Shown here: piece after piece, positions 1 through 51,125 of the stretch
Layout of the letters: each line of letters opens with the position of its first letter
Position numbering within the stretch: the stretch's first letter is position 1
Assembly: GCF_945980375.1 (NCBI RefSeq)
Contig: NZ_CAMFQO010000008.1
Span: 1 to 51,125 of the forward strand
DNA length: 51,125 bases
Direction of reading: 5' to 3'
Source of the DNA: an uncultured Eubacterium sp.
GTDB taxonomy: Bacteria; Bacillota; Clostridia; Oscillospirales; Acutalibacteraceae
Translations under genes and position numbers: made by a program
Notes under the pieces: generated by a model
What the model was told of the DNA's origin: nothing
The model's input: the letters and a program-made list of their open reading frames with translations, nothing else
The model's database searches: none

Positions 1-1581
1 TGCGACCTCGTTGACGAAGGCCACAAGACTCCTGCAGAAGCAGTTGCTATGATTGACCCTCGTAACCTTGACACACTCCTTCACCCACAGTTTGACGCAA
101 AGGCTCTTAAGGCTGCTACTCCGATGGGTAAGGGTCTCGGTGCTTCTCCTGGTGCTGCATGCGGTAAGGTTGTATTCACAGCAGAGGATGCAGTAGAATG
201 GGACGAAAGAGGCGAAAAGGTTATCCTCGTTCGTCTTGAGACTTCACCTGAAGACATCACAGGTATGAAGGCTGCTCAGGGTATCCTCACAGTTCGTGGC
301 GGTATGACATCTCACGCTGCCGTAGTTGCTCGTGGTATGGGTACTTGCTGTGTATCAGGTTGCGGCGACATCAATATGGATGAAGAAAACAAGAAGTTCA
401 CTCTCGCAGGCAAGGAATTCCACGAAGGTGATTATATTTCAATCGACGGCTCAACAGGTAATATCTATGACGGTATTATCGAAACAGCTGATGCTCAAAT
501 CGCAGGCGAATTCGGCAGAATTATGGCTTGGGCTGACGAGTTCAGAAAGCTTAAGGTTCGCACAAATGCAGATACTCCTGCAGATGCAAAGAAGGCAAGA
601 GAGCTTGGCGCTGAAGGTATCGGTCTTTGCCGTACAGAGCATATGTTCTTTGAGGAGGACAGAATTGCTGCTTTCCGTGAGATGATTTGTTCAGACACAG
701 TAGAGGAAAGAGAAGCTGCTCTTGATAAGATTCTTCCTTATCAGCAGAACGACTTCGAGGCTCTTTACGAAGCACTTGAGGGCTGTCCTGTAACTATCAG
801 ATTCTTGGATCCACCTCTTCACGAGTTCGTTCCTACCGAGGAAGCAGATATCGAAAAGCTTGCTAACGCACAGGGCAAGACAGTTGAAGATATTAAGGCT
901 ATCATTTCTTCTCTTCACGAGTTCAACCCAATGATGGGCCACCGTGGTCTTCGTCTTGCTGTTACATATCCTGAAATCGCAAAGATGCAGACAAAGGCTG
1001 TTATCCGTGCAGCTATCAATGTTCAGAAGGCTCATCCTGATTGGACAGTAGCTCCTGAAATAATGATTCCTCTTGCTTGCGATACCAAGGAGCTTAAGTA
1101 TGTTAAGGACATTGTTGTTGCAACTGCAGATGCAGAAATCGCAGCAGCAGGTGTTGAAATGAAGTATGAGGTTGGTACTATGATTGAGATTCCTCGTGCT
1201 GCTCTTACTGCAGGCGACATCGCTAAGGAGGCTGAGTTCTTCTGCTTCGGTACTAACGACCTTACACAGATGACATTCGGCTTCAGCCGTGACGACGCAG
1301 GTAAGTTCCTCAACGCTTACTATGACAAGAAGATTTTCGAAAGCGATCCGTTTGCAAGACTTGACACAACAGGTGTTGGTCAGCTTATGGAAATGGCAGT
1401 TAAGAACGGTAAGGCAACCCGTCCTGCACTCCACTGCGGTATCTGCGGTGAGCACGGCGGCGACCCAACATCAGTTGAATTCTGCCACAAGATCGGTCTT
1501 GATTACGTATCTTGCTCACCATTCCGTGTGCCAATCGCACGCCTCGCTGCCGCTCAGGCTGCAATTGCAGAACAAGCTTAA
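1..1581 (+). CDS. ppdK: Pyruvate, phosphate dikinase, C-terminal part (5' end outside window)
   Basis: The enzyme interconverts pyruvate, ATP and Pi with phosphoenolpyruvate, AMP and PPi in the cytoplasm. The frame is open from base 1, so this is a 5'-truncated gene; an internal Met at 49 is not the start. The phospho-histidine swivel motif GGMTSHAAVVARGMG lies near residues 100-115 of the visible part. The PEP/pyruvate-binding barrel follows, with GTNDLTQMTFGFSRDD and the C-terminal block CGICGEHGGDP. The protein ends AAAQAAIAEQA, as usual for the family. Codon use is strongly biased (AAG, CTT, GTT, GCT), as in highly expressed genes, and differs from the AT-rich DNA that follows. The last codons form the sequence repeated at 35108 and 37091, so this tail may have been supplied by the inserted island. 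Confidence 0.97.
   Translation, partial: CDLVDEGHKTPAEAVAMIDPRNLDTLLHPQFDAKALKAATPMGKGLGASPGAACGKVVFTAEDAVEWDERGEKVILVRLETSPEDITGMKAAQGILTVRGGMTSHAAVVARGMGTCCVSGCGDINMDEENKKFTLAGKEFHEGDYISIDGSTGNIYDGIIETADAQIAGEFGRIMAWADEFRKLKVRTNADTPADAKKARELGAEGIGLCRTEHMFFEEDRIAAFREMICSDTVEEREAALDKILPYQQNDFEALYEALEGCPVTIRFLDPPLHEFVPTEEADIEKLANAQGKTVEDIKAIISSLHEFNPMMGHRGLRLAVTYPEIAKMQTKAVIRAAINVQKAHPDWTVAPEIMIPLACDTKELKYVKDIVVATADAEIAAAGVEMKYEVGTMIEIPRAALTAGDIAKEAEFFCFGTNDLTQMTFGFSRDDAGKFLNAYYDKKIFESDPFARLDTTGVGQLMEMAVKNGKATRPALHCGICGEHGGDPTSVEFCHKIGLDYVSCSPFRVPIARLAAAQAAIAEQA
1555..1571 (+). repeat. ppdK-tail attachment-like repeat, copy A
   Basis: CAGGCTGCAATTGCAGA encodes Q-A-A-I-A-E in the ppdK frame. 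It matches the copies at 35108 and 37091 at 16 of 17 positions (T instead of C at the 12th base). It is followed by AAC AAG CTT AA, giving the ppdK stop, and then by a UUCG terminator. It is interpreted as attL of the island. Confidence 0.65.
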
Positions 1582-1618
1582 AACACAGCGAATCGAGAAT
1601 AACTCTTTATAAAACATT

Positions 1619-1648
1619 AGAGGACTACTTCGGTAGTCCTCTTTTTGT
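1619..1648 (+). terminator. Rho-independent terminator of ppdK
   Basis: A ten-base stem, AGAGGACTAC with GTAGTCCTCT, closes on a TTCG tetraloop and is followed by TTTTTG. The same design (agaggac..cttcgg..gtcctct) follows the second ppdK-tail repeat at 35164. Confidence 0.9.
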
Positions 1649-1660
1649 GTTTTAATAGTA

Positions 1661-2287
1661 TTAAATTGCAATTTGCACATCAACATCAATATCTACCCAT
1701 CTTGTGGAATGGAACTTCTTATGGTGTTGTTTTGAGTAGTTTTTTGCAAAATTACAATCAATGTGATGAGATGCCAAGTCAACAAATTGTGGATTTTCGG
1801 TTGTAATTGGCTTAAAATGAAGCTGCCAAATAAAATGGGTTGGACTATCCACTATAATTCGATAAACGAACTTGTCAATAATTCTTTCATCAACATCATT
1901 TGAACAATCAAGCAGTTGATGCAGCGTTTCAAAGAGTTCTTTACTGTCAATTTTAGGCTTGTTATGATTTTCGATTTCAAACTGCAATTCTTGTATATCA
2001 TTTTGAAGATTTACAATTTGATTTTCGTTTTCAGCCTTGTGATTGATAAATTCATCCTTTGTGATAAGGTCGTCTGCAAGCAAATCCAAATATTTTTTGT
2101 TTCGCTTTTTGATTTTCTCAATTTCAGCTTCTTTAGTAATTATTTGTTTTTTCAAAGAAGAAACAGAATTAACAGACTTTTTTGTTGCTTTTTTAACTGC
2201 ATCATCAATAATGCTAGAGTCAGAAATAAGACCTTCAAATACTTTTAATGCTTGGGTACATAGCTTAACTGAAGATATCGCCGGCAT
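1661..2287 (-). pseudogene. C-terminal remnant of a serine-type site-specific recombinase
   Basis: The 208 visible residues show a long charged coiled coil (SSLKKQIITKEAEIEKIKKR) followed by a compact end with DERIIDKFVYRIIVD. This is the layout of the C-terminal half of large serine recombinases of Tn4451/ICE type. The catalytic resolvase domain and the recombinase domain are absent. The frame stays open some way upstream of the first Met (2287), into the sortase gene, so the real break point is uncertain. It ends 90 bp from the ppdK-tail repeat, the usual position for such a gene next to its attachment site. The end ..RWVDIDVDVQIAI resembles the end of the fragment at 34676-35050 (..KWFDLNVSVWV). 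Confidence 0.6.
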
Positions 2288-2347
2288 ATTGCAAATGTTT
2301 AATCTTTCAATTTCCTCAGCGTTTGAATAATTACTGTTCTTTTCGCT

Positions 2348-3028
2348 ATGGTGTTGGCTGTGATATTCGCAGCCAGCACCTTTTTCATTATTCAGTATTA
2401 CAAGACCTATGACACTGAGCAGGAGGTATTTGAGGTCATTGCAGAGGAATATGAGAACACGGATAATGAAACATCAAATAGCGAAGATAACGGGCTTTCA
2501 GCTCTATATGAACAAAACAATGACCTCATAGGTTGGATAAGAATTGATGGCACAAATATCAATTATCCTGTAATGCTCGGAGAGTATTATCTCAAGCATA
2601 ATTTTAATAAGCAGTATTCAGATTATGGTGTACCCTTTGTTATCGGTGGTATTACCGACAATACAATAATCTACGGTCATAATATGAAAACAAGAACTAT
2701 GTTTTATGACCTTACAAGATACTCAAATTCTGAGTTTTACAAGAAGCACAAGTATATTGAGTTCAGCACCCTTGACAGTAAAAGCACCTATGAAATTGTC
2801 TATGCTTTCAAGACCATTGCATACTCAAATCAGGGCTTTGATTACACCAAATACAGCAGTTTCAGTACACCTGATGACTTCGACATATTCACAGAGAAAT
2901 GCTCAAGCTTAGCCTTGTATGACACAGAAACAAACACTAAATACGGAGATAAGCTTATCACTCTTTCAACCTGTGAATATTCAAGAAACAATGGCAGATT
3001 TGTTGTAGTTGCAAAGGAAGTGGTTTAA
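2348..3028 (+). CDS. Class B sortase, probably clipped at its 5' end
   Basis: A membrane-anchored transpeptidase of the type carried by conjugative elements. An N-terminal hydrophobic segment (VLAVIFAASTFFIIQYY) is followed by a sortase B domain. The catalytic residues are visible: His111 in YGHNM, Cys209 in TLSTCEYS and Arg217 in NGRFVVVAK. The start ATG has no ribosome site and an in-frame stop lies just upstream, so the short cytoplasmic leader and native expression signals seem to have been lost where the recombinase fragment joins. It overlaps the next gene by one base (TAATG). It is probably a relic of a CTn/Tn1549-like element; no LPxTG-like or NPQTN-like client is evident in the window. 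Confidence 0.85.
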   Translation: MVLAVIFAASTFFIIQYYKTYDTEQEVFEVIAEEYENTDNETSNSEDNGLSALYEQNNDLIGWIRIDGTNINYPVMLGEYYLKHNFNKQYSDYGVPFVIGGITDNTIIYGHNMKTRTMFYDLTRYSNSEFYKKHKYIEFSTLDSKSTYEIVYAFKTIAYSNQGFDYTKYSSFSTPDDFDIFTEKCSSLALYDTETNTKYGDKLITLSTCEYSRNNGRFVVVAKEVV

Positions 3029-4674
3029 TGGCTGACTACAAGAAGGTTTCAAAAAACATCAAGAAATTTGACCGAGCAAGATATGCAGGTGCAAAGGTCA
3101 ACACAGTTGCAAATCAATCCAAGAACAGAGTGAAAAAGAATACTGCACCTGTTCAGGAGGCTACACCTGAAGAATACGCAAATGACAGAATGTTTGAATA
3201 TGGTGTTCAGGGTGCAGAGGATACTGCCTATTATGGTAATCGCATAGGTAAAAAGGCTACTGAAAATACGGCTGATAACATCAAGAAATACAGAATTAAA
3301 AAAGCCTCTCGTGAGCTTGAAAGGAAGAAGTCAAGAGAGGTTGCTAATGATGTTGAAGTTATTGATAAGCCAACTGCACCTAATGGCTCTACAAAGCCTC
3401 AAGGCTCTGTAAAAGCACCTAAACCCGTTAATGGCAGTAAGGCTGTAAAAGATACAAAGACAGTAGAAAAGGCTACACAAGAAGCCTCTAAAAAAGCATA
3501 TCAGACTACTAAAAATGCAAAGAAAGCTGAGAAGGCAGGAAAGGCATTTAAGGAGAGTGCAAAGAAGTCTGCCGAATTTATCAAAAAGGCTGCTGTTGCA
3601 ATGAAGAATGCAGTTAAGGCAATTATCGAGGGTAGCAAGGCTCTTGTATCTGCAATTATTGCAGGTGGTTGGGTATCGGTTATCATTATACTTGTAATCG
3701 TTCTTGTTGCCGCTGTCGGTGCTTCCGTATATGGCATATTTTTCTCAGGCGAAGATAATGGAAACGGAATGACGATCAACATAGTTGTTCAGGAAATCAA
3801 CAATGACTATGAGGATGAAATTGACAGAATAAAGTCAAGCAATACTTATGACGCCTATGAGATAAACGGTAGCCGAGCGAATTGGAAGGATATTCTTGCA
3901 ATTTACTCTGTCAAGACAACTACTGACACTACTGCACCACAACAGGTTGCAACTGTTGACGAGAATGCAAAGGACTTGCTCTCTGAAATCTTTTGGGATA
4001 TGAACACGATTACATCAAGCATAACTACCCGAACAGAAACAAGAGAAAAGGAAGAAACTTACGAGAATGGCAACAAGACCACCGTTACAGAGGAGGTTAC
4101 TATTACTGTTCTTGACATCAACATCACAAGTAAAACTGCATCAGAAATGGCTGACGAATACAACTTTACCGATGAGCAGAGGGCATATCTCAATGACCTT
4201 ATTGACGATAAGAACAATGATTTGTGGAACTCACTCATATTCGGTTTGAACTTATCAGGCAGTAACATTGACATCGGCTCTTTAACCTTTGAGAATGAAA
4301 CTGCTGACGAGGTGCAGAAAAAGATTGTCGCTGTTGCCACAAACTCAGAGGCTTATTCCATTTCAGCTCGTTCAGGCTATTGTCAGGCTTGGGTAGCAGA
4401 TGTATATCAAGTTGTTTTAGGTTCTCGAGGATCAGCCCACTGTGCTTTATGTGCTGCTGAAATGTGGGGAGTATCATCTGATTGGTCAAAAATTCCTGTC
4501 GGAGCAACAGTGTATGGATACTCAAGTAGCCAGTATGGTCATGTTGGAATTTACATTGGCAACGGCAAAGTCGCCCATAATATTGGAGGAGTTGTTATTC
4601 AAAGTCTTGATAGTTGGGTAGAACAGTATAAAGGCTTTTGTTGGGGCTGGGAGAATAACAAGCAATTGAATTGA
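3028..4674 (+). CDS. CD1108-like mobile-element protein with CHAP/NlpC-type hydrolase domain
   Basis: 548 residues. Residues 1-195 are a Lys/Ala-rich cytoplasmic region of low complexity. A transmembrane helix follows at about 210-240 (VSVIIILVIVLVAAVGASVYG), then an extracellular spacer with Thr-rich stretches. The C-terminal papain-like cell-wall hydrolase domain shows Cys452 in GYCQAWVADVY and His505 in YGHVGIYIGNGKVAHN. In conjugative elements of this class such proteins open peptidoglycan for the mating channel. The pairing with a class B sortase directly upstream is typical. No other conjugation genes are present, so the pair is likely a remnant. Confidence 0.75.
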   Translation: MADYKKVSKNIKKFDRARYAGAKVNTVANQSKNRVKKNTAPVQEATPEEYANDRMFEYGVQGAEDTAYYGNRIGKKATENTADNIKKYRIKKASRELERKKSREVANDVEVIDKPTAPNGSTKPQGSVKAPKPVNGSKAVKDTKTVEKATQEASKKAYQTTKNAKKAEKAGKAFKESAKKSAEFIKKAAVAMKNAVKAIIEGSKALVSAIIAGGWVSVIIILVIVLVAAVGASVYGIFFSGEDNGNGMTINIVVQEINNDYEDEIDRIKSSNTYDAYEINGSRANWKDILAIYSVKTTTDTTAPQQVATVDENAKDLLSEIFWDMNTITSSITTRTETREKEETYENGNKTTVTEEVTITVLDINITSKTASEMADEYNFTDEQRAYLNDLIDDKNNDLWNSLIFGLNLSGSNIDIGSLTFENETADEVQKKIVAVATNSEAYSISARSGYCQAWVADVYQVVLGSRGSAHCALCAAEMWGVSSDWSKIPVGATVYGYSSSQYGHVGIYIGNGKVAHNIGGVVIQSLDSWVEQYKGFCWGWENNKQLN

Positions 4675-4715
4675 ATATAGGGCATTTGTGATTTAGCAAA
4701 TGCCCTATATTTTTG
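4675..4715 (+). terminator. Rho-independent terminator after the CHAP gene
   Basis: A fourteen-base perfect stem (ATATAGGGCATTTG with CAAATGCCCTATAT) has an eight-base loop and is followed by TTTTTG. Confidence 0.9.
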
Positions 4716-4749
4716 CTTTATTTGAGAAAAATAGAAAGGGAGGAATGAG

Positions 4750-5256
4750 ATGAAATACTATTTTAAATTGTTTATGCTTTTACCCGTAGGGCTTTTTACA
4801 GCGATTATAATTTACCCTTTTTTACACGAGTTAAGCCACTCAATGTGTGCAATTGCTTTTGGTGCAAATGTAGTGAATTTTTCATTATTTCCATTGCCGA
4901 GCGTTGTATGTAGTTTTGAAACAATGTCAAACGCCAGAATGTTTTTTATCGCAATTAGCGGAACCATAATTCCCCTTTTGCTATGTATAGCTGTAAGAAG
5001 CAAAATATTTTGGATTAACTATATAAAAATTCTAATCATTGTTATCAGCATTTTATCGTTTCTTATATCTATATTCGGCTTTATATTTGCACCTGAAATT
5101 TTGTTGAATCAGGATGACCTTGTAAGGTTTTCGGCATTAATAACAGGAGGAAATGTTGTATCTTTGGCTATCTGCATTATTGGTATATTTATATCGTTTC
5201 TTATATTACTTAAAACACTAAAGAAATGTGAGTTTTTTAGTTATTTTCAAAATTGA
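4750..5256 (+). CDS. Small integral membrane protein with HExxH motif (M50-like)
   Basis: 168 residues with four to five predicted membrane segments. The first is followed by FLHELSHSMCAIAFG, an HExxH zinc-protease motif at the membrane face as in M50/site-2-protease-like proteins. A second candidate metal ligand (an NPDG- or LDG-like motif) is not obvious, so activity is uncertain. The ribosome site GGGAGG lies upstream of the ATG. It sits alone between a terminator and the recombinase segment. If the neighbouring 1.4-kb segment inverted, the T7SS promoter would read antisense toward this gene. Confidence 0.55.
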   Translation: MKYYFKLFMLLPVGLFTAIIIYPFLHELSHSMCAIAFGANVVNFSLFPLPSVVCSFETMSNARMFFIAISGTIIPLLLCIAVRSKIFWINYIKILIIVISILSFLISIFGFIFAPEILLNQDDLVRFSALITGGNVVSLAICIIGIFISFLILLKTLKKCEFFSYFQN

Positions 5257-5324
5257 TTACTTTGCAAAGAAACACATTGCACACCAAAATCGCACAATTG
5301 TCATAATTTTAATTGACATATAAA

Positions 5325-5361
5325 ATAGGCTTGGTTTAGGAACAATCCTTTACCAAGCCTA
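5325..5361. other. Stem-loop between the M50-like gene and the left inverted repeat
   Basis: ATAGGCTTGGT pairs with ACCAAGCCTAT, with an inner AGGA-acaa-TCCT pairing. Nine bases separate it from a run of six T at 5371. It could terminate plus-strand transcripts. After inversion it would terminate transcripts leaving the flipped promoter, insulating the M50-like gene. Confidence 0.5.
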
Positions 5362-5370
5362 TGACTGTTG

Positions 5371-5395
5371 TTTTTTCGTAGAACTACAAGTTCAA
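5371..5395 (+). repeat. Left 25-bp inverted repeat of candidate invertible segment
   Basis: Perfect reverse complement of 6781-6805. The sequence includes CGTAGAACTACAAGTTCAA preceded by six T. The site has internal dyad symmetry: TTTTCGTAGAACT and AGTTCAACGAAAA around a central ACA, one mismatch. This is like a tyrosine-recombinase core site with two arms and a short asymmetric centre. Confidence 0.85.
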
Positions 5396-5438
5396 CGAAA
5401 AGTTCTTAAATTCAGCGTTAATAAGGCGTTTTCAAAAG

Positions 5439-5461
5439 ATTTTGACCATAAATTTGACCAT
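5439..5461 (+). repeat. Recombinase-flanking direct repeat, left
   Basis: ATTTTGACCATAAAT at 5439-5453 is identical to 6610-6624. A second TTTGACCAT occurs at 5453-5461. They lie just past the recombinase stop codon. By analogy with heterobivalent integrases they may be arm-type binding sites. Confidence 0.55.
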
Positions 5462-5463
5462 AA

Positions 5464-6576
5464 TCAACTGCATTTTTTCAAAGCAGTTTCAAGTTGTTTT
5501 CTTTTTACATCTAACGATGTATGAGTATAAGTGTTCAGGGTTGTGGTTTCTGAAGCATGACCGAGAATTTCACTTAATGTTTTTACATCCATTCCGTATT
5601 GCAGACACCTTGTTGCAAACGTGTGTCTGAGTGCGTGAAAATTTATTATAAGCAAATCGTTATCTATTAAGAAATTTTTAAAACGATATTCAAAGGTGCG
5701 AGTATCTATAAATGTAATTGTATTAGATACAACGAAGCCACTTTTATTTTCTATGCTATCTAATACAATTTTTAAACTTGAGGGTATTGGAACAACTCGT
5801 TTTGAAGCCTTTGTTTTAGGGGTTGTCAGAATAAGTTTTGTCTTATGTATACCATCGGTTGACGGAACTCTTGAAACCGTATGATTTACATAAAGCAAAC
5901 CGTTTTTCAAATCAATGTCTTTCCAATGCAAAGCACATATTTCTCCGATCCTCAGACCTGTATATAGAGCTATAATAGTTCCCAATGCAACATAAGAAGT
6001 TGATTTTTTTAAAACTTTTTCATATTTGCGTTGCTCATTTATCGTCAAAATTGTTATGTCCTTTTCGTCAAGATAGGGCTTATTAATCTCGCTCTTTAAA
6101 GGTAGGCAGTATCCCTCTTTCACAGCGAAGTCTAAAGCAGATTCTATTATTATCGCCATTGTTTTGACATATGATGGAGAAAGAGCTTTACCATCTTTTT
6201 TTGAACCTTGCTTCAATTTGGTTTCTAAGAAAGCATTCACAATGCAGGCATTTATTGATGAAATTTTTAAATATCCAAGTTCGGGCACGATATGAATGTT
6301 AATGATGTGTCGGTATTTCAATAATGTTGATTCCTTTATTCTGACCTTGTTATTGTCAAGCCAAATATTTAAAATACAACTGAAATTTAATGTCAAATTT
6401 ACAGTATTTGATAATTTACCTAACTTTGCATTTTCCAATTTCTCTTTACATTCACCATAAGTTTTTCCATAAACAGACTTGTATTTGGTTTTACCCATTT
6501 CATTAACTCCGGATTTGTAACGACCTTCCCATCTGCCATCCTTTCGTTTATGAATATTATCGCCTCGTCTTGACAT
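5464..6576 (-). CDS. Tyrosine recombinase (integrase family), candidate DNA invertase
   Basis: 370 residues, full length for the family. The N-terminal part (1-55, RKDGRWEGRYKSG..) resembles AP2-like arm-binding domains. Residues 60-160 form the SAM-like core-binding domain. The catalytic domain shows Arg209 (YTGLRIGE), Lys254, His314 and Arg317 (HALRHTFAT), His340 (ILGHAS) and nucleophile Tyr350 (LNTYTHTS), so it should be active. The ribosome site AAAGGAGG lies before the ATG. The gene is enclosed by perfect 25-bp inverted repeats (5371, 6781) and by direct repeats (5439, 6610). It reads away from the T7SS operon, whose promoter lies between its 5' end and the right inverted repeat. No excisionase gene is seen. 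It could instead be a relic integrase of a mobile element. Confidence 0.93.
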   Translation of the reverse strand: MSRRGDNIHKRKDGRWEGRYKSGVNEMGKTKYKSVYGKTYGECKEKLENAKLGKLSNTVNLTLNFSCILNIWLDNNKVRIKESTLLKYRHIINIHIVPELGYLKISSINACIVNAFLETKLKQGSKKDGKALSPSYVKTMAIIIESALDFAVKEGYCLPLKSEINKPYLDEKDITILTINEQRKYEKVLKKSTSYVALGTIIALYTGLRIGEICALHWKDIDLKNGLLYVNHTVSRVPSTDGIHKTKLILTTPKTKASKRVVPIPSSLKIVLDSIENKSGFVVSNTITFIDTRTFEYRFKNFLIDNDLLIINFHALRHTFATRCLQYGMDVKTLSEILGHASETTTLNTYTHTSLDVKRKQLETALKKCS

Positions 6577-6609
6577 TTAAATTCCTCCTTTAGAATAATT
6601 TTGACACTA

Positions 6610-6624
6610 ATTTTGACCATAAAT
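6610..6624 (+). repeat. Recombinase-flanking direct repeat, right
   Basis: ATTTTGACCATAAAT is identical to 5439-5453. A related TTTTGACACT lies just upstream of it. It sits between the recombinase ribosome site and the T7SS promoter, so binding there could also autoregulate the recombinase. Confidence 0.55.
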
Positions 6625-6710
6625 GTTTCAGGTAAAATACATTTTCAAAGCAATAATTTGGATATAAAGTAAAAAATATACAAAAACATCTTCTTTTTTG
6701 GCATTTTTTG

Positions 6711-6739
6711 TTGACAAACTATTAGTCAAATAATATAAT
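6711..6739 (+). promoter_or_regulatory. Consensus sigma-A promoter of the T7SS operon, inside the invertible segment
   Basis: TTGACA (6711-6716), a 17-bp spacer and TATAAT (6734-6739). It points to the XRE-essC operon and must transcribe through the right inverted repeat to reach it. The -35 box is part of a dyad TTGAC-N9-GTCAA, a possible operator for the XRE protein. Inversion of 5371-6805 would move it to the far side, facing away. Confidence 0.85.
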
Positions 6740-6780
6740 GTGATGTGTATAATTATCTTTTATATATATTTGTAATATTT

Positions 6781-6805
6781 TTGAACTTGTAGTTCTACGA
6801 AAAAA
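6781..6805 (-). repeat. Right 25-bp inverted repeat of candidate invertible segment
   Basis: Exact reverse complement of 5371-5395, located between the promoter -10 box (ends 6739) and the first gene of the operon. Outer flanks AATATTTTT (6774-6782) and AAAAATATT (6801-6809) add dyad symmetry. It lies in the 5' untranslated leader of the operon mRNA. Confidence 0.85.
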
Positions 6806-6834
6806 TATTCAGATAAAGAGAAGGAGGTATGGCT

Positions 6835-7164
6835 TTGAATGATTTATCAAAACAACAAGAAGATATGATAGAAACACTTACAAAAGCAATGCCTTACTTA
6901 CGAAAGGAACTTGGGGTGTCGCAGACTGTATTAGCTCAAAAAGTCGGAATGAGTCGACAAATGATTTCATTAATTGAACGTGGGAAACAACCAATGACTT
7001 GGACTCAATTTTTAGCCATTGTGTTTTTCTTCAAATCGAATAATGATTTTGAAAAAGGTGCTAAAGCAGTAGCTAAAAAGCAAGCGAACATTGTTGAACA
7101 ACTATTGCTTTTAAAAATAGATATGAATTTGTACAAAAAGGAGAAGTCAAGAAATGATAGTTAA
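6835..7164 (+). CDS. XRE-family transcriptional regulator, first gene of the T7SS operon
   Basis: About 109 residues with a helix-turn-helix (LRKELGVSQTVLAQKVGMSRQMISLIERGK). The strong ribosome site AAGGAGGT (6821-6828) touches an ATG at 6829, which is too close. The TTG at 6835, seven bases after the site, is therefore preferred; the ATG version adds two residues. The stop overlaps the essC start by 11 bases, implying coupled translation. It probably controls its own operon through the dyad at the -35 box. The Lys-rich C-terminus has no sensory domain. Confidence 0.85.
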   Translation: MNDLSKQQEDMIETLTKAMPYLRKELGVSQTVLAQKVGMSRQMISLIERGKQPMTWTQFLAIVFFFKSNNDFEKGAKAVAKKQANIVEQLLLLKIDMNLYKKEKSRNDS

Positions 7165-10100
7165 TTTAATAAAATCAAGGCAGATGTTTAGTCTTACATT
7201 GCCAAACAAAATTAAAGGTCAATATTGGCTTACAGATACAGACTCATTGGGAAATCCTCGTGAATTAATTAGCATTGAAGCTGTCGACGGTGAATGGGTT
7301 TTAAAGAGCAATAAAAAGGTTTCGGTTTTAAACTCTAATAATGAGCCAGTAAATAATACCGTTTTGCATCCTCAAGGATTCTTTAACTTGAAGATTGCTG
7401 GAGACAACGAAAGAGTCATCTTATTTGCCGAAAGTATAGATAATACACGCCATACTTTTAGAAAAGTTATGGTAAGGAAAAACGATGTTTTCAATATCGG
7501 AAGAACAAATGATAATAATTTTTGTTATGATAATAAGTTTGCTTCTGGTAAACATGCAAGAATTATCTATGATGGCAAAAACTGGTCTATTGCAGATTTG
7601 GGAAGTACAAACGGAACTTATGTAAATGGATACAGAGTAGAGTCAAGGAATTTGATTCCGGGCGATATTATCTACATAATGGGATTAAAAATCATTGTTG
7701 GTTGTAATTTCTTAGCTGTAAATAATCCGGATGGACTATTGAAAATCAATTCTCAAAGTTTATCAGAATATAAACCACAGCCCATAAAAGAAATTGTTGA
7801 ATCTTCTGAACTTCCTGAAAAAAACTATTTTTTCCGTTCACCACGATTTCATAGAGAGATTGAACATGCTGAAATAAAAATAGATCCACCACCACAACTT
7901 CAAAAGCTTGACACAGTACCTCTTGCATTAATGTTGGGACCATCATTAACTATGGGCTTGACTTCGTTGAGTACCGGTTTACTTGCGGTGAGCAATGTTA
8001 TATCAAATGGTGGAGAAATAACTCAGGCTTTGCCAACGCTAATGATGTCGGTAAGTATGCTTTTAGGCACAGTACTGTGGCCAATACTTACAAAAAAACA
8101 CGAGAAAAAAACTCGAATAATTAGCGAGAAAAAAAGACAGGAAAAATATCTTGCATACTTAGATAGTGTTAGGGATGAAATAAAAAGAAAGTCAAAAGAA
8201 CAAAGTGATATACTTCAAGAAAATCTTATAACATTAGAAGAATGTGCGGATAGAATAGCTGAAGAAAAATCAAATCTTTGGGAAAGAGCTATTGGACATT
8301 CAGATTTCTTAAAATTGAGGTTGGGATTAGGAAATCTGCCACTTGATGCAGATGTTAAGTTCCCTGAAAAGAAATTCACAATGGAAGACGATAACTTGCA
8401 GGATGCGATGTTCTCATTGGGAGCTGAACCTAAAGAACTTGTGAATGTTCCTGTAAGCGTTTCTTTAGTTGACAATATGACTGTTGGAATATTCGGAGAG
8501 TATGTTCAAACGGTAAATATGATAAAATCTCTCATTCTTCAAATGATTTCGTTACACAGTTATGATGAACTTAAAATTATTTTGATGTGTGATGAAAATG
8601 ATAAAGACGAATGGAGATTTGCAAGATTTATACCGCATTTTTGGGATAATGATAAAACAATACGTTTTATGGCAACAAATGCTGATGAGGTAAAGGAAAT
8701 ATCCGCTTACATAGAGAAGAATATACTTTCTCGTGGAGATGTATCAAATCAGGATTACACAGAGCTGCTTCCGTATTATGTTGTAATATCAACAAGTAAA
8801 ACCCTTAGCGAGAAATGTGAATCATTACAGCAACTTCTTAAGTATAAGAACAACAGAGCTTTCAGTATTTTGTTGTCTGCACCAGAACTAAAGGACTTGC
8901 CAAAAGAAACAAAGACGGTAATATTCGCAAATGCCGACAAGTCCAAAATGTTCGATAGAGAAGATACCACTGGTAAGAATATTGCATTTGTTGCAGACAA
9001 AGTTAATGATGCTTCCATCAATAATTTAGGACAAGATATAGCTAATATAGAACTTGATTTAAGCACCCAAAGATATTCATTGCCATCAATGATTACGTTT
9101 TTGGAAATGTTTAATGTTGGTAAAATCGAACATCTAAATTCTCTAACAAGATGGAAGGAAAATAATCCAACTATAACATTACAAACACCGATAGGCGTTG
9201 ATTCTTATGGTGGTTCATTTAATTTAGATTTACACGAGAAATTTCATGGTCCTCACGGCTTGGTAGCAGGTATGACTGGATCGGGTAAGTCAGAATTTAT
9301 TATTACATACATTCTTTCCCTTGCAGTAAATTACCATCCTGATGAAGTAGCATTTATTTTAATAGACTATAAAGGTGGTGGTTTAACTGGTGCATTTGAA
9401 GATGAGGATAGAGGAATAAAACTTCCTCACCTTGCTGGTACGATTACAAACTTAGATGGTGCGGCAGTTAAGCGTTCATTGATTTCTATTCAAAGTGAAC
9501 TTCGAAGAAGACAGGCTATTTTCAATGAAGCGAGAAAAGTTTCAAATGAAGGAACTATGGACATTTATAAATATCAACAACTTTACAGAGATAAGGTTGT
9601 AAGTGAGCCTGTCCCTCATTTATTCATAATTTCAGACGAATTTGCTGAATTAAAGACACAACAGCCTGAATTTATGGAGCAGCTTATCAGTGCTGCCAGA
9701 ATAGGTCGTAGTTTAGGTGTTCACTTAATTCTTGCAACACAGAAACCAAGTGGTGTTGTTGATGATCAAATTTGGAGTAATAGTAAGTTCAGAGTATGTC
9801 TTAAAGTTCAAGAAAAAGCAGATAGCCAAGATATGATTAAGTGTCCGGATGCTGCTGAATTATCGCAAACTGGTAGATTTTATCTTCAGGTTGGATTTAA
9901 TGAGTTATTTGCATTAGGTCAATCAGCTTGGTGTGGTGCAGAATATATTCCGACTGATACGGTGGAAAAATCAGTTGATAATAGCATTCAAGTTGTAGAT
10001 AATCTCGGCAGAACGATGATGAAGCTGAAGCCGAGCAAAAAGAAGGTAATAAGCGGAAGTAAAGTTAAACAAATCGTTTCAATAGTAAAATACTTATCTG

Positions 10101-11737
10101 ATCTTGCAACTGAAGAAAAAATTAAAGTTAGACCACTGTGGCTTGATCCGATACCGGAACTTATCTATGTAGAAGACCTTGAAAACAAGTATTCAATAGT
10201 AGATAAAGGCGCTACTCTTAATCCTGTTGTAGGAGAGTATGACGATCCATTCAATCAAAAACAAGGTGTTCTTACGGTTCCATTCTCATCAGAAGGAAAC
10301 TGCTTGGTTTATGGTGCTACGGGCAATGGCAAAACAACATTCTTAACAACTCTTTGCTATTCTCTTATCAAAAATCACAATGCAGAAGAATTGAATATTT
10401 ACATTATGGATTTCGGTTCGGAAACTTTGAAAGTGTTTGATAAGGCTCCACAAGTTGGTGGTGTAGTAGTTTCATCAGACGAAGAAAAAACTATTAATTT
10501 CTTGAAGATGCTACATCAGGAAATCGAAAAGAGAAGAAATTTATTCTCTGAGTATGGTGGAGATTATGCAAGCTACATCAAGAATAGTGGTAAAACAATT
10601 CCAAATATAGTTGTTTTATTGAACAATTATTCGGGATTTGCTGAGCAATTTGAGGACTTACAGGAAGAATTTACATTGCTTTCCAGAGATGGTGTAAAAT
10701 ACGGTATTTATTTTGCTGTTACAGCAGGAAACACTAATGCAGTTCGCTACAAAACTCAGCAAAACTTTAAGATGATGTTGACTATGCAACTTAATGATGC
10801 AACTGATTATTCTTTGATTGTTGGAAAAACAGAAGGATTAATACCATCAAAATTTAAAGGCAGAGGTTTGGTTTCTCTTGATAGAGTTTATGAGTTCCAA
10901 ACCGCATACTGTAAAGATGTTGATGATATCCAGGATTATTTACGTACATATTGCTTTGAGCTTAGAGAAAAAGCTGAGATATTTGCTAAACCTATTCCGG
11001 TTCTCCCGAATACAGTAGATGTTGATTATGTTGCATCAACTATAGATGGACTCAATAATATTCCTCTTGGTGTAAACAAAAAATCACTTAATATTATTTC
11101 GGCAAACATTGCAAACAAGGTTGTATATCCAATAGTGGCACAAGAAGTTTACGAAGCAACTAACTTCACAGAAGAACTCATTAAAGTTCTTTCAATTGCA
11201 ACAAATACATATTTGATTGACTCGGAGCAGTTGTTTAATGATGAAACATTTGGTGCAAAAGCTGTTGCGGGAAACTACGAAACATTCGTTCAAGACTTGT
11301 TTGCTGAAATGGTAGAGCGAAACAACACCTTTAAGGATGCAAAAATGGATCCGGCATCATTGGATAACTACGATGAGAGAGTCTATGTTTTTGCAGGATT
11401 TAAGAGATTTTGTGAGCAATTAACTGATGATGGCAAGGAAAAGCTCGGATTGTTAATTGAAAAAGCAGAAAGCTTTTATAAGTTGCACTTTGTTATCGTT
11501 GAGTCAGCAACTCAATATAGTGGCTATTCCTACGATGCTTGGTATAAGCGTCATATTACCGGAGCTGATGGAGTATGGATTGGTGATGGCGTTGCAGACC
11601 AATATATGTTGAAAATCAATAAGATCACAAGTGAACTTTACGAAGAAGTTGGCAATGAATATGGCTATGTAATCACAAGAAACAAGCCATCTTTAGTTAA
11701 ACTTCTCTCACCAAAATTAGACGAGGAGGTTGAATAA
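7154..11737 (+). CDS. essC: EssC/YukB-type FtsK/SpoIIIE ATPase with FHA domain, T7SS motor
   Basis: 1527 residues. The N-terminal domain (1-100) is followed by an FHA domain (about 107-187) with GRT (116-118), SGKHA and GSTNGTYVNG, the phosphothreonine-binding signature. Two membrane helices lie at about 257-283 and 292-312. The first ATPase domain has an intact P-loop (GMTGSGKS, near 706) and Walker B/DEF motif (FIISDEFAEL, near 822). The second has GATGNGKTT (near 1055) but VVLLNNYSG where Walker B is expected. The third (from about 1280) has no P-loop, as in other EssC proteins. It powers export of WXG100 substrates across the cytoplasmic membrane. The start at 7154 has AAGGAG nine bases upstream. 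The intact FHA suggests gating by the downstream Ser/Thr kinase. Confidence 0.95.
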   Translation: MIVNLIKSRQMFSLTLPNKIKGQYWLTDTDSLGNPRELISIEAVDGEWVLKSNKKVSVLNSNNEPVNNTVLHPQGFFNLKIAGDNERVILFAESIDNTRHTFRKVMVRKNDVFNIGRTNDNNFCYDNKFASGKHARIIYDGKNWSIADLGSTNGTYVNGYRVESRNLIPGDIIYIMGLKIIVGCNFLAVNNPDGLLKINSQSLSEYKPQPIKEIVESSELPEKNYFFRSPRFHREIEHAEIKIDPPPQLQKLDTVPLALMLGPSLTMGLTSLSTGLLAVSNVISNGGEITQALPTLMMSVSMLLGTVLWPILTKKHEKKTRIISEKKRQEKYLAYLDSVRDEIKRKSKEQSDILQENLITLEECADRIAEEKSNLWERAIGHSDFLKLRLGLGNLPLDADVKFPEKKFTMEDDNLQDAMFSLGAEPKELVNVPVSVSLVDNMTVGIFGEYVQTVNMIKSLILQMISLHSYDELKIILMCDENDKDEWRFARFIPHFWDNDKTIRFMATNADEVKEISAYIEKNILSRGDVSNQDYTELLPYYVVISTSKTLSEKCESLQQLLKYKNNRAFSILLSAPELKDLPKETKTVIFANADKSKMFDREDTTGKNIAFVADKVNDASINNLGQDIANIELDLSTQRYSLPSMITFLEMFNVGKIEHLNSLTRWKENNPTITLQTPIGVDSYGGSFNLDLHEKFHGPHGLVAGMTGSGKSEFIITYILSLAVNYHPDEVAFILIDYKGGGLTGAFEDEDRGIKLPHLAGTITNLDGAAVKRSLISIQSELRRRQAIFNEARKVSNEGTMDIYKYQQLYRDKVVSEPVPHLFIISDEFAELKTQQPEFMEQLISAARIGRSLGVHLILATQKPSGVVDDQIWSNSKFRVCLKVQEKADSQDMIKCPDAAELSQTGRFYLQVGFNELFALGQSAWCGAEYIPTDTVEKSVDNSIQVVDNLGRTMMKLKPSKKKVISGSKVKQIVSIVKYLSDLATEEKIKVRPLWLDPIPELIYVEDLENKYSIVDKGATLNPVVGEYDDPFNQKQGVLTVPFSSEGNCLVYGATGNGKTTFLTTLCYSLIKNHNAEELNIYIMDFGSETLKVFDKAPQVGGVVVSSDEEKTINFLKMLHQEIEKRRNLFSEYGGDYASYIKNSGKTIPNIVVLLNNYSGFAEQFEDLQEEFTLLSRDGVKYGIYFAVTAGNTNAVRYKTQQNFKMMLTMQLNDATDYSLIVGKTEGLIPSKFKGRGLVSLDRVYEFQTAYCKDVDDIQDYLRTYCFELREKAEIFAKPIPVLPNTVDVDYVASTIDGLNNIPLGVNKKSLNIISANIANKVVYPIVAQEVYEATNFTEELIKVLSIATNTYLIDSEQLFNDETFGAKAVAGNYETFVQDLFAEMVERNNTFKDAKMDPASLDNYDERVYVFAGFKRFCEQLTDDGKEKLGLLIEKAESFYKLHFVIVESATQYSGYSYDAWYKRHITGADGVWIGDGVADQYMLKINKITSELYEEVGNEYGYVITRNKPSLVKLLSPKLDEEVE

Positions 11738-11738
11738 T

Positions 11739-11990
11739 ATGGAAAAGGTATTAGTTGAAATATTTGTACCTGTTATAAATCAATCGTTTGATGTATTTAT
11801 TCCGTTACAATCTCCAATGTATGAAGTTTTGGAACTTATTAAAAAGGCTATATCTGAAATGTCAGATGGTCGTTTTATAGCAAATGAAAATACAACAATT
11901 TGCCATCGAGAAGATGGAACAATCATCAATATTAATTTATCGGTTTATGAACTGGAAATTCGCAATGGTTCGAAACTGATGTTAATATAA
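11739..11990 (+). CDS. esaB: YukD/EsaB-like ubiquitin-fold protein of the T7SS
   Basis: 83 residues from the ATG at 11739, which has GAGGAGG ten bases upstream; an upstream in-frame TTG at 11730 lies inside that site. The sequence (VEIFVPVINQSFDVFIP..  ..LEIRNGSKLMLI) has the beta-grasp pattern of YukD, ending in a hydrophobic strand. YukD/EsaB is a small cytosolic component or regulator that is nearly always next to EssC and WXG100 genes, as here. Confidence 0.85.
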   Translation: MEKVLVEIFVPVINQSFDVFIPLQSPMYEVLELIKKAISEMSDGRFIANENTTICHREDGTIININLSVYELEIRNGSKLMLI

Positions 11991-12012
11991 ATATTTTAAG
12001 GAGGTCATTATT

Positions 12013-12315
12013 ATGGCAAGAACAATTCAGGTTACACCTGAGCAGTTGGAGTCCGCAGCAGGAAGAATTGAAGGTTTAGCTGCAGATTACAAGACACAGT
12101 ATGATGCACTTTATTCCGAAACTAATGCTATGGCTTCAACATGGAACGGAAAGGACAATACCGCATTTGTTGATCAGATTGCAGGCTTCAAAGATGACTT
12201 CGAGAAGATGCATACTCTGATGCTCAACTATGCAGATTTCCTTAGAAAAAGCGCAAAAGCTTATCGTGACACTCAGGATACAGTAGTTTCTGAGGCAAGA
12301 AAACTTGTAAATTAA
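12013..12315 (+). CDS. WXG100 protein (EsxA-like)
   Basis: 100 residues forming a helical hairpin with the turn motif W44-N-G46. This is the standard length for an exported WXG100 substrate/co-secretion partner of the EssC pathway. The ribosome site AAGGAGGT is strong. The C-terminal export motif YxxxD/E is not exact (AYRDTQDTVV). It is followed 13 bases later by a second WXG100 gene, an EsxA/EsxB-like pair likely to form a heterodimer in which the partner carries the export signal. Confidence 0.93.
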   Translation: MARTIQVTPEQLESAAGRIEGLAADYKTQYDALYSETNAMASTWNGKDNTAFVDQIAGFKDDFEKMHTLMLNYADFLRKSAKAYRDTQDTVVSEARKLVN

Positions 12316-12328
12316 GGAGGTTACAACA

Positions 12329-12628
12329 ATGGCAGATTCAATTCAAATTTCCACCCAAGTGTTAATGGATACAGCGACAAAGGTTCGTAATATTAACACA
12401 CAGTTAGATCAGAAGCTTGCAGATATAAATAAAAATATGAATGATTTGGAAGCAACTTGGAAGAGTGACGCAGCAACAGATATTAGAGCCGCAATGAACG
12501 CTCTCAAACCTCGTTTTGAAGAGTATAAAAGTGTAGTAGAATCATATGCAAAGTTTCTTGATCATACTGCTCAAAGTTATGAATCAACTGAAACTGGCGT
12601 TCAAGCTAATGCAAGTGCATTTAAGTAA
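12329..12628 (+). CDS. WXG100 protein with WKS turn (EsxB-like partner)
   Basis: 99 residues with the same helical-hairpin layout. The turn is W44-K-S46 rather than W-x-G. The C-terminal part has Y84-E-S-T-E88, which matches the YxxxD/E export signal. It directly follows the first WXG100 gene with its own AAGGAGGT site and is followed by a strong stem-loop that may stabilise this short, probably abundant, transcript. Confidence 0.92.
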   Translation: MADSIQISTQVLMDTATKVRNINTQLDQKLADINKNMNDLEATWKSDAATDIRAAMNALKPRFEEYKSVVESYAKFLDHTAQSYESTETGVQANASAFK

Positions 12629-12638
12629 TTGACACATT

Positions 12639-12664
12639 GCAAGTGGGTGCTTGCACCCACTTGC
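12639..12664 (+). other. RNA stem-loop after the WXG100 pair
   Basis: GCAAGTGGGTGC and GCACCCACTTGC form a twelve-base inverted repeat separated by TT; the real loop would be a few bases larger. No T-run follows, so it is more likely a processing or stability hairpin, or an attenuator, than a full terminator. Confidence 0.7.
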
Positions 12665-12750
12665 CCTAAAATTGAAAATAACAAGAATTTATTCTTTTGA
12701 TATAGAAATAAATTTACTCAGTGCTTGACTTTGTTTTGGAGGTTAAATAA

Positions 12751-15162
12751 ATGAATAAAATAAAAAAGATTGTTTGTATAATTTTATCAGTGATAATGAT
12801 TACACAACTTTTGGCTGGTTGTACTGTAAAAAAAACAGATGATGAAATTTATTTGACTAAGGGTGAGTTTTTTTCATATTACGTGTATGAAAATAGAATG
12901 ACCTCAATGAATTATAATGCAACTGATATAGAAAATTGCAAGGATGGTTCTGTTGAAGCAAGCATAATAGCGGAATGGGGTTATTTAACTGAAGAGCAAG
13001 CACTTAAAGGTCTAAAATCAGCGGTAACTAAAGAGATTGTAGTTATGGTTTGTGCAAATGCGACTTATGGTTTAGTTGAAGGTAATGTAAATGATATTAA
13101 AGATGCCGATTTGCTTGATGACCCACAAATTATAGCAAATGCGTATGCTAGCGGTTTCTTTGATTTGAATAATGGATATTTTGACGGTGCGAAAAAAATG
13201 TCTCTTTCAGACTGTGAAGAAATAATGGAAAAAGCTAATGCATATACTTCTAATTTCCATTTTGAAACAAACACTGAAAAAACAACTGTTGCTGAAGATG
13301 TATACGTTCAAGATGACTCTGATTATACAGAAGGTGACATTGTAATTTCATTTAACGAAAGTGATTATGCTGAATCTCCCATAGCTTATTCAAGCACAGA
13401 TAAACTTGAAGTAACACCATTAAATTATTTAGGATATGATGAAAACATCATTGATCTTAATCATAATTCATCAGATGCTAACCTAATTCAAACTGCGAAC
13501 GGTAAAGATGATTTTGCAAATATAAGCAATGTTCAAAGTTTTATGGCTACGATTAATAAAAATACTTACGAAAAATCACTAGGTAAACCTAAAGTTGGGG
13601 ACAAAGTTGTTTTAAAAAGAGCAGATCTGCTCTTGACAAATGATAATTTTTTTAGAAACAATCCATTAGGAACAATAATCGGTGAATTACTTGCTTCATC
13701 AATGAATGGAAATACTTATGTGTGTCAATTTGCTGTATTAGAGTTTGAACCAGCTGTTGAGGCGGTTAATGTAGATGAAGCAAACAGAAACGGTATCGAT
13801 ACAACAACTTTTGTAGCTCTTGAAACGAATGTAGATGGTTGGGAGTTAAAATTTAATGTAACAAGTGCTGACATAAGTGTTAGTGCAAAAAAAGCATTTA
13901 CACATAAAGAGACAGGAAGAAAACAAGATTGGCAAAACGCTAAGCAAACAGTTAATGCATCTGTAGATTTTAAAATAGGTGACTTTAATGTTGATGCATG
14001 TAACTTGAAAAGTTTTGCAACAAAAAAAGGTACAGGGTTTGTAAAAATGACTTGTGATTCAAGTATGGGATTTTCCTTGGATCAAAGTTTAAGATATACG
14101 CCAGATAGCAATAGAAATGGTAAATTCCCTTCAAATTGGAACACTTCTCGTTGGACAGATTCCGATTCTAAAGGTGCAAAAGAAATAAAAATCGCTCGAT
14201 TTTGTCCAACTGTTTATGGAATTGTAGGTGCAAATATATATATTTATATACGCATTTCTGTAGATGGTAAGATTTCTTTTACATCATCGGTTGATAACGG
14301 TGGAGTGCAAATCACAACAAATAATGGTAATATTTCAACAAGAAATCTTGGTACAAAAGAAGAAGAGTTAAAACTTAATGTTAATTTGCACGGAAGACTT
14401 GGCGTTGACGCAAGTATAAATATTTTTACTTTTATAAATGTAATTAGATATGATGTAGGTCTCGACGCTAATTTAAATGCATTAACAAATTTATATTATG
14501 AGGATAGTCTTAAGCAAAAAGGTCTTTATGCTGATGCTGAAGGTTTGGATGATTATTCTAAAAATGATAGTAAATTTAATTATTGTATAGGAATATGTTT
14601 AGACATTGGCTTATCGGGAAAACTTTTAGATTCCGGTGTTAAATTAATATTGGATTGGATTAGTAAAGGTTCGAACTTAGATTTTTCTGTTGATCTTTGG
14701 AGTTGTGGATTCCATTTTGAAGATGGTAATTTTGTGGATAAATGTACTCGAGGGGATGATATTGATGCATCTGTTGAAAAATCTGAAGATGAAAGTATTT
14801 GTTTAGAAACATATAAAGTAATACTTGATGATGGTGCAAGTGCAACAATAAATATTACAGAATTGCCATCAAAATCATTTAATTTGGTAAAATCTAAAAA
14901 GTCTGTAACAGTTAGCAGTAAAAACAATAAAGTATGTAATGTACAATATAATAAAAATGAGGGAAAAATCATAGTTGAAGCATTAAGTCCTGGAAGTACG
15001 GAAATTACTATAAAAGCCAAAAAAGGCATATTATTCTGGAAGGAAACCTATGAGCAGGAACTTTCTGTGACAGTTAATGATAGTTATGTACAAGATTTTG
15101 TTTGTTTTACTCCTAATGATAATTATGTACTAATAAAAAATTTGCCTGTTTTGAGTATATGA
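12751..15162 (+). CDS. Large lipoprotein of the T7SS locus, function unknown
   Basis: 803 residues starting with a lipoprotein signal peptide, lipobox LLAGC with Cys24, so anchored on the outer face of the membrane. The middle (about 350-670) is beta-rich with many Asn/Asp and alternating hydrophobics. Residues about 690-775 look like a Big_2-type Ig domain (SSKNNKVCNVQYNK..ALSPGSTEITIKAKKG). No enzyme motif is recognised. The ribosome site GGAGG is good. It lies between the WXG100 pair and a WXG-like gene with short spacing, so it is probably co-expressed and may be an outer component of the secretion machine or a surface-displayed factor. It is not any classical Ess subunit I recognise. Confidence 0.75.
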   Translation: MNKIKKIVCIILSVIMITQLLAGCTVKKTDDEIYLTKGEFFSYYVYENRMTSMNYNATDIENCKDGSVEASIIAEWGYLTEEQALKGLKSAVTKEIVVMVCANATYGLVEGNVNDIKDADLLDDPQIIANAYASGFFDLNNGYFDGAKKMSLSDCEEIMEKANAYTSNFHFETNTEKTTVAEDVYVQDDSDYTEGDIVISFNESDYAESPIAYSSTDKLEVTPLNYLGYDENIIDLNHNSSDANLIQTANGKDDFANISNVQSFMATINKNTYEKSLGKPKVGDKVVLKRADLLLTNDNFFRNNPLGTIIGELLASSMNGNTYVCQFAVLEFEPAVEAVNVDEANRNGIDTTTFVALETNVDGWELKFNVTSADISVSAKKAFTHKETGRKQDWQNAKQTVNASVDFKIGDFNVDACNLKSFATKKGTGFVKMTCDSSMGFSLDQSLRYTPDSNRNGKFPSNWNTSRWTDSDSKGAKEIKIARFCPTVYGIVGANIYIYIRISVDGKISFTSSVDNGGVQITTNNGNISTRNLGTKEEELKLNVNLHGRLGVDASINIFTFINVIRYDVGLDANLNALTNLYYEDSLKQKGLYADAEGLDDYSKNDSKFNYCIGICLDIGLSGKLLDSGVKLILDWISKGSNLDFSVDLWSCGFHFEDGNFVDKCTRGDDIDASVEKSEDESICLETYKVILDDGASATINITELPSKSFNLVKSKKSVTVSSKNNKVCNVQYNKNEGKIIVEALSPGSTEITIKAKKGILFWKETYEQELSVTVNDSYVQDFVCFTPNDNYVLIKNLPVLSI

Positions 15163-15177
15163 AATAGGAGGTTATTT

Positions 15178-15690
15178 ATGATTAATATTAATACTGCAAA
15201 CGCACAAGCAGGACAACTATCTTCTTATGCAAGCCAACTTAGAAATGCGAAAAATCAACTTACCAATTATAAATCCTCACTTTCAAATAATTGGAAAAGC
15301 CAAGAAGTTGCCTATATAACTCGTGCTATAGATCAAGTAATTGCTCAAATAGACAATGCAATGAAACAACTTAACAGTATAAGTACGGATGTTAAAAGTA
15401 CAGCAGCTACCATCAAAAGAGAGGATGATGCTGCCGCTGCTGCTGCAAGAGCCGCAAGAGCAAAACAACAAAGAATTCAGACAGCACAAACAAATTATAA
15501 TCGTGCAGTTAATGAATGTGATGCTCTTTACAAGCAGCGTGACGAGCTTCAAAAGACATTGAGTAAAAGTATGTCTGCAAGTAAAAGGGCTAACTATATG
15601 AAGCAATGGGACGAGCTTATGAAAAAAATACAGGCAGCGGAGAAAAATCGTACTAATTGCTATAATGCATTAGTTGCTGCGAGAAGGTAA
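15178..15690 (+). CDS. WXG-like helical protein with coiled-coil extension
   Basis: 170 residues. The N-terminal 80 have the WXG100 layout with W39-K-S41 at the turn, as in the WKS protein at 12329. They are followed by an Ala/Arg linker (AAAAAARAARAKQQR) and a second coiled coil ending in AARR. Only 15 bases separate it from the lipoprotein gene, and AGGAGG precedes the ATG. It is likely a T7SS substrate or chaperone-like adaptor for the operon. Part of the C-terminal helix resembles the helical partners of LXG proteins, but this is inference. Confidence 0.75.
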   Translation: MININTANAQAGQLSSYASQLRNAKNQLTNYKSSLSNNWKSQEVAYITRAIDQVIAQIDNAMKQLNSISTDVKSTAATIKREDDAAAAAARAARAKQQRIQTAQTNYNRAVNECDALYKQRDELQKTLSKSMSASKRANYMKQWDELMKKIQAAEKNRTNCYNALVAARR

Positions 15691-15699
15691 AGCGAATTT

Positions 15700-16878
15700 A
15701 TGAATAAAATCAAAATTGCTAAAAAAATGGGCGTTAACCATTTAATGATTAAAAGTTTAAAAGGGCAACAGTTAAACGAACATGAAATTTACTCAATTAA
15801 CAATAACGAGGTAAAAGGACTTCTTCGTGTTGAGGTTTTTCAGAAAAACAATTCTTTCAAATTGTTTTATAATGTGTCGGGCTTTACTACTTTTAGACAG
15901 TATTTAAGAACGCCATTAACTAAAGAAACATTTGCAAATACGTTGCAAAACATACTTGATTGTTTGCTTGCAGTGAAAAAAGCATTCTTTCATCAGGAAA
16001 ATATGTTAATGGATTTTAATCATGTTTTAGTTAATCCTGCAACACAAAAAATATATTTTGTATATGTTCCAATTCAGGGATTTGAAAGCGAGGTGTCATT
16101 AAGAGACTTTTTGCTTAACATAATACAGTATTGTTCTTTTGCACCGGGAGAAGATACAAGCTATGTAAAAGACTATATAACAATTCTTAATAGCGGTATC
16201 AATTTCTCCGAATTCGACTTAGAGGAATATATTAAAGGTCTATTTGGAAGAAATAATTCTGAAAAGAGTTATAAAGAATGCCCTAATTGCCATACAAAAC
16301 TACCTAAAGGAACAAGCTATTGTACTCAATGTGGCACAAAAGTATCGGGCAATACTGGTACAATGGGAGGAAAAAAAGGAACATATAATCCGTTTGACGA
16401 ACCTGAAGAAGAGATACCGCCGATAGATGATAAGGAAAAAGAAAAGGAAGAAGTTATCACACCTCCAAAAGACAGTACGCAAGGACTAAGTGATGGTACA
16501 ACCGTTTTAGGAGAGGACTCGGGTGGAACAACTGTTTTAGGCTCAGAAGAACTTGATAAGCCTAATTTCCCATACCTTATACGAGAAAAGAACGACGAAA
16601 AAATTATGGTTGACAAGCCGTCATTTAGGATAGGTAAAGAGAAAAAGTATTGCGATTATTTTGTTTTTGATAATAATGCTGTAAGCAGAAGTCATGCGGA
16701 TATTATTACAAAAGAACATAGATATTATATTATTGATTTAAATTCAACAAATAAGACTTATGTTGATGGCAGAGCTATAGCAGTAGAAAAAGAAGTTGAA
16801 ATATTTAACGGAACAAAGCTTCGCTTAGCTAATGAAGATTTTGTCTTTTACATAGATGAAGAAAAGGTTGGTGAGTAA
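15700..16878 (+). CDS. DUF6382-like / zinc-ribbon / FHA protein
   Basis: 392 residues. The N-terminal domain (about 1-185) resembles DUF6382, found with FHA domains in Firmicutes. Its pattern (LLAVKKAFFHQENMLMDFNHVLVN) recalls the pseudokinase fold of EssB/YukC, so it might replace EssB; this is inference. A zinc ribbon follows (CPNC..CTQC, about 194-213), then an acidic linker with two TTVLG motifs (267-271 and 276-280), then a C-terminal FHA domain (about 300-390). That FHA has GKEKKYCDYF, SRSHAD and STNKTYVDG, where the usual Gly of STNGT is Lys. The TTVL threonines are candidates for phosphorylation by the kinase encoded downstream. The gene abuts the phosphatase gene without a gap. Confidence 0.82.
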   Translation: MNKIKIAKKMGVNHLMIKSLKGQQLNEHEIYSINNNEVKGLLRVEVFQKNNSFKLFYNVSGFTTFRQYLRTPLTKETFANTLQNILDCLLAVKKAFFHQENMLMDFNHVLVNPATQKIYFVYVPIQGFESEVSLRDFLLNIIQYCSFAPGEDTSYVKDYITILNSGINFSEFDLEEYIKGLFGRNNSEKSYKECPNCHTKLPKGTSYCTQCGTKVSGNTGTMGGKKGTYNPFDEPEEEIPPIDDKEKEKEEVITPPKDSTQGLSDGTTVLGEDSGGTTVLGSEELDKPNFPYLIREKNDEKIMVDKPSFRIGKEKKYCDYFVFDNNAVSRSHADIITKEHRYYIIDLNSTNKTYVDGRAIAVEKEVEIFNGTKLRLANEDFVFYIDEEKVGE

Positions 16879-17655
16879 ATGTCATTTTGTGTGGAAATGC
16901 ATACCGATATTGGTATTAGAAAAGAAACTAATCAAGATAGTATTTGTGTTAAAGAAGCACAAACAGATAGAGGTGATATTTTACTTGCTATTATTTGTGA
17001 CGGAATGGGCGGTCTTGAAAAAGGTGAAGTTGCAAGTTCAACTATAATTTCAGCCTTTTCAAAATGGTTTGAAGGAACTTTACCATATCTGCTCGCAAAA
17101 GATAACGTAATAGATGAAGTGAAATATTATTGGGAACGTCTTATAAAAGAACAAAATCAGAATATTGCTGAATATGGCAGGAAAAATCATATTCAGTTAG
17201 GCTCAACGATAACAGTGATTTTGTTTCTCTATGACGGAACTTACTTAATTGGTCATGTTGGAGACTCAAGAGCATACAAGATAATCAACAATGATATTGA
17301 AATATTGACAGAGGATCAAACGCTTGTTGCGAGAGAAGTAAAGATGGGTAGGTTAGCACCTGACAAAGTGGAAAGTGATCCAAGAAGAAATGTTTTGCTA
17401 CAATGTATCGGAGCTTCAAAAATTGTTGAGCCTGCTTTCTATAAAGGTATATATAATAGTGAAGAATGCTATATGCTTTGTTCTGACGGATTTAGACATG
17501 TTATTTCGACAGATGAAATTAGAAAAGCCTTTGCACCTTCAAATAATAATAATGAAAAAGAAATAAAGGATAATATTGTTCGTCTAATAGAACTTAATAA
17601 AGAAAGACAAGAAACCGACAATATTTCCTCAATTTTAATAAGGATTATAAAATAG
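16879..17655 (+). CDS. PP2C-family protein Ser/Thr phosphatase
   Basis: 258 residues, a complete PPM/PP2C domain. Metal-binding motifs are present: GIRKETNQDS near residue 12, CDGMGG near 39, GSTITVILF, HVGDSRAY, EDQTL, CSDGF and a final DNIS. It removes phosphate from Ser/Thr residues added by the cognate kinase, which is encoded 11 bases downstream; the pair is arranged as in PrpC-PrkC operons. Its start codon follows the previous stop directly. Substrates here probably include the T-x-V-L proteins and FHA ligands of the secretion locus. Confidence 0.93.
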   Translation: MSFCVEMHTDIGIRKETNQDSICVKEAQTDRGDILLAIICDGMGGLEKGEVASSTIISAFSKWFEGTLPYLLAKDNVIDEVKYYWERLIKEQNQNIAEYGRKNHIQLGSTITVILFLYDGTYLIGHVGDSRAYKIINNDIEILTEDQTLVAREVKMGRLAPDKVESDPRRNVLLQCIGASKIVEPAFYKGIYNSEECYMLCSDGFRHVISTDEIRKAFAPSNNNNEKEIKDNIVRLIELNKERQETDNISSILIRIIK

Positions 17656-17666
17656 GAGGTTGAATT

Positions 17667-19346
17667 GTGGCTTTTATCGGACAAGTAATTGATGATAAAT
17701 ATGAAATACTTACCTTAGTCGGTCAAGGTGGTATGTCAAAGGTTTATCTTGCGAGAGATAAGCGCCTTAACAAGCAATGGGCTGTTAAAGAAATTGAAAA
17801 ACGTGCAAAAGATAGGAATAACGAAATAGTTATTCAAAGTGCTATAGCTGAAGCAAACCTGATTAAACAGCTTGATCACCCTGCTATTGTTCGTATTGTT
17901 GATATTATAGATAATGGTAATGTTATTTATATTATTGAAGATTACATAGAAGGTCAAACATTAAGCGAAATTCTTGAAAACAATGGTGCTCAACCGCAGG
18001 AACTTGTAATTGAATGGGCAATGCAAATATGCGAAGCTTTGGAGTATTTGCATACGAGAAAACCAGCGATTATATATCGTGATATGAAGCCTGCAAATGT
18101 TATGTTAAAACCGGATGGTTCTATAAAGGTAATTGACTTTGGTATTGCTCGTGAGTACAAGGATCAAAGTTTAGCGGATACTGTAAGCTTGGGAACAAAG
18201 GGTTACGCTGCACCGGAACAATTTGGCGGCAAAGGACAAACGGACGCAAGAACTGATATTTACTGTCTTGGTGTTACTCTTTATCATTTGCTTACAGGTC
18301 AAAATCCGTGCGAGCCACCTTACGAAATTTATCCTATTAGGCATTGGAATCCACAATTGTCAGCAGGACTTGAGGCTGTAATACAAAAATGCACGCAATT
18401 AAATCCTGATGATAGATACCAATCTTGTGCTGAACTACTATATGCTTTACATCATTATGAAGAATACGGTGCGGCATATAGAAAAATGCAAAAGACTAAA
18501 CTCAAAAGGTTTATTATTACAGTTGCCATAATGGTTGTTTGTTTATTAGTTGGTGTATTTGGATTAACAATGAGAACTGTTACAAATAATGCTGACTATA
18601 ATCAAAACATATCATTAGCCGAAAAAGCTTCTACTTCGGAGGAAAAGGTTTCTTATTATTCGAAAGCAGTTGATATAAAACCAACATCCATTGAAGCTTA
18701 TGAAGGAATGATTGAAGCCTTTAAGGATGATGCTGCTTTTTCAACAGACGAAGAAGAAGTATTAAAGAAAAAACTTGAAGCTAATTTAACACAACTTAAA
18801 GAACAAGATAGTTATTCTGATTTGGCATTTGAGATTGGAAAATTATACTGGTATTACTATGATTATGGAAAAACCGAAACTGCCGATAATCAAATAACAA
18901 GAATGAAAAGCTCAATTCAATGGTTTGAAGATGCAGCTACGAATGAAACATCACCAAATTATTTAATGGCTTCAATTTATAAGGAAATTGGTAAGTTTAA
19001 CAGAGATATTACATTGCAGATTGAAGAAGCTGACGACAAAGGTAAGTATGCTCCTTACTGGGAAAATTTAGAGGAATTAACACATCAAATCGCTTCATCA
19101 AACAATGAAAGTGAAATTATTGAGCTTGAAATTTATAAGTTAGCAATGTATTCAATGGAAAACTATGCAAGAAAATTCAAAGCAGATAATATTACGGAGC
19201 AGCAAATGAATTCTTTATTTAATACAGTAAAACAAGAAGTTACAGATGTATCAACATCTACAGATAAAACTGCCGGCTTGAAGAATGATGTAATTGCCCG
19301 TTTTGATTCAACAGAAAAAGCAATAGAGAATGCATATAGAGAGTAG
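17667..19346 (+). CDS. Membrane Ser/Thr protein kinase with extracellular helical-repeat domain
   Basis: 559 residues, GTG start with AGGAGG eight bases upstream. Kinase domain at 1-265: GQGGMSKVY glycine loop, Lys41, catalytic loop YRDMKPAN with Asp139 (Tyr replaces the usual His), and DFG at 157. The activation segment holds GTKGYAAPEQ. A transmembrane helix follows at about 281-302. The outer part (about 305-559) consists of TPR-like helical repeats and not the PASTA repeats of PrkC, so the signal is different, perhaps a protein of the secretion machine. It probably phosphorylates the T-x-V-L array encoded next, feeding the FHA domains of EssC and the 15700 protein. Confidence 0.93.
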   Translation: MAFIGQVIDDKYEILTLVGQGGMSKVYLARDKRLNKQWAVKEIEKRAKDRNNEIVIQSAIAEANLIKQLDHPAIVRIVDIIDNGNVIYIIEDYIEGQTLSEILENNGAQPQELVIEWAMQICEALEYLHTRKPAIIYRDMKPANVMLKPDGSIKVIDFGIAREYKDQSLADTVSLGTKGYAAPEQFGGKGQTDARTDIYCLGVTLYHLLTGQNPCEPPYEIYPIRHWNPQLSAGLEAVIQKCTQLNPDDRYQSCAELLYALHHYEEYGAAYRKMQKTKLKRFIITVAIMVVCLLVGVFGLTMRTVTNNADYNQNISLAEKASTSEEKVSYYSKAVDIKPTSIEAYEGMIEAFKDDAAFSTDEEEVLKKKLEANLTQLKEQDSYSDLAFEIGKLYWYYYDYGKTETADNQITRMKSSIQWFEDAATNETSPNYLMASIYKEIGKFNRDITLQIEEADDKGKYAPYWENLEELTHQIASSNNESEIIELEIYKLAMYSMENYARKFKADNITEQQMNSLFNTVKQEVTDVSTSTDKTAGLKNDVIARFDSTEKAIENAYRE

Positions 19347-19357
19347 GTGAAAGTTTA

Positions 19358-20044
19358 ATGAGTGCAACAACATGGTTAATTATAGCAATTATTGGATTTT
19401 CACTTGCCGGAATTGCTTTGGTAGTCGCTATATTTATGTTTATAAATCAGAACATACCTTCTGTAATAGGTGATCTAACAGGCAAAACAGTTGCTCGTGA
19501 AATCAAAGCAATGAGAGAATTCAATAAAGCACATGGAGATAGAAGGTTTAGACCAAGTGAGGTAAATCTTGAAAGAGGTACATTAACTGAAAAAGTTGAA
19601 GTATCAAGAGAAGATCAGCAAGCTATGGCAGAGGCACATTTATCGAAACGCCTTGACAAAACTCCTTCTGAGGACATTTCTGTTAAAAAGAAAACTAAGG
19701 GTGGAACTATTGGTCTTAATGATTTTGAATCCACAGCAACAGATGTATTAAACGAAGGAAGTAACCCCACAGAAGTTCTTAGCGATAATGCTACAGAAGT
19801 GCTTTCGTCAAATGAAACAGAGGTTTTGAGCGATACCACAAACGCAACTGAGGTACTTAGTTCGAACGAAACAGAGGTATTGAGTAATAATGCTACAGAA
19901 GTTCTTAGCGACAGTACAACAGTATTATCAGAGGGAACAACTGTATTAAGTGAAAATGTGGAAGTTTCTGAAAATTTGGCAACTCCTATAAGCTTTAAGG
20001 TTACAAAGGATAAGACAATCACTCATTCTGATGAGGTGATTTAA
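19358..20044 (+). CDS. Single-pass membrane protein with T-x-V-L repeat array
   Basis: 228 residues. An N-terminal membrane helix (about 5-31, WLIIAIIGFSLAGIALVVAIF) is followed by a charged cytoplasmic region. Residues 128-197 then hold nine T-[DET]-V-L motifs spaced 7-13 residues apart, mostly as N-A/E-T-E-V-L-S. The same TTVL motif occurs twice in the FHA protein at 15700 and once at the end of the fusion at 29394 (CTVLL). Such threonines with Leu or Ile at +3 suit FHA recognition, so this looks like a multivalent phospho-scaffold for the kinase encoded 11 bases upstream. No family is recognised. Confidence 0.75.
   Translation: MSATTWLIIAIIGFSLAGIALVVAIFMFINQNIPSVIGDLTGKTVAREIKAMREFNKAHGDRRFRPSEVNLERGTLTEKVEVSREDQQAMAEAHLSKRLDKTPSEDISVKKKTKGGTIGLNDFESTATDVLNEGSNPTEVLSDNATEVLSSNETEVLSDTTNATEVLSSNETEVLSNNATEVLSDSTTVLSEGTTVLSENVEVSENLATPISFKVTKDKTITHSDEVI
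19739..19948 (+). repeat. Coding tandem-like repeat: nine T-x-V-L motifs
   Basis: Repeat units of roughly 18-30 bases encode [AEPST]-T-[DET]-V-L-[SN]. Synonymous codons vary between copies (acagaagttctt, acagaggttttg, actgaggtactt), so the amino-acid motif rather than the DNA repeat seems to be conserved. Confidence 0.8.
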
Positions 20045-20529
20045 TGATGCAACTCATACAAAAAAGCAAACAATACTTGATATTAACAATAATCTTTTCT
20101 TTCATATCAAGCATTGCCATTGTCCCAAGTATGTTTATTGTAGGAAATGAAAAATCTTATCTAATGATTAAAATCGTGTTTCCCTTAATATTTTGGCTTG
20201 GTTTAGTTGCTGAACAATATTTCTTTTGGGAATCAAACAAAATAAGAAAAGAAATATTGAACAAAGGAAATTATCGTAAATTGAATGCAAAAATAGGACT
20301 CATCTCGTTTTTGCAAAACAAGTATGGAGCTATTGCTGATTTGATTTTCTTTGTTTCATTGATAATTTTATCATTGTTAATGATTGTTAAAGTTGGAGAA
20401 AAGTCAGTTCAATACATATTTATTTTTCTTTTGGTTTTATCGTTTAGGCTTCACACTATTCTAAACGGAAAAAACTTTAGATATATAAATTATTTTGTAA
20501 AAAGGAAGGTAAAACAAGATGTTGAGTAA
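20044..20529 (+). CDS. Polytopic membrane protein of unknown function
   Basis: 161 residues with four hydrophobic segments (about 10-32, 38-58, 95-116, 122-140) and basic loops. No recognised motif. It overlaps the upstream gene by one base (TAATG) and the giant surface-protein gene by 11 bases, so translation of the three is coupled. The position between the T-x-V-L scaffold and the surface protein suggests a membrane component of the secretion or display machinery, possibly standing in for a missing Ess subunit; that is inference. Confidence 0.65.
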   Translation: MMQLIQKSKQYLILTIIFSFISSIAIVPSMFIVGNEKSYLMIKIVFPLIFWLGLVAEQYFFWESNKIRKEILNKGNYRKLNAKIGLISFLQNKYGAIADLIFFVSLIILSLLMIVKVGEKSVQYIFIFLLVLSFRLHTILNGKNFRYINYFVKRKVKQDVE

Positions 20530-23500
20530 TGTTAAGAAAAAGACATCTAAAGTAATGGCAGCTATTATGGTTGTTGTAATGCTTGTAACAATGATTCCTT
20601 TGGGAACACTTGTCAATGTATTTGCAGCAGCAGTCGATGGTTATACTGTTACTTTGACCGATGGTTCATCAACCATTGACCTTGACGGGGTTGAAATCAC
20701 CCTGACAAACAAAGCAGACAATGACAAAAGTTCTACAAAGAACACGGTAAATGGTGTGGCAACCTTTGAAAACTTTGTTCAGGAGGACGAAACATATACT
20801 GTTTCAGTAGCTGAAAAAATTGGCTATGAAGTTGTAGCTGATTTTGAAATTACTCCTGCAAGTGGTGATGCTAATACGGATGTTAGCCTTGTTGCTATTC
20901 CGAAAGTTGAACTCAAAGGAACTGTAACAGATGAAGATGGCAATCCTTATAAGGACGCTACAGTAAAGGTTACTGGCTACATAACGGAAACAACAGCAAC
21001 CAATGCTGATGGTGAATATAGTTTTACAGCATATAAGGGTAAAGACTATACTATTACTGCAACTGCAAAGGAAGCTAAGTACGAAAAGGCTTCAACAACA
21101 ATTAGCAGTTTATCGGCTACTCAGCCTGCCAGCTCTTTACAATTTGCAATTAAAACATTTAATATTACTACAAATTCTGATTCGCATGGCGATATTACAG
21201 AAACAAGTACGGTTAAATATAATGACTCAAAAGAAGTTACTGCAACAGCAAAGGATGGCTACCGTATTGACAGTTTTAAAGTAGATGGTGTTGAACAAAC
21301 TTCTGCAACTGCTCAAAAAGAATATTCATATTCTTTTTCAAACATTACTGCTTCACATTCTGTAGTTGTATCTTTCAAAAGACAAACTTATAAAATATCC
21401 TTTACTGTTGATGAAAATGGTAAGGTTGAATATACCGATGGAACAAAGCAAACAGTTGCCGGTGGTTCTGTAAATCTTGAAAAAGAATTTAACGAATCTA
21501 CAGATCCTACAAATCCGACAAAGGTTATAGTTGAGGTTATACCGAATCCAACATATCGTGTTTCAAAAATATCCTATAAAGGTGACCTTGAAGCAGATAA
21601 AAAGGAAGAAAAAAACTATACCGAGAACAACAAAAGTCTTGAAGGTTCCGAAGCAATAGCTTTGGAAATGAACAAAAACTATACCTTTGAAGCTGAATTT
21701 GCACTTAACCAATATGATATTAATATTGATAATGAAACTGATAAAGGTACAGTAACTGTTTCAGGAAGCACTAATAAAGTTGCAACAAAAGCAAATTATG
21801 GTGATGAGTTAAAATTCCAAATAAAAAATACACAAGGTTACATAATAAATGAAGTTAAAGTTAATGATGTTACAACAGCATACGAATATGATAATGATGC
21901 AGCAGCATATGTTGTTATAGTTAAGGATGTAAGTGATACTATTAACTTTAATGTAAGTTATGAAATAAACGATAAATTATATTCATTTAAAGACAATGTC
22001 AAACTTGAAATAAAAAACGGTACTAAATCAATAGTCTTTAACGATGGTACAAATGAACTTAATTCTATAAGTGAATTAAATAGTAGCAATACTGACGGAT
22101 TAGTTGTTAAGACTGTTGGCAACACAATTGTATTAAAATCTGGCTCACAAATTGTTTTTACAAATCAAAACAAAGATAAAAGAGGCAGAAATCAAAATAT
22201 CGAATTGCAATTTGTTTATTCACAGTTCAAAACAAATGACAACGGATGGTACAATCCGAGAAGCAGTAGTGTAACTGTATCAAAATCTTTTGAATTAACT
22301 AATGTTCAGGTTAAACCAAACGATAGAAATACAATTAATCCACAGGATGCAATAAAAGCTTCGGATCAACCAGTTAAATATACTATTGTTATTGACAATG
22401 ATGTTCCAGAAATTTCTGTTTCAGAATCTGAATTTAAATGGACTAATGCAAATAATGTTGAAATTACAGGTACAGTAACAGATAAAAATGAAGAAAAGAA
22501 CCCGTCTTCAGGTCTTTCTTATATTGTTTGGAACAAAGATGCAACCTTAAATAATGATGCTGTTTTAAATGCAACAGAAAATAAAGTTGCAATTGCTGAT
22601 GGAAAATTCAGTTTTAATTCTGTTGACGGCGAGCAAAATTCAACATACTATATCTATGCAGTAGATGTGGCTGGAAATGTTTCATCAGCTAAAGCAGTTA
22701 AGGTGAAAATAGACAAAACTGCCCCTGTTGTGAAAAACATAAGCAAAGTACCTAATAGAGAGTGGACAAATGAAAACACAATAGTTAGTGGAGAAGTATC
22801 AGATAGCAACGAAACAGACAGCAATATAGTTTCAAAAATTAATAGAGTAGTTTATACCACTAATGCTTCATTAACTAATGAAGAGATTAAAGCATTGGGT
22901 TCAGATAATACTGCTACATTATCAGGTAATGAGTATTCATTTAATTTAACTGAATCACAAACCGAAATATATTATGTATATGCTATTGATAATGCCGGTA
23001 ATGTTTCAAAAGCTGAATCAATAGATGTTAAGATTACAAGGGTTTTACCAATAATTAATTCAGTTGAAAAAGAACCATCAAAGGATTGGCATAATGATAA
23101 TGTTAAGGTTAGTGTAAATGCTTCAATCGAAACCGGAGCATCTCCAATTGACCGTGTGGTATACACAACATCAAACGATTTAGATGATGATGCTATTCGT
23201 GGTCTTTCGACAGTTGCACAGCTCGAAAGTGGAAAGTATGTATTCACTATAGATAAGAGCGTCGAGCAAAATCAAACATATTATGTATATGCAATAGACA
23301 AAGCTAACAATATTTCATTGGCAAAAGATATTGTTGTAAGAATTGATACAGCTGAACCGAATATTGATGGATTTGCATTTGAAAAGCTTAATGCATCGGC
23401 ACCAGCAAAAGTTATAAACTTCTTAACATTTGGACTTTTCTGTAATGAAGAAATTAAAGTAACAGCAACTGTTTCTGATACAAATGGCAATGCTAATTCC

Positions 23501-26500
23501 CAGTGCAATAAAATTGTATTCCAAATGTATAGTGATAATGCATTGGGTAATAAGTTTGGAAAACCTATATCGGTTGATGTCAATGTTGATGAGAATAATA
23601 CATATACAGCATCAACAACAATTCCAATGGACTTCAAAGGAGTTATTAAAGCTGTAGTATACGACAATGCCGGAAATGCTTCAGCTGAGACAATGGCAAG
23701 CAAAGCAAATTGTTTTCCAAATACCGAAAATGACAAAATGAAGGATGATAATGGCTTAATTATGACTGAAAAACAGCCGCCACATATATCAGATATAACA
23801 GTTAATACTACTACACCAACTGCAAATACTAAAAATTGGTATAATAGTAAGGACATTACAATTCCTTTTGATGTAACTGATGAAACAAATGGAGATATAA
23901 ACTCAGGTTTATATTCTGTTGTAGTTAATGCATATTACAATCAAAGCGAAAAAGCATATCAAACTGTGACATTTAACGAAGGTCTTGGTATTGATAAAGA
24001 TGCAACTAAGGCTGAGCCTAATCGCCATATTGATTTGACTTTCGGCACAGATTCTGATGACAATATTCCTTATCAGGGCGATGGTCAATATAAGATTTCA
24101 GTATTAGTTACTGACAACTGTGGAAATACAGCCACAAAAGAATTTACATACTATGTTGATACAACAGCAGCAAAAATCGTAAGCTTTGAACTTGGCAAGG
24201 ATTCAGAAGGCGTTGTTGAAGAAACTGACTATGGATATTATTTCAAAAACGATGTAGATGTTATTGTAACTGTTGATGATACTGTTGAAGGCGTTAAGGA
24301 TATTTCTGATGCTTGTGAAGTAAGATATTACACAGTTGATTATTCTGAGCCTGATAAGCCTGTTGCTTCAGGTTCAACAACAGAAGGTTATACGGTAGCA
24401 GAGTATAAAGCCGACCAACATCAAGCAATAATCCCAATCAGAGGCAATTTCAAAGGTCAAATTTATGCATGGGTAATTGATAACGCTGATAATACTTCTA
24501 TTTTGGCTTATAATGGAACAAGTATTGCTCCTGTTAAACCGGATGGATCTATTCTTGAATCGGCTGCAAAACATAACGATGAAGAACATATTAAGTTCAC
24601 AAAAGAAGCTTCATCATTCACAACAGAAGATGGCACAGAGCTTTATGCAGGCAAGGTACCTGTTACAATCAATGTAATAGATACATATTCTGGTATTCGT
24701 GAAATTGAATGGTCGGTTGTTGCTCCTTATGATACTGATAATAATCAGAGTGGTAAGGTTACTGTAAACAATGACAAAACTTATACTGATGATAGTGAAG
24801 AAGGCTGGAAGCAGATAAAGACAGAAAACAACCTTGTAACAGAAATGGAAAGAAAGATTACTGTAAATAACAACAGTAATAACATCAAGGTTACTGTAAA
24901 GATGACTGACAGAGCTGGTAACACATCTGAACAGGAAATTGAGTTTAGCATTGACACAACAAAGCCAGCTATTGAAGTTACTTATGATAATAATACGCCG
25001 GATGAGTCATATAAGGATATTTATAAGGCAAATCGTAAGGCTACAGTAAAGATTACAGAAAGAAACTTTAATGAAAAGGATGTTATTTATAACATTACTA
25101 ACACTGATGGTGTAATTCCAACAATTTCAAGTTGGGAGGCACACAAAAATACAGAAGCTCCTGATGAAACATATTATACTGCTACAATTGATTATGTTGC
25201 AGACGGAGATTATACCTTTGATATTAGTTATTCTGATCGTGCAGAAAATCCTGCTGATAAGTTTGCACAGCACGCATTTACAATTGATAAGACCGCTCCT
25301 GTACTTACGAGCGTTGTTTACGATAATGATGATGCGTTAAAGGATGGCAATAACTACAGATACTTTAAAGCTGACAGAACAGCAACAATTACCATTACAG
25401 AACACAACTTTGATGCTTCAAGAGTTGAGGTTATAGGTACAGCAACAGATAATGGAAATCCAATTACATTCCCTGCACAACTTAATGCAGATGTTGACTG
25501 GGAAGATAAAGGCGATGTCCATGTAGCTAAGATTAATTATTCAATTGATGCAAAATACACATTTGAGATTAAGTTCTTAGATATGGCTGGTAATGCTATG
25601 GATGAAGTTCCTGTTGATGAATTTTGCATTGACAAGACAGCTCCTACACTTGAAATTACAGGTGTTGAAGATAAGTCAGCTAACAATGGCACAGTAGCTC
25701 CTATTGTTACTTGTACCGATACAAACTTTAACAAGGATGCTGTTAAGATTGAGCTTATTGGTGCAAAGAATTCAAAGGTTGACTACGAATCATCAACAAA
25801 GGCTATAGATAATGGTCAGGAACTTACTTATAAGGACTTTGAGAAAGTTCAGAAGGTTGATGATATATACACTTTACAGGCTACATTAACAGACTATGCT
25901 GGTAATGAAACATCAAAGGTAATTACATTCTCTGCAAACAGATTCGGTTCTGTATATACATTTGATCGTTATTTGCTTGGAATCGAAGGTAAATTTACAA
26001 ATGTTAAGGAAGATATTATCTTTACCGAAACAAATGTAGATACTCTTGAAAAAGGTAGCGTTAAACTTACTCTGTTTAAGGACGGAACTCCAGTTGACCT
26101 TAAAGAAGGTACTGATTATGATGTTGATCCTTCAGGTGGTAACGGAAAGTGGAGTCAGTATAAATACACCGTTCACAAATCATTGATTGATAGTGATGGT
26201 AAATACAGACTTAGAGTCTTATCAAAGGATATTGCAGGAAACAACAATGATAATACTGATGAAACAAAATCTGCTGAAATTTCATTTGGTATTGATACAA
26301 CAAAGCCAATAATCGTTCCAATTGACTTAGAAAATGGCGAACAGTACCCTGTTGAAGTTAAGACTGTAAAAGCTGAAATTAAGGACAACCTTGTTCTTGA
26401 TAAGGTTACTATTTACTATGGTAATGAAGTTAAGCCGGGTAATGAAATAAAATATACAGTTGAAGGCGAAACATACACCTTTGATATTCCTCAAAAGAAT

Positions 26501-26731
26501 GAAAAGCAAAGCGTATTGTTTGTTGCTACAGATGCTGCTGGAAATATACACGAACTTGTTGTAGAGGACTTCCTTGTAACAACGAATTGGTTTGTTCGTT
26601 GGTACAATAATACTCCTTTATTTATCGGTTCTATTGTAGGTGTAGTTGTAGTAGCAATAGGTGTTTCAGCATTCATTGTCTTTGGTAAGAAAAAGAAGAA
26701 AGATGATGATGAGGAAACACAAACATTCTAA
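20519..26731 (+). CDS. Giant Ig-repeat surface protein anchored by a C-terminal membrane helix
   Basis: 2070 residues. The signal peptide (1 to about 37) ends near VFAAAVDG. It is followed by CarboxypepD-regulatory/SpaA-like folds (about 40-215), divergent InlB-B-type repeats (about 220-470) and a long series of Ig-like modules. At least seven carry a hallmark such as IDKTAP, IDTTKP or IDTAEP, with D-x-A-G-N turns. Near the C-terminus a single membrane helix (IGSIVGVVVVAIGVSAFIVFG) precedes a short tail, KKKKKDDDEETQTF. There is no LPxTG-type sorting motif. It is likely a stalk-like adhesin, or an envelope-spanning structural part of this T7SS-like system comparable in place to EsaA/YueB. The tail threonines could be kinase targets. 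Confidence 0.85.
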   Translation: MLSNVKKKTSKVMAAIMVVVMLVTMIPLGTLVNVFAAAVDGYTVTLTDGSSTIDLDGVEITLTNKADNDKSSTKNTVNGVATFENFVQEDETYTVSVAEKIGYEVVADFEITPASGDANTDVSLVAIPKVELKGTVTDEDGNPYKDATVKVTGYITETTATNADGEYSFTAYKGKDYTITATAKEAKYEKASTTISSLSATQPASSLQFAIKTFNITTNSDSHGDITETSTVKYNDSKEVTATAKDGYRIDSFKVDGVEQTSATAQKEYSYSFSNITASHSVVVSFKRQTYKISFTVDENGKVEYTDGTKQTVAGGSVNLEKEFNESTDPTNPTKVIVEVIPNPTYRVSKISYKGDLEADKKEEKNYTENNKSLEGSEAIALEMNKNYTFEAEFALNQYDINIDNETDKGTVTVSGSTNKVATKANYGDELKFQIKNTQGYIINEVKVNDVTTAYEYDNDAAAYVVIVKDVSDTINFNVSYEINDKLYSFKDNVKLEIKNGTKSIVFNDGTNELNSISELNSSNTDGLVVKTVGNTIVLKSGSQIVFTNQNKDKRGRNQNIELQFVYSQFKTNDNGWYNPRSSSVTVSKSFELTNVQVKPNDRNTINPQDAIKASDQPVKYTIVIDNDVPEISVSESEFKWTNANNVEITGTVTDKNEEKNPSSGLSYIVWNKDATLNNDAVLNATENKVAIADGKFSFNSVDGEQNSTYYIYAVDVAGNVSSAKAVKVKIDKTAPVVKNISKVPNREWTNENTIVSGEVSDSNETDSNIVSKINRVVYTTNASLTNEEIKALGSDNTATLSGNEYSFNLTESQTEIYYVYAIDNAGNVSKAESIDVKITRVLPIINSVEKEPSKDWHNDNVKVSVNASIETGASPIDRVVYTTSNDLDDDAIRGLSTVAQLESGKYVFTIDKSVEQNQTYYVYAIDKANNISLAKDIVVRIDTAEPNIDGFAFEKLNASAPAKVINFLTFGLFCNEEIKVTATVSDTNGNANSQCNKIVFQMYSDNALGNKFGKPISVDVNVDENNTYTASTTIPMDFKGVIKAVVYDNAGNASAETMASKANCFPNTENDKMKDDNGLIMTEKQPPHISDITVNTTTPTANTKNWYNSKDITIPFDVTDETNGDINSGLYSVVVNAYYNQSEKAYQTVTFNEGLGIDKDATKAEPNRHIDLTFGTDSDDNIPYQGDGQYKISVLVTDNCGNTATKEFTYYVDTTAAKIVSFELGKDSEGVVEETDYGYYFKNDVDVIVTVDDTVEGVKDISDACEVRYYTVDYSEPDKPVASGSTTEGYTVAEYKADQHQAIIPIRGNFKGQIYAWVIDNADNTSILAYNGTSIAPVKPDGSILESAAKHNDEEHIKFTKEASSFTTEDGTELYAGKVPVTINVIDTYSGIREIEWSVVAPYDTDNNQSGKVTVNNDKTYTDDSEEGWKQIKTENNLVTEMERKITVNNNSNNIKVTVKMTDRAGNTSEQEIEFSIDTTKPAIEVTYDNNTPDESYKDIYKANRKATVKITERNFNEKDVIYNITNTDGVIPTISSWEAHKNTEAPDETYYTATIDYVADGDYTFDISYSDRAENPADKFAQHAFTIDKTAPVLTSVVYDNDDALKDGNNYRYFKADRTATITITEHNFDASRVEVIGTATDNGNPITFPAQLNADVDWEDKGDVHVAKINYSIDAKYTFEIKFLDMAGNAMDEVPVDEFCIDKTAPTLEITGVEDKSANNGTVAPIVTCTDTNFNKDAVKIELIGAKNSKVDYESSTKAIDNGQELTYKDFEKVQKVDDIYTLQATLTDYAGNETSKVITFSANRFGSVYTFDRYLLGIEGKFTNVKEDIIFTETNVDTLEKGSVKLTLFKDGTPVDLKEGTDYDVDPSGGNGKWSQYKYTVHKSLIDSDGKYRLRVLSKDIAGNNNDNTDETKSAEISFGIDTTKPIIVPIDLENGEQYPVEVKTVKAEIKDNLVLDKVTIYYGNEVKPGNEIKYTVEGETYTFDIPQKNEKQSVLFVATDAAGNIHELVVEDFLVTTNWFVRWYNNTPLFIGSIVGVVVVAIGVSAFIVFGKKKKKDDDEETQTF

Positions 26732-26740
26732 AATGATATA

Positions 26741-26770
26741 ATTCCAGTGGGTAGAAATACCCACTGGAAT
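26741..26770 (+). other. Perfect GAAA stem-loop after the giant gene
   Basis: ATTCCAGTGGGTA and TACCCACTGGAAT form a 13-bp stem closed by a GAAA tetraloop. No T-run follows, so partial termination or mRNA processing is more likely than full termination. The core AGTGGGT/ACCCACT is shared with the stem-loop at 12639. Confidence 0.75.
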
Positions 26771-26793
26771 AGCAATGAAGGAGGTAAAGGCTG

Positions 26794-27057
26794 ATGTATC
26801 CAGAGTTTATAGCAATTTATGTAGGTTTAGCAATTTTGATAGCACTTGGAGTAGCTATTCTTATTCTCTTAATAAAGCTAAACAAAAACAATGAAGGCTT
26901 CCCTACTATGCCATCAATAAATACGACACCAACAGTAAGTAGTTCACAGCCTGCTTCAAATGAGTCTAAAGATGGTAATATGGCATTTTGTAAAAAATGT
27001 GCTACTCAATTTAGTGCATCAGAGCGTTTTTGTCCTAAATGTGGAACACCTCGATAA
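26794..27057 (+). CDS. Small membrane protein with C-terminal zinc ribbon
   Basis: 87 residues. An N-terminal helix (IAIYVGLAILIALGVAILILLI) is followed by a Ser/Thr/Pro linker and a zinc ribbon with CKKC..CPKC in the last 25 residues. The ribosome site GAAGGAGG is strong. Zinc-ribbon proteins of this kind occur beside FHA/kinase genes in Firmicutes; the function is unknown. It resembles the ribbon of the 15700 protein (CPNC..CTQC). Confidence 0.7.
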   Translation: MYPEFIAIYVGLAILIALGVAILILLIKLNKNNEGFPTMPSINTTPTVSSSQPASNESKDGNMAFCKKCATQFSASERFCPKCGTPR

Positions 27058-27091
27058 ATACGATTTCAATAGTTTTTAGGAGGTGGACTTA

Positions 27092-28273
27092 ATGGCAAAG
27101 ACAGTAATAAATGTCGGAGGGGTTATTGGATTAAGTCCTACAATCAATTCGGCAAAAACTACAGTTTCTAATACAAGATCCTCACTAAATTCTACTCGTG
27201 GGCAGATTGATAGCAGAATTTTAGGTAGAAACAATTTAGGAAACAGATTGTCAAGTGTTTCTTCTCAGTTGTCAAATATTGAAAGCAGAATTACCAATAT
27301 AAGAAATATGGTAGAAAATGGAGCAAATAGTTATTACCGAGCTGATGCTCGTGTTATGAACATGAAAAATGCTCTAACGGGTAAAATTAAGGGACTTGGT
27401 GTAATTGGTTTAGGTGTCGGAGGACTTGGTGGTTCAGACTCAACTAAACAGACAAAAGATAAAACAAAGGTTTCTGAAAAAGGTAAAAGTGATAGTACCT
27501 TTAAGCAAATCTTGAAAGATGATTGGAAGTTGGAAGGTTCCGTAGCTGAGGGCAAAAAATCGACAGAAGGAAAAGTGCTTGGCTTTGACTCGTCTGGAAG
27601 TGCCGAAGGCGATGTAATTGGAGGCTCTATTAAAACAAAATCAAAAGCAAAGTGGAGTCCGGAAAAGGGCGATGCTGGTATTGAGAAATCCATTGAAGCG
27701 GAAGGACATCTCGCAAAAGGTAAGATCAAAGGCAATATAGGCTTGCTTGGTGGAGAAATCGGAGGAACAGTCGGCTCTGTTGGTGCAAGTGGTAAGGTAG
27801 GAGCTACTTTGTTTAAAGAAGGTAAATTCTCTCCGTCACTTGATGCAAAAGTGAAAGCAGAAGCTGCTGCTGCAAAAGGAAATGCTGAAGTTAAATTTGG
27901 CACAGATCAGCATAACGCCCATGTTAAGGGCAAAGGAACTTTACTTGGTGCTGAAGCAGAAGCTGGTGGAAGTGCTGGTGTTATAACCTACAAAGATGAA
28001 ACTACTGGTGCAACAAAAACAGAACTCGGCGTCAAAGGTAAAGTTGGTGCAGAAGCTTATTTGGCTAAAGGAAGCGTTTCAGGTGGCTTTTCTATATTTG
28101 GCATAAAAATTGATGCAGGTATTGAAGGAAAAGCAGGAGCTGTTGGAATTTCAGCAGAAGGAAAGGCTACAACAGGTGGAGTTTCTGGAAAAATTGGTGG
28201 AGCGTTAGGATTAGGTGGCGGTGTTGAAATAAGCATTGACTGGAGTGACTTTTCACTAACGGGAAAGAAATAA
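27092..28273 (+). CDS. Glycine/alanine-rich protein with helical N-terminus, candidate T7SS-secreted protein
   Basis: 393 residues from the ATG at 27092 (AGGAGGT eight bases upstream); an upstream in-frame GTG lies inside that site. The N-terminal 100 residues are helical (NSAKTTVSNTRSSLNSTRGQ..SQLSNIESRITNIRNMVENG), like the export domains of LXG/WXG substrates but without a W-x-G. A Gly-zipper-like stretch follows (IKGLGVIGLGVGGLGG). Then come about 250 residues of alternating Gly/Ala/Lys (GSVGASGKVGATLF.., KGKGTLLGAEAEAGGSAG) that read as an extended beta or amphipathic repeat and end in IDWSDFSLTGKK. This recalls pore-forming or structural domains of polymorphic toxins, but no known toxin domain is identified. 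DUF4176 and a tubby-like protein follow. Confidence 0.6.
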   Translation: MAKTVINVGGVIGLSPTINSAKTTVSNTRSSLNSTRGQIDSRILGRNNLGNRLSSVSSQLSNIESRITNIRNMVENGANSYYRADARVMNMKNALTGKIKGLGVIGLGVGGLGGSDSTKQTKDKTKVSEKGKSDSTFKQILKDDWKLEGSVAEGKKSTEGKVLGFDSSGSAEGDVIGGSIKTKSKAKWSPEKGDAGIEKSIEAEGHLAKGKIKGNIGLLGGEIGGTVGSVGASGKVGATLFKEGKFSPSLDAKVKAEAAAAKGNAEVKFGTDQHNAHVKGKGTLLGAEAEAGGSAGVITYKDETTGATKTELGVKGKVGAEAYLAKGSVSGGFSIFGIKIDAGIEGKAGAVGISAEGKATTGGVSGKIGGALGLGGGVEISIDWSDFSLTGKK

Positions 28274-28316
28274 TAATTATTTTGTTACCAATAGTTGTAA
28301 TTTACAATTCGCATAA

Positions 28317-28345
28317 TTGATAAAATAAATGTAATGTGATATAAT
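28317..28345 (+). promoter_or_regulatory. Sigma-A promoter upstream of the DUF4176 gene
   Basis: TTGATA (28317-28322), 17-bp spacer, TATAAT (28340-28345). The segment AATGTGATATAATTA resembles the -10 region at 6734. It gives the DUF4176/tubby genes a transcript independent of the switchable operon. Confidence 0.75.
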
Positions 28346-28370
28346 TAAGCAAAATCTGGAGGTACTAATT

Positions 28371-28673
28371 ATGTATAAAGACTTATTACCAATTGGATCT
28401 GTTGTGTTATTAAATGGTGGTGACAAAAGAGTAATGATTTGTGGTCGCATTCAGGCAAAAGAAGGCGATGATACCATCTATGATTATTCTGCTTGTTATT
28501 ATCCTGAAGGAATCGTTGATCCAACATCAATGTTTTTCTTTAACAGGGATGCAATAGATACCGTATATTTTCTTGGATTTCAGGATAAGGAAGAATTAGA
28601 ATTCAGAACTACCGTTCTTGACAATCTTGGTGAATTAGAAATTAAAGACGGTGTAATTGTTCCAAAGGAGTAA
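28371..28673 (+). CDS. DUF4176 family protein
   Basis: 100 residues. The opening LLPIGSVVLLNGGDKRVMICGRIQ and the YDYSACYYPEGI block match DUF4176 as I know it. These are small proteins encoded next to WXG/LXG genes and T7SS effectors in Firmicutes, perhaps chaperone- or adaptor-like. The ribosome site TGGAGGT is strong. It lies directly after the candidate secreted protein but has its own promoter. Confidence 0.8.
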   Translation: MYKDLLPIGSVVLLNGGDKRVMICGRIQAKEGDDTIYDYSACYYPEGIVDPTSMFFFNRDAIDTVYFLGFQDKEELEFRTTVLDNLGELEIKDGVIVPKE

Positions 28674-28682
28674 AATTCATCT

Positions 28683-29309
28683 ATGATACTTGATGTTGTA
28701 CAAGTTTCAAAAGATTTGTTTGCAGCGAGCTTTGTTATAAACAGAGGAAATGTTCAGGTTGGAGATTTTTCTCTTAAAGGTTCTCTTGGCTCAATGGAGG
28801 CAAATATAACAGGAAAACTATTTGAGCATAGTTTTGAAATGCGTTTCGGAAAATCAGATATTATTGAAATGGCTCACCCCTTTAGACCATATATTATAGA
28901 TAAAAATGGTGTTCAAAATGGTATTGTTTATCAAACCAAATTTAATGGAGGGCTATTCAAAAAATTTGATTATCATCAAATGAAAAAAGCAGGAATAACA
29001 TACGATTTATTTCCAATTGGTCTTGGTACAGATGGTAGCAAATCACCTATTTATCAGGACAATACTCAAATTGCTCAAATAGAAAAAGACTGTGTTGTAT
29101 ATAATGATTTACATACATACAAAATTTTTGCACAAGATGAATTTTCAGGTGAAATAGCAGTTTTGTTTGCTATTTATATGTATATTAATGCCGGATATAA
29201 ACCTGGCAAAAAAGATATAACATCAACGGTAAAAGTAGTTACAAAAACTACAAATAAACTGTTGTTAGAAAAATATAATTCCGATTTTACAAAATATATT
29301 GAAGCGTAA
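28683..29309 (+). CDS. Tubby/LURP-one-like protein, function unknown
   Basis: 208 residues, no signal peptide. The alternation of beta strands, YIIDKNGVQNGIVYQTK, and a hydrophobic segment near the end (EIAVLFAIYMYIN) recall tubby-C-terminal/scramblase-like domains. AAGGAG overlaps the end of the DUF4176 gene, so the two are co-translated. A terminator follows. It could be an immunity protein for the 27092 product or an unrelated accessory protein; nothing in the sequence decides this. Confidence 0.5.
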   Translation: MILDVVQVSKDLFAASFVINRGNVQVGDFSLKGSLGSMEANITGKLFEHSFEMRFGKSDIIEMAHPFRPYIIDKNGVQNGIVYQTKFNGGLFKKFDYHQMKKAGITYDLFPIGLGTDGSKSPIYQDNTQIAQIEKDCVVYNDLHTYKIFAQDEFSGEIAVLFAIYMYINAGYKPGKKDITSTVKVVTKTTNKLLLEKYNSDFTKYIEA

Positions 29310-29313
29310 TAAG

Positions 29314-29344
29314 AGGGTTGCCAGTGAAGCGGCAACCCTTTTTA
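29314..29344 (+). terminator. Terminator after the tubby-like gene
   Basis: AGGGTTGCC pairs with GGCAACCCT around an eight-base loop, followed by TTTT. It separates the DUF4176 unit from the fusion-kinase unit; no convincing promoter is visible in the 50 bases before 29394 beyond a TATAGT at 29361. Confidence 0.9.
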
Positions 29345-29393
29345 AGAAACATATTTGAAGTATAGTGTCTAATGTTTGAAAAGGTGACATTTT

Positions 29394-32300
29394 ATGAACG
29401 AACAACTTATTAATTGCTTTCAGGATACTTTGAAAATGTGCGAAACTTCAGCATTGTCAAAGGCTACTGAAAAGGCAAAGAAATCAACAAAAGTATATAA
29501 AGAAAATTTCAGAAGCGAAGCTTCAAAATATGATTACCAGGCAAGACTTGTTGAAAGTGATTTTATTACTGTTTGCGAGGGTACTAGCTTTGCAACCGCA
29601 AAGGAATATGTAGGTCAAGGCAAAATCGGTGTGCTCAACTTTGCAAACCCTCACAATCCTGGCGGCGGAGTTGTTAATGGTGCTATGGCTCAGGAAGAAT
29701 GCTTGTGCAGAAGCAGTAGCCTCTACCCATGTTTGCTTGTTCCAGAAGCGATAAATGAATACTATAACTACAACAAGAAAATTACAAATAATTTTTTCTC
29801 AGATAGAGTTATTTATACTGATAATGTAACTGTGTTCAAAACTGATGATACGGTTCCTTTTCTTATGCCTGAAAACGAGTGGTTTAATGTTTCTGTTTTA
29901 ACTTGTGCAGCACCTTATATTGCAAAAAGAAAGTATACGAATAAGGCTGCATTATATGAACTGTTCAAAAGAAGAATTCGCAATATATTTGAGGTTGCAT
30001 TAGAAAACCATATTCAAATACTTGTTTTAGGTGCATTTGGATGTGGAGCGTTTAAAAATCCGCCTGAAATTGTTGCCTCAGCGTTTAATGAGGTAATTAA
30101 AGAGTTGTTTTCTGTTTTGCAACAAAATATGAAAAAAATTGTTTTTGCTATAAAAAGCACAAATAACAACGATCCGTTTTCTGCTTGTCCTAATATTACT
30201 GCTTTTGAATTGGAATTTTACGGTATTTCATCTGAACTTTGCAAGGAGCGATTTTCAGGTGGAACTCCTTTTGCTTATGCCTATGGAGATGCGATTATGC
30301 CAAGTGGTAGAATTCATAAAGCAGGAAACGAAATTCCTAAATACTATGAATGGAAAAATACATACTATGAATGGAAAATCACTAACAAGTATTATGGAAA
30401 ACAATTTTCAATTTTAGGTGATTCAATAAGCACATTAGCGGGTTATAATCCAAGAGGATATAATGTTTTTTATGAAGGTGATAATTCAAATAGAGCCAAT
30501 ATTCACGAAATGAAGGACACCTGGTGGGGAAAGGTTATTGACTTTTTCGGTGGAGAGCTTCTCGTGAACAATTCATGGTCGGGTAGTAGAGTTGCTAAAT
30601 TGCCCAATAATGATAGTGTTTTCCCTTCTGCTTGCTCAAACGAAAGGACAAACGGACTTCACATAAATAATGTAAAGCCTGATGTTATAATTGTTTATTT
30701 AGGCACTAATGATTGGGCGTTTGGTACATTGCTTTATTACGCAGATTATCTTGGAGAGGAGTTAACACCTTCAGAGAGTTCATTCGAGTCAGCATATTCA
30801 TTAATGTTAAAAAAGTTGAAAAAGAACTATCCTAACTCTGAAATATGGTGTTGCACTCTCAATTCAACATATATGTCATCAAATCCAAACTTTACTTTCC
30901 CGGAAACATATAATGGAAAAGACATAAAAAAATATAATGATATTATCACAAGATGTGTATGTGAGAACAATTGTAGGCTGATTAATTTATATGCAAATCA
31001 GTTGCCTTATGATTCTGTAGATGGCACTCATCCCAATGCAGATGGTATGAGTACATTATCTGTTCAGATTATTCGTGCTATGGCTGACGATAAAGGTGCG
31101 TCATTTTTGGATTGCAAAAGCGATGAACACGATTATGTGAGTCTTTCCGGATATTATGATGTTATGGCATACAGATGTAGAAAGTGCGGAAAGGAAAAAT
31201 GGGAAGATGCATATGGAGATCCGGGATGGAATATTTTGGAAATGGAATATAATGATAAATATGATTCGGATTACAAATATGCACCAATCGATCCGAACAA
31301 GACGGTTATTCTTTATGATAACACCCTCAAACTGTTTATTACTTCAAAGGGAGAACATCTGGAATTCAAAAAAGATGTTGTATGTGTAGGAAAAACGGAT
31401 GATTGTGATGTTAAATTTGATTCAAACTATATTTCAAGACATCATGCTCGTTTTTACTTTGAAAATTCAACTTGGTTTGTTGCTGATACAGACTCTATGA
31501 ACGGAGTATGGCTCAATGGTAACAAGATTGAACCAAAAACAAAATATGAACTCTCAGCGGATGATGAAATCGATATTGCCCATGAAGAAACACTTGTTTT
31601 TTACAAAGTGAATAAAGGTACAGAAACATTATCTGAAGAGCAACAAATTGAGTATATACATTTGGAGATTAAGGATTGGAAAAGTACAGAGGATAAAGAA
31701 GAAAAAATAAAGTTCTTATTGGCTATTATAGAATTGATTTTGATATGTCCTATGTACATTCCTGTATCCGTTGATACTCAAGCAATGTTTGAAGGTATAG
31801 ATGTTTCAAAACTTAAGAAAGGTCAAAAATTACAACTTAATAATGATGTAAGAATGAAAATCTCCACCGTTGAGGCTGATGGTAGAGAGCTTGTTCCTAT
31901 TTTTACAACGAAGGATGAGGTCGATAAAGGTCCCGATACATCTGTTCTTCATATGTATCCGTGTGATTACTTACCTAAGCTTGCAGCTATGAATAAAGAT
32001 ATTATCATCAATGCTTTCGGGGACAATAGTTTTGTTATTACAGCTGAACTTCTGAATACTGTAATTATTTCGAGATTAAATCAAAGTGACAAGTCTGATA
32101 AAACAGAAGCTTTTGAAATATGCGAAGGCACTGTAATTGATCGCAAGTATGAGCTACTAAAACAAATCGGTCAAGGAGCTTTTACAAAAACCTATCTTGC
32201 AATGGACAAAAGGCTCAACAAGGCTTGGGCTGCAAAAATATGCATTAAGAAGAATTCTCCTGCAAATGTTATAGCAGCAATGATTAATGAAGCAAATTTT

Positions 32301-33230
32301 GTTAAAAAACTTAATCACCCTGCCATTCCTAACATTATTGATATAATTGACACAGATGAATATTTGTGTGTAGTTGAGGATTATATTGAAGGAGCAACTC
32401 TTGAAGATATTTATAAGGAATATGGAGCACAACCACAGGAAAATATTATTGATTGGGCAAGGCAGCTATGCGATGTTCTTGGATATTTACATTCTCAAAA
32501 GCCTCCGCTTATTCACAGAGATATAAAGCCTGCAAATATTATATTAAAACCTGATGGTAGAATAGTTCTTGTTGACTTCGGTATTATGAGAGAATATAAG
32601 CCCAATAATCTATGTGATACTCAAAATCTGGGCACAAAAGGTTATGCTGCTCCTGAACAGTATGGGGCAAGACAAACAGATGCAAGAACAGATATATTTG
32701 GCTTGGGAATGACAATGCATCATCTCGTTACTGGTGTTGATCCTAAAACCAATAATGGTCAAACATTGCCTATTTGTCAGATAAATTCAAACCTTTCAAA
32801 AGGCTTGGAATACATAGTTAATAAATGTATAGAGATTGATCCCGATAAAAGATTCCAGACAATGCAGGAATTGAGAGTTGCACTTGATAATTCAGGTAAT
32901 AGTGTTTATGCTTCACCGGATGTGTTTGGAAGCAAGTTGAAAAGAGGATTAAAGGGTTTGTTTGGAAAAAGGGCAGCAAAACAAACCGACAAAGCTCCTG
33001 AGTCGGAGAAGCCGGAAATGAAACTTGTAAGATGCGAAAACGGACATTTTTACAATGCTGCTCAGCATTCAGAGTGTCCTCATTGTAAGCCATATCCTTT
33101 TAATAAACAAAATGATATAGAAGATATTCCTTGTGTTTATGCTTCTCCGGATGTTATGGGTGGAAAATATTTTGATGAGAGTGATGAAGATAGATGCACG
33201 GTACTTCTGAACTGGGATGAAGAAAATTAA
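29394..33230 (+). CDS. Multidomain PARG-like macrodomain / SGNH hydrolase / FHA / SseB-like / Ser-Thr kinase fusion
   Basis: 1278 residues. (1) 1-275: TIGR02452-type PARG-like macrodomain with GGG90-92 and the catalytic QEE (Glu101, Glu102), an ADP-ribose hydrolase. (2) About 335-560: SGNH esterase with GDS (Ser344), GTND (437-440) and DGTH (Asp543, His546). (3) About 590-612: zinc-ribbon-like YRCRKCGKEKWEDAYG. (4) About 660-740: FHA with VGKTDDCDV, SRHHARF and DSMNGVWLNG. (5) About 755-900: SseB-like (LVPIFTTKDE). (6) About 914-1165: kinase with IGQGAFTKTY, HRDIKPAN (1040-1047), DFG (1061) and GTKGYAAPEQ. It is closely related to the 17667 kinase. (7) A tail with two VYASPDV[FM] motifs (1171, 1248), a CENGHFYNAAQHSECPHC ribbon and the final CTVLLNWDEEN. 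No membrane helix is seen. AAGGTGA precedes the ATG. Confidence 0.87.
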   Translation: MNEQLINCFQDTLKMCETSALSKATEKAKKSTKVYKENFRSEASKYDYQARLVESDFITVCEGTSFATAKEYVGQGKIGVLNFANPHNPGGGVVNGAMAQEECLCRSSSLYPCLLVPEAINEYYNYNKKITNNFFSDRVIYTDNVTVFKTDDTVPFLMPENEWFNVSVLTCAAPYIAKRKYTNKAALYELFKRRIRNIFEVALENHIQILVLGAFGCGAFKNPPEIVASAFNEVIKELFSVLQQNMKKIVFAIKSTNNNDPFSACPNITAFELEFYGISSELCKERFSGGTPFAYAYGDAIMPSGRIHKAGNEIPKYYEWKNTYYEWKITNKYYGKQFSILGDSISTLAGYNPRGYNVFYEGDNSNRANIHEMKDTWWGKVIDFFGGELLVNNSWSGSRVAKLPNNDSVFPSACSNERTNGLHINNVKPDVIIVYLGTNDWAFGTLLYYADYLGEELTPSESSFESAYSLMLKKLKKNYPNSEIWCCTLNSTYMSSNPNFTFPETYNGKDIKKYNDIITRCVCENNCRLINLYANQLPYDSVDGTHPNADGMSTLSVQIIRAMADDKGASFLDCKSDEHDYVSLSGYYDVMAYRCRKCGKEKWEDAYGDPGWNILEMEYNDKYDSDYKYAPIDPNKTVILYDNTLKLFITSKGEHLEFKKDVVCVGKTDDCDVKFDSNYISRHHARFYFENSTWFVADTDSMNGVWLNGNKIEPKTKYELSADDEIDIAHEETLVFYKVNKGTETLSEEQQIEYIHLEIKDWKSTEDKEEKIKFLLAIIELILICPMYIPVSVDTQAMFEGIDVSKLKKGQKLQLNNDVRMKISTVEADGRELVPIFTTKDEVDKGPDTSVLHMYPCDYLPKLAAMNKDIIINAFGDNSFVITAELLNTVIISRLNQSDKSDKTEAFEICEGTVIDRKYELLKQIGQGAFTKTYLAMDKRLNKAWAAKICIKKNSPANVIAAMINEANFVKKLNHPAIPNIIDIIDTDEYLCVVEDYIEGATLEDIYKEYGAQPQENIIDWARQLCDVLGYLHSQKPPLIHRDIKPANIILKPDGRIVLVDFGIMREYKPNNLCDTQNLGTKGYAAPEQYGARQTDARTDIFGLGMTMHHLVTGVDPKTNNGQTLPICQINSNLSKGLEYIVNKCIEIDPDKRFQTMQELRVALDNSGNSVYASPDVFGSKLKRGLKGLFGKRAAKQTDKAPESEKPEMKLVRCENGHFYNAAQHSECPHCKPYPFNKQNDIEDIPCVYASPDVMGGKYFDESDEDRCTVLLNWDEEN

Positions 33231-33251
33231 AAATAAGGAGTGTATTTTGCT

Positions 33252-33530
33252 ATGTCAGGAATCACAAATCTTGAAGACATTGAAAAAAGCAGCAATATAT
33301 TATTATCGGCAATAAGTCATCTTGAAACAGCAAAAGATTTGATTGATAAGGGTATTTCAAAATTAGATTCTACTCTGATTGATGATTTGCCTATTGTGGA
33401 AATGAATCAGCTTGCAGAGAAATACATTAATAGTGTTAGATTTGTTCAGAGTAGACTTGATAATATGGTCAAGGCAAATACTTTGGCTGTTTATGCTCCG
33501 CCTGATATTATGTTTGGGGATTGGAAATAG
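33252..33530 (+). CDS. Small helical protein ending in a VYAPPD motif, candidate radical SAM substrate
   Basis: 92 residues from the ATG at 33252 (AAGGAG 11 bases upstream; an in-frame GTG at 33240 sits in that site). The first 75 residues form two helices, like a WXG-sized hairpin without W-x-G. The last 14, A-VYAPPDIM-FGDWK, repeat the motif found twice in the tail of the upstream fusion (VYASPDVFG, VYASPDVMG). The stop is one base before the radical SAM gene. The layout (helical leader, short conserved C-terminal core, adjacent radical SAM/SPASM enzyme) is that of a RiPP precursor; no known RiPP family is recognised. Confidence 0.65.
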   Translation: MSGITNLEDIEKSSNILLSAISHLETAKDLIDKGISKLDSTLIDDLPIVEMNQLAEKYINSVRFVQSRLDNMVKANTLAVYAPPDIMFGDWK

Positions 33531-33531
33531 T

Positions 33532-34536
33532 ATGTATAAACTTGATACTTGTGTTTGGGAGATAACACGAAAATGTAATTTTAACTGTGCCTACTGTGGC
33601 TCTAAGGCAGGTGCTGAAAGAGAAAATGAACTGAGCACAGAGCAGTGCCTCAATATTGCTAAACAGCTTGTTGATATGAATTGCCGCAGAGTTGTCATTA
33701 TTGGTGGAGAAGCCTTTTTGAAAAAGGATTGGGATAATATTGTTAAATATCTTGTTGATAACGGCAGAGATACAAGCATCATTACTAATGGCTTTTTAAT
33801 AAATGATTTTATTATTGAAAAGTTAAAGGAAACAGGTATAAGGCATATCTCGTTGTCAATTGACGGTGACAGAGATGTTCATGATGAATTCAGAACAAAA
33901 GGTAGCTTTGATAAGGCAATAGAGGCAATCAAGCTATTAAGGGAAAATGGATTTGTTACAACGGTTATATCAACGCTTAATTCAAAAAGCATAAATACCA
34001 TACCTGAACTTTATAAAAAGCTCAAAGCTCTACATATTGATGCGTGGCAATTGCAATGCTGCTCTCCTTTTGGTAATGCATCGGACAAGCAATATCTTGT
34101 TCCTTCAAAAGAGCAATTGCATACTGTATGTGAATTTGTTGCAAGAGAAAATAAAATTGCTGATTTTCAGATTGCTATTGCAGACAACATTGGATATCAT
34201 ACGGAGCTTGAACATCTTATTCGTGGCAATGTTCGTATGGGGTATAGTGGTTGTAATGCAGGTATTACAACAATAGGAATTGACTCTGTGGGGAATGTAA
34301 GAGGCTGTGAATCACTGTATGATGATAAATTCATAGAGGGTAATCTTTTGCAAACAACACTGCTTGATATTTGGACATCACCAACTGCCTTTGCATATAA
34401 CAGAAAATTTCGCAGGGATATGCTCAAGGGCAAATGTGCAAATTGCGATGTTTGGTATAAATGTGCTGGGGGATGCAGATCTTTTAATTACTTTTACAGT
34501 GGTGAAATGTATGGAAGTTGTATTTGCTTAAAATAA
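33532..34536 (+). CDS. Radical SAM / SPASM-domain protein, peptide-modifying type
   Basis: 334 residues from the ATG at 33532, one base after the previous stop. The radical SAM cluster motif CNFNCAYC begins at residue 15. GGEAFL and SLSIDGDRDVHDEF follow, as in anaerobic sulfatase-maturase/PqqE-like enzymes. The C-terminus is SPASM-like, with GCNAG, GNVRGCE and CANCDVWYKCAGGC holding auxiliary Fe-S cysteines. Such enzymes make C-C, C-S or C-O crosslinks in ribosomal peptides or mature proteins. The neighbour with the VYAPPD tail and the fusion kinase with two VYASPD motifs are the obvious candidate substrates. A terminator follows, so it closes the transcription unit. Confidence 0.88.
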   Translation: MYKLDTCVWEITRKCNFNCAYCGSKAGAERENELSTEQCLNIAKQLVDMNCRRVVIIGGEAFLKKDWDNIVKYLVDNGRDTSIITNGFLINDFIIEKLKETGIRHISLSIDGDRDVHDEFRTKGSFDKAIEAIKLLRENGFVTTVISTLNSKSINTIPELYKKLKALHIDAWQLQCCSPFGNASDKQYLVPSKEQLHTVCEFVARENKIADFQIAIADNIGYHTELEHLIRGNVRMGYSGCNAGITTIGIDSVGNVRGCESLYDDKFIEGNLLQTTLLDIWTSPTAFAYNRKFRRDMLKGKCANCDVWYKCAGGCRSFNYFYSGEMYGSCICLK

Positions 34537-34608
34537 ACCTTTTTCTACCAATAAAAGATAGAAAAATACAAAGGCTCAATGTCAATACTAAGTAAATAAA
34601 TGAAAAGA

Positions 34609-34640
34609 ACCCTCTCAATATAAAACGAGAGGGTTTATTG
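34609..34640 (+). terminator. Terminator of the kinase-fusion/radical SAM unit
   Basis: ACCCTCTC pairs with GAGAGGGT around AATATAAAAC, followed by TTATTG. It lies 70 bases past the radical SAM stop. Confidence 0.8.
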
Positions 34641-34675
34641 CCTATGGGAGAATTAAGAGGCAACCATTGGTTTAG

Positions 34676-35050
34676 AAAACAAGTGTGGTGTATTATAATG
34701 AAACGGCAGAAAATATGTAGCACCTGAATTCCGACAAATCAGATGTTTCTGTTTGCAAAATTAATATATCAAAGCTAAAAAATCTGAGAAAAAAGCTTGA
34801 GGAATATACTTCCTTTGATGTTGATAATCTTCCTGAAAAGGTTATTGAAGCTTTTATTGAAAAAATATGGGTTTCAAAAGACGAGTTCAGGTGGTACATC
34901 AGAACAGGCGTTAAAAATCCGGAGTGTGAGCCTGTTAAGATTGGAGCTTTTGTATTGACAATTGAAGATGCAAAAAAACATCAATATGCAATATCAACGA
35001 AGAAAAGAGTATATAAATGGTTTGACTTAAATGTATCTGTTTGGGTATAA
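34676..35050 (+). pseudogene. C-terminal remnant of a serine recombinase, with nonsense codon
   Basis: The frame from 34676 reads KTSVVYYNETAENM, TAG at 34718, then 109 more codons to a stop at 35048-35050. These include LRKKLEEY..LPEKVIEAFIEKIWV and end KWFDLNVSVWV. The pattern matches the end of large serine recombinases and of the left-hand remnant (VDERIIDKFVYRIIV; RWVDIDVDVQ). The 5' three quarters are missing. It ends 57 bases before the second ppdK-tail repeat, mirroring the left end of the island. Identification rests on the shared pattern and position. Confidence 0.6.
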
Positions 35051-35107
35051 TTCAAAAAGCTCTGATTTTACGGGCGTTTCATTTGGTGTTAGTGATTGTT
35101 TATTACA

Positions 35108-35124
35108 CAGGCTGCAATCGCAGA
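35108..35124 (+). repeat. ppdK-tail attachment-like repeat, copy B
   Basis: CAGGCTGCAATCGCAGA can be read as Q-A-A-I-A-E and continues K-N-A-stop, i.e. a spare ppdK tail. It is identical to copy C over 21 bases (with flanking CA and GA). It marks the junction between the large island and the DarT1 cassette. Confidence 0.65.
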
Positions 35125-35163
35125 GAAGAACGCTTAATCGGTAACAAAAATAGCAATAATTAA

Positions 35164-35190
35164 GAGGACGCTTCGGCGTCCTCTTTTTGT
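35164..35190 (+). terminator. UUCG terminator after ppdK-tail copy B
   Basis: GAGGACGC and GCGTCCTC close on TTCG, then TTTTTG. It has the same construction as the terminator after ppdK itself (1619), consistent with a duplicated gene end. Confidence 0.9.
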
Positions 35191-35193
35191 TTC

Positions 35194-35222
35194 TTGACAA
35201 ATAATTATTTGCATTCTATAAT
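35194..35222 (+). promoter_or_regulatory. Consensus promoter of the DarT1-NADAR operon with palindromic operator
   Basis: TTGACA (35194-35199), 17-bp spacer, TATAAT (35217-35222). A perfect 12-bp palindrome AAATAATTATTT (35199-35210) fills the spacer, and TGTCAA at 35224 mirrors the -35 box. These are plausible autoregulatory sites. Confidence 0.8.
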
Positions 35223-35280
35223 GTGTCAAATCGTTATAATACATTGATGGCAAAAAGTGAGATAATGAGAGTTGATTGGT

Positions 35281-35397
35281 GTGTATAATGTAAGTTATCG
35301 TTATCCGGCTGGTATAGACGAAGAAAAGATAATGGAAACTATGGAAGAACTATTCGGCGTTGAAATAATTCTACATAGGGAAAAATTTAGTTATTGA
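35281..35397 (+). CDS. Possible 38-residue leader ORF upstream of darT1
   Basis: A GTG-started frame encodes a short acidic peptide (DEEKIMETMEELFG in the middle) and stops nine bases before the darT1 ATG. An alternative TTG lies four codons upstream. The ribosome site is weak. It lies in the transcribed leader and could be an uptake or regulatory ORF, or a remnant of a larger gene. No family is recognised. Confidence 0.25.
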   Translation: MYNVSYRYPAGIDEEKIMETMEELFGVEIILHREKFSY

Positions 35398-35406
35398 GGT
35401 GATGAT

Positions 35407-36411
35407 ATGAATTATTGTGATTGCGTTTTCAAAATTCAAGTAGGAAGTAATTCTAATGCTAAATATAATGTTTTATCCTGTAATAAAACAAAGCCGACAA
35501 ATTGTAATTGTATTAACATAGATTCAGTTATTGGAAAAGAAATAATAAGATTAATTGATGAAGGATCATTTAAATCTGGTGCAGAGTTTTATGTTGAGAA
35601 AGTAGGTGTTTACAAAGTTATTGAGGTTATGACTGTTGAAGAATATGAAATGATGTTAATCCAAGTGAAGAAAGAAAAGGATGATATTTTATTAAAAAAA
35701 GTAAATCAGGTTAATCAGGCAATAATTCCAAAACAAACACCAATAGAAATATATGAGTATTTATTAGCTAGAAATGTTAAATACTTAGTGCATTTTACAC
35801 CCATTGAAAATATTGATAGTATATTGAAAAATGGTATATGTTCTGTATTTAATCAAATAAGAAATGGCATTAATTCATTAAGGCCTGACAAAGATAGATT
35901 TGATGGGTTACTAGATTTTATCAGTTGTTCGATTTCTTTCCCAAATTACAAATACAAGTATTCAAAAGAAATAAATGAAAACATTCATTTTGCAGTTATT
36001 CTTCTTGATATTGAACTTTTAAAAACGTATAATTCAGGAGAAATATTGTTATCTGTTGAAAATGCAGCAAAGAATACACCTTTTGCAAAGTCAATAGATG
36101 AGTTGTTTTCCGAGGTTGCATACAATAGAATAACGGGAAATAAAAGTACTAGAAAAGAATTAAAAATTAATGAATATGATACAACGAATCCACAATCAGA
36201 AATATTGATAAAAGGGTATATTGATAAAAAATACATAGAAACAATATGTCTTTATTCTCATGATTATTATGAATTGATAGAAAAAGGAATACAAAGCGAG
36301 CTGTTTGATAAACGTGCAACTGAGTATTTAAAATACAGATTAGACTACAAATTTTGGAAAAATGATAGTATTAGGGAGGGGATAGAATGGCAAGACGACC
36401 TACCTTTTTAG
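35407..36411 (+). CDS. darT1: DarT1-type DNA ADP-ribosyltransferase toxin
   Basis: 334 residues. Residues 1-100 form an extra N-terminal domain of unknown role. The DarT (DUF4433) fold follows, with the NAD-binding motif VHFTPIENIDSILKNGI (His129, Thr131) and the catalytic Glu265 in NPQSEILIKGYI. DarT enzymes transfer ADP-ribose from NAD+ to bases in single-stranded DNA and block replication. The DarT1 branch, as I recall it, modifies guanine and pairs with NADAR antitoxins, which matches the next gene. The coding region is strongly AT-rich. AGGTGAT precedes the ATG. It overlaps the antitoxin gene by 25 bases. A phage-defence role is likely. Confidence 0.85.
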   Translation: MNYCDCVFKIQVGSNSNAKYNVLSCNKTKPTNCNCINIDSVIGKEIIRLIDEGSFKSGAEFYVEKVGVYKVIEVMTVEEYEMMLIQVKKEKDDILLKKVNQVNQAIIPKQTPIEIYEYLLARNVKYLVHFTPIENIDSILKNGICSVFNQIRNGINSLRPDKDRFDGLLDFISCSISFPNYKYKYSKEINENIHFAVILLDIELLKTYNSGEILLSVENAAKNTPFAKSIDELFSEVAYNRITGNKSTRKELKINEYDTTNPQSEILIKGYIDKKYIETICLYSHDYYELIEKGIQSELFDKRATEYLKYRLDYKFWKNDSIREGIEWQDDLPF

Positions 36412-37055
36412 CAATAGAGGAAAAACCTTTTTTTAAAGAAGTGAATATTGATTTTGAATTCTATACAGGCTTTGCAATTACACAAAAGCATAAAAGTATT
36501 GACTCGCTTCATACTGCTTTTTCAGAAAAATATCCTAATCTAAATGTGCTTGAAGTATCACGAAGATCAAAAGATTCGATAGGTATGCAATTAAGTGCGT
36601 TTAATTTAAAACTAACAAGTGAAAAAAACGGATTTCAGTATCCAGTGGAATGTATTTTTCAATCATCAAAAGTTTTTGAAAATGGTGGACCTTATATAGA
36701 TTTGATGAGTTCTACTCCAGCTGAAGCAAAGAAAGATGAACGATTAAAGAATTCTGGTAATTTAAAATGCTTTAAATATAATGATGAGGAATTTCCTTTA
36801 GAACCAAAGACATTGTTTTATGATTGGATTTACATTCATGCGTTATTAGAAACCCCAGATGTTGCGAAAGAATTAGTGAAATATGACGCTTTCACTGATA
36901 TTGAGTTCAATCCTTTAAAATCTATAAATTGTCAAGCACGAGCAACTGCAATATTTGTAGGGCTGTCAAAATCAGGTGAACTTGAAAAGTATTTAAAAGG
37001 CATTGAAGTTTTTAAGGACTTATATCCCGAAAATCAACAGATGTCACTTTTTTAA
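36387..37055 (+). CDS. NADAR-family antitoxin of DarT1 (DNA ADP-ribosyl-guanine hydrolase)
   Basis: 222 residues. The opening RRPTFLAIEEKPFFKEVNID, VEFEW-like FEFYTGFAITQKHKSIDSLH and YPVECIFQSSKVFENGGPYID match the DarT1-associated NADAR proteins (DUF6977-like) as I know them. NADAR hydrolases remove ADP-ribose from guanine and so undo the toxin's damage. The start at 36387 has GGGAGGGG upstream and lies inside darT1, giving translational coupling. It is not a DarG macrodomain, which separates this system from DarTG. It is followed by the third ppdK-tail repeat. Confidence 0.8.
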   Translation: MARRPTFLAIEEKPFFKEVNIDFEFYTGFAITQKHKSIDSLHTAFSEKYPNLNVLEVSRRSKDSIGMQLSAFNLKLTSEKNGFQYPVECIFQSSKVFENGGPYIDLMSSTPAEAKKDERLKNSGNLKCFKYNDEEFPLEPKTLFYDWIYIHALLETPDVAKELVKYDAFTDIEFNPLKSINCQARATAIFVGLSKSGELEKYLKGIEVFKDLYPENQQMSLF

Positions 37056-37090
37056 TCGCTATGTTGTAACACAAAATAATGTTTGCAGCA

Positions 37091-37107
37091 CAGGCTGCAA
37101 TCGCAGA
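37091..37107 (+). repeat. ppdK-tail attachment-like repeat, copy C
   Basis: CAGGCTGCAATCGCAGA, identical to copy B. The reading frame continues E-M-stop. It probably represents the original chromosomal ppdK end (attR side), since chromosome-like sequence and a terminator follow. Confidence 0.6.
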
Positions 37108-37134
37108 GATGTAATCTCGCTAAAACAAACAACG

Positions 37135-37165
37135 AAGGCACTCCGCAAGGAGTGCCTTTACTTTT
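37135..37165 (+). terminator. Terminator after copy C
   Basis: AAGGCACTCC and GGAGTGCCTT close on GCAA and are followed by TACTTTTTG. It could be the ancestral ppdK terminator and may also act on the minus strand. Confidence 0.85.
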
Positions 37166-37166
37166 T

Positions 37167-37271
37167 GCTTTTATTTTGACAGATATGCTATGGCGGAGTG
37201 GGCGGCGATGTTGCCCTCGCCTATTGCTTTCGCAATTTGGTACGGTGTCCCCGTGCAGTCGCCTGCGGCAA
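37167..37271 (-). pseudogene. Duplicated 3' end of the thioredoxin-reductase-like gene
   Basis: 105 bases match 41535-41639 without gaps and with about four substitutions. On the minus strand they encode the last residues of the reductase (..IAKAIGEGNIAAHSAIAYLSK) and its stop. The rest of the gene is absent. It forms one end of a 4.4-kb block whose other end is the intact gene. Confidence 0.9.
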
Positions 37272-37348
37272 TTAAAGCATCGCTTTGTTAGTTGCTTAAC
37301 ATTTTTTTCGCATTATATCCGCTTAGTTTTTAAGCGATGAAAAATCAT

Positions 37349-37558
37349 TTAATTGTTATTGCTGTTTGTATCGGAGAGGTCAACAATGTCCTCTTCAATT
37401 TCTTTTTTTTCTTCAATATTAAGAGTTTTTTTAATTTTCTTTTTTGCTTTTCTTACGATGATGCCCGCTACCGCTCCCACGGTAACAACACCTGCAACAA
37501 CAAATTGAAGAGTGTAGCTCATTACCGATGGATCTATGTATAGGTTAATTGGATTCAT
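37349..37558 (-). CDS. Small single-pass membrane protein
   Basis: 69 residues: a short N-terminus, one membrane helix (LQFVVAGVVTVGAVAGIIV), then a basic stretch (RKAKKKIKK) and an acidic tail. It overlaps the 3' end of the YidC fusion gene by 14 bases, so it is expressed as the last gene of that operon. It may be a partner of the fusion protein; no family is recognised. Confidence 0.6.
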   Translation of the reverse strand: MNPINLYIDPSVMSYTLQFVVAGVVTVGAVAGIIVRKAKKKIKKTLNIEEKKEIEEDIVDLSDTNSNNN

Positions 37559-39626
37559 TTTTCTTTTGCTCCTTTTGCTTTTGAATTAGGCGATTAATAA
37601 TGTATTTGCCGGCAACCTCGCCGCTTTTGCCGTAGTTTGCAACATATTTGTTGCGAATAGTTTTTATTTTGTCGGTATATTCATCCTTGTTTTTTAGCAT
37701 ATCGTTGATTGTGTCTGACATACCTTCAAAATTATTTGGTTCAAATCTTTTTCCGATGATATTTCTTAATGTAAGCTCGAGCGGTTCAATTCCTATTTCC
37801 TCATAATCCTTGTTATAGATCTTTGGAGGTGTGTCTACAAAAATGCATGGCTTTAGAGTTACATAGGAAAATTCAAAGCAGGTTGATGACCAGTCTGTGA
37901 TTACTATATCGGAATTATAAATTGAGTCACTGCATGAAAAATCAAGTTCAAATGTTAAATCATTTCCATTGTAATCCTTATACTTTTCAACTAATGTATC
38001 AAGTTTGTTCGGATATCTTTTTTTGTATTCAGGGTGAGGTCTTACAACAACATTATATCCTTTTTGAAGTAATTCGTAAAGAAGATTTTCAATACAGCTG
38101 TCAAGAATATTACCCTCCTGCCACGAAGGAGCAATCAGTATTTTTGGGATACTGTTTTGTTGCTTTGGCATATTGTCATATTTTTCCTGAAGCGTTTCTA
38201 AAAATCCATATCCGCAAACAACAAGCTCTTTTTGAGGTAACTTATAGATTTCCTCTTGCTTGCGGATTTCGGGTATTTGAAATTCTCCTACACAAAAAAT
38301 AGTATCAAAATGGTCAAGACATCCTTTATTCATAACCATATGAGTACTCATTGGTCCATGTACGGTATATATGTATTCGATGTCCTTTTTTACATAAGAA
38401 CGTTTATAATAATAAGTTTCCAAATCAGGAGTCGTCATAAGGACAATATCGGCATCCATCTTCATAAAAACAGTAACCATTTTTTTCTCGCCTATGAAAT
38501 ATGCCTTAAGATTTTTCAACTCCTTTTCCAAATTAAAAATATTATCATTAGGGTCACTTGTGATATAGTGAACAATAATGTTTGAGTTGTTCAAAAGATA
38601 AGTGATAATTTTATCAAAATATTTATAGAATCCTCCGTTTTCAGCATAGATTACCAGATGCTTGTTTTCAACAGAGAAAAAACGTTTGTAAGCTGTTTTC
38701 TCGCGTTTATACAGTTCTGTGCCTCGTTTTGGAGAGCTTGTGCTGCCTATTGAAGAAATTTTTTCAAGCTCTGCCTTGCTTTTTTCCAATGCATCATAGT
38801 CAATGTGCTTTTTTGGATTCATAACCGTATTAAGAATTATTTGTTGAAGCATGGTAAAAAGATTGCTGCAAATCCAATAAAAGCCTATGCCGGCAGGCAC
38901 AAACCCGCCAAGAATAAGTGAAATGCCGATAGACACAGCATTTGTACCTATTTGTTCAACCTTTGATTGCTCTGCCTGAAGAGGATTTTTTATGTTTTGA
39001 AAAAGGCACAGAGCAAGTGCCGATAATCCCGCTAAAACGGGAACAATATACATTTTCCCTCCTGCAGAAAACGGTGTGGCTGATAAATCAAAGCCTACAA
39101 AATTCATATTTAGCGATTTAATTGCGTTTTCCGTATCTTTGCTGCATATTTGGGAAATGGAAAATCCGTTTTGAATTTCTCTTACTGCAAAAAGCTGGAC
39201 GGTGTTTGAGCTTATATCAAATCCTGTTTTATCGCAAACGGCAGATATTATCTGAAAAACCTCTGCCTTTCCAATTGATAAAATATTGGTAAGAGGATTG
39301 TATATAATCTGAATAACGCACATAAGCAAAAACAGCTGAACTATCATAGGTATTAATCCTGCCAAAGGATGATAGTGTTGTTCCTTGTATAGCTTTAACT
39401 GTTCGTCGGAAATTTTATCCTTTTCGCCGTAATATTTTGCCTTTATGCCGTTAAGCTGAGGCTGAATTTTTATAAGATTTAATGAATTTTTGTGTGTCCA
39501 CAGTGAAATGGGAAACATTATAATCTTTGTTATTAATGTAAAGAATATTATTGCAATGCCGTAGTTTGATACAAGATTATAGCAAAAATTCATTATTATA
39601 CCAAAAGGCTTGGATATATATTCCAT
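37545..39626 (-). CDS. YidC/Oxa1 insertase domain fused to CDP-glycerol glycerophosphotransferase
   Basis: 693 residues. Residues 1 to about 280 are a YidC/Oxa1 domain: IITKIIMFPISLWTHKNSLNLIKIQPQL split across the first helix and loop, HPLAGLIPMIVQLFLLM, and further helices. Residues about 320-690 are a TagB/TagF-like transferase with YTVHGPMSTHMV, APSWQEG, RPHPEY and TDWSSTCFEFSY. TagF-type enzymes polymerise glycerol-phosphate from CDP-glycerol at the inner membrane face. Joining it to an insertase-like channel domain is unusual and may couple polymer synthesis to the membrane. The next gene upstream encodes an LTA-synthase-like protein, supporting a cell-surface polymer pathway. Confidence 0.9.
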   Translation of the reverse strand: MEYISKPFGIIMNFCYNLVSNYGIAIIFFTLITKIIMFPISLWTHKNSLNLIKIQPQLNGIKAKYYGEKDKISDEQLKLYKEQHYHPLAGLIPMIVQLFLLMCVIQIIYNPLTNILSIGKAEVFQIISAVCDKTGFDISSNTVQLFAVREIQNGFSISQICSKDTENAIKSLNMNFVGFDLSATPFSAGGKMYIVPVLAGLSALALCLFQNIKNPLQAEQSKVEQIGTNAVSIGISLILGGFVPAGIGFYWICSNLFTMLQQIILNTVMNPKKHIDYDALEKSKAELEKISSIGSTSSPKRGTELYKREKTAYKRFFSVENKHLVIYAENGGFYKYFDKIITYLLNNSNIIVHYITSDPNDNIFNLEKELKNLKAYFIGEKKMVTVFMKMDADIVLMTTPDLETYYYKRSYVKKDIEYIYTVHGPMSTHMVMNKGCLDHFDTIFCVGEFQIPEIRKQEEIYKLPQKELVVCGYGFLETLQEKYDNMPKQQNSIPKILIAPSWQEGNILDSCIENLLYELLQKGYNVVVRPHPEYKKRYPNKLDTLVEKYKDYNGNDLTFELDFSCSDSIYNSDIVITDWSSTCFEFSYVTLKPCIFVDTPPKIYNKDYEEIGIEPLELTLRNIIGKRFEPNNFEGMSDTINDMLKNKDEYTDKIKTIRNKYVANYGKSGEVAGKYIINRLIQKQKEQKKNESN

Positions 39627-39638
39627 ATTTTCTCCTAA

Positions 39639-41354
39639 TTAATACCATGCTTGTTTTGTGTTTATTGATTTTTCAAGCTTCCAATTTTTAATATTTGAGG
39701 CATCACCGGTTATTTGATATTTATCCAAAATCAGTTTGCTGTTTTCGTTTATTCTTGAGTGATAATAAATTCTTGTGCGTACAGTATCCTCATTTATTTC
39801 AAACAAGCTGTCACCGTAATTGTTTTTGGTTGCCAGATTAGCGTCCTTTACTATTGTTGGTATTATGTCTGAAACCGAGGCTTGTACATGGCTGACAGCT
39901 AATCCTTGGGATTTTGAAGCCTTTGGTTTTATAAAGACGCAGGTTCGTGTGCCCTCTGAAACTTCATTAAGTAGATTTTTGTAATCCGTGTATGGATAGC
40001 CGTGGTCTCCTGTTATAATTATTGTTGAATTGTCATATACGCCCAATCTTTTGAGCTCATTTAGGTATTCTTTTATTATCTTGAAAGAACCGAGAGTTTG
40101 CTCTATTGATGTTGAGCTTCTAACCCTTTCGGCGTTTGCGTTAAGGGTGTATGGAGAGTGAGTACCGTGTAAATAGATAAATGTAAAGTTTTTATCGCTG
40201 TCGTAATAATCTAATCCGTTTTCCTTTAGCTTTTTATAGAGCTTTGCGTCATCGTCGTGATATATTTCATTATCACTGTCAAGGCTTGACAATTTCAAAA
40301 CCGTACCTTGTGCAGTGAAATTAAAAATGTATGCCGGCATTTGATGCGGAAATACACGACCGTTTGAAAGGGTTAGTAAATACTCCAGTATATCCTTTTT
40401 GTTTGGAGTATATCCATCAATTTTTGTTGCGTTGCTAACTAAATCCTTGAATATGTCTGCATCTGTGTATTCATAATATCTGTCAGCATAAATATTAATG
40501 TCATATCCGTTGTTTTTTAAGTCTTTTAGAAACGGAGAGGTGGTATAGGCTTTTTCAAAGTATTCCTTTGCATCGGTTTTGCCATCGTATTCAACTCCTG
40601 TTATAAGGCCTGTTGTTGCCGGATACGTTCTACTGAAGGTTGAGACAGTGTTATCAAAAAAGGTAAAGCCGTCTAAAGATTCATTAAAATAATCAGGATA
40701 TTCCTGTACAACCTCGTCGTAAAAGATTTTATCAAATCTGTCAAAAAGAAAATATATGATATTTTCCTTTTGTGATACATTAAACATATTTTTTTCAGAT
40801 AATGCATATTTTACGTTTATTCCACTGTTTGAAACAAAGTCTTTTGTTGTAAAATCGGAAATAAGCGTTGCCGAATTCATGGCAATCAAAACTATACATA
40901 AAAATGCACATATGTTTTTCCATTTTTTCTTCAAAAACAGACCAATCAAAAACATTACATAAATTGTAATGCCTAAAATAATAGTGTACGTTGTTGTAGC
41001 CTTATCAAAATCTATTCTTACATCACCCGAGACGAAAGTGTCTTTTCCCATATAAATATTGTATATGTATCCTGCTATGAAAATGGATATTAACGTTGAA
41101 GTAATAAGATTAAGAAGATGCCTGTTGAATATCATAAGTATTCCGAATATAGCAGCAAAGCTTCCCAAAAAGCACAACAAAAAGGGAAAAACAATGTCCT
41201 TAAATGCAAATGAAAATTCTTGTGCATTATTTGCAAAGATATCTATCGGATTAAATATAAAAACTATGAATGAAACCATTGCAGAAACCAGGGAGGAAAT
41301 TAATAGCTTTTCTTTTGTTGTATATTTATCCATCTTTATATTTTTCTTATCCAT
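39639..41354 (-). CDS. LTA-synthase-like membrane protein (sulfatase / alkaline-phosphatase fold)
   Basis: 571 residues. Five membrane helices lie within the first 180 residues, followed by an extracellular sulfatase-fold domain. That domain shows IIYFLFDRFDK (metal site), FSRTYPATTG (candidate nucleophile Thr), HGTHSPY and ITGDHGYPY (metal ligands). The layout matches LtaS-type glycerol-phosphate or phosphoethanolamine transferases. The gene lies 12 bases upstream of the YidC-TagF fusion in the same operon, so the pair likely makes or modifies a teichoic-acid-like polymer. The exact donor cannot be read from sequence. Confidence 0.85.
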   Translation of the reverse strand: MDKKNIKMDKYTTKEKLLISSLVSAMVSFIVFIFNPIDIFANNAQEFSFAFKDIVFPFLLCFLGSFAAIFGILMIFNRHLLNLITSTLISIFIAGYIYNIYMGKDTFVSGDVRIDFDKATTTYTIILGITIYVMFLIGLFLKKKWKNICAFLCIVLIAMNSATLISDFTTKDFVSNSGINVKYALSEKNMFNVSQKENIIYFLFDRFDKIFYDEVVQEYPDYFNESLDGFTFFDNTVSTFSRTYPATTGLITGVEYDGKTDAKEYFEKAYTTSPFLKDLKNNGYDINIYADRYYEYTDADIFKDLVSNATKIDGYTPNKKDILEYLLTLSNGRVFPHQMPAYIFNFTAQGTVLKLSSLDSDNEIYHDDDAKLYKKLKENGLDYYDSDKNFTFIYLHGTHSPYTLNANAERVRSSTSIEQTLGSFKIIKEYLNELKRLGVYDNSTIIITGDHGYPYTDYKNLLNEVSEGTRTCVFIKPKASKSQGLAVSHVQASVSDIIPTIVKDANLATKNNYGDSLFEINEDTVRTRIYYHSRINENSKLILDKYQITGDASNIKNWKLEKSINTKQAWY

Positions 41355-41501
41355 ATGTAATGTTCCTCTAAAAGATATGTTAAGTTAGCGTATATTTTAA
41401 TAAATATATATTATCATTAAAGAGTGAAATAATCAAGTAAAAGTAAATGATTTGGTGATAAAAATACATTGTCTACAAAGATACAATTAGTGATATAAAA
41501 T

Positions 41502-41538
41502 AAGCAGCAGTTGAAGTTCAAGTCCTCAACTGCTGCTT
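41502..41538 (-). terminator. Terminator of the thioredoxin-reductase-like gene
   Basis: AAGCAGCAGTTGA and TCAACTGCTGCTT form a 13-base stem directly after the minus-strand stop. The minus strand continues TTATTTTAT. Confidence 0.85.
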
Positions 41539-41639
41539 TTATTTTGACAGATATGCTATGGCGGAGTGGGCGGCGATGTTGCCCTCACCTATCGCTTTTG
41601 CAATTTGGTACGGTGTTCCCGTGCAGTCGCCTGCGGCAA
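41535..41639 (-). repeat. 105-bp direct repeat, intact-gene copy
   Basis: This is the counterpart of 37167-37271 in the same orientation, covering the last codons of the reductase and part of its terminator arm. The two copies enclose the polymer genes. Confidence 0.9.
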
Positions 41640-42384
41640 AGCAACCGTCAATGCTTGTTTGCATACTTCTGTCAACCTTGATTATTCCGTTTTCTGTTTG
41701 CAGGTTATTTAGCAAAACATCTGCCGACACAGCCTGCTTGATGAAGAACACACCGTCAACCTCTATGCTTGTCCCGTCTGCAAGCTCAATTCCGCTAACC
41801 CTCATTTCGCCGTTGATTTTTGCAATCCTTTTTTCAAGGTGAACTACATTTTTTGCGGTTATATCCGAGTCGTATCTGTGGCTGTAATATACCTTTTTCG
41901 CGAGGTCGGCAAGATATTCTACCTCCTCCTCTTGCTCCTTGCTGTCGCAAAAAACAGCAATCGTTCTGTCCTTGTAAAGCATACCGTCACAGGTGGCACA
42001 GTAGCTGACTCCTCTGCCGAGAAGCTCTCTTTCGTTTGGCAACGGCTTTACGGTTTCTGCACCGAGGCAAAGTATAACCGCTCTTGCCTCAAATTGCTTT
42101 TTGTCTGCAAGCAGTACAAATTTGCCGTTCATATTGTATATACCTGTAATTCTCTGCGGTGTAACCTCTATGCCCATATTGTCAAGATGTGCACGAAGCC
42201 TTTCGTTAAGCTCGCTTCCCGAAATATTAGGCAGAGCAGGATAATTATTAATCTCTTGCGAAATTTCAACCTTGTGCGACAGCTCGTTATTGCCAAGCAG
42301 CACAAAGCTTTTGTTTCTGATTTTGCAGTTTATCGCTGCGGAAATTCCGGCAGGACCACTGCCCACAATCGCAATATCAAACAT
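41539..42384 (-). CDS. Thioredoxin-reductase-like FAD/NAD(P)H oxidoreductase
   Basis: 281 residues, slightly shorter than TrxB (about 310). The N-terminal FAD motif is VGSGPAGISAAINC. The redox disulfide is CATC in GVSYCATCDG and the C-terminal FAD motif is GCFAAGDCTGTPYQ. The NADPH-domain motif region (TIAVFCDSKEQEEE) departs from the usual GxGxxA, so cofactor preference or activity may differ. It probably reduces thioredoxin or a related protein disulfide in the cytoplasm. AAAGGAG precedes the ATG. Its 3' end is duplicated at 37167. Confidence 0.9.
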   Translation of the reverse strand: MFDIAIVGSGPAGISAAINCKIRNKSFVLLGNNELSHKVEISQEINNYPALPNISGSELNERLRAHLDNMGIEVTPQRITGIYNMNGKFVLLADKKQFEARAVILCLGAETVKPLPNERELLGRGVSYCATCDGMLYKDRTIAVFCDSKEQEEEVEYLADLAKKVYYSHRYDSDITAKNVVHLEKRIAKINGEMRVSGIELADGTSIEVDGVFFIKQAVSADVLLNNLQTENGIIKVDRSMQTSIDGCFAAGDCTGTPYQIAKAIGEGNIAAHSAIAYLSK

Positions 42385-42404
42385 GGTATCACTCCTTTTG
42401 TTTT

Positions 42405-42434
42405 ATTATAGCACAAAGCAAAGCATAATTGCAA
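42405..42434 (-). promoter_or_regulatory. Promoter of the thioredoxin-reductase-like gene
   Basis: On the minus strand TTGCAA, an 18-bp spacer and TATAAT lie just upstream of the ribosome site. It is divergent from the promoter at 42446. Confidence 0.6.
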
Positions 42435-42445
42435 AAATTTGTATG

Positions 42446-42474
42446 TTGATTTTTGCAATGAATTGTGATATATT
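42446..42474 (+). promoter_or_regulatory. Promoter of the glucosaminidase gene
   Basis: TTGATT, a 17-bp spacer and TATATT, followed by a 40-base leader with AAGGAG before the ATG at 42516. Confidence 0.55.
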
Positions 42475-42515
42475 GAAATAAAGGTTACAATTTGTAATAT
42501 TTAAGGAGTATATGT

Positions 42516-44069
42516 ATGAAAAAAATAGTATCCGGCATTTTGTCCGTTGCAATGCTGTGTACATCATTATGTTCATTTGCATCACCTGTTCAGGCGGCGG
42601 GGTCGGTAAATGTAAAGATAAGCGAGGGTCAGCGTATGACCTATATTTCGGAAACATCAACTCAGTATAAGGTTAGACTTTACACCGAGCTTGCCAATGG
42701 CAAGTACGAGGCAACAAAAACCTCTGCAGGTGCAACGGCAACAAACGGAATTGTCGGTTATATCAACAAGGCGGATGCCGATGTAACATATTTTAACAAT
42801 CAGGGCAGACCATGGACCGATCCCTATAAAGCTATATACCACGGTGCAAAGTACATTGCAAACAACTATCTTACACATCAGTACACATTGTACTTTCAAA
42901 AATTTAATGTCATAACCACCGGCAAAAAATTTTCGCACGAGTACATGTCTAATATAAAGGGTGCATATGACGAGGGAATAATACTTTATAACGGATACAA
43001 GAATGCAGGCCTGCTTAATGCAAAGCACACGTTTTACATTCCTGTATACAATGCCGAATCGGGCGACACAGTGGTAAGTGAGGGTGAGTATGAGGGTATA
43101 CCCAAGAGCTATGCCGATAAGCTGACAGCATTAAAAGCAAAGCACCCAAATTGGAACTTTGTTCTTAAGCCCACAGGAATGTCTATTGCAAACGCAGTAA
43201 AGGGCGAAATGGCTGTAAACAAAAGTGCAAGTAAGGCTGATGTTCAGCGTTACATCAACCCTCTTAATTTCTTAACCGATCAGTATATTTTTCAATTCGA
43301 AAGCATAATTGCCGCTGAGGCTAATGAATGCTTGGCAGGCTCCAACGCAAAGCAAAAGCTTGCCAAGGCTATACTTAATGGAACGTGGATGGCCGACAGT
43401 TCAAAGCCTATTTCGTACACCGATACCGAGGGCAAGGCAAAAACCGTTTCGCAGGTTAAGTCTTATGTTGAGGCTATCGAGAAGGCATCCGCTTACAGTA
43501 AGCTTGGAGTAAACTATATTTCGTCAAAAATCAGGCAGGAAAACGGCGGCACAAGCCCAACTGCAACGGCTGTTAAGGGCACGGTTGCTCCGTTCCAGGG
43601 TATGTATAATTATTTTAATATCGGTGCATATGTAACAGCATCCGATGGTTTGGCTTGGGCAGCCGGATTTATGAAAGCAAAAAAAGATGCGGTTTTGTAT
43701 AATACAAACGCAACTGTTCCTCAGCAGACAACCACTACAACCAAACCAACCACTACCACAAAGAATTATACACCTGCCAAGGTTAAGCTTGTAAGCCTTA
43801 CGGCGTACAGCAGCCGTCACAAAATCAAGGCAAAGTGGAATAAGTGCTCAACCTCTGCAACAGGCTATCAAATCTATTGGGCAAGGGATAAGTCCTTTAA
43901 GAAGATTGTTGCAAAAACAAAAATCACAGGCAGAAGATATACAACCTATACCGGCAAGAACTTTACCAAGGGCAGAAAGTATTATGTAAAAATCCGTGCA
44001 TTCAAAAAAGCAAACGGCAAAACATATTACGGTCCGTGGTCAAATATCAAAGCAAAAACAGCAAAATAA
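42516..44069 (+). CDS. Secreted N-acetylglucosaminidase with fibronectin-like C-terminal domain
   Basis: 517 residues. The signal peptide (1 to about 27) ends near PVQAA. An N-terminal module is followed by a glucosaminidase domain. Its family-typical end is ISSKIRQENGG..PFQGMYNYFNIGAY, seen in LytD/Acd-like peptidoglycan glucosaminidases. The segment between carries FQFESIIAAEAN. A Thr/Pro linker (TTTTTKPTTTT) leads to a fibronectin III-like domain (about 425-517). It cleaves glycan strands for wall growth or cell separation. Its GC content is higher than that of the island genes, so it belongs to the core chromosome. Confidence 0.82.
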   Translation: MKKIVSGILSVAMLCTSLCSFASPVQAAGSVNVKISEGQRMTYISETSTQYKVRLYTELANGKYEATKTSAGATATNGIVGYINKADADVTYFNNQGRPWTDPYKAIYHGAKYIANNYLTHQYTLYFQKFNVITTGKKFSHEYMSNIKGAYDEGIILYNGYKNAGLLNAKHTFYIPVYNAESGDTVVSEGEYEGIPKSYADKLTALKAKHPNWNFVLKPTGMSIANAVKGEMAVNKSASKADVQRYINPLNFLTDQYIFQFESIIAAEANECLAGSNAKQKLAKAILNGTWMADSSKPISYTDTEGKAKTVSQVKSYVEAIEKASAYSKLGVNYISSKIRQENGGTSPTATAVKGTVAPFQGMYNYFNIGAYVTASDGLAWAAGFMKAKKDAVLYNTNATVPQQTTTTTKPTTTTKNYTPAKVKLVSLTAYSSRHKIKAKWNKCSTSATGYQIYWARDKSFKKIVAKTKITGRRYTTYTGKNFTKGRKYYVKIRAFKKANGKTYYGPWSNIKAKTAK

Positions 44070-44082
44070 AAAACTTTTCCCG

Positions 44083-44140
44083 GCTCCCCTTAATGTAAGG
44101 GGAGCTGTCGTCATTTATGACTACTGAAGGGATAAAGCAT
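44083..44140. repeat. Palindromic intergenic repeat (dispersed-element type)
   Basis: GCTCCCCTT-aatgt-AAGGGGAGC is followed by TGTCGTC..GACTACTGAAGGG. This resembles the short dispersed palindromes I recall from many Firmicutes genomes (GGGGAGCTGTC..GACTGAAGGG). The copy number cannot be judged from this window. Confidence 0.45.
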
Positions 44141-44158
44141 TCAACAACACAGATAAAT

Positions 44159-44193
44159 AAAATCGGGCTGAATCTAAAATTCAACCCGATTTT
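44159..44193 (-). terminator. Terminator of the GPH transporter gene
   Basis: AATCGGGCTGAAT pairs with ATTCAACCCGATT. The one mismatch becomes a G-U pair on the minus strand, so the hairpin serves the minus gene ending at 44218. T-rich sequence exists on both sides. Confidence 0.8.
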
Positions 44194-44217
44194 TTGTATT
44201 CTCAAATATATCTGCGA

Positions 44218-45657
44218 TTACTGAATTTCTCTCTTTTTTGCAAGTGCTTCGCTGATTTCTGCCTTCTTCTCACCGACAACCTTGTACTTGAGCATTGGTA
44301 TAACAGACAGCAGAGCAAGTATACCCGGCAATGCTGTGTATGCAAAGAAGATAATGTTCTTTGTGCCGAGTGTGAATGTACCTGTTGCAAGTCCGTCATA
44401 GTAGCCGGATGCCTGAACGAAGATAAGACCTACTGCCGTACCGAGCGCAAGGCAAACCTTGATTGTTAGAGTGAGGATAGAATAGCAGGTACCCTCCATT
44501 CTCTTGCCTGTTTTGTATTCGTAGTAGTCTACACAGTCGGCTGTCATAATCATCGGCATAAGGGTTACTGCACCAAACTGCAAGCCGATAAGGAAGAGGC
44601 TTGCGTAGAACAATACGGTAAGAACTAAGCTTTGAGGTGACTTGAACCAGAAATAGCCAACGGCAAACGAGAACACCGATGCAACAAAGCCGTATACCGA
44701 AAGAAGGATGTAAGCATTGCGTTCGTTAAGCTTTTTGATGAGCAGAGGGCAAAGTGCCATGCTTATCATTGAGCCAACGGCGGTTACGATACCCAAAACG
44801 GCAACAAGGTTTTGGCTTCCCAAAATTACTGTTGCGGCCTGAACCTGAATACCCATAGCCATCTGTCTGCCGAAGCCAAGAAAATATGAAACAATTACAA
44901 GCATAAACGGCTTGTTGTCCTTAAGAGCAAAAAGCATATCCTTTGCTGTTGTTTTTTCTGCGGATTCTACCGTTACCCTTTCCTTGTTGATAAGCGGGAT
45001 GAGAGCAAACAGCACACAGCCGAGAATGGCTGTAAGTATTGCCGTGCCGAGATATTCCATGGCAATCATAGGGGTATCGGTCTCGCCCGATTTAACAAAA
45101 ACCTTTGAGCCGTTTGGAATGATAAGGCATACAATAGGCACGATAACAACACATGCGCTGAAGCCAACCTGCTTGAATGTGTTAGAGATAGAAACAACGT
45201 TTGTTCTTTCTGTTGGATTTGGAGTAAGTGCAGCGGCAATGCCCTGCGAAGGAACGTCACCCATTGTCATGGCAATGCTCCATATCAGGTACGTTACAAA
45301 AATCCAAATGTATGTTGCAATTTTGTTTTCCTTAAACGGAACATCAATAAATATCACCGCGGTGAAAATAAGCAAAGGAATAATTGAATAAACAATCATG
45401 GATTTGAACTTGCCCATTTTGCTTTTTGACCTGTCTACCAAATTACCTACAACAGGGTCAGCGACGGCAGATACAATTTTTGCAATCAAAATTAGTATTG
45501 CAACAACCGATACATTTGCCCCCAAAATTGAGCCGTCAAATTCTGCCTGGTAGCTGTTGAGCAATCCGACTATTGCCTGAAAGCCGAACAATCCAAGCGA
45601 GTAAGCCGCAATTTCCTTGAAGCTAAGATACTTTTGCTTTGAGACAGTTTCTCCCAT
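44218..45657 (-). CDS. GPH-family sugar:cation symporter (MFS superfamily)
   Basis: 479 residues with about 12 membrane segments. The GPH signature is seen after helix 2: KIVSAVADPVVGNLVDRSKSK divided over the loop, then MGKFKSMIVYS. The pattern fits glycoside-pentoside-hexuronide:cation symporters such as MelB or YicJ. The substrate cannot be inferred, as no glycosidase gene is adjacent. It runs in the same direction as the SDR gene behind it, but a terminator separates them. Confidence 0.88.
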   Translation of the reverse strand: MGETVSKQKYLSFKEIAAYSLGLFGFQAIVGLLNSYQAEFDGSILGANVSVVAILILIAKIVSAVADPVVGNLVDRSKSKMGKFKSMIVYSIIPLLIFTAVIFIDVPFKENKIATYIWIFVTYLIWSIAMTMGDVPSQGIAAALTPNPTERTNVVSISNTFKQVGFSACVVIVPIVCLIIPNGSKVFVKSGETDTPMIAMEYLGTAILTAILGCVLFALIPLINKERVTVESAEKTTAKDMLFALKDNKPFMLVIVSYFLGFGRQMAMGIQVQAATVILGSQNLVAVLGIVTAVGSMISMALCPLLIKKLNERNAYILLSVYGFVASVFSFAVGYFWFKSPQSLVLTVLFYASLFLIGLQFGAVTLMPMIMTADCVDYYEYKTGKRMEGTCYSILTLTIKVCLALGTAVGLIFVQASGYYDGLATGTFTLGTKNIIFFAYTALPGILALLSVIPMLKYKVVGEKKAEISEALAKKREIQ

Positions 45658-45692
45658 ATTCGTTATACCTCATTTCCAAAATAATAAAACAA

Positions 45693-45724
45693 GCCAAGAC
45701 AGAATAATACTATCCTGCCTTGGC
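45693..45724 (-). terminator. Terminator of the SDR gene
   Basis: GCCAAGACAG and CTGCCTTGGC pair fully on the minus strand with one G-U, followed there by TTGTTTTATTATT. Confidence 0.75.
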
Positions 45725-45761
45725 GTCATTACCAAAACAAAGAAGCAGCTTTATTCAGCAA

Positions 45762-46601
45762 TCAGTCTGAAAATACTTCCTTAAATATATCTACGTTTGC
45801 CATTCTCATAACAGAGCTGAAGAGCTTTGAACCGTAAACAGGCATAAGGCGGTTGAACACGCTCATTGCGTGAGCGTCAAAGCCGTGAACCTGCATCGGA
45901 GCCTTATGCTCAATGCCAAACATAATCATTTTAACCATTTTGTCACAATCGGTGGAAATCATATCCATAATTTTTGCACCGTTTGACATATCTGCATCGC
46001 CCTGACCGGAGAAAATGTCAGTCTTTGTGAAGCCCGGACAAACAAGTCCTACATACATCTTTCCCTGAAATTCAACACGAAGTGCTTCCGTAAATCCTTT
46101 GAGAGCTGCCTTTGATGCAGAATACATTGATGTGCCTGCCAAGGTCATAAGAGCCGCAGAGGAGTCAATGTTGATGATTGCAGGTGTACTTGACTCAAGA
46201 AGCATGGGGAGCATTGTTTTTACGGAATATACGCACGAGAAGAAATTGATGTTCATTGCTCTTTCAATTTCGTCGTATGAATACCTATCAAATCTCTTAA
46301 ACTTTGGCAAAATGCCTGCGTTGTTGACAAGTACATCAACCTTTGTTCCGTCAGCTTTAAGCTCTTCTGCGAAGCTCTCCCAATTTTCCCTAACGCTTAC
46401 GTCAAAAAGCTTGTATGAAAATTTGCTTGCATATTGGGGGCCGAGCTCCTCAATAAATTTAAGCATTTTCTTTTCGTTTCTTGCAACACCGATTACTGTG
46501 CAGTCATGCTTTTTGATAAGGGTTGCGGCGATGCCTGCACCCATACCGCCCGATGCACCGGTAACAACAACGGTTTTGCCCTGAAGCCAACATGTACTCA
46601 T
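45762..46601 (-). CDS. Short-chain dehydrogenase/reductase
   Basis: 279 residues with a classical SDR fold. The cofactor motif is TGASGGMGAG near residue 13, with NNAG near 92, a catalytic Ser in NIDSSAAL and YSASK near 160. LVCPGFTKTD follows. It is an NAD(P)H-dependent oxidoreductase of unknown substrate, probably a ketone or alcohol. AGGAGG lies upstream of the ATG. Confidence 0.9.
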   Translation of the reverse strand: MSTCWLQGKTVVVTGASGGMGAGIAATLIKKHDCTVIGVARNEKKMLKFIEELGPQYASKFSYKLFDVSVRENWESFAEELKADGTKVDVLVNNAGILPKFKRFDRYSYDEIERAMNINFFSCVYSVKTMLPMLLESSTPAIINIDSSAALMTLAGTSMYSASKAALKGFTEALRVEFQGKMYVGLVCPGFTKTDIFSGQGDADMSNGAKIMDMISTDCDKMVKMIMFGIEHKAPMQVHGFDAHAMSVFNRLMPVYGSKLFSSVMRMANVDIFKEVFSD

Positions 46602-46701
46602 ATGTATATCCTCCCGAGTAATTTTTATATTAATGCTAATTAATAATACAATATATTTTTTGAATTGTCAAATAATATGGGGAATATTTTTGTATGTACG
46701 G

Positions 46702-46730
46702 TTGATAAAAAACGGCTGTTAATGTATAAT
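46702..46730 (+). promoter_or_regulatory. Promoter of the YhaM-like/prmA operon
   Basis: TTGATA, a 17-bp spacer and TATAAT, then a short leader with GAAGGAG before 46773. Confidence 0.75.
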
Positions 46731-46772
46731 TGACTTGTAGTTTGAAATTGATATTGAAGGAGATAACGGCGT

Positions 46773-47732
46773 ATGAATTTTACACAGTTGACAAACGGAA
46801 TGAGCGAGGGCTTTGTCCTGCTTAAAAAATGTGAAGAAAAAAGGACAAAAACAGGCTCCTGCTATCTTGATGTAGTTATATGCGACAAGGACGGCGAAAT
46901 GACAGGCAAGTGGTGGGATTATACTCCTAATGATGTCTTTTCTGCCGATATGATTGTTAAAATCAGAGGAACGGTGGAGCAGTACAACGGTAAGGATCAG
47001 TTCAGGATTTCTCAAATGCGACCTGCCAATTCAGGCGACAGCTATAATCTTTCCGACCTTGTGCCGTCGGCAGAGGTTGGCGGCGAACAGCTTTTCGGTA
47101 TGCTTCGCTCAAGGGTAGACGCCTTTGACGATGCCGAGCTTAAGGCAATAGTGCTTAAAATCATTGATGAAAAAAGGGATAAGCTTGTGGTTTATCCGGC
47201 TGCATTAAGGCTTCATCACGCAATTGTAGGCGGACTTATGTATCACACAATGAGCATTGTGCGTATGGCAGAGGAAATCTGCAAAATCTATCCCAATATA
47301 AATAAGGAGCTGTTGCTTTCCGGTGCAATCCTGCACGACGTTGCAAAAACGTGGGAGATTGAAACATCACAGTCCGGCCTTGCAAGCGGTTATTCCACCG
47401 AGGGTGACCTTATCGGTCATCTTGTAAAGGGCGCAATGTATGTTGAGCAGGCTGCAAGGGAGCTTGGAATTACGGGCGAAAAGGTCACCCTGCTCGAGCA
47501 TATGATTTTGTCACATCACGGCGTTCCCGAGTATGGGTCACCCGTGCGTCCAATGTTTATTGAGGCAGAAATTCTTTCTGCTCTTGATACCCTTGATGCA
47601 ACAATTTTTGAGTTTAACAATGCACTCAGCGGTGTTCAGACAGGCGGATTTTCCGACAGACAGTGGGCTCTTGATAACAGAAAGATATACAATCACAGCT
47701 TGGGCAAGCCCGAGCATAAGGTTAACTTTTAA
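46773..47732 (+). CDS. YhaM-like 3'-5' exoribonuclease (OB fold plus HD domain)
   Basis: 319 residues. The N-terminal OB-type nucleic-acid-binding domain (about 1-100) contains DGEMTGKWWDYTPND and IVKIRGTVEQYNGKDQF. The HD hydrolase domain has HHAIVGGLMYHT, ILHDVAKT (HD dyad) and ILSHHG. This matches YhaM, which trims RNA and ssDNA 3' ends. It is followed 14 bases later by prmA and probably co-transcribed. Confidence 0.9.
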   Translation: MNFTQLTNGMSEGFVLLKKCEEKRTKTGSCYLDVVICDKDGEMTGKWWDYTPNDVFSADMIVKIRGTVEQYNGKDQFRISQMRPANSGDSYNLSDLVPSAEVGGEQLFGMLRSRVDAFDDAELKAIVLKIIDEKRDKLVVYPAALRLHHAIVGGLMYHTMSIVRMAEEICKIYPNINKELLLSGAILHDVAKTWEIETSQSGLASGYSTEGDLIGHLVKGAMYVEQAARELGITGEKVTLLEHMILSHHGVPEYGSPVRPMFIEAEILSALDTLDATIFEFNNALSGVQTGGFSDRQWALDNRKIYNHSLGKPEHKVNF

Positions 47733-47746
47733 TCGGAGGTACGACA

Positions 47747-48697
47747 ATGGGAATGACAAATGCCGTTGAGCAGGACAGCTGGACAGAAATTGCTGTCACT
47801 GTTGACACAAAGGATATTGACACAGCAGGCGATATTGCAAATATGGTTGTGCCGTACGGTATTTATATAGAGGATTATTCTGCCTTGGAGGAGGAAACAA
47901 TGCAGATTGCTCATATCGATTTGATTGAGGAGTCGTTGCTTGAAAAGGACAGAACAAAGGGAATAATTCACGTTTATATTAATCCGGAGGAAAACCCTCT
48001 TGAGTCAACATCGTTTATCGCAGAAAGACTTAATGCACTTGGAATTAAGCACGAAATTACAATTTCCGATTGCAAGGTGGAGGATTGGCAGAATAATTGG
48101 AAGCAGTATTTTCACCCCATGCCTATCGGCAAAAAGCTTCTTATCCGTCCTGTTTGGGAGGATAATTATGACGCGGGCGACCGAAAGGTGCTCGATATTG
48201 AGCCGGGACTTGCCTTCGGCTCGGGCTCTCACCCCACCACTCAGCTTTGCCTCGAAACCCTTGAAAATTATATCACCTCCGACAGCACCGTACTTGACAT
48301 CGGCTGCGGCTCGGGCATACTTTCAATAGCGGCTCTTTTGCTCGGTGCAAGGTCTGCCTTTGGTGTGGATATAGACTCTCTCGCCGTAAAAACTGCCAAG
48401 GCAAATGCTCTCCAAAACGGCTTCGGCGATGACAAATTCACCGTTGTTCAGGGCAATCTGTCCGATAAGGTTAACGGCAAATTTAATGTTGTTGTGGCCA
48501 ATATTGTTGCCGATATTATTATGGAGTTTAATAAGACTGTCGGGGATTTTTTGACCGACGACGGAGTGTATATCACAGGCGGAATAATTGAAAGCAGAGA
48601 GGATGAGGTGCTGTTCTCCTTTGCCCAAAACGGCTTTGAGGTCACCGACCGCTTCGAAAACAACGGCTGGCTCGTCTTCGTCCTCAAAAAAGCATAG
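47747..48697 (+). CDS. prmA: Ribosomal protein L11 methyltransferase
   Basis: 316 residues. The N-terminal substrate-recognition domain contains DWQNNWKQYFHPMPIGKKLLIRP split by loops. The SAM-binding domain has AFGSGSHPTT and LDIGCGSGILSIAA, both diagnostic for PrmA, and NIVADIIME as motif IV. It trimethylates lysines and the N-terminus of L11. GGAGGT precedes the ATG; a second in-frame ATG lies two codons in. Confidence 0.95.
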   Translation: MGMTNAVEQDSWTEIAVTVDTKDIDTAGDIANMVVPYGIYIEDYSALEEETMQIAHIDLIEESLLEKDRTKGIIHVYINPEENPLESTSFIAERLNALGIKHEITISDCKVEDWQNNWKQYFHPMPIGKKLLIRPVWEDNYDAGDRKVLDIEPGLAFGSGSHPTTQLCLETLENYITSDSTVLDIGCGSGILSIAALLLGARSAFGVDIDSLAVKTAKANALQNGFGDDKFTVVQGNLSDKVNGKFNVVVANIVADIIMEFNKTVGDFLTDDGVYITGGIIESREDEVLFSFAQNGFEVTDRFENNGWLVFVLKKA

Positions 48698-48731
48698 TTG
48701 TCGTAATCAATGCTTTTGGTGCAATACCCAC

Positions 48732-48760
48732 TTGCAATAATCATTGGTTTAATATATAAT
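48732..48760 (+). promoter_or_regulatory. Promoter of guaA
   Basis: TTGCAA, a 17-bp spacer and TATAAT, about 30 bases before the start codon. The leader is too short for a purine riboswitch. Confidence 0.7.
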
Positions 48761-48792
48761 ATTTTTACATTTATTTAGATTGTGAGAATGCT

Positions 48793-50337
48793 ATGGAAAA
48801 GATTTTAGTTTTGGATTTCGGCGGTCAGTACAATCAGCTTATCGCAAGGCGTGTGCGCGACCACCATGTTTATGCAGAAATTTTGCCTTATACCACACCG
48901 CTTGAAACTATCAAAGCAAACGGTTACAAGGGCATAATATTTACAGGCGGACCTAATTCTGTTTTTGATATGTCATCACCTCATTATACAAAGGATATTT
49001 TGGAGCTTGGCATTCCTGTCTTGGGCATTTGCTATGGCTGTCAGCTTATCGCGTGGATGGGTGACGGCGAGGTTAAGACAGCTCCTGTTTCGGAATACGG
49101 CAAGATAGAGCTTAACGCAAAATCATCCGTGCTTTTCAAGGATGTTCCTCAAAAATCTGTTGTTTGGATGAGCCATACCGATTATATTGCAACTCCGCCA
49201 AAGGGCTTTGAAATTATCGGCTTTACAGACGATTGTCCCTGTGCCGCGATGGAAAATAAGGAAAAGAATATTTACGCTGTTCAATTTCATCCCGAGGTTA
49301 CTCATTCCGAGTACGGCAAGCAGGTTTTGTACAATTTTTTGTACGAGGTCTGCAAGTGCTCAGGTGATTGGGTGATGGATAATTTTATTGAAAATACCGT
49401 AAAGGAATTGCGTGAAAAAATCGGCGATAAGCACGTTATCCTCGGCTTGTCCGGCGGTGTAGACAGCTCTGTTGCGGCAGGCTTGATTTCCCGTGCAGTC
49501 GGCAAACAGCTCACCTGCGTTTTTGTCGATCAGGGTCTTATGAGAAAGGACGAGGGCGACTTCGTAGAAAAAACCTTCACGTCACTTTTTGATATGAATT
49601 TTGTTCGTGTAAACTGCGGCGAGCATTTTATGGAATGTCTAAAGGGTGTTACCGATCCGGAGCAAAAGCGCAAGATTATCGGTACCGAATTCTATAAGGT
49701 CTTTTGGGACGAGGTCAGAGCGAGAGCCGCAGAGGGCTTTTTCGCACAGGGAACCATTTATCCCGACCGCATCGAATCAGGTAAGGGAAAAAGCGACGGT
49801 AAGGCACAGACTGCCGTTATCAAAACTCATCATAATATGGTGGAAAAGCCAAGTGATATTTCGTTTATTGATACAATCGAGCCTCTCGGAGATTTGTTTA
49901 AGGATGAGGTCAGGGCAGTAGGCGAAAAGCTTGGAATTCCTCACGAGCTTGTGTGGCGTCAGCCGTTCCCGGGCCCCGGACTCGGCGTAAGAATTATCGG
50001 CGAGGTAACTGCCGAAAAGGTAAAGATTTTGCAGGATGCCGATTGGGTTCTTCGTGACGAGATGGCAAAGAATAGCTACGAGAGTAACCTTGCACAGTTT
50101 TTCTGTGTGCTTCCGGGCGTAAACTCGGTAGGCGTTATGGGCGACCATAGAACATACGATAATGTTGTGGTAATCAGAGCAGTAACCACAGACGACTTTA
50201 TGACAGCCGATTGGGCAAGAATACCGTACGACATTCTTGCAAAGGTCAGCAACCGCATAACAAACGAATGCGCCCACATCAACCGCGTTGTCTACGACAT
50301 CACCTCCAAACCCCCCGGCACAGTCGAGTGGGAATAA
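48793..50337 (+). CDS. guaA: GMP synthase (glutamine-hydrolysing)
   Basis: 514 residues, full length. The class I glutamine amidotransferase domain has the nucleophile in GICYGCQ (usually GICYGMQ) and [10 protein letters not shown]. The ATP-pyrophosphatase domain has [12 protein letters not shown]. The dimerisation domain ends in the conserved [14 protein letters not shown]. It converts XMP, ATP and glutamine to GMP in the cytoplasm. The ribosome site before 48793 is weak, but the start is fixed by the conserved [10 protein letters not shown] beginning. Confidence 0.97.
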
Positions 50338-50516
50338 TAAAAGAGAGCCCAAAAACCCAGTAATATCAAGGGTATTCGGATTTCGCTCACCCCTTTTGAT
50401 AACGATTTGATAACAATCCTTAGAGTGACCATTATTCTATACCACGAGTGGTTTGTAGGTTATCAGAATAATAGCCAAGTGGTTGTCATCAACAATTAAA
50501 TCTGTATTAGACGATT

Positions 50517-50558
50517 AAAAAGCCCTTAACTGTGGATTACCGCAGTTAAGGGCTTTTT
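50517..50558. terminator. Bidirectional terminator between guaA and the XRE gene
   Basis: A sixteen-base perfect inverted repeat (AAAAAGCCCTTAACTG with CAGTTAAGGGCTTTTT) has a ten-base loop and T-runs on both strands. It serves the convergent genes. The preceding 50341-50516 has no gene or clear signal. Confidence 0.93.
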
Positions 50559-50571
50559 GTCGTCTTTTTTC

Positions 50572-51102
50572 TTAGTCCGGTTTCAAACGGTCTTTGAACG
50601 CTTCGACCATAGCATCGCTGAGTTCTTGGGAAGGAACTTTAACCCATCCGCCCGTTGTATCGAACTTGGGATAGTGATAGCGCCATTGGTCGTAGGTTTC
50701 CTTGTCGATCTCACCTGAATCGAGTTTGGCTTTCTGTTCGTTCCAAGCGGCAAGCATACGGATAACCTCTGCGGCATCCTTGCCTTTGTCGGCATTAACT
50801 TTAAGGCAGAGTTCCCCATCGGCTTCGCTGACGGTAATGCCATAAATATCTTCAAGCGCAAAGAAAGTGTGAGCCAAACCTATGTAACTGTCAATATCGG
50901 GCACGTTCAATGCTTCGGGTGCAACATCCAAAACTTGTGCCAACGCTGCGGTAATATCCGCTTTTGGAGTACGGGAACCTGTTTCATACTGTGCCATGCG
51001 AACATCAGCAGATTTATCGGGAAAACCGAGTTGTAAACCGAGATATTTCTGTGTCATTCCACGCAGATTTCGGAAAAAGTGAATTCTTTCGCTAATAGCC
51101 AT
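50572..51102 (-). CDS. XRE-family regulator with C-terminal extension
   Basis: 176 residues from the ATG at 51102, which has AAAGAGGTG upstream; an in-frame ATG at 51120 precedes that site and is rejected. The N-terminal helix-turn-helix is RIHFFRNLRGMTQKYLGLQ..MAQYETGSRTPKADI. The rest (about 70-176) is an acidic helical region with WRYHYPKFD and no known domain. This resembles regulators from plasmids and mobile elements. GC content is higher than in the islands. Confidence 0.85.
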   Translation of the reverse strand: MAISERIHFFRNLRGMTQKYLGLQLGFPDKSADVRMAQYETGSRTPKADITAALAQVLDVAPEALNVPDIDSYIGLAHTFFALEDIYGITVSEADGELCLKVNADKGKDAAEVIRMLAAWNEQKAKLDSGEIDKETYDQWRYHYPKFDTTGGWVKVPSQELSDAMVEAFKDRLKPD

Positions 51103-51125
51103 AAAAGCACCTCTTTTCAAGTGTT

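Follow-up and report, generated by a model that had tools for sequence, protein, structure and literature searches.

Type VII secretion systems (T7SS) are known above all for their contact-dependent toxins and their interaction with hosts. Invertible promoters (invertons) of gut bacteria were reportedly described by Jiang et al. in 2019, and the Hin segment of Salmonella encloses its own recombinase, Hin being a serine recombinase. An excerpt of a study of gut-bacterial invertons links a Clostridia inverton group to a tyrosine recombinase group (PMC11892184). In excerpts of another source (PMC5903667), Hin (Salmonella) is named as an invertible segment, an invertible fimbrial segment of 844 bp in Providencia stuartii is stated to enclose its own recombinase, and RecV of C. 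difficile is presented as a tyrosine recombinase that acts in phase variation at several dispersed genomic sites. Phase variants of M. tuberculosis ESX-1 are attributed, in an excerpt of a further source, to indels within a homopolymer run upstream of espR (PMC11898584). Invertible promoters are thus already known, and the new part would be a T7SS under such control; the preliminary description of the locus knew of none, and we found none in the open-licence literature, which is no proof of absence.

Here, we analyzed a window of 51,125 nucleotides, i.e., a 51-kb contig of a genome assembly of 1.77 Mb in 53 contigs. We consider it probable (roughly 0.8) that this window holds a self-contained invertible promoter cassette, whose own recombinase flips a 1.4-kb segment and thereby turns a T7SS operon ON or OFF.

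Results

Anatomy of the cassette

Two inverted repeats of 25 nt, at positions 5371-5395 (left) and 6781-6805 (right), are 100% complementary, lie 1385 nt apart, and bound a short segment, as in an inverton. By chance, perfect inverted repeats reached at most 16 nt (in 4 of 300 Markov sequences, each of 3701 nt), and the second-longest perfect inverted pair in the whole window, with arms 200-6000 nt apart, is 15 nt. No further copy of the 25-bp repeat with up to 3 mismatches occurs in the window (0 in 100 shuffles), and a third copy of the 21-nt site is absent from the genome assembly. The repeat forms the dyad CGTAGAA-CTACAAG-TTCAACG, with an asymmetric core of 7 nt that reads CTACAAG in the left repeat. 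The asymmetric central triplet, ACA, noted in the preliminary description is present, and proves to be the middle of this longer core.

Within the segment lie an intact recombinase gene and a promoter on the plus strand at 6711-6739 (-35 TTGACA at 6711-6716, a spacer of 17 nt, and -10 TATAAT at 6734-6739), which is divergent from the recombinase gene and is the sole 12/12 match on both strands from 5200 to 20600. The right repeat sits after the promoter and before the first operon gene, which starts 23 nt beyond it; judged by consensus, the promoter inside the segment is directed across this repeat to the operon (ON). On all of these points, namely perfect repeats around recombinase and promoter, a consensus promoter aimed at the XRE-essC operon, and a right repeat placed between that promoter and the first T7SS gene, our analysis agrees with the preliminary description. 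Further promoters internal to the operon are possible. Outside the left repeat, at 5325-5362 on the minus strand, there is a strong hairpin with 17-nt arms (88% complementary), which folds in a separate folding analysis and was not listed by the terminator scan. This hairpin probably stops leftward transcripts, i.e., that of the recombinase in the ON state and that of the flipped promoter in the other.

The tyrosine recombinase

The gene at 5464-6576 (minus strand) encodes a probable invertase of 370 aa with Phage_integrase and SAM-like domains (Pfam). Its catalytic set is complete (R209, K254, H314, R317, H340, and Y350), and these R, K, H, R, H, and Y residues are kept in 50/50 homologous recombinases, the window's included; by its catalytic residues, the protein may be classed as a tyrosine recombinase. 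The solved structures nearest to it by sequence are those of an Int protein (6emy, 6emz, and 6en0; E 2.4e-33), which we take to be the Tn1549 integrase. A structure model built from three sequences (mean pLDDT 60.7, pTM 0.47) was too poor for a fold search; it places strands at 10-12, 15-24, and 30-36 and a helix at 40-51 of the N terminus, where the pLDDT is 33-60. Such a beta-beta-beta-alpha start, a lead only, has the topology of arm-binding domains. An AP2 match was obtained for 1 of 21 family members (E 0.031).

A phage origin of the recombinase was considered and rejected, since a close-relative search found none of its relatives in viral_contigs and the stretch 5200-7200 had no match to phage records. 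The preliminary description had also raised the integration of a larger element as a possible role of the enzyme; it does not look like such an integrase at the 46 of 50 homologous loci where close repeats confine its gene.

The T7SS operon behind the cassette

The operon, on the plus strand throughout, begins with an XRE-type HTH regulator (6829-7164), assigned by domain match, whose homologue in G529 is 75% identical and occupies the same place. It is followed by EssC, the type VIIb secretion ATPase (7154-11737; TIGR03928 score of 1042.8 bits against a cut-off of 778.4), a YukD-like protein (11730-11990; E 8.1e-5 and 23.7 bits, under the Pfam cut-off of 27), and two WXG100 proteins over the Pfam cut-off (12013-12628). 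An EssC over its family cut-off, together with WXG100 and YukD proteins, corresponds to a type VIIb system. By their domains, the products of the remainder of the block (12751-26731) comprise a weak Big_2 protein, an FHA/DUF6382 protein, a PP2C phosphatase, a kinase, and a 2070-aa Ig-like protein; we infer that the block to 26731 forms one transcript. No Pfam match at 0.001 to EssB, EssA, or EsaA was found among the block ORFs scanned, which lie outside 33240-33530, and distant forms are possible.

Near the T7SS, positions 29394-33230 encode a 1278-aa fusion of PARG-like, GDSL lipase, FHA, SseB, and kinase domains, and a Radical SAM/SPASM protein (33412-34536) stands at the end of the block. 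A DarT-like ADP-ribosyltransferase and NADAR-DarT1 antitoxin pair (35407-37055) has its own 12/12 promoter (35194-35222), with a terminator-like hairpin upstream (35162-35185).

Related cassettes in other genomes

Homologous recombinases were sought in genome draws that overlap, and the window's own genome was counted wherever drawn. They were found in 10 of 98 relatives (E 1e-60), 30 of 394 genomes of the order (1e-70), 9 of 300 genomes of the family (1e-78), 2 of 63 genomes of the family of G385 (1e-85), and, with the G424 recombinase as query, 3 of 197 genomes of its family (1e-90); a draw from the phylum gave 2 of 398 genomes (1e-80), both within the order. A scan of named genomes yielded six relatives with 28-38% identity. 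All distinct places, including the window but without locus L035 of G003, where a contig end cuts the recombinase, amount to 50 loci; these are not independent, as L132, L133, and L134 are near-identical and L109/L110 and L116/L117 are close kin.

Perfect inverted repeats of at least 14 bp lie close on both sides of the recombinase gene at 46 of the 50 loci, delimiting segments of 1324-1623 bp, and at 0 of 142 control ORFs (0.9-1.4 kb) of the same loci; L031 and L114 have no such repeats, and L128 and L130 have repeats of only 12 bp. The cassette before the T7SS operon is a real, conserved invertible-promoter cassette, and its anatomy recurs across genera. When the first 170 nt inward from the repeat on the 5' side of the recombinase were scanned in the 46 segments with repeats, an outward promoter of at least 11/12 was found in 31 (12/12 in 18), versus 1/46 on the opposite strand, 0/46 at the other segment end, and 7/920 in shuffles. 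The promoter side is always the recombinase 5' end.

An EssC over the cut-off is encoded in the same block behind the cassette in the window, G529, G008, G055, G054, G385, and G424, and is 75% (G529) and 61% (G008) identical to that of the window. The cassette is hence not unique, there being seven EssC-linked cassettes and further kin at pilus-type and FHA-kinase operons; absence of the repeats next to homologous T7SS loci, which the preliminary description had named as a refuting outcome, is not what we see, as they recur at T7SS operons in six further genomes. The genus of the window has 16 EssC places in 15 of 80 genomes, and the cassette is present at 4 of the 16; for the other 12, no homologous recombinase was seen in the stretch examined, which did not always reach the operon start. 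At six of the seven EssC-linked loci, the first ORF has its most upstream start 5-38 nt after the repeat (120 nt in the seventh, G385), leaving little space for another promoter; the true starts may be somewhat further in. Outside the far repeat, the other EssC-linked loci have hairpins of variable strength. A hairpin with a T-rich tail follows the recombinase, inside the segment, in G529, G008, G055, and G054; no clear terminator-like hairpin was found from recombinase to repeat in the window, G385, or G424, so that in the window an OFF-state recombinase transcript could leak into the operon.

Other operons stand behind related cassettes. G170 was rejected as an EssC-linked locus, its EssC-like protein scoring 86.6-89 bits against the cut-off of 778.4. 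Likewise, G457 and G722, candidates on account of FHA/PP2C/kinase homologues, were rejected as T7SS loci because in neither genome did an EssC exceed the TIGR03928 cut-off, and they serve as inversion evidence only. At L101 (11397-19999) and L126 (1-9928), in genomes without EssC over the cut-off, an FHA/PP2C/kinase/large-protein operon resembles the regulatory half of the T7SS block, and its first protein at L101 is a trypsin-like protease with an FHA domain. T2SSE ATPase operons, which by layout are probably Tad-type pili, lie behind the cassette at six loci (L104, L106, L107, L111, L113, and L142); a seventh, L031, has the same operon without repeats of at least 12 bp. In three genomes of two families, L132, L133, and L134 carry one and the same cassette, down to an identical recombinase, within a ~20-kb block that is nearly identical and is probably a mobile element. 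In the window's genus, a sub-clade (L036, L037, L038, L039, and L041) has different repeats (TATCCACATAAATGAA type), several of them beside very large ORFs.

The window recombinase falls in a clade of 18 (support 100/98), within which operon types are mixed. On the tree, the operon-type labels require 5 changes (shuffled mean 5.5), and the T7SS and pilus labels are unclustered (236 and 263 of 500 shuffles as low); thus, we make no claim of one clade per target.

Crossover cores and TGGTCA elements

In the clade of 18, every repeat holds a site like CGTAGAA-7 nt-TTCTACG, with 21-28 of the 28 arm letters matching when both copies are counted. The 7-nt core is asymmetric in 18/18 and the same in both copies in 18/18, the latter count being favored by the choice of repeats as exact matches; between loci, 0 of 153 pairs of cores are identical, with a mean of 4.3/7 differences. 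As tyrosine recombinases require matching cores, equality within loci fits strand exchange in the core.

The spacers between recombinase and repeats hold TGGTCA elements, often paired 11-13 nt apart, at 22/46 loci in the 5' spacer and 15/46 in the 3' spacer. The 51 elements share the strand of the recombinase gene without exception, and their densities are 3.0 and 7.1 per kb, versus 0.2-0.5 in control stretches. In the window, two lie 12 nt apart at 5443-5460 and one lies upstream of the recombinase gene at 6614-6619, all on the minus strand. As a lead from the motif, the elements may serve an integrase-like enzyme as arm-type sites, or act as an operator.

Orientation of the cassette between species

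Orientations were compared between species, with one genome per species. The promoter points toward the operon (ON) in the window, G529, G055, and G054, and away from it (OFF) in G008, G385, and G424; G529, likewise ON, is the closest locus to the window. Two species pairs carry the cassette reversed relative to a conserved flank. More specifically, in G008/G054 the plus-orientation alignment of the far-side flank (3686 columns, 76.1% identity) ends at L028:10193, where the left repeat has its last base, and the cassette itself aligns in the minus orientation (1400 columns, 76.8%); in G457/G722 it is the operon that aligns in the plus orientation (8860 columns, 71.9%), from L101:11287 next to the right repeat onward, with the cassette again in minus (1372 columns, 72.5%). 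The breakpoints are at or near the repeats in both pairs, and cassette and flank are equally diverged, which speaks for inheritance in place. Both orientations hence occur at homologous loci of related species, in two pairs with one conserved flank each, the other flank not being conserved. G201/G211 (L116 and L137) display the same inverted pattern, less sharply, at another kind of locus.

When two or more collinear neighbor genes are required, there are 52 locus pairs, 16 of them inverted and 36 in the same orientation; pairs conserved on both flanks are in the same orientation in 10 of 10 cases, three of which are near-identical copies. The seven pilus-type loci are without exception OFF, a pattern unlike that of free switching unless the OFF state is favored. 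Four ON and three OFF among seven EssC-linked loci, together with the two reversed pairs, support the invertible-promoter reading of the preliminary description. Inversion of the cassette over evolutionary time is well supported by these alignments, whereas rapid switching inside one species is an inference.

Discussion

Since related bacteria carry these cassettes in both orientations, the secretion machine is probably switched by DNA inversion, an interpretation that is well supported, not proven. The recombinase in the segment would bind both inverted CGTAGAA-N7-TTC sites and catalyze strand exchange in the identical, asymmetric 7-nt core, so that the 1.4-kb segment would flip within a strain. 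In the ON state, the orientation in the assembly, the promoter would fire across the right repeat and drive XRE-essC with the rest of the T7SS operon; in the OFF state it would face the hairpin that lies outside the left repeat, and the operon, left without a nearby promoter, would not be expressed. The recombinase gene retains its own upstream region in both states; thus, the switch could flip back.

The main rival, which we regard as unlikely, holds that the repeats are the ends of a small mobile element, that the opposite orientations go back to separate insertion or replacement events, and that the promoter drives the operon incidentally. Such an element would suit the occurrence of related cassettes before different kinds of operon with unclustered labels (5 changes versus 5.5), the presence of one cassette in a near-identical block of three genomes (L132-L134), and the conservation of only one flank in each inverted pair. 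However, cassette and flank have diverged about equally (76.8 versus 76.1% and 72.5 versus 71.9%), as vertical inheritance predicts; the cores match within and differ between loci, which is required by inversion but not by transposition; and the promoter is invariably at the recombinase 5' end.

A switch that has lost its ability to flip, with the promoter fixed ON in the window's species, would account for the ON state of the closest locus and for pairs with both flanks conserved never differing in orientation, but the recombinase is intact with all catalytic residues, and the repeats stay a perfect 25-bp match even though the letters immediately outside them differ; we deem this very unlikely. 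Scarcely credible is an operator or attenuator role, in which the repeats and hairpins would serve transcription and the recombinase would lie next to them with no part in their action: the dyad symmetry of the repeats and their place in the 5' leader of the operon would agree with it, but 46 of 50 loci have a second repeat copy beyond the recombinase gene, and in related species the reversal of the cassette occurs at the repeats.

If the switch by promoter inversion is true, an entire T7SS would be made by part of a population only and inherited as a DNA state, which could account for T7SS loci that are silent in culture, and PCR would separate ON from OFF cells. Tentatively, and at somewhat less than even odds, the cassettes may form a lineage of portable, self-flipping promoters, with an integrase-like recombinase and arm-type sites of its own (TGGTCA), set by one bacterial order before whole secretion and pilus machines (T7SS, Tad-type pili, and FHA-kinase modules), each with a private 7-nt core, for orthogonal bet-hedging of surface and secretion machinery. 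Private cores would keep several switches in one genome from cross-recombining, and the series of recombinase/site pairs would be a model for how a tyrosine recombinase separates switches. As a search handle, a recombinase-bearing segment of 1.3-1.6 kb with CGTAGAA-N7-TTC ends can be used.

Among known systems, the Tn1549 integrase, represented by the nearest solved relatives of the window recombinase by sequence, is the mover of a conjugative element; in contrast, no larger element is visible at the repeats of the window. The geometry, likened at first to fimS, is indeed that of an invertible promoter, but is less fimS-like than Hin-like, as the enzyme sits inside the segment. Hin, like the cassette, lies in its segment, whereas the window enzyme is an integrase-like tyrosine recombinase and is found at a T7SS. 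In gut-bacterial invertons, too, a promoter ahead of an operon is flanked by inverted repeats; the excerpt names no T7SS, and two example coordinates of its inverton group 139 span ~255-257 bp with a recombinase near, in contrast to the 1.4-kb segment around the recombinase in the window (PMC11892184). The M. tuberculosis ESX-1 variants, as excerpted, similarly represent phase variation touching type VII secretion, but by homopolymer indels rather than DNA inversion (PMC11898584). The P. stuartii segment, according to its excerpt, encloses a recombinase as the window's does, but is shorter and lies beside a fimbrial locus (PMC5903667). Finally, RecV, as excerpted there, shares with the window a tyrosine recombinase and phase variation in Clostridia, whereas in the family described here each segment has its own recombinase and its own core.
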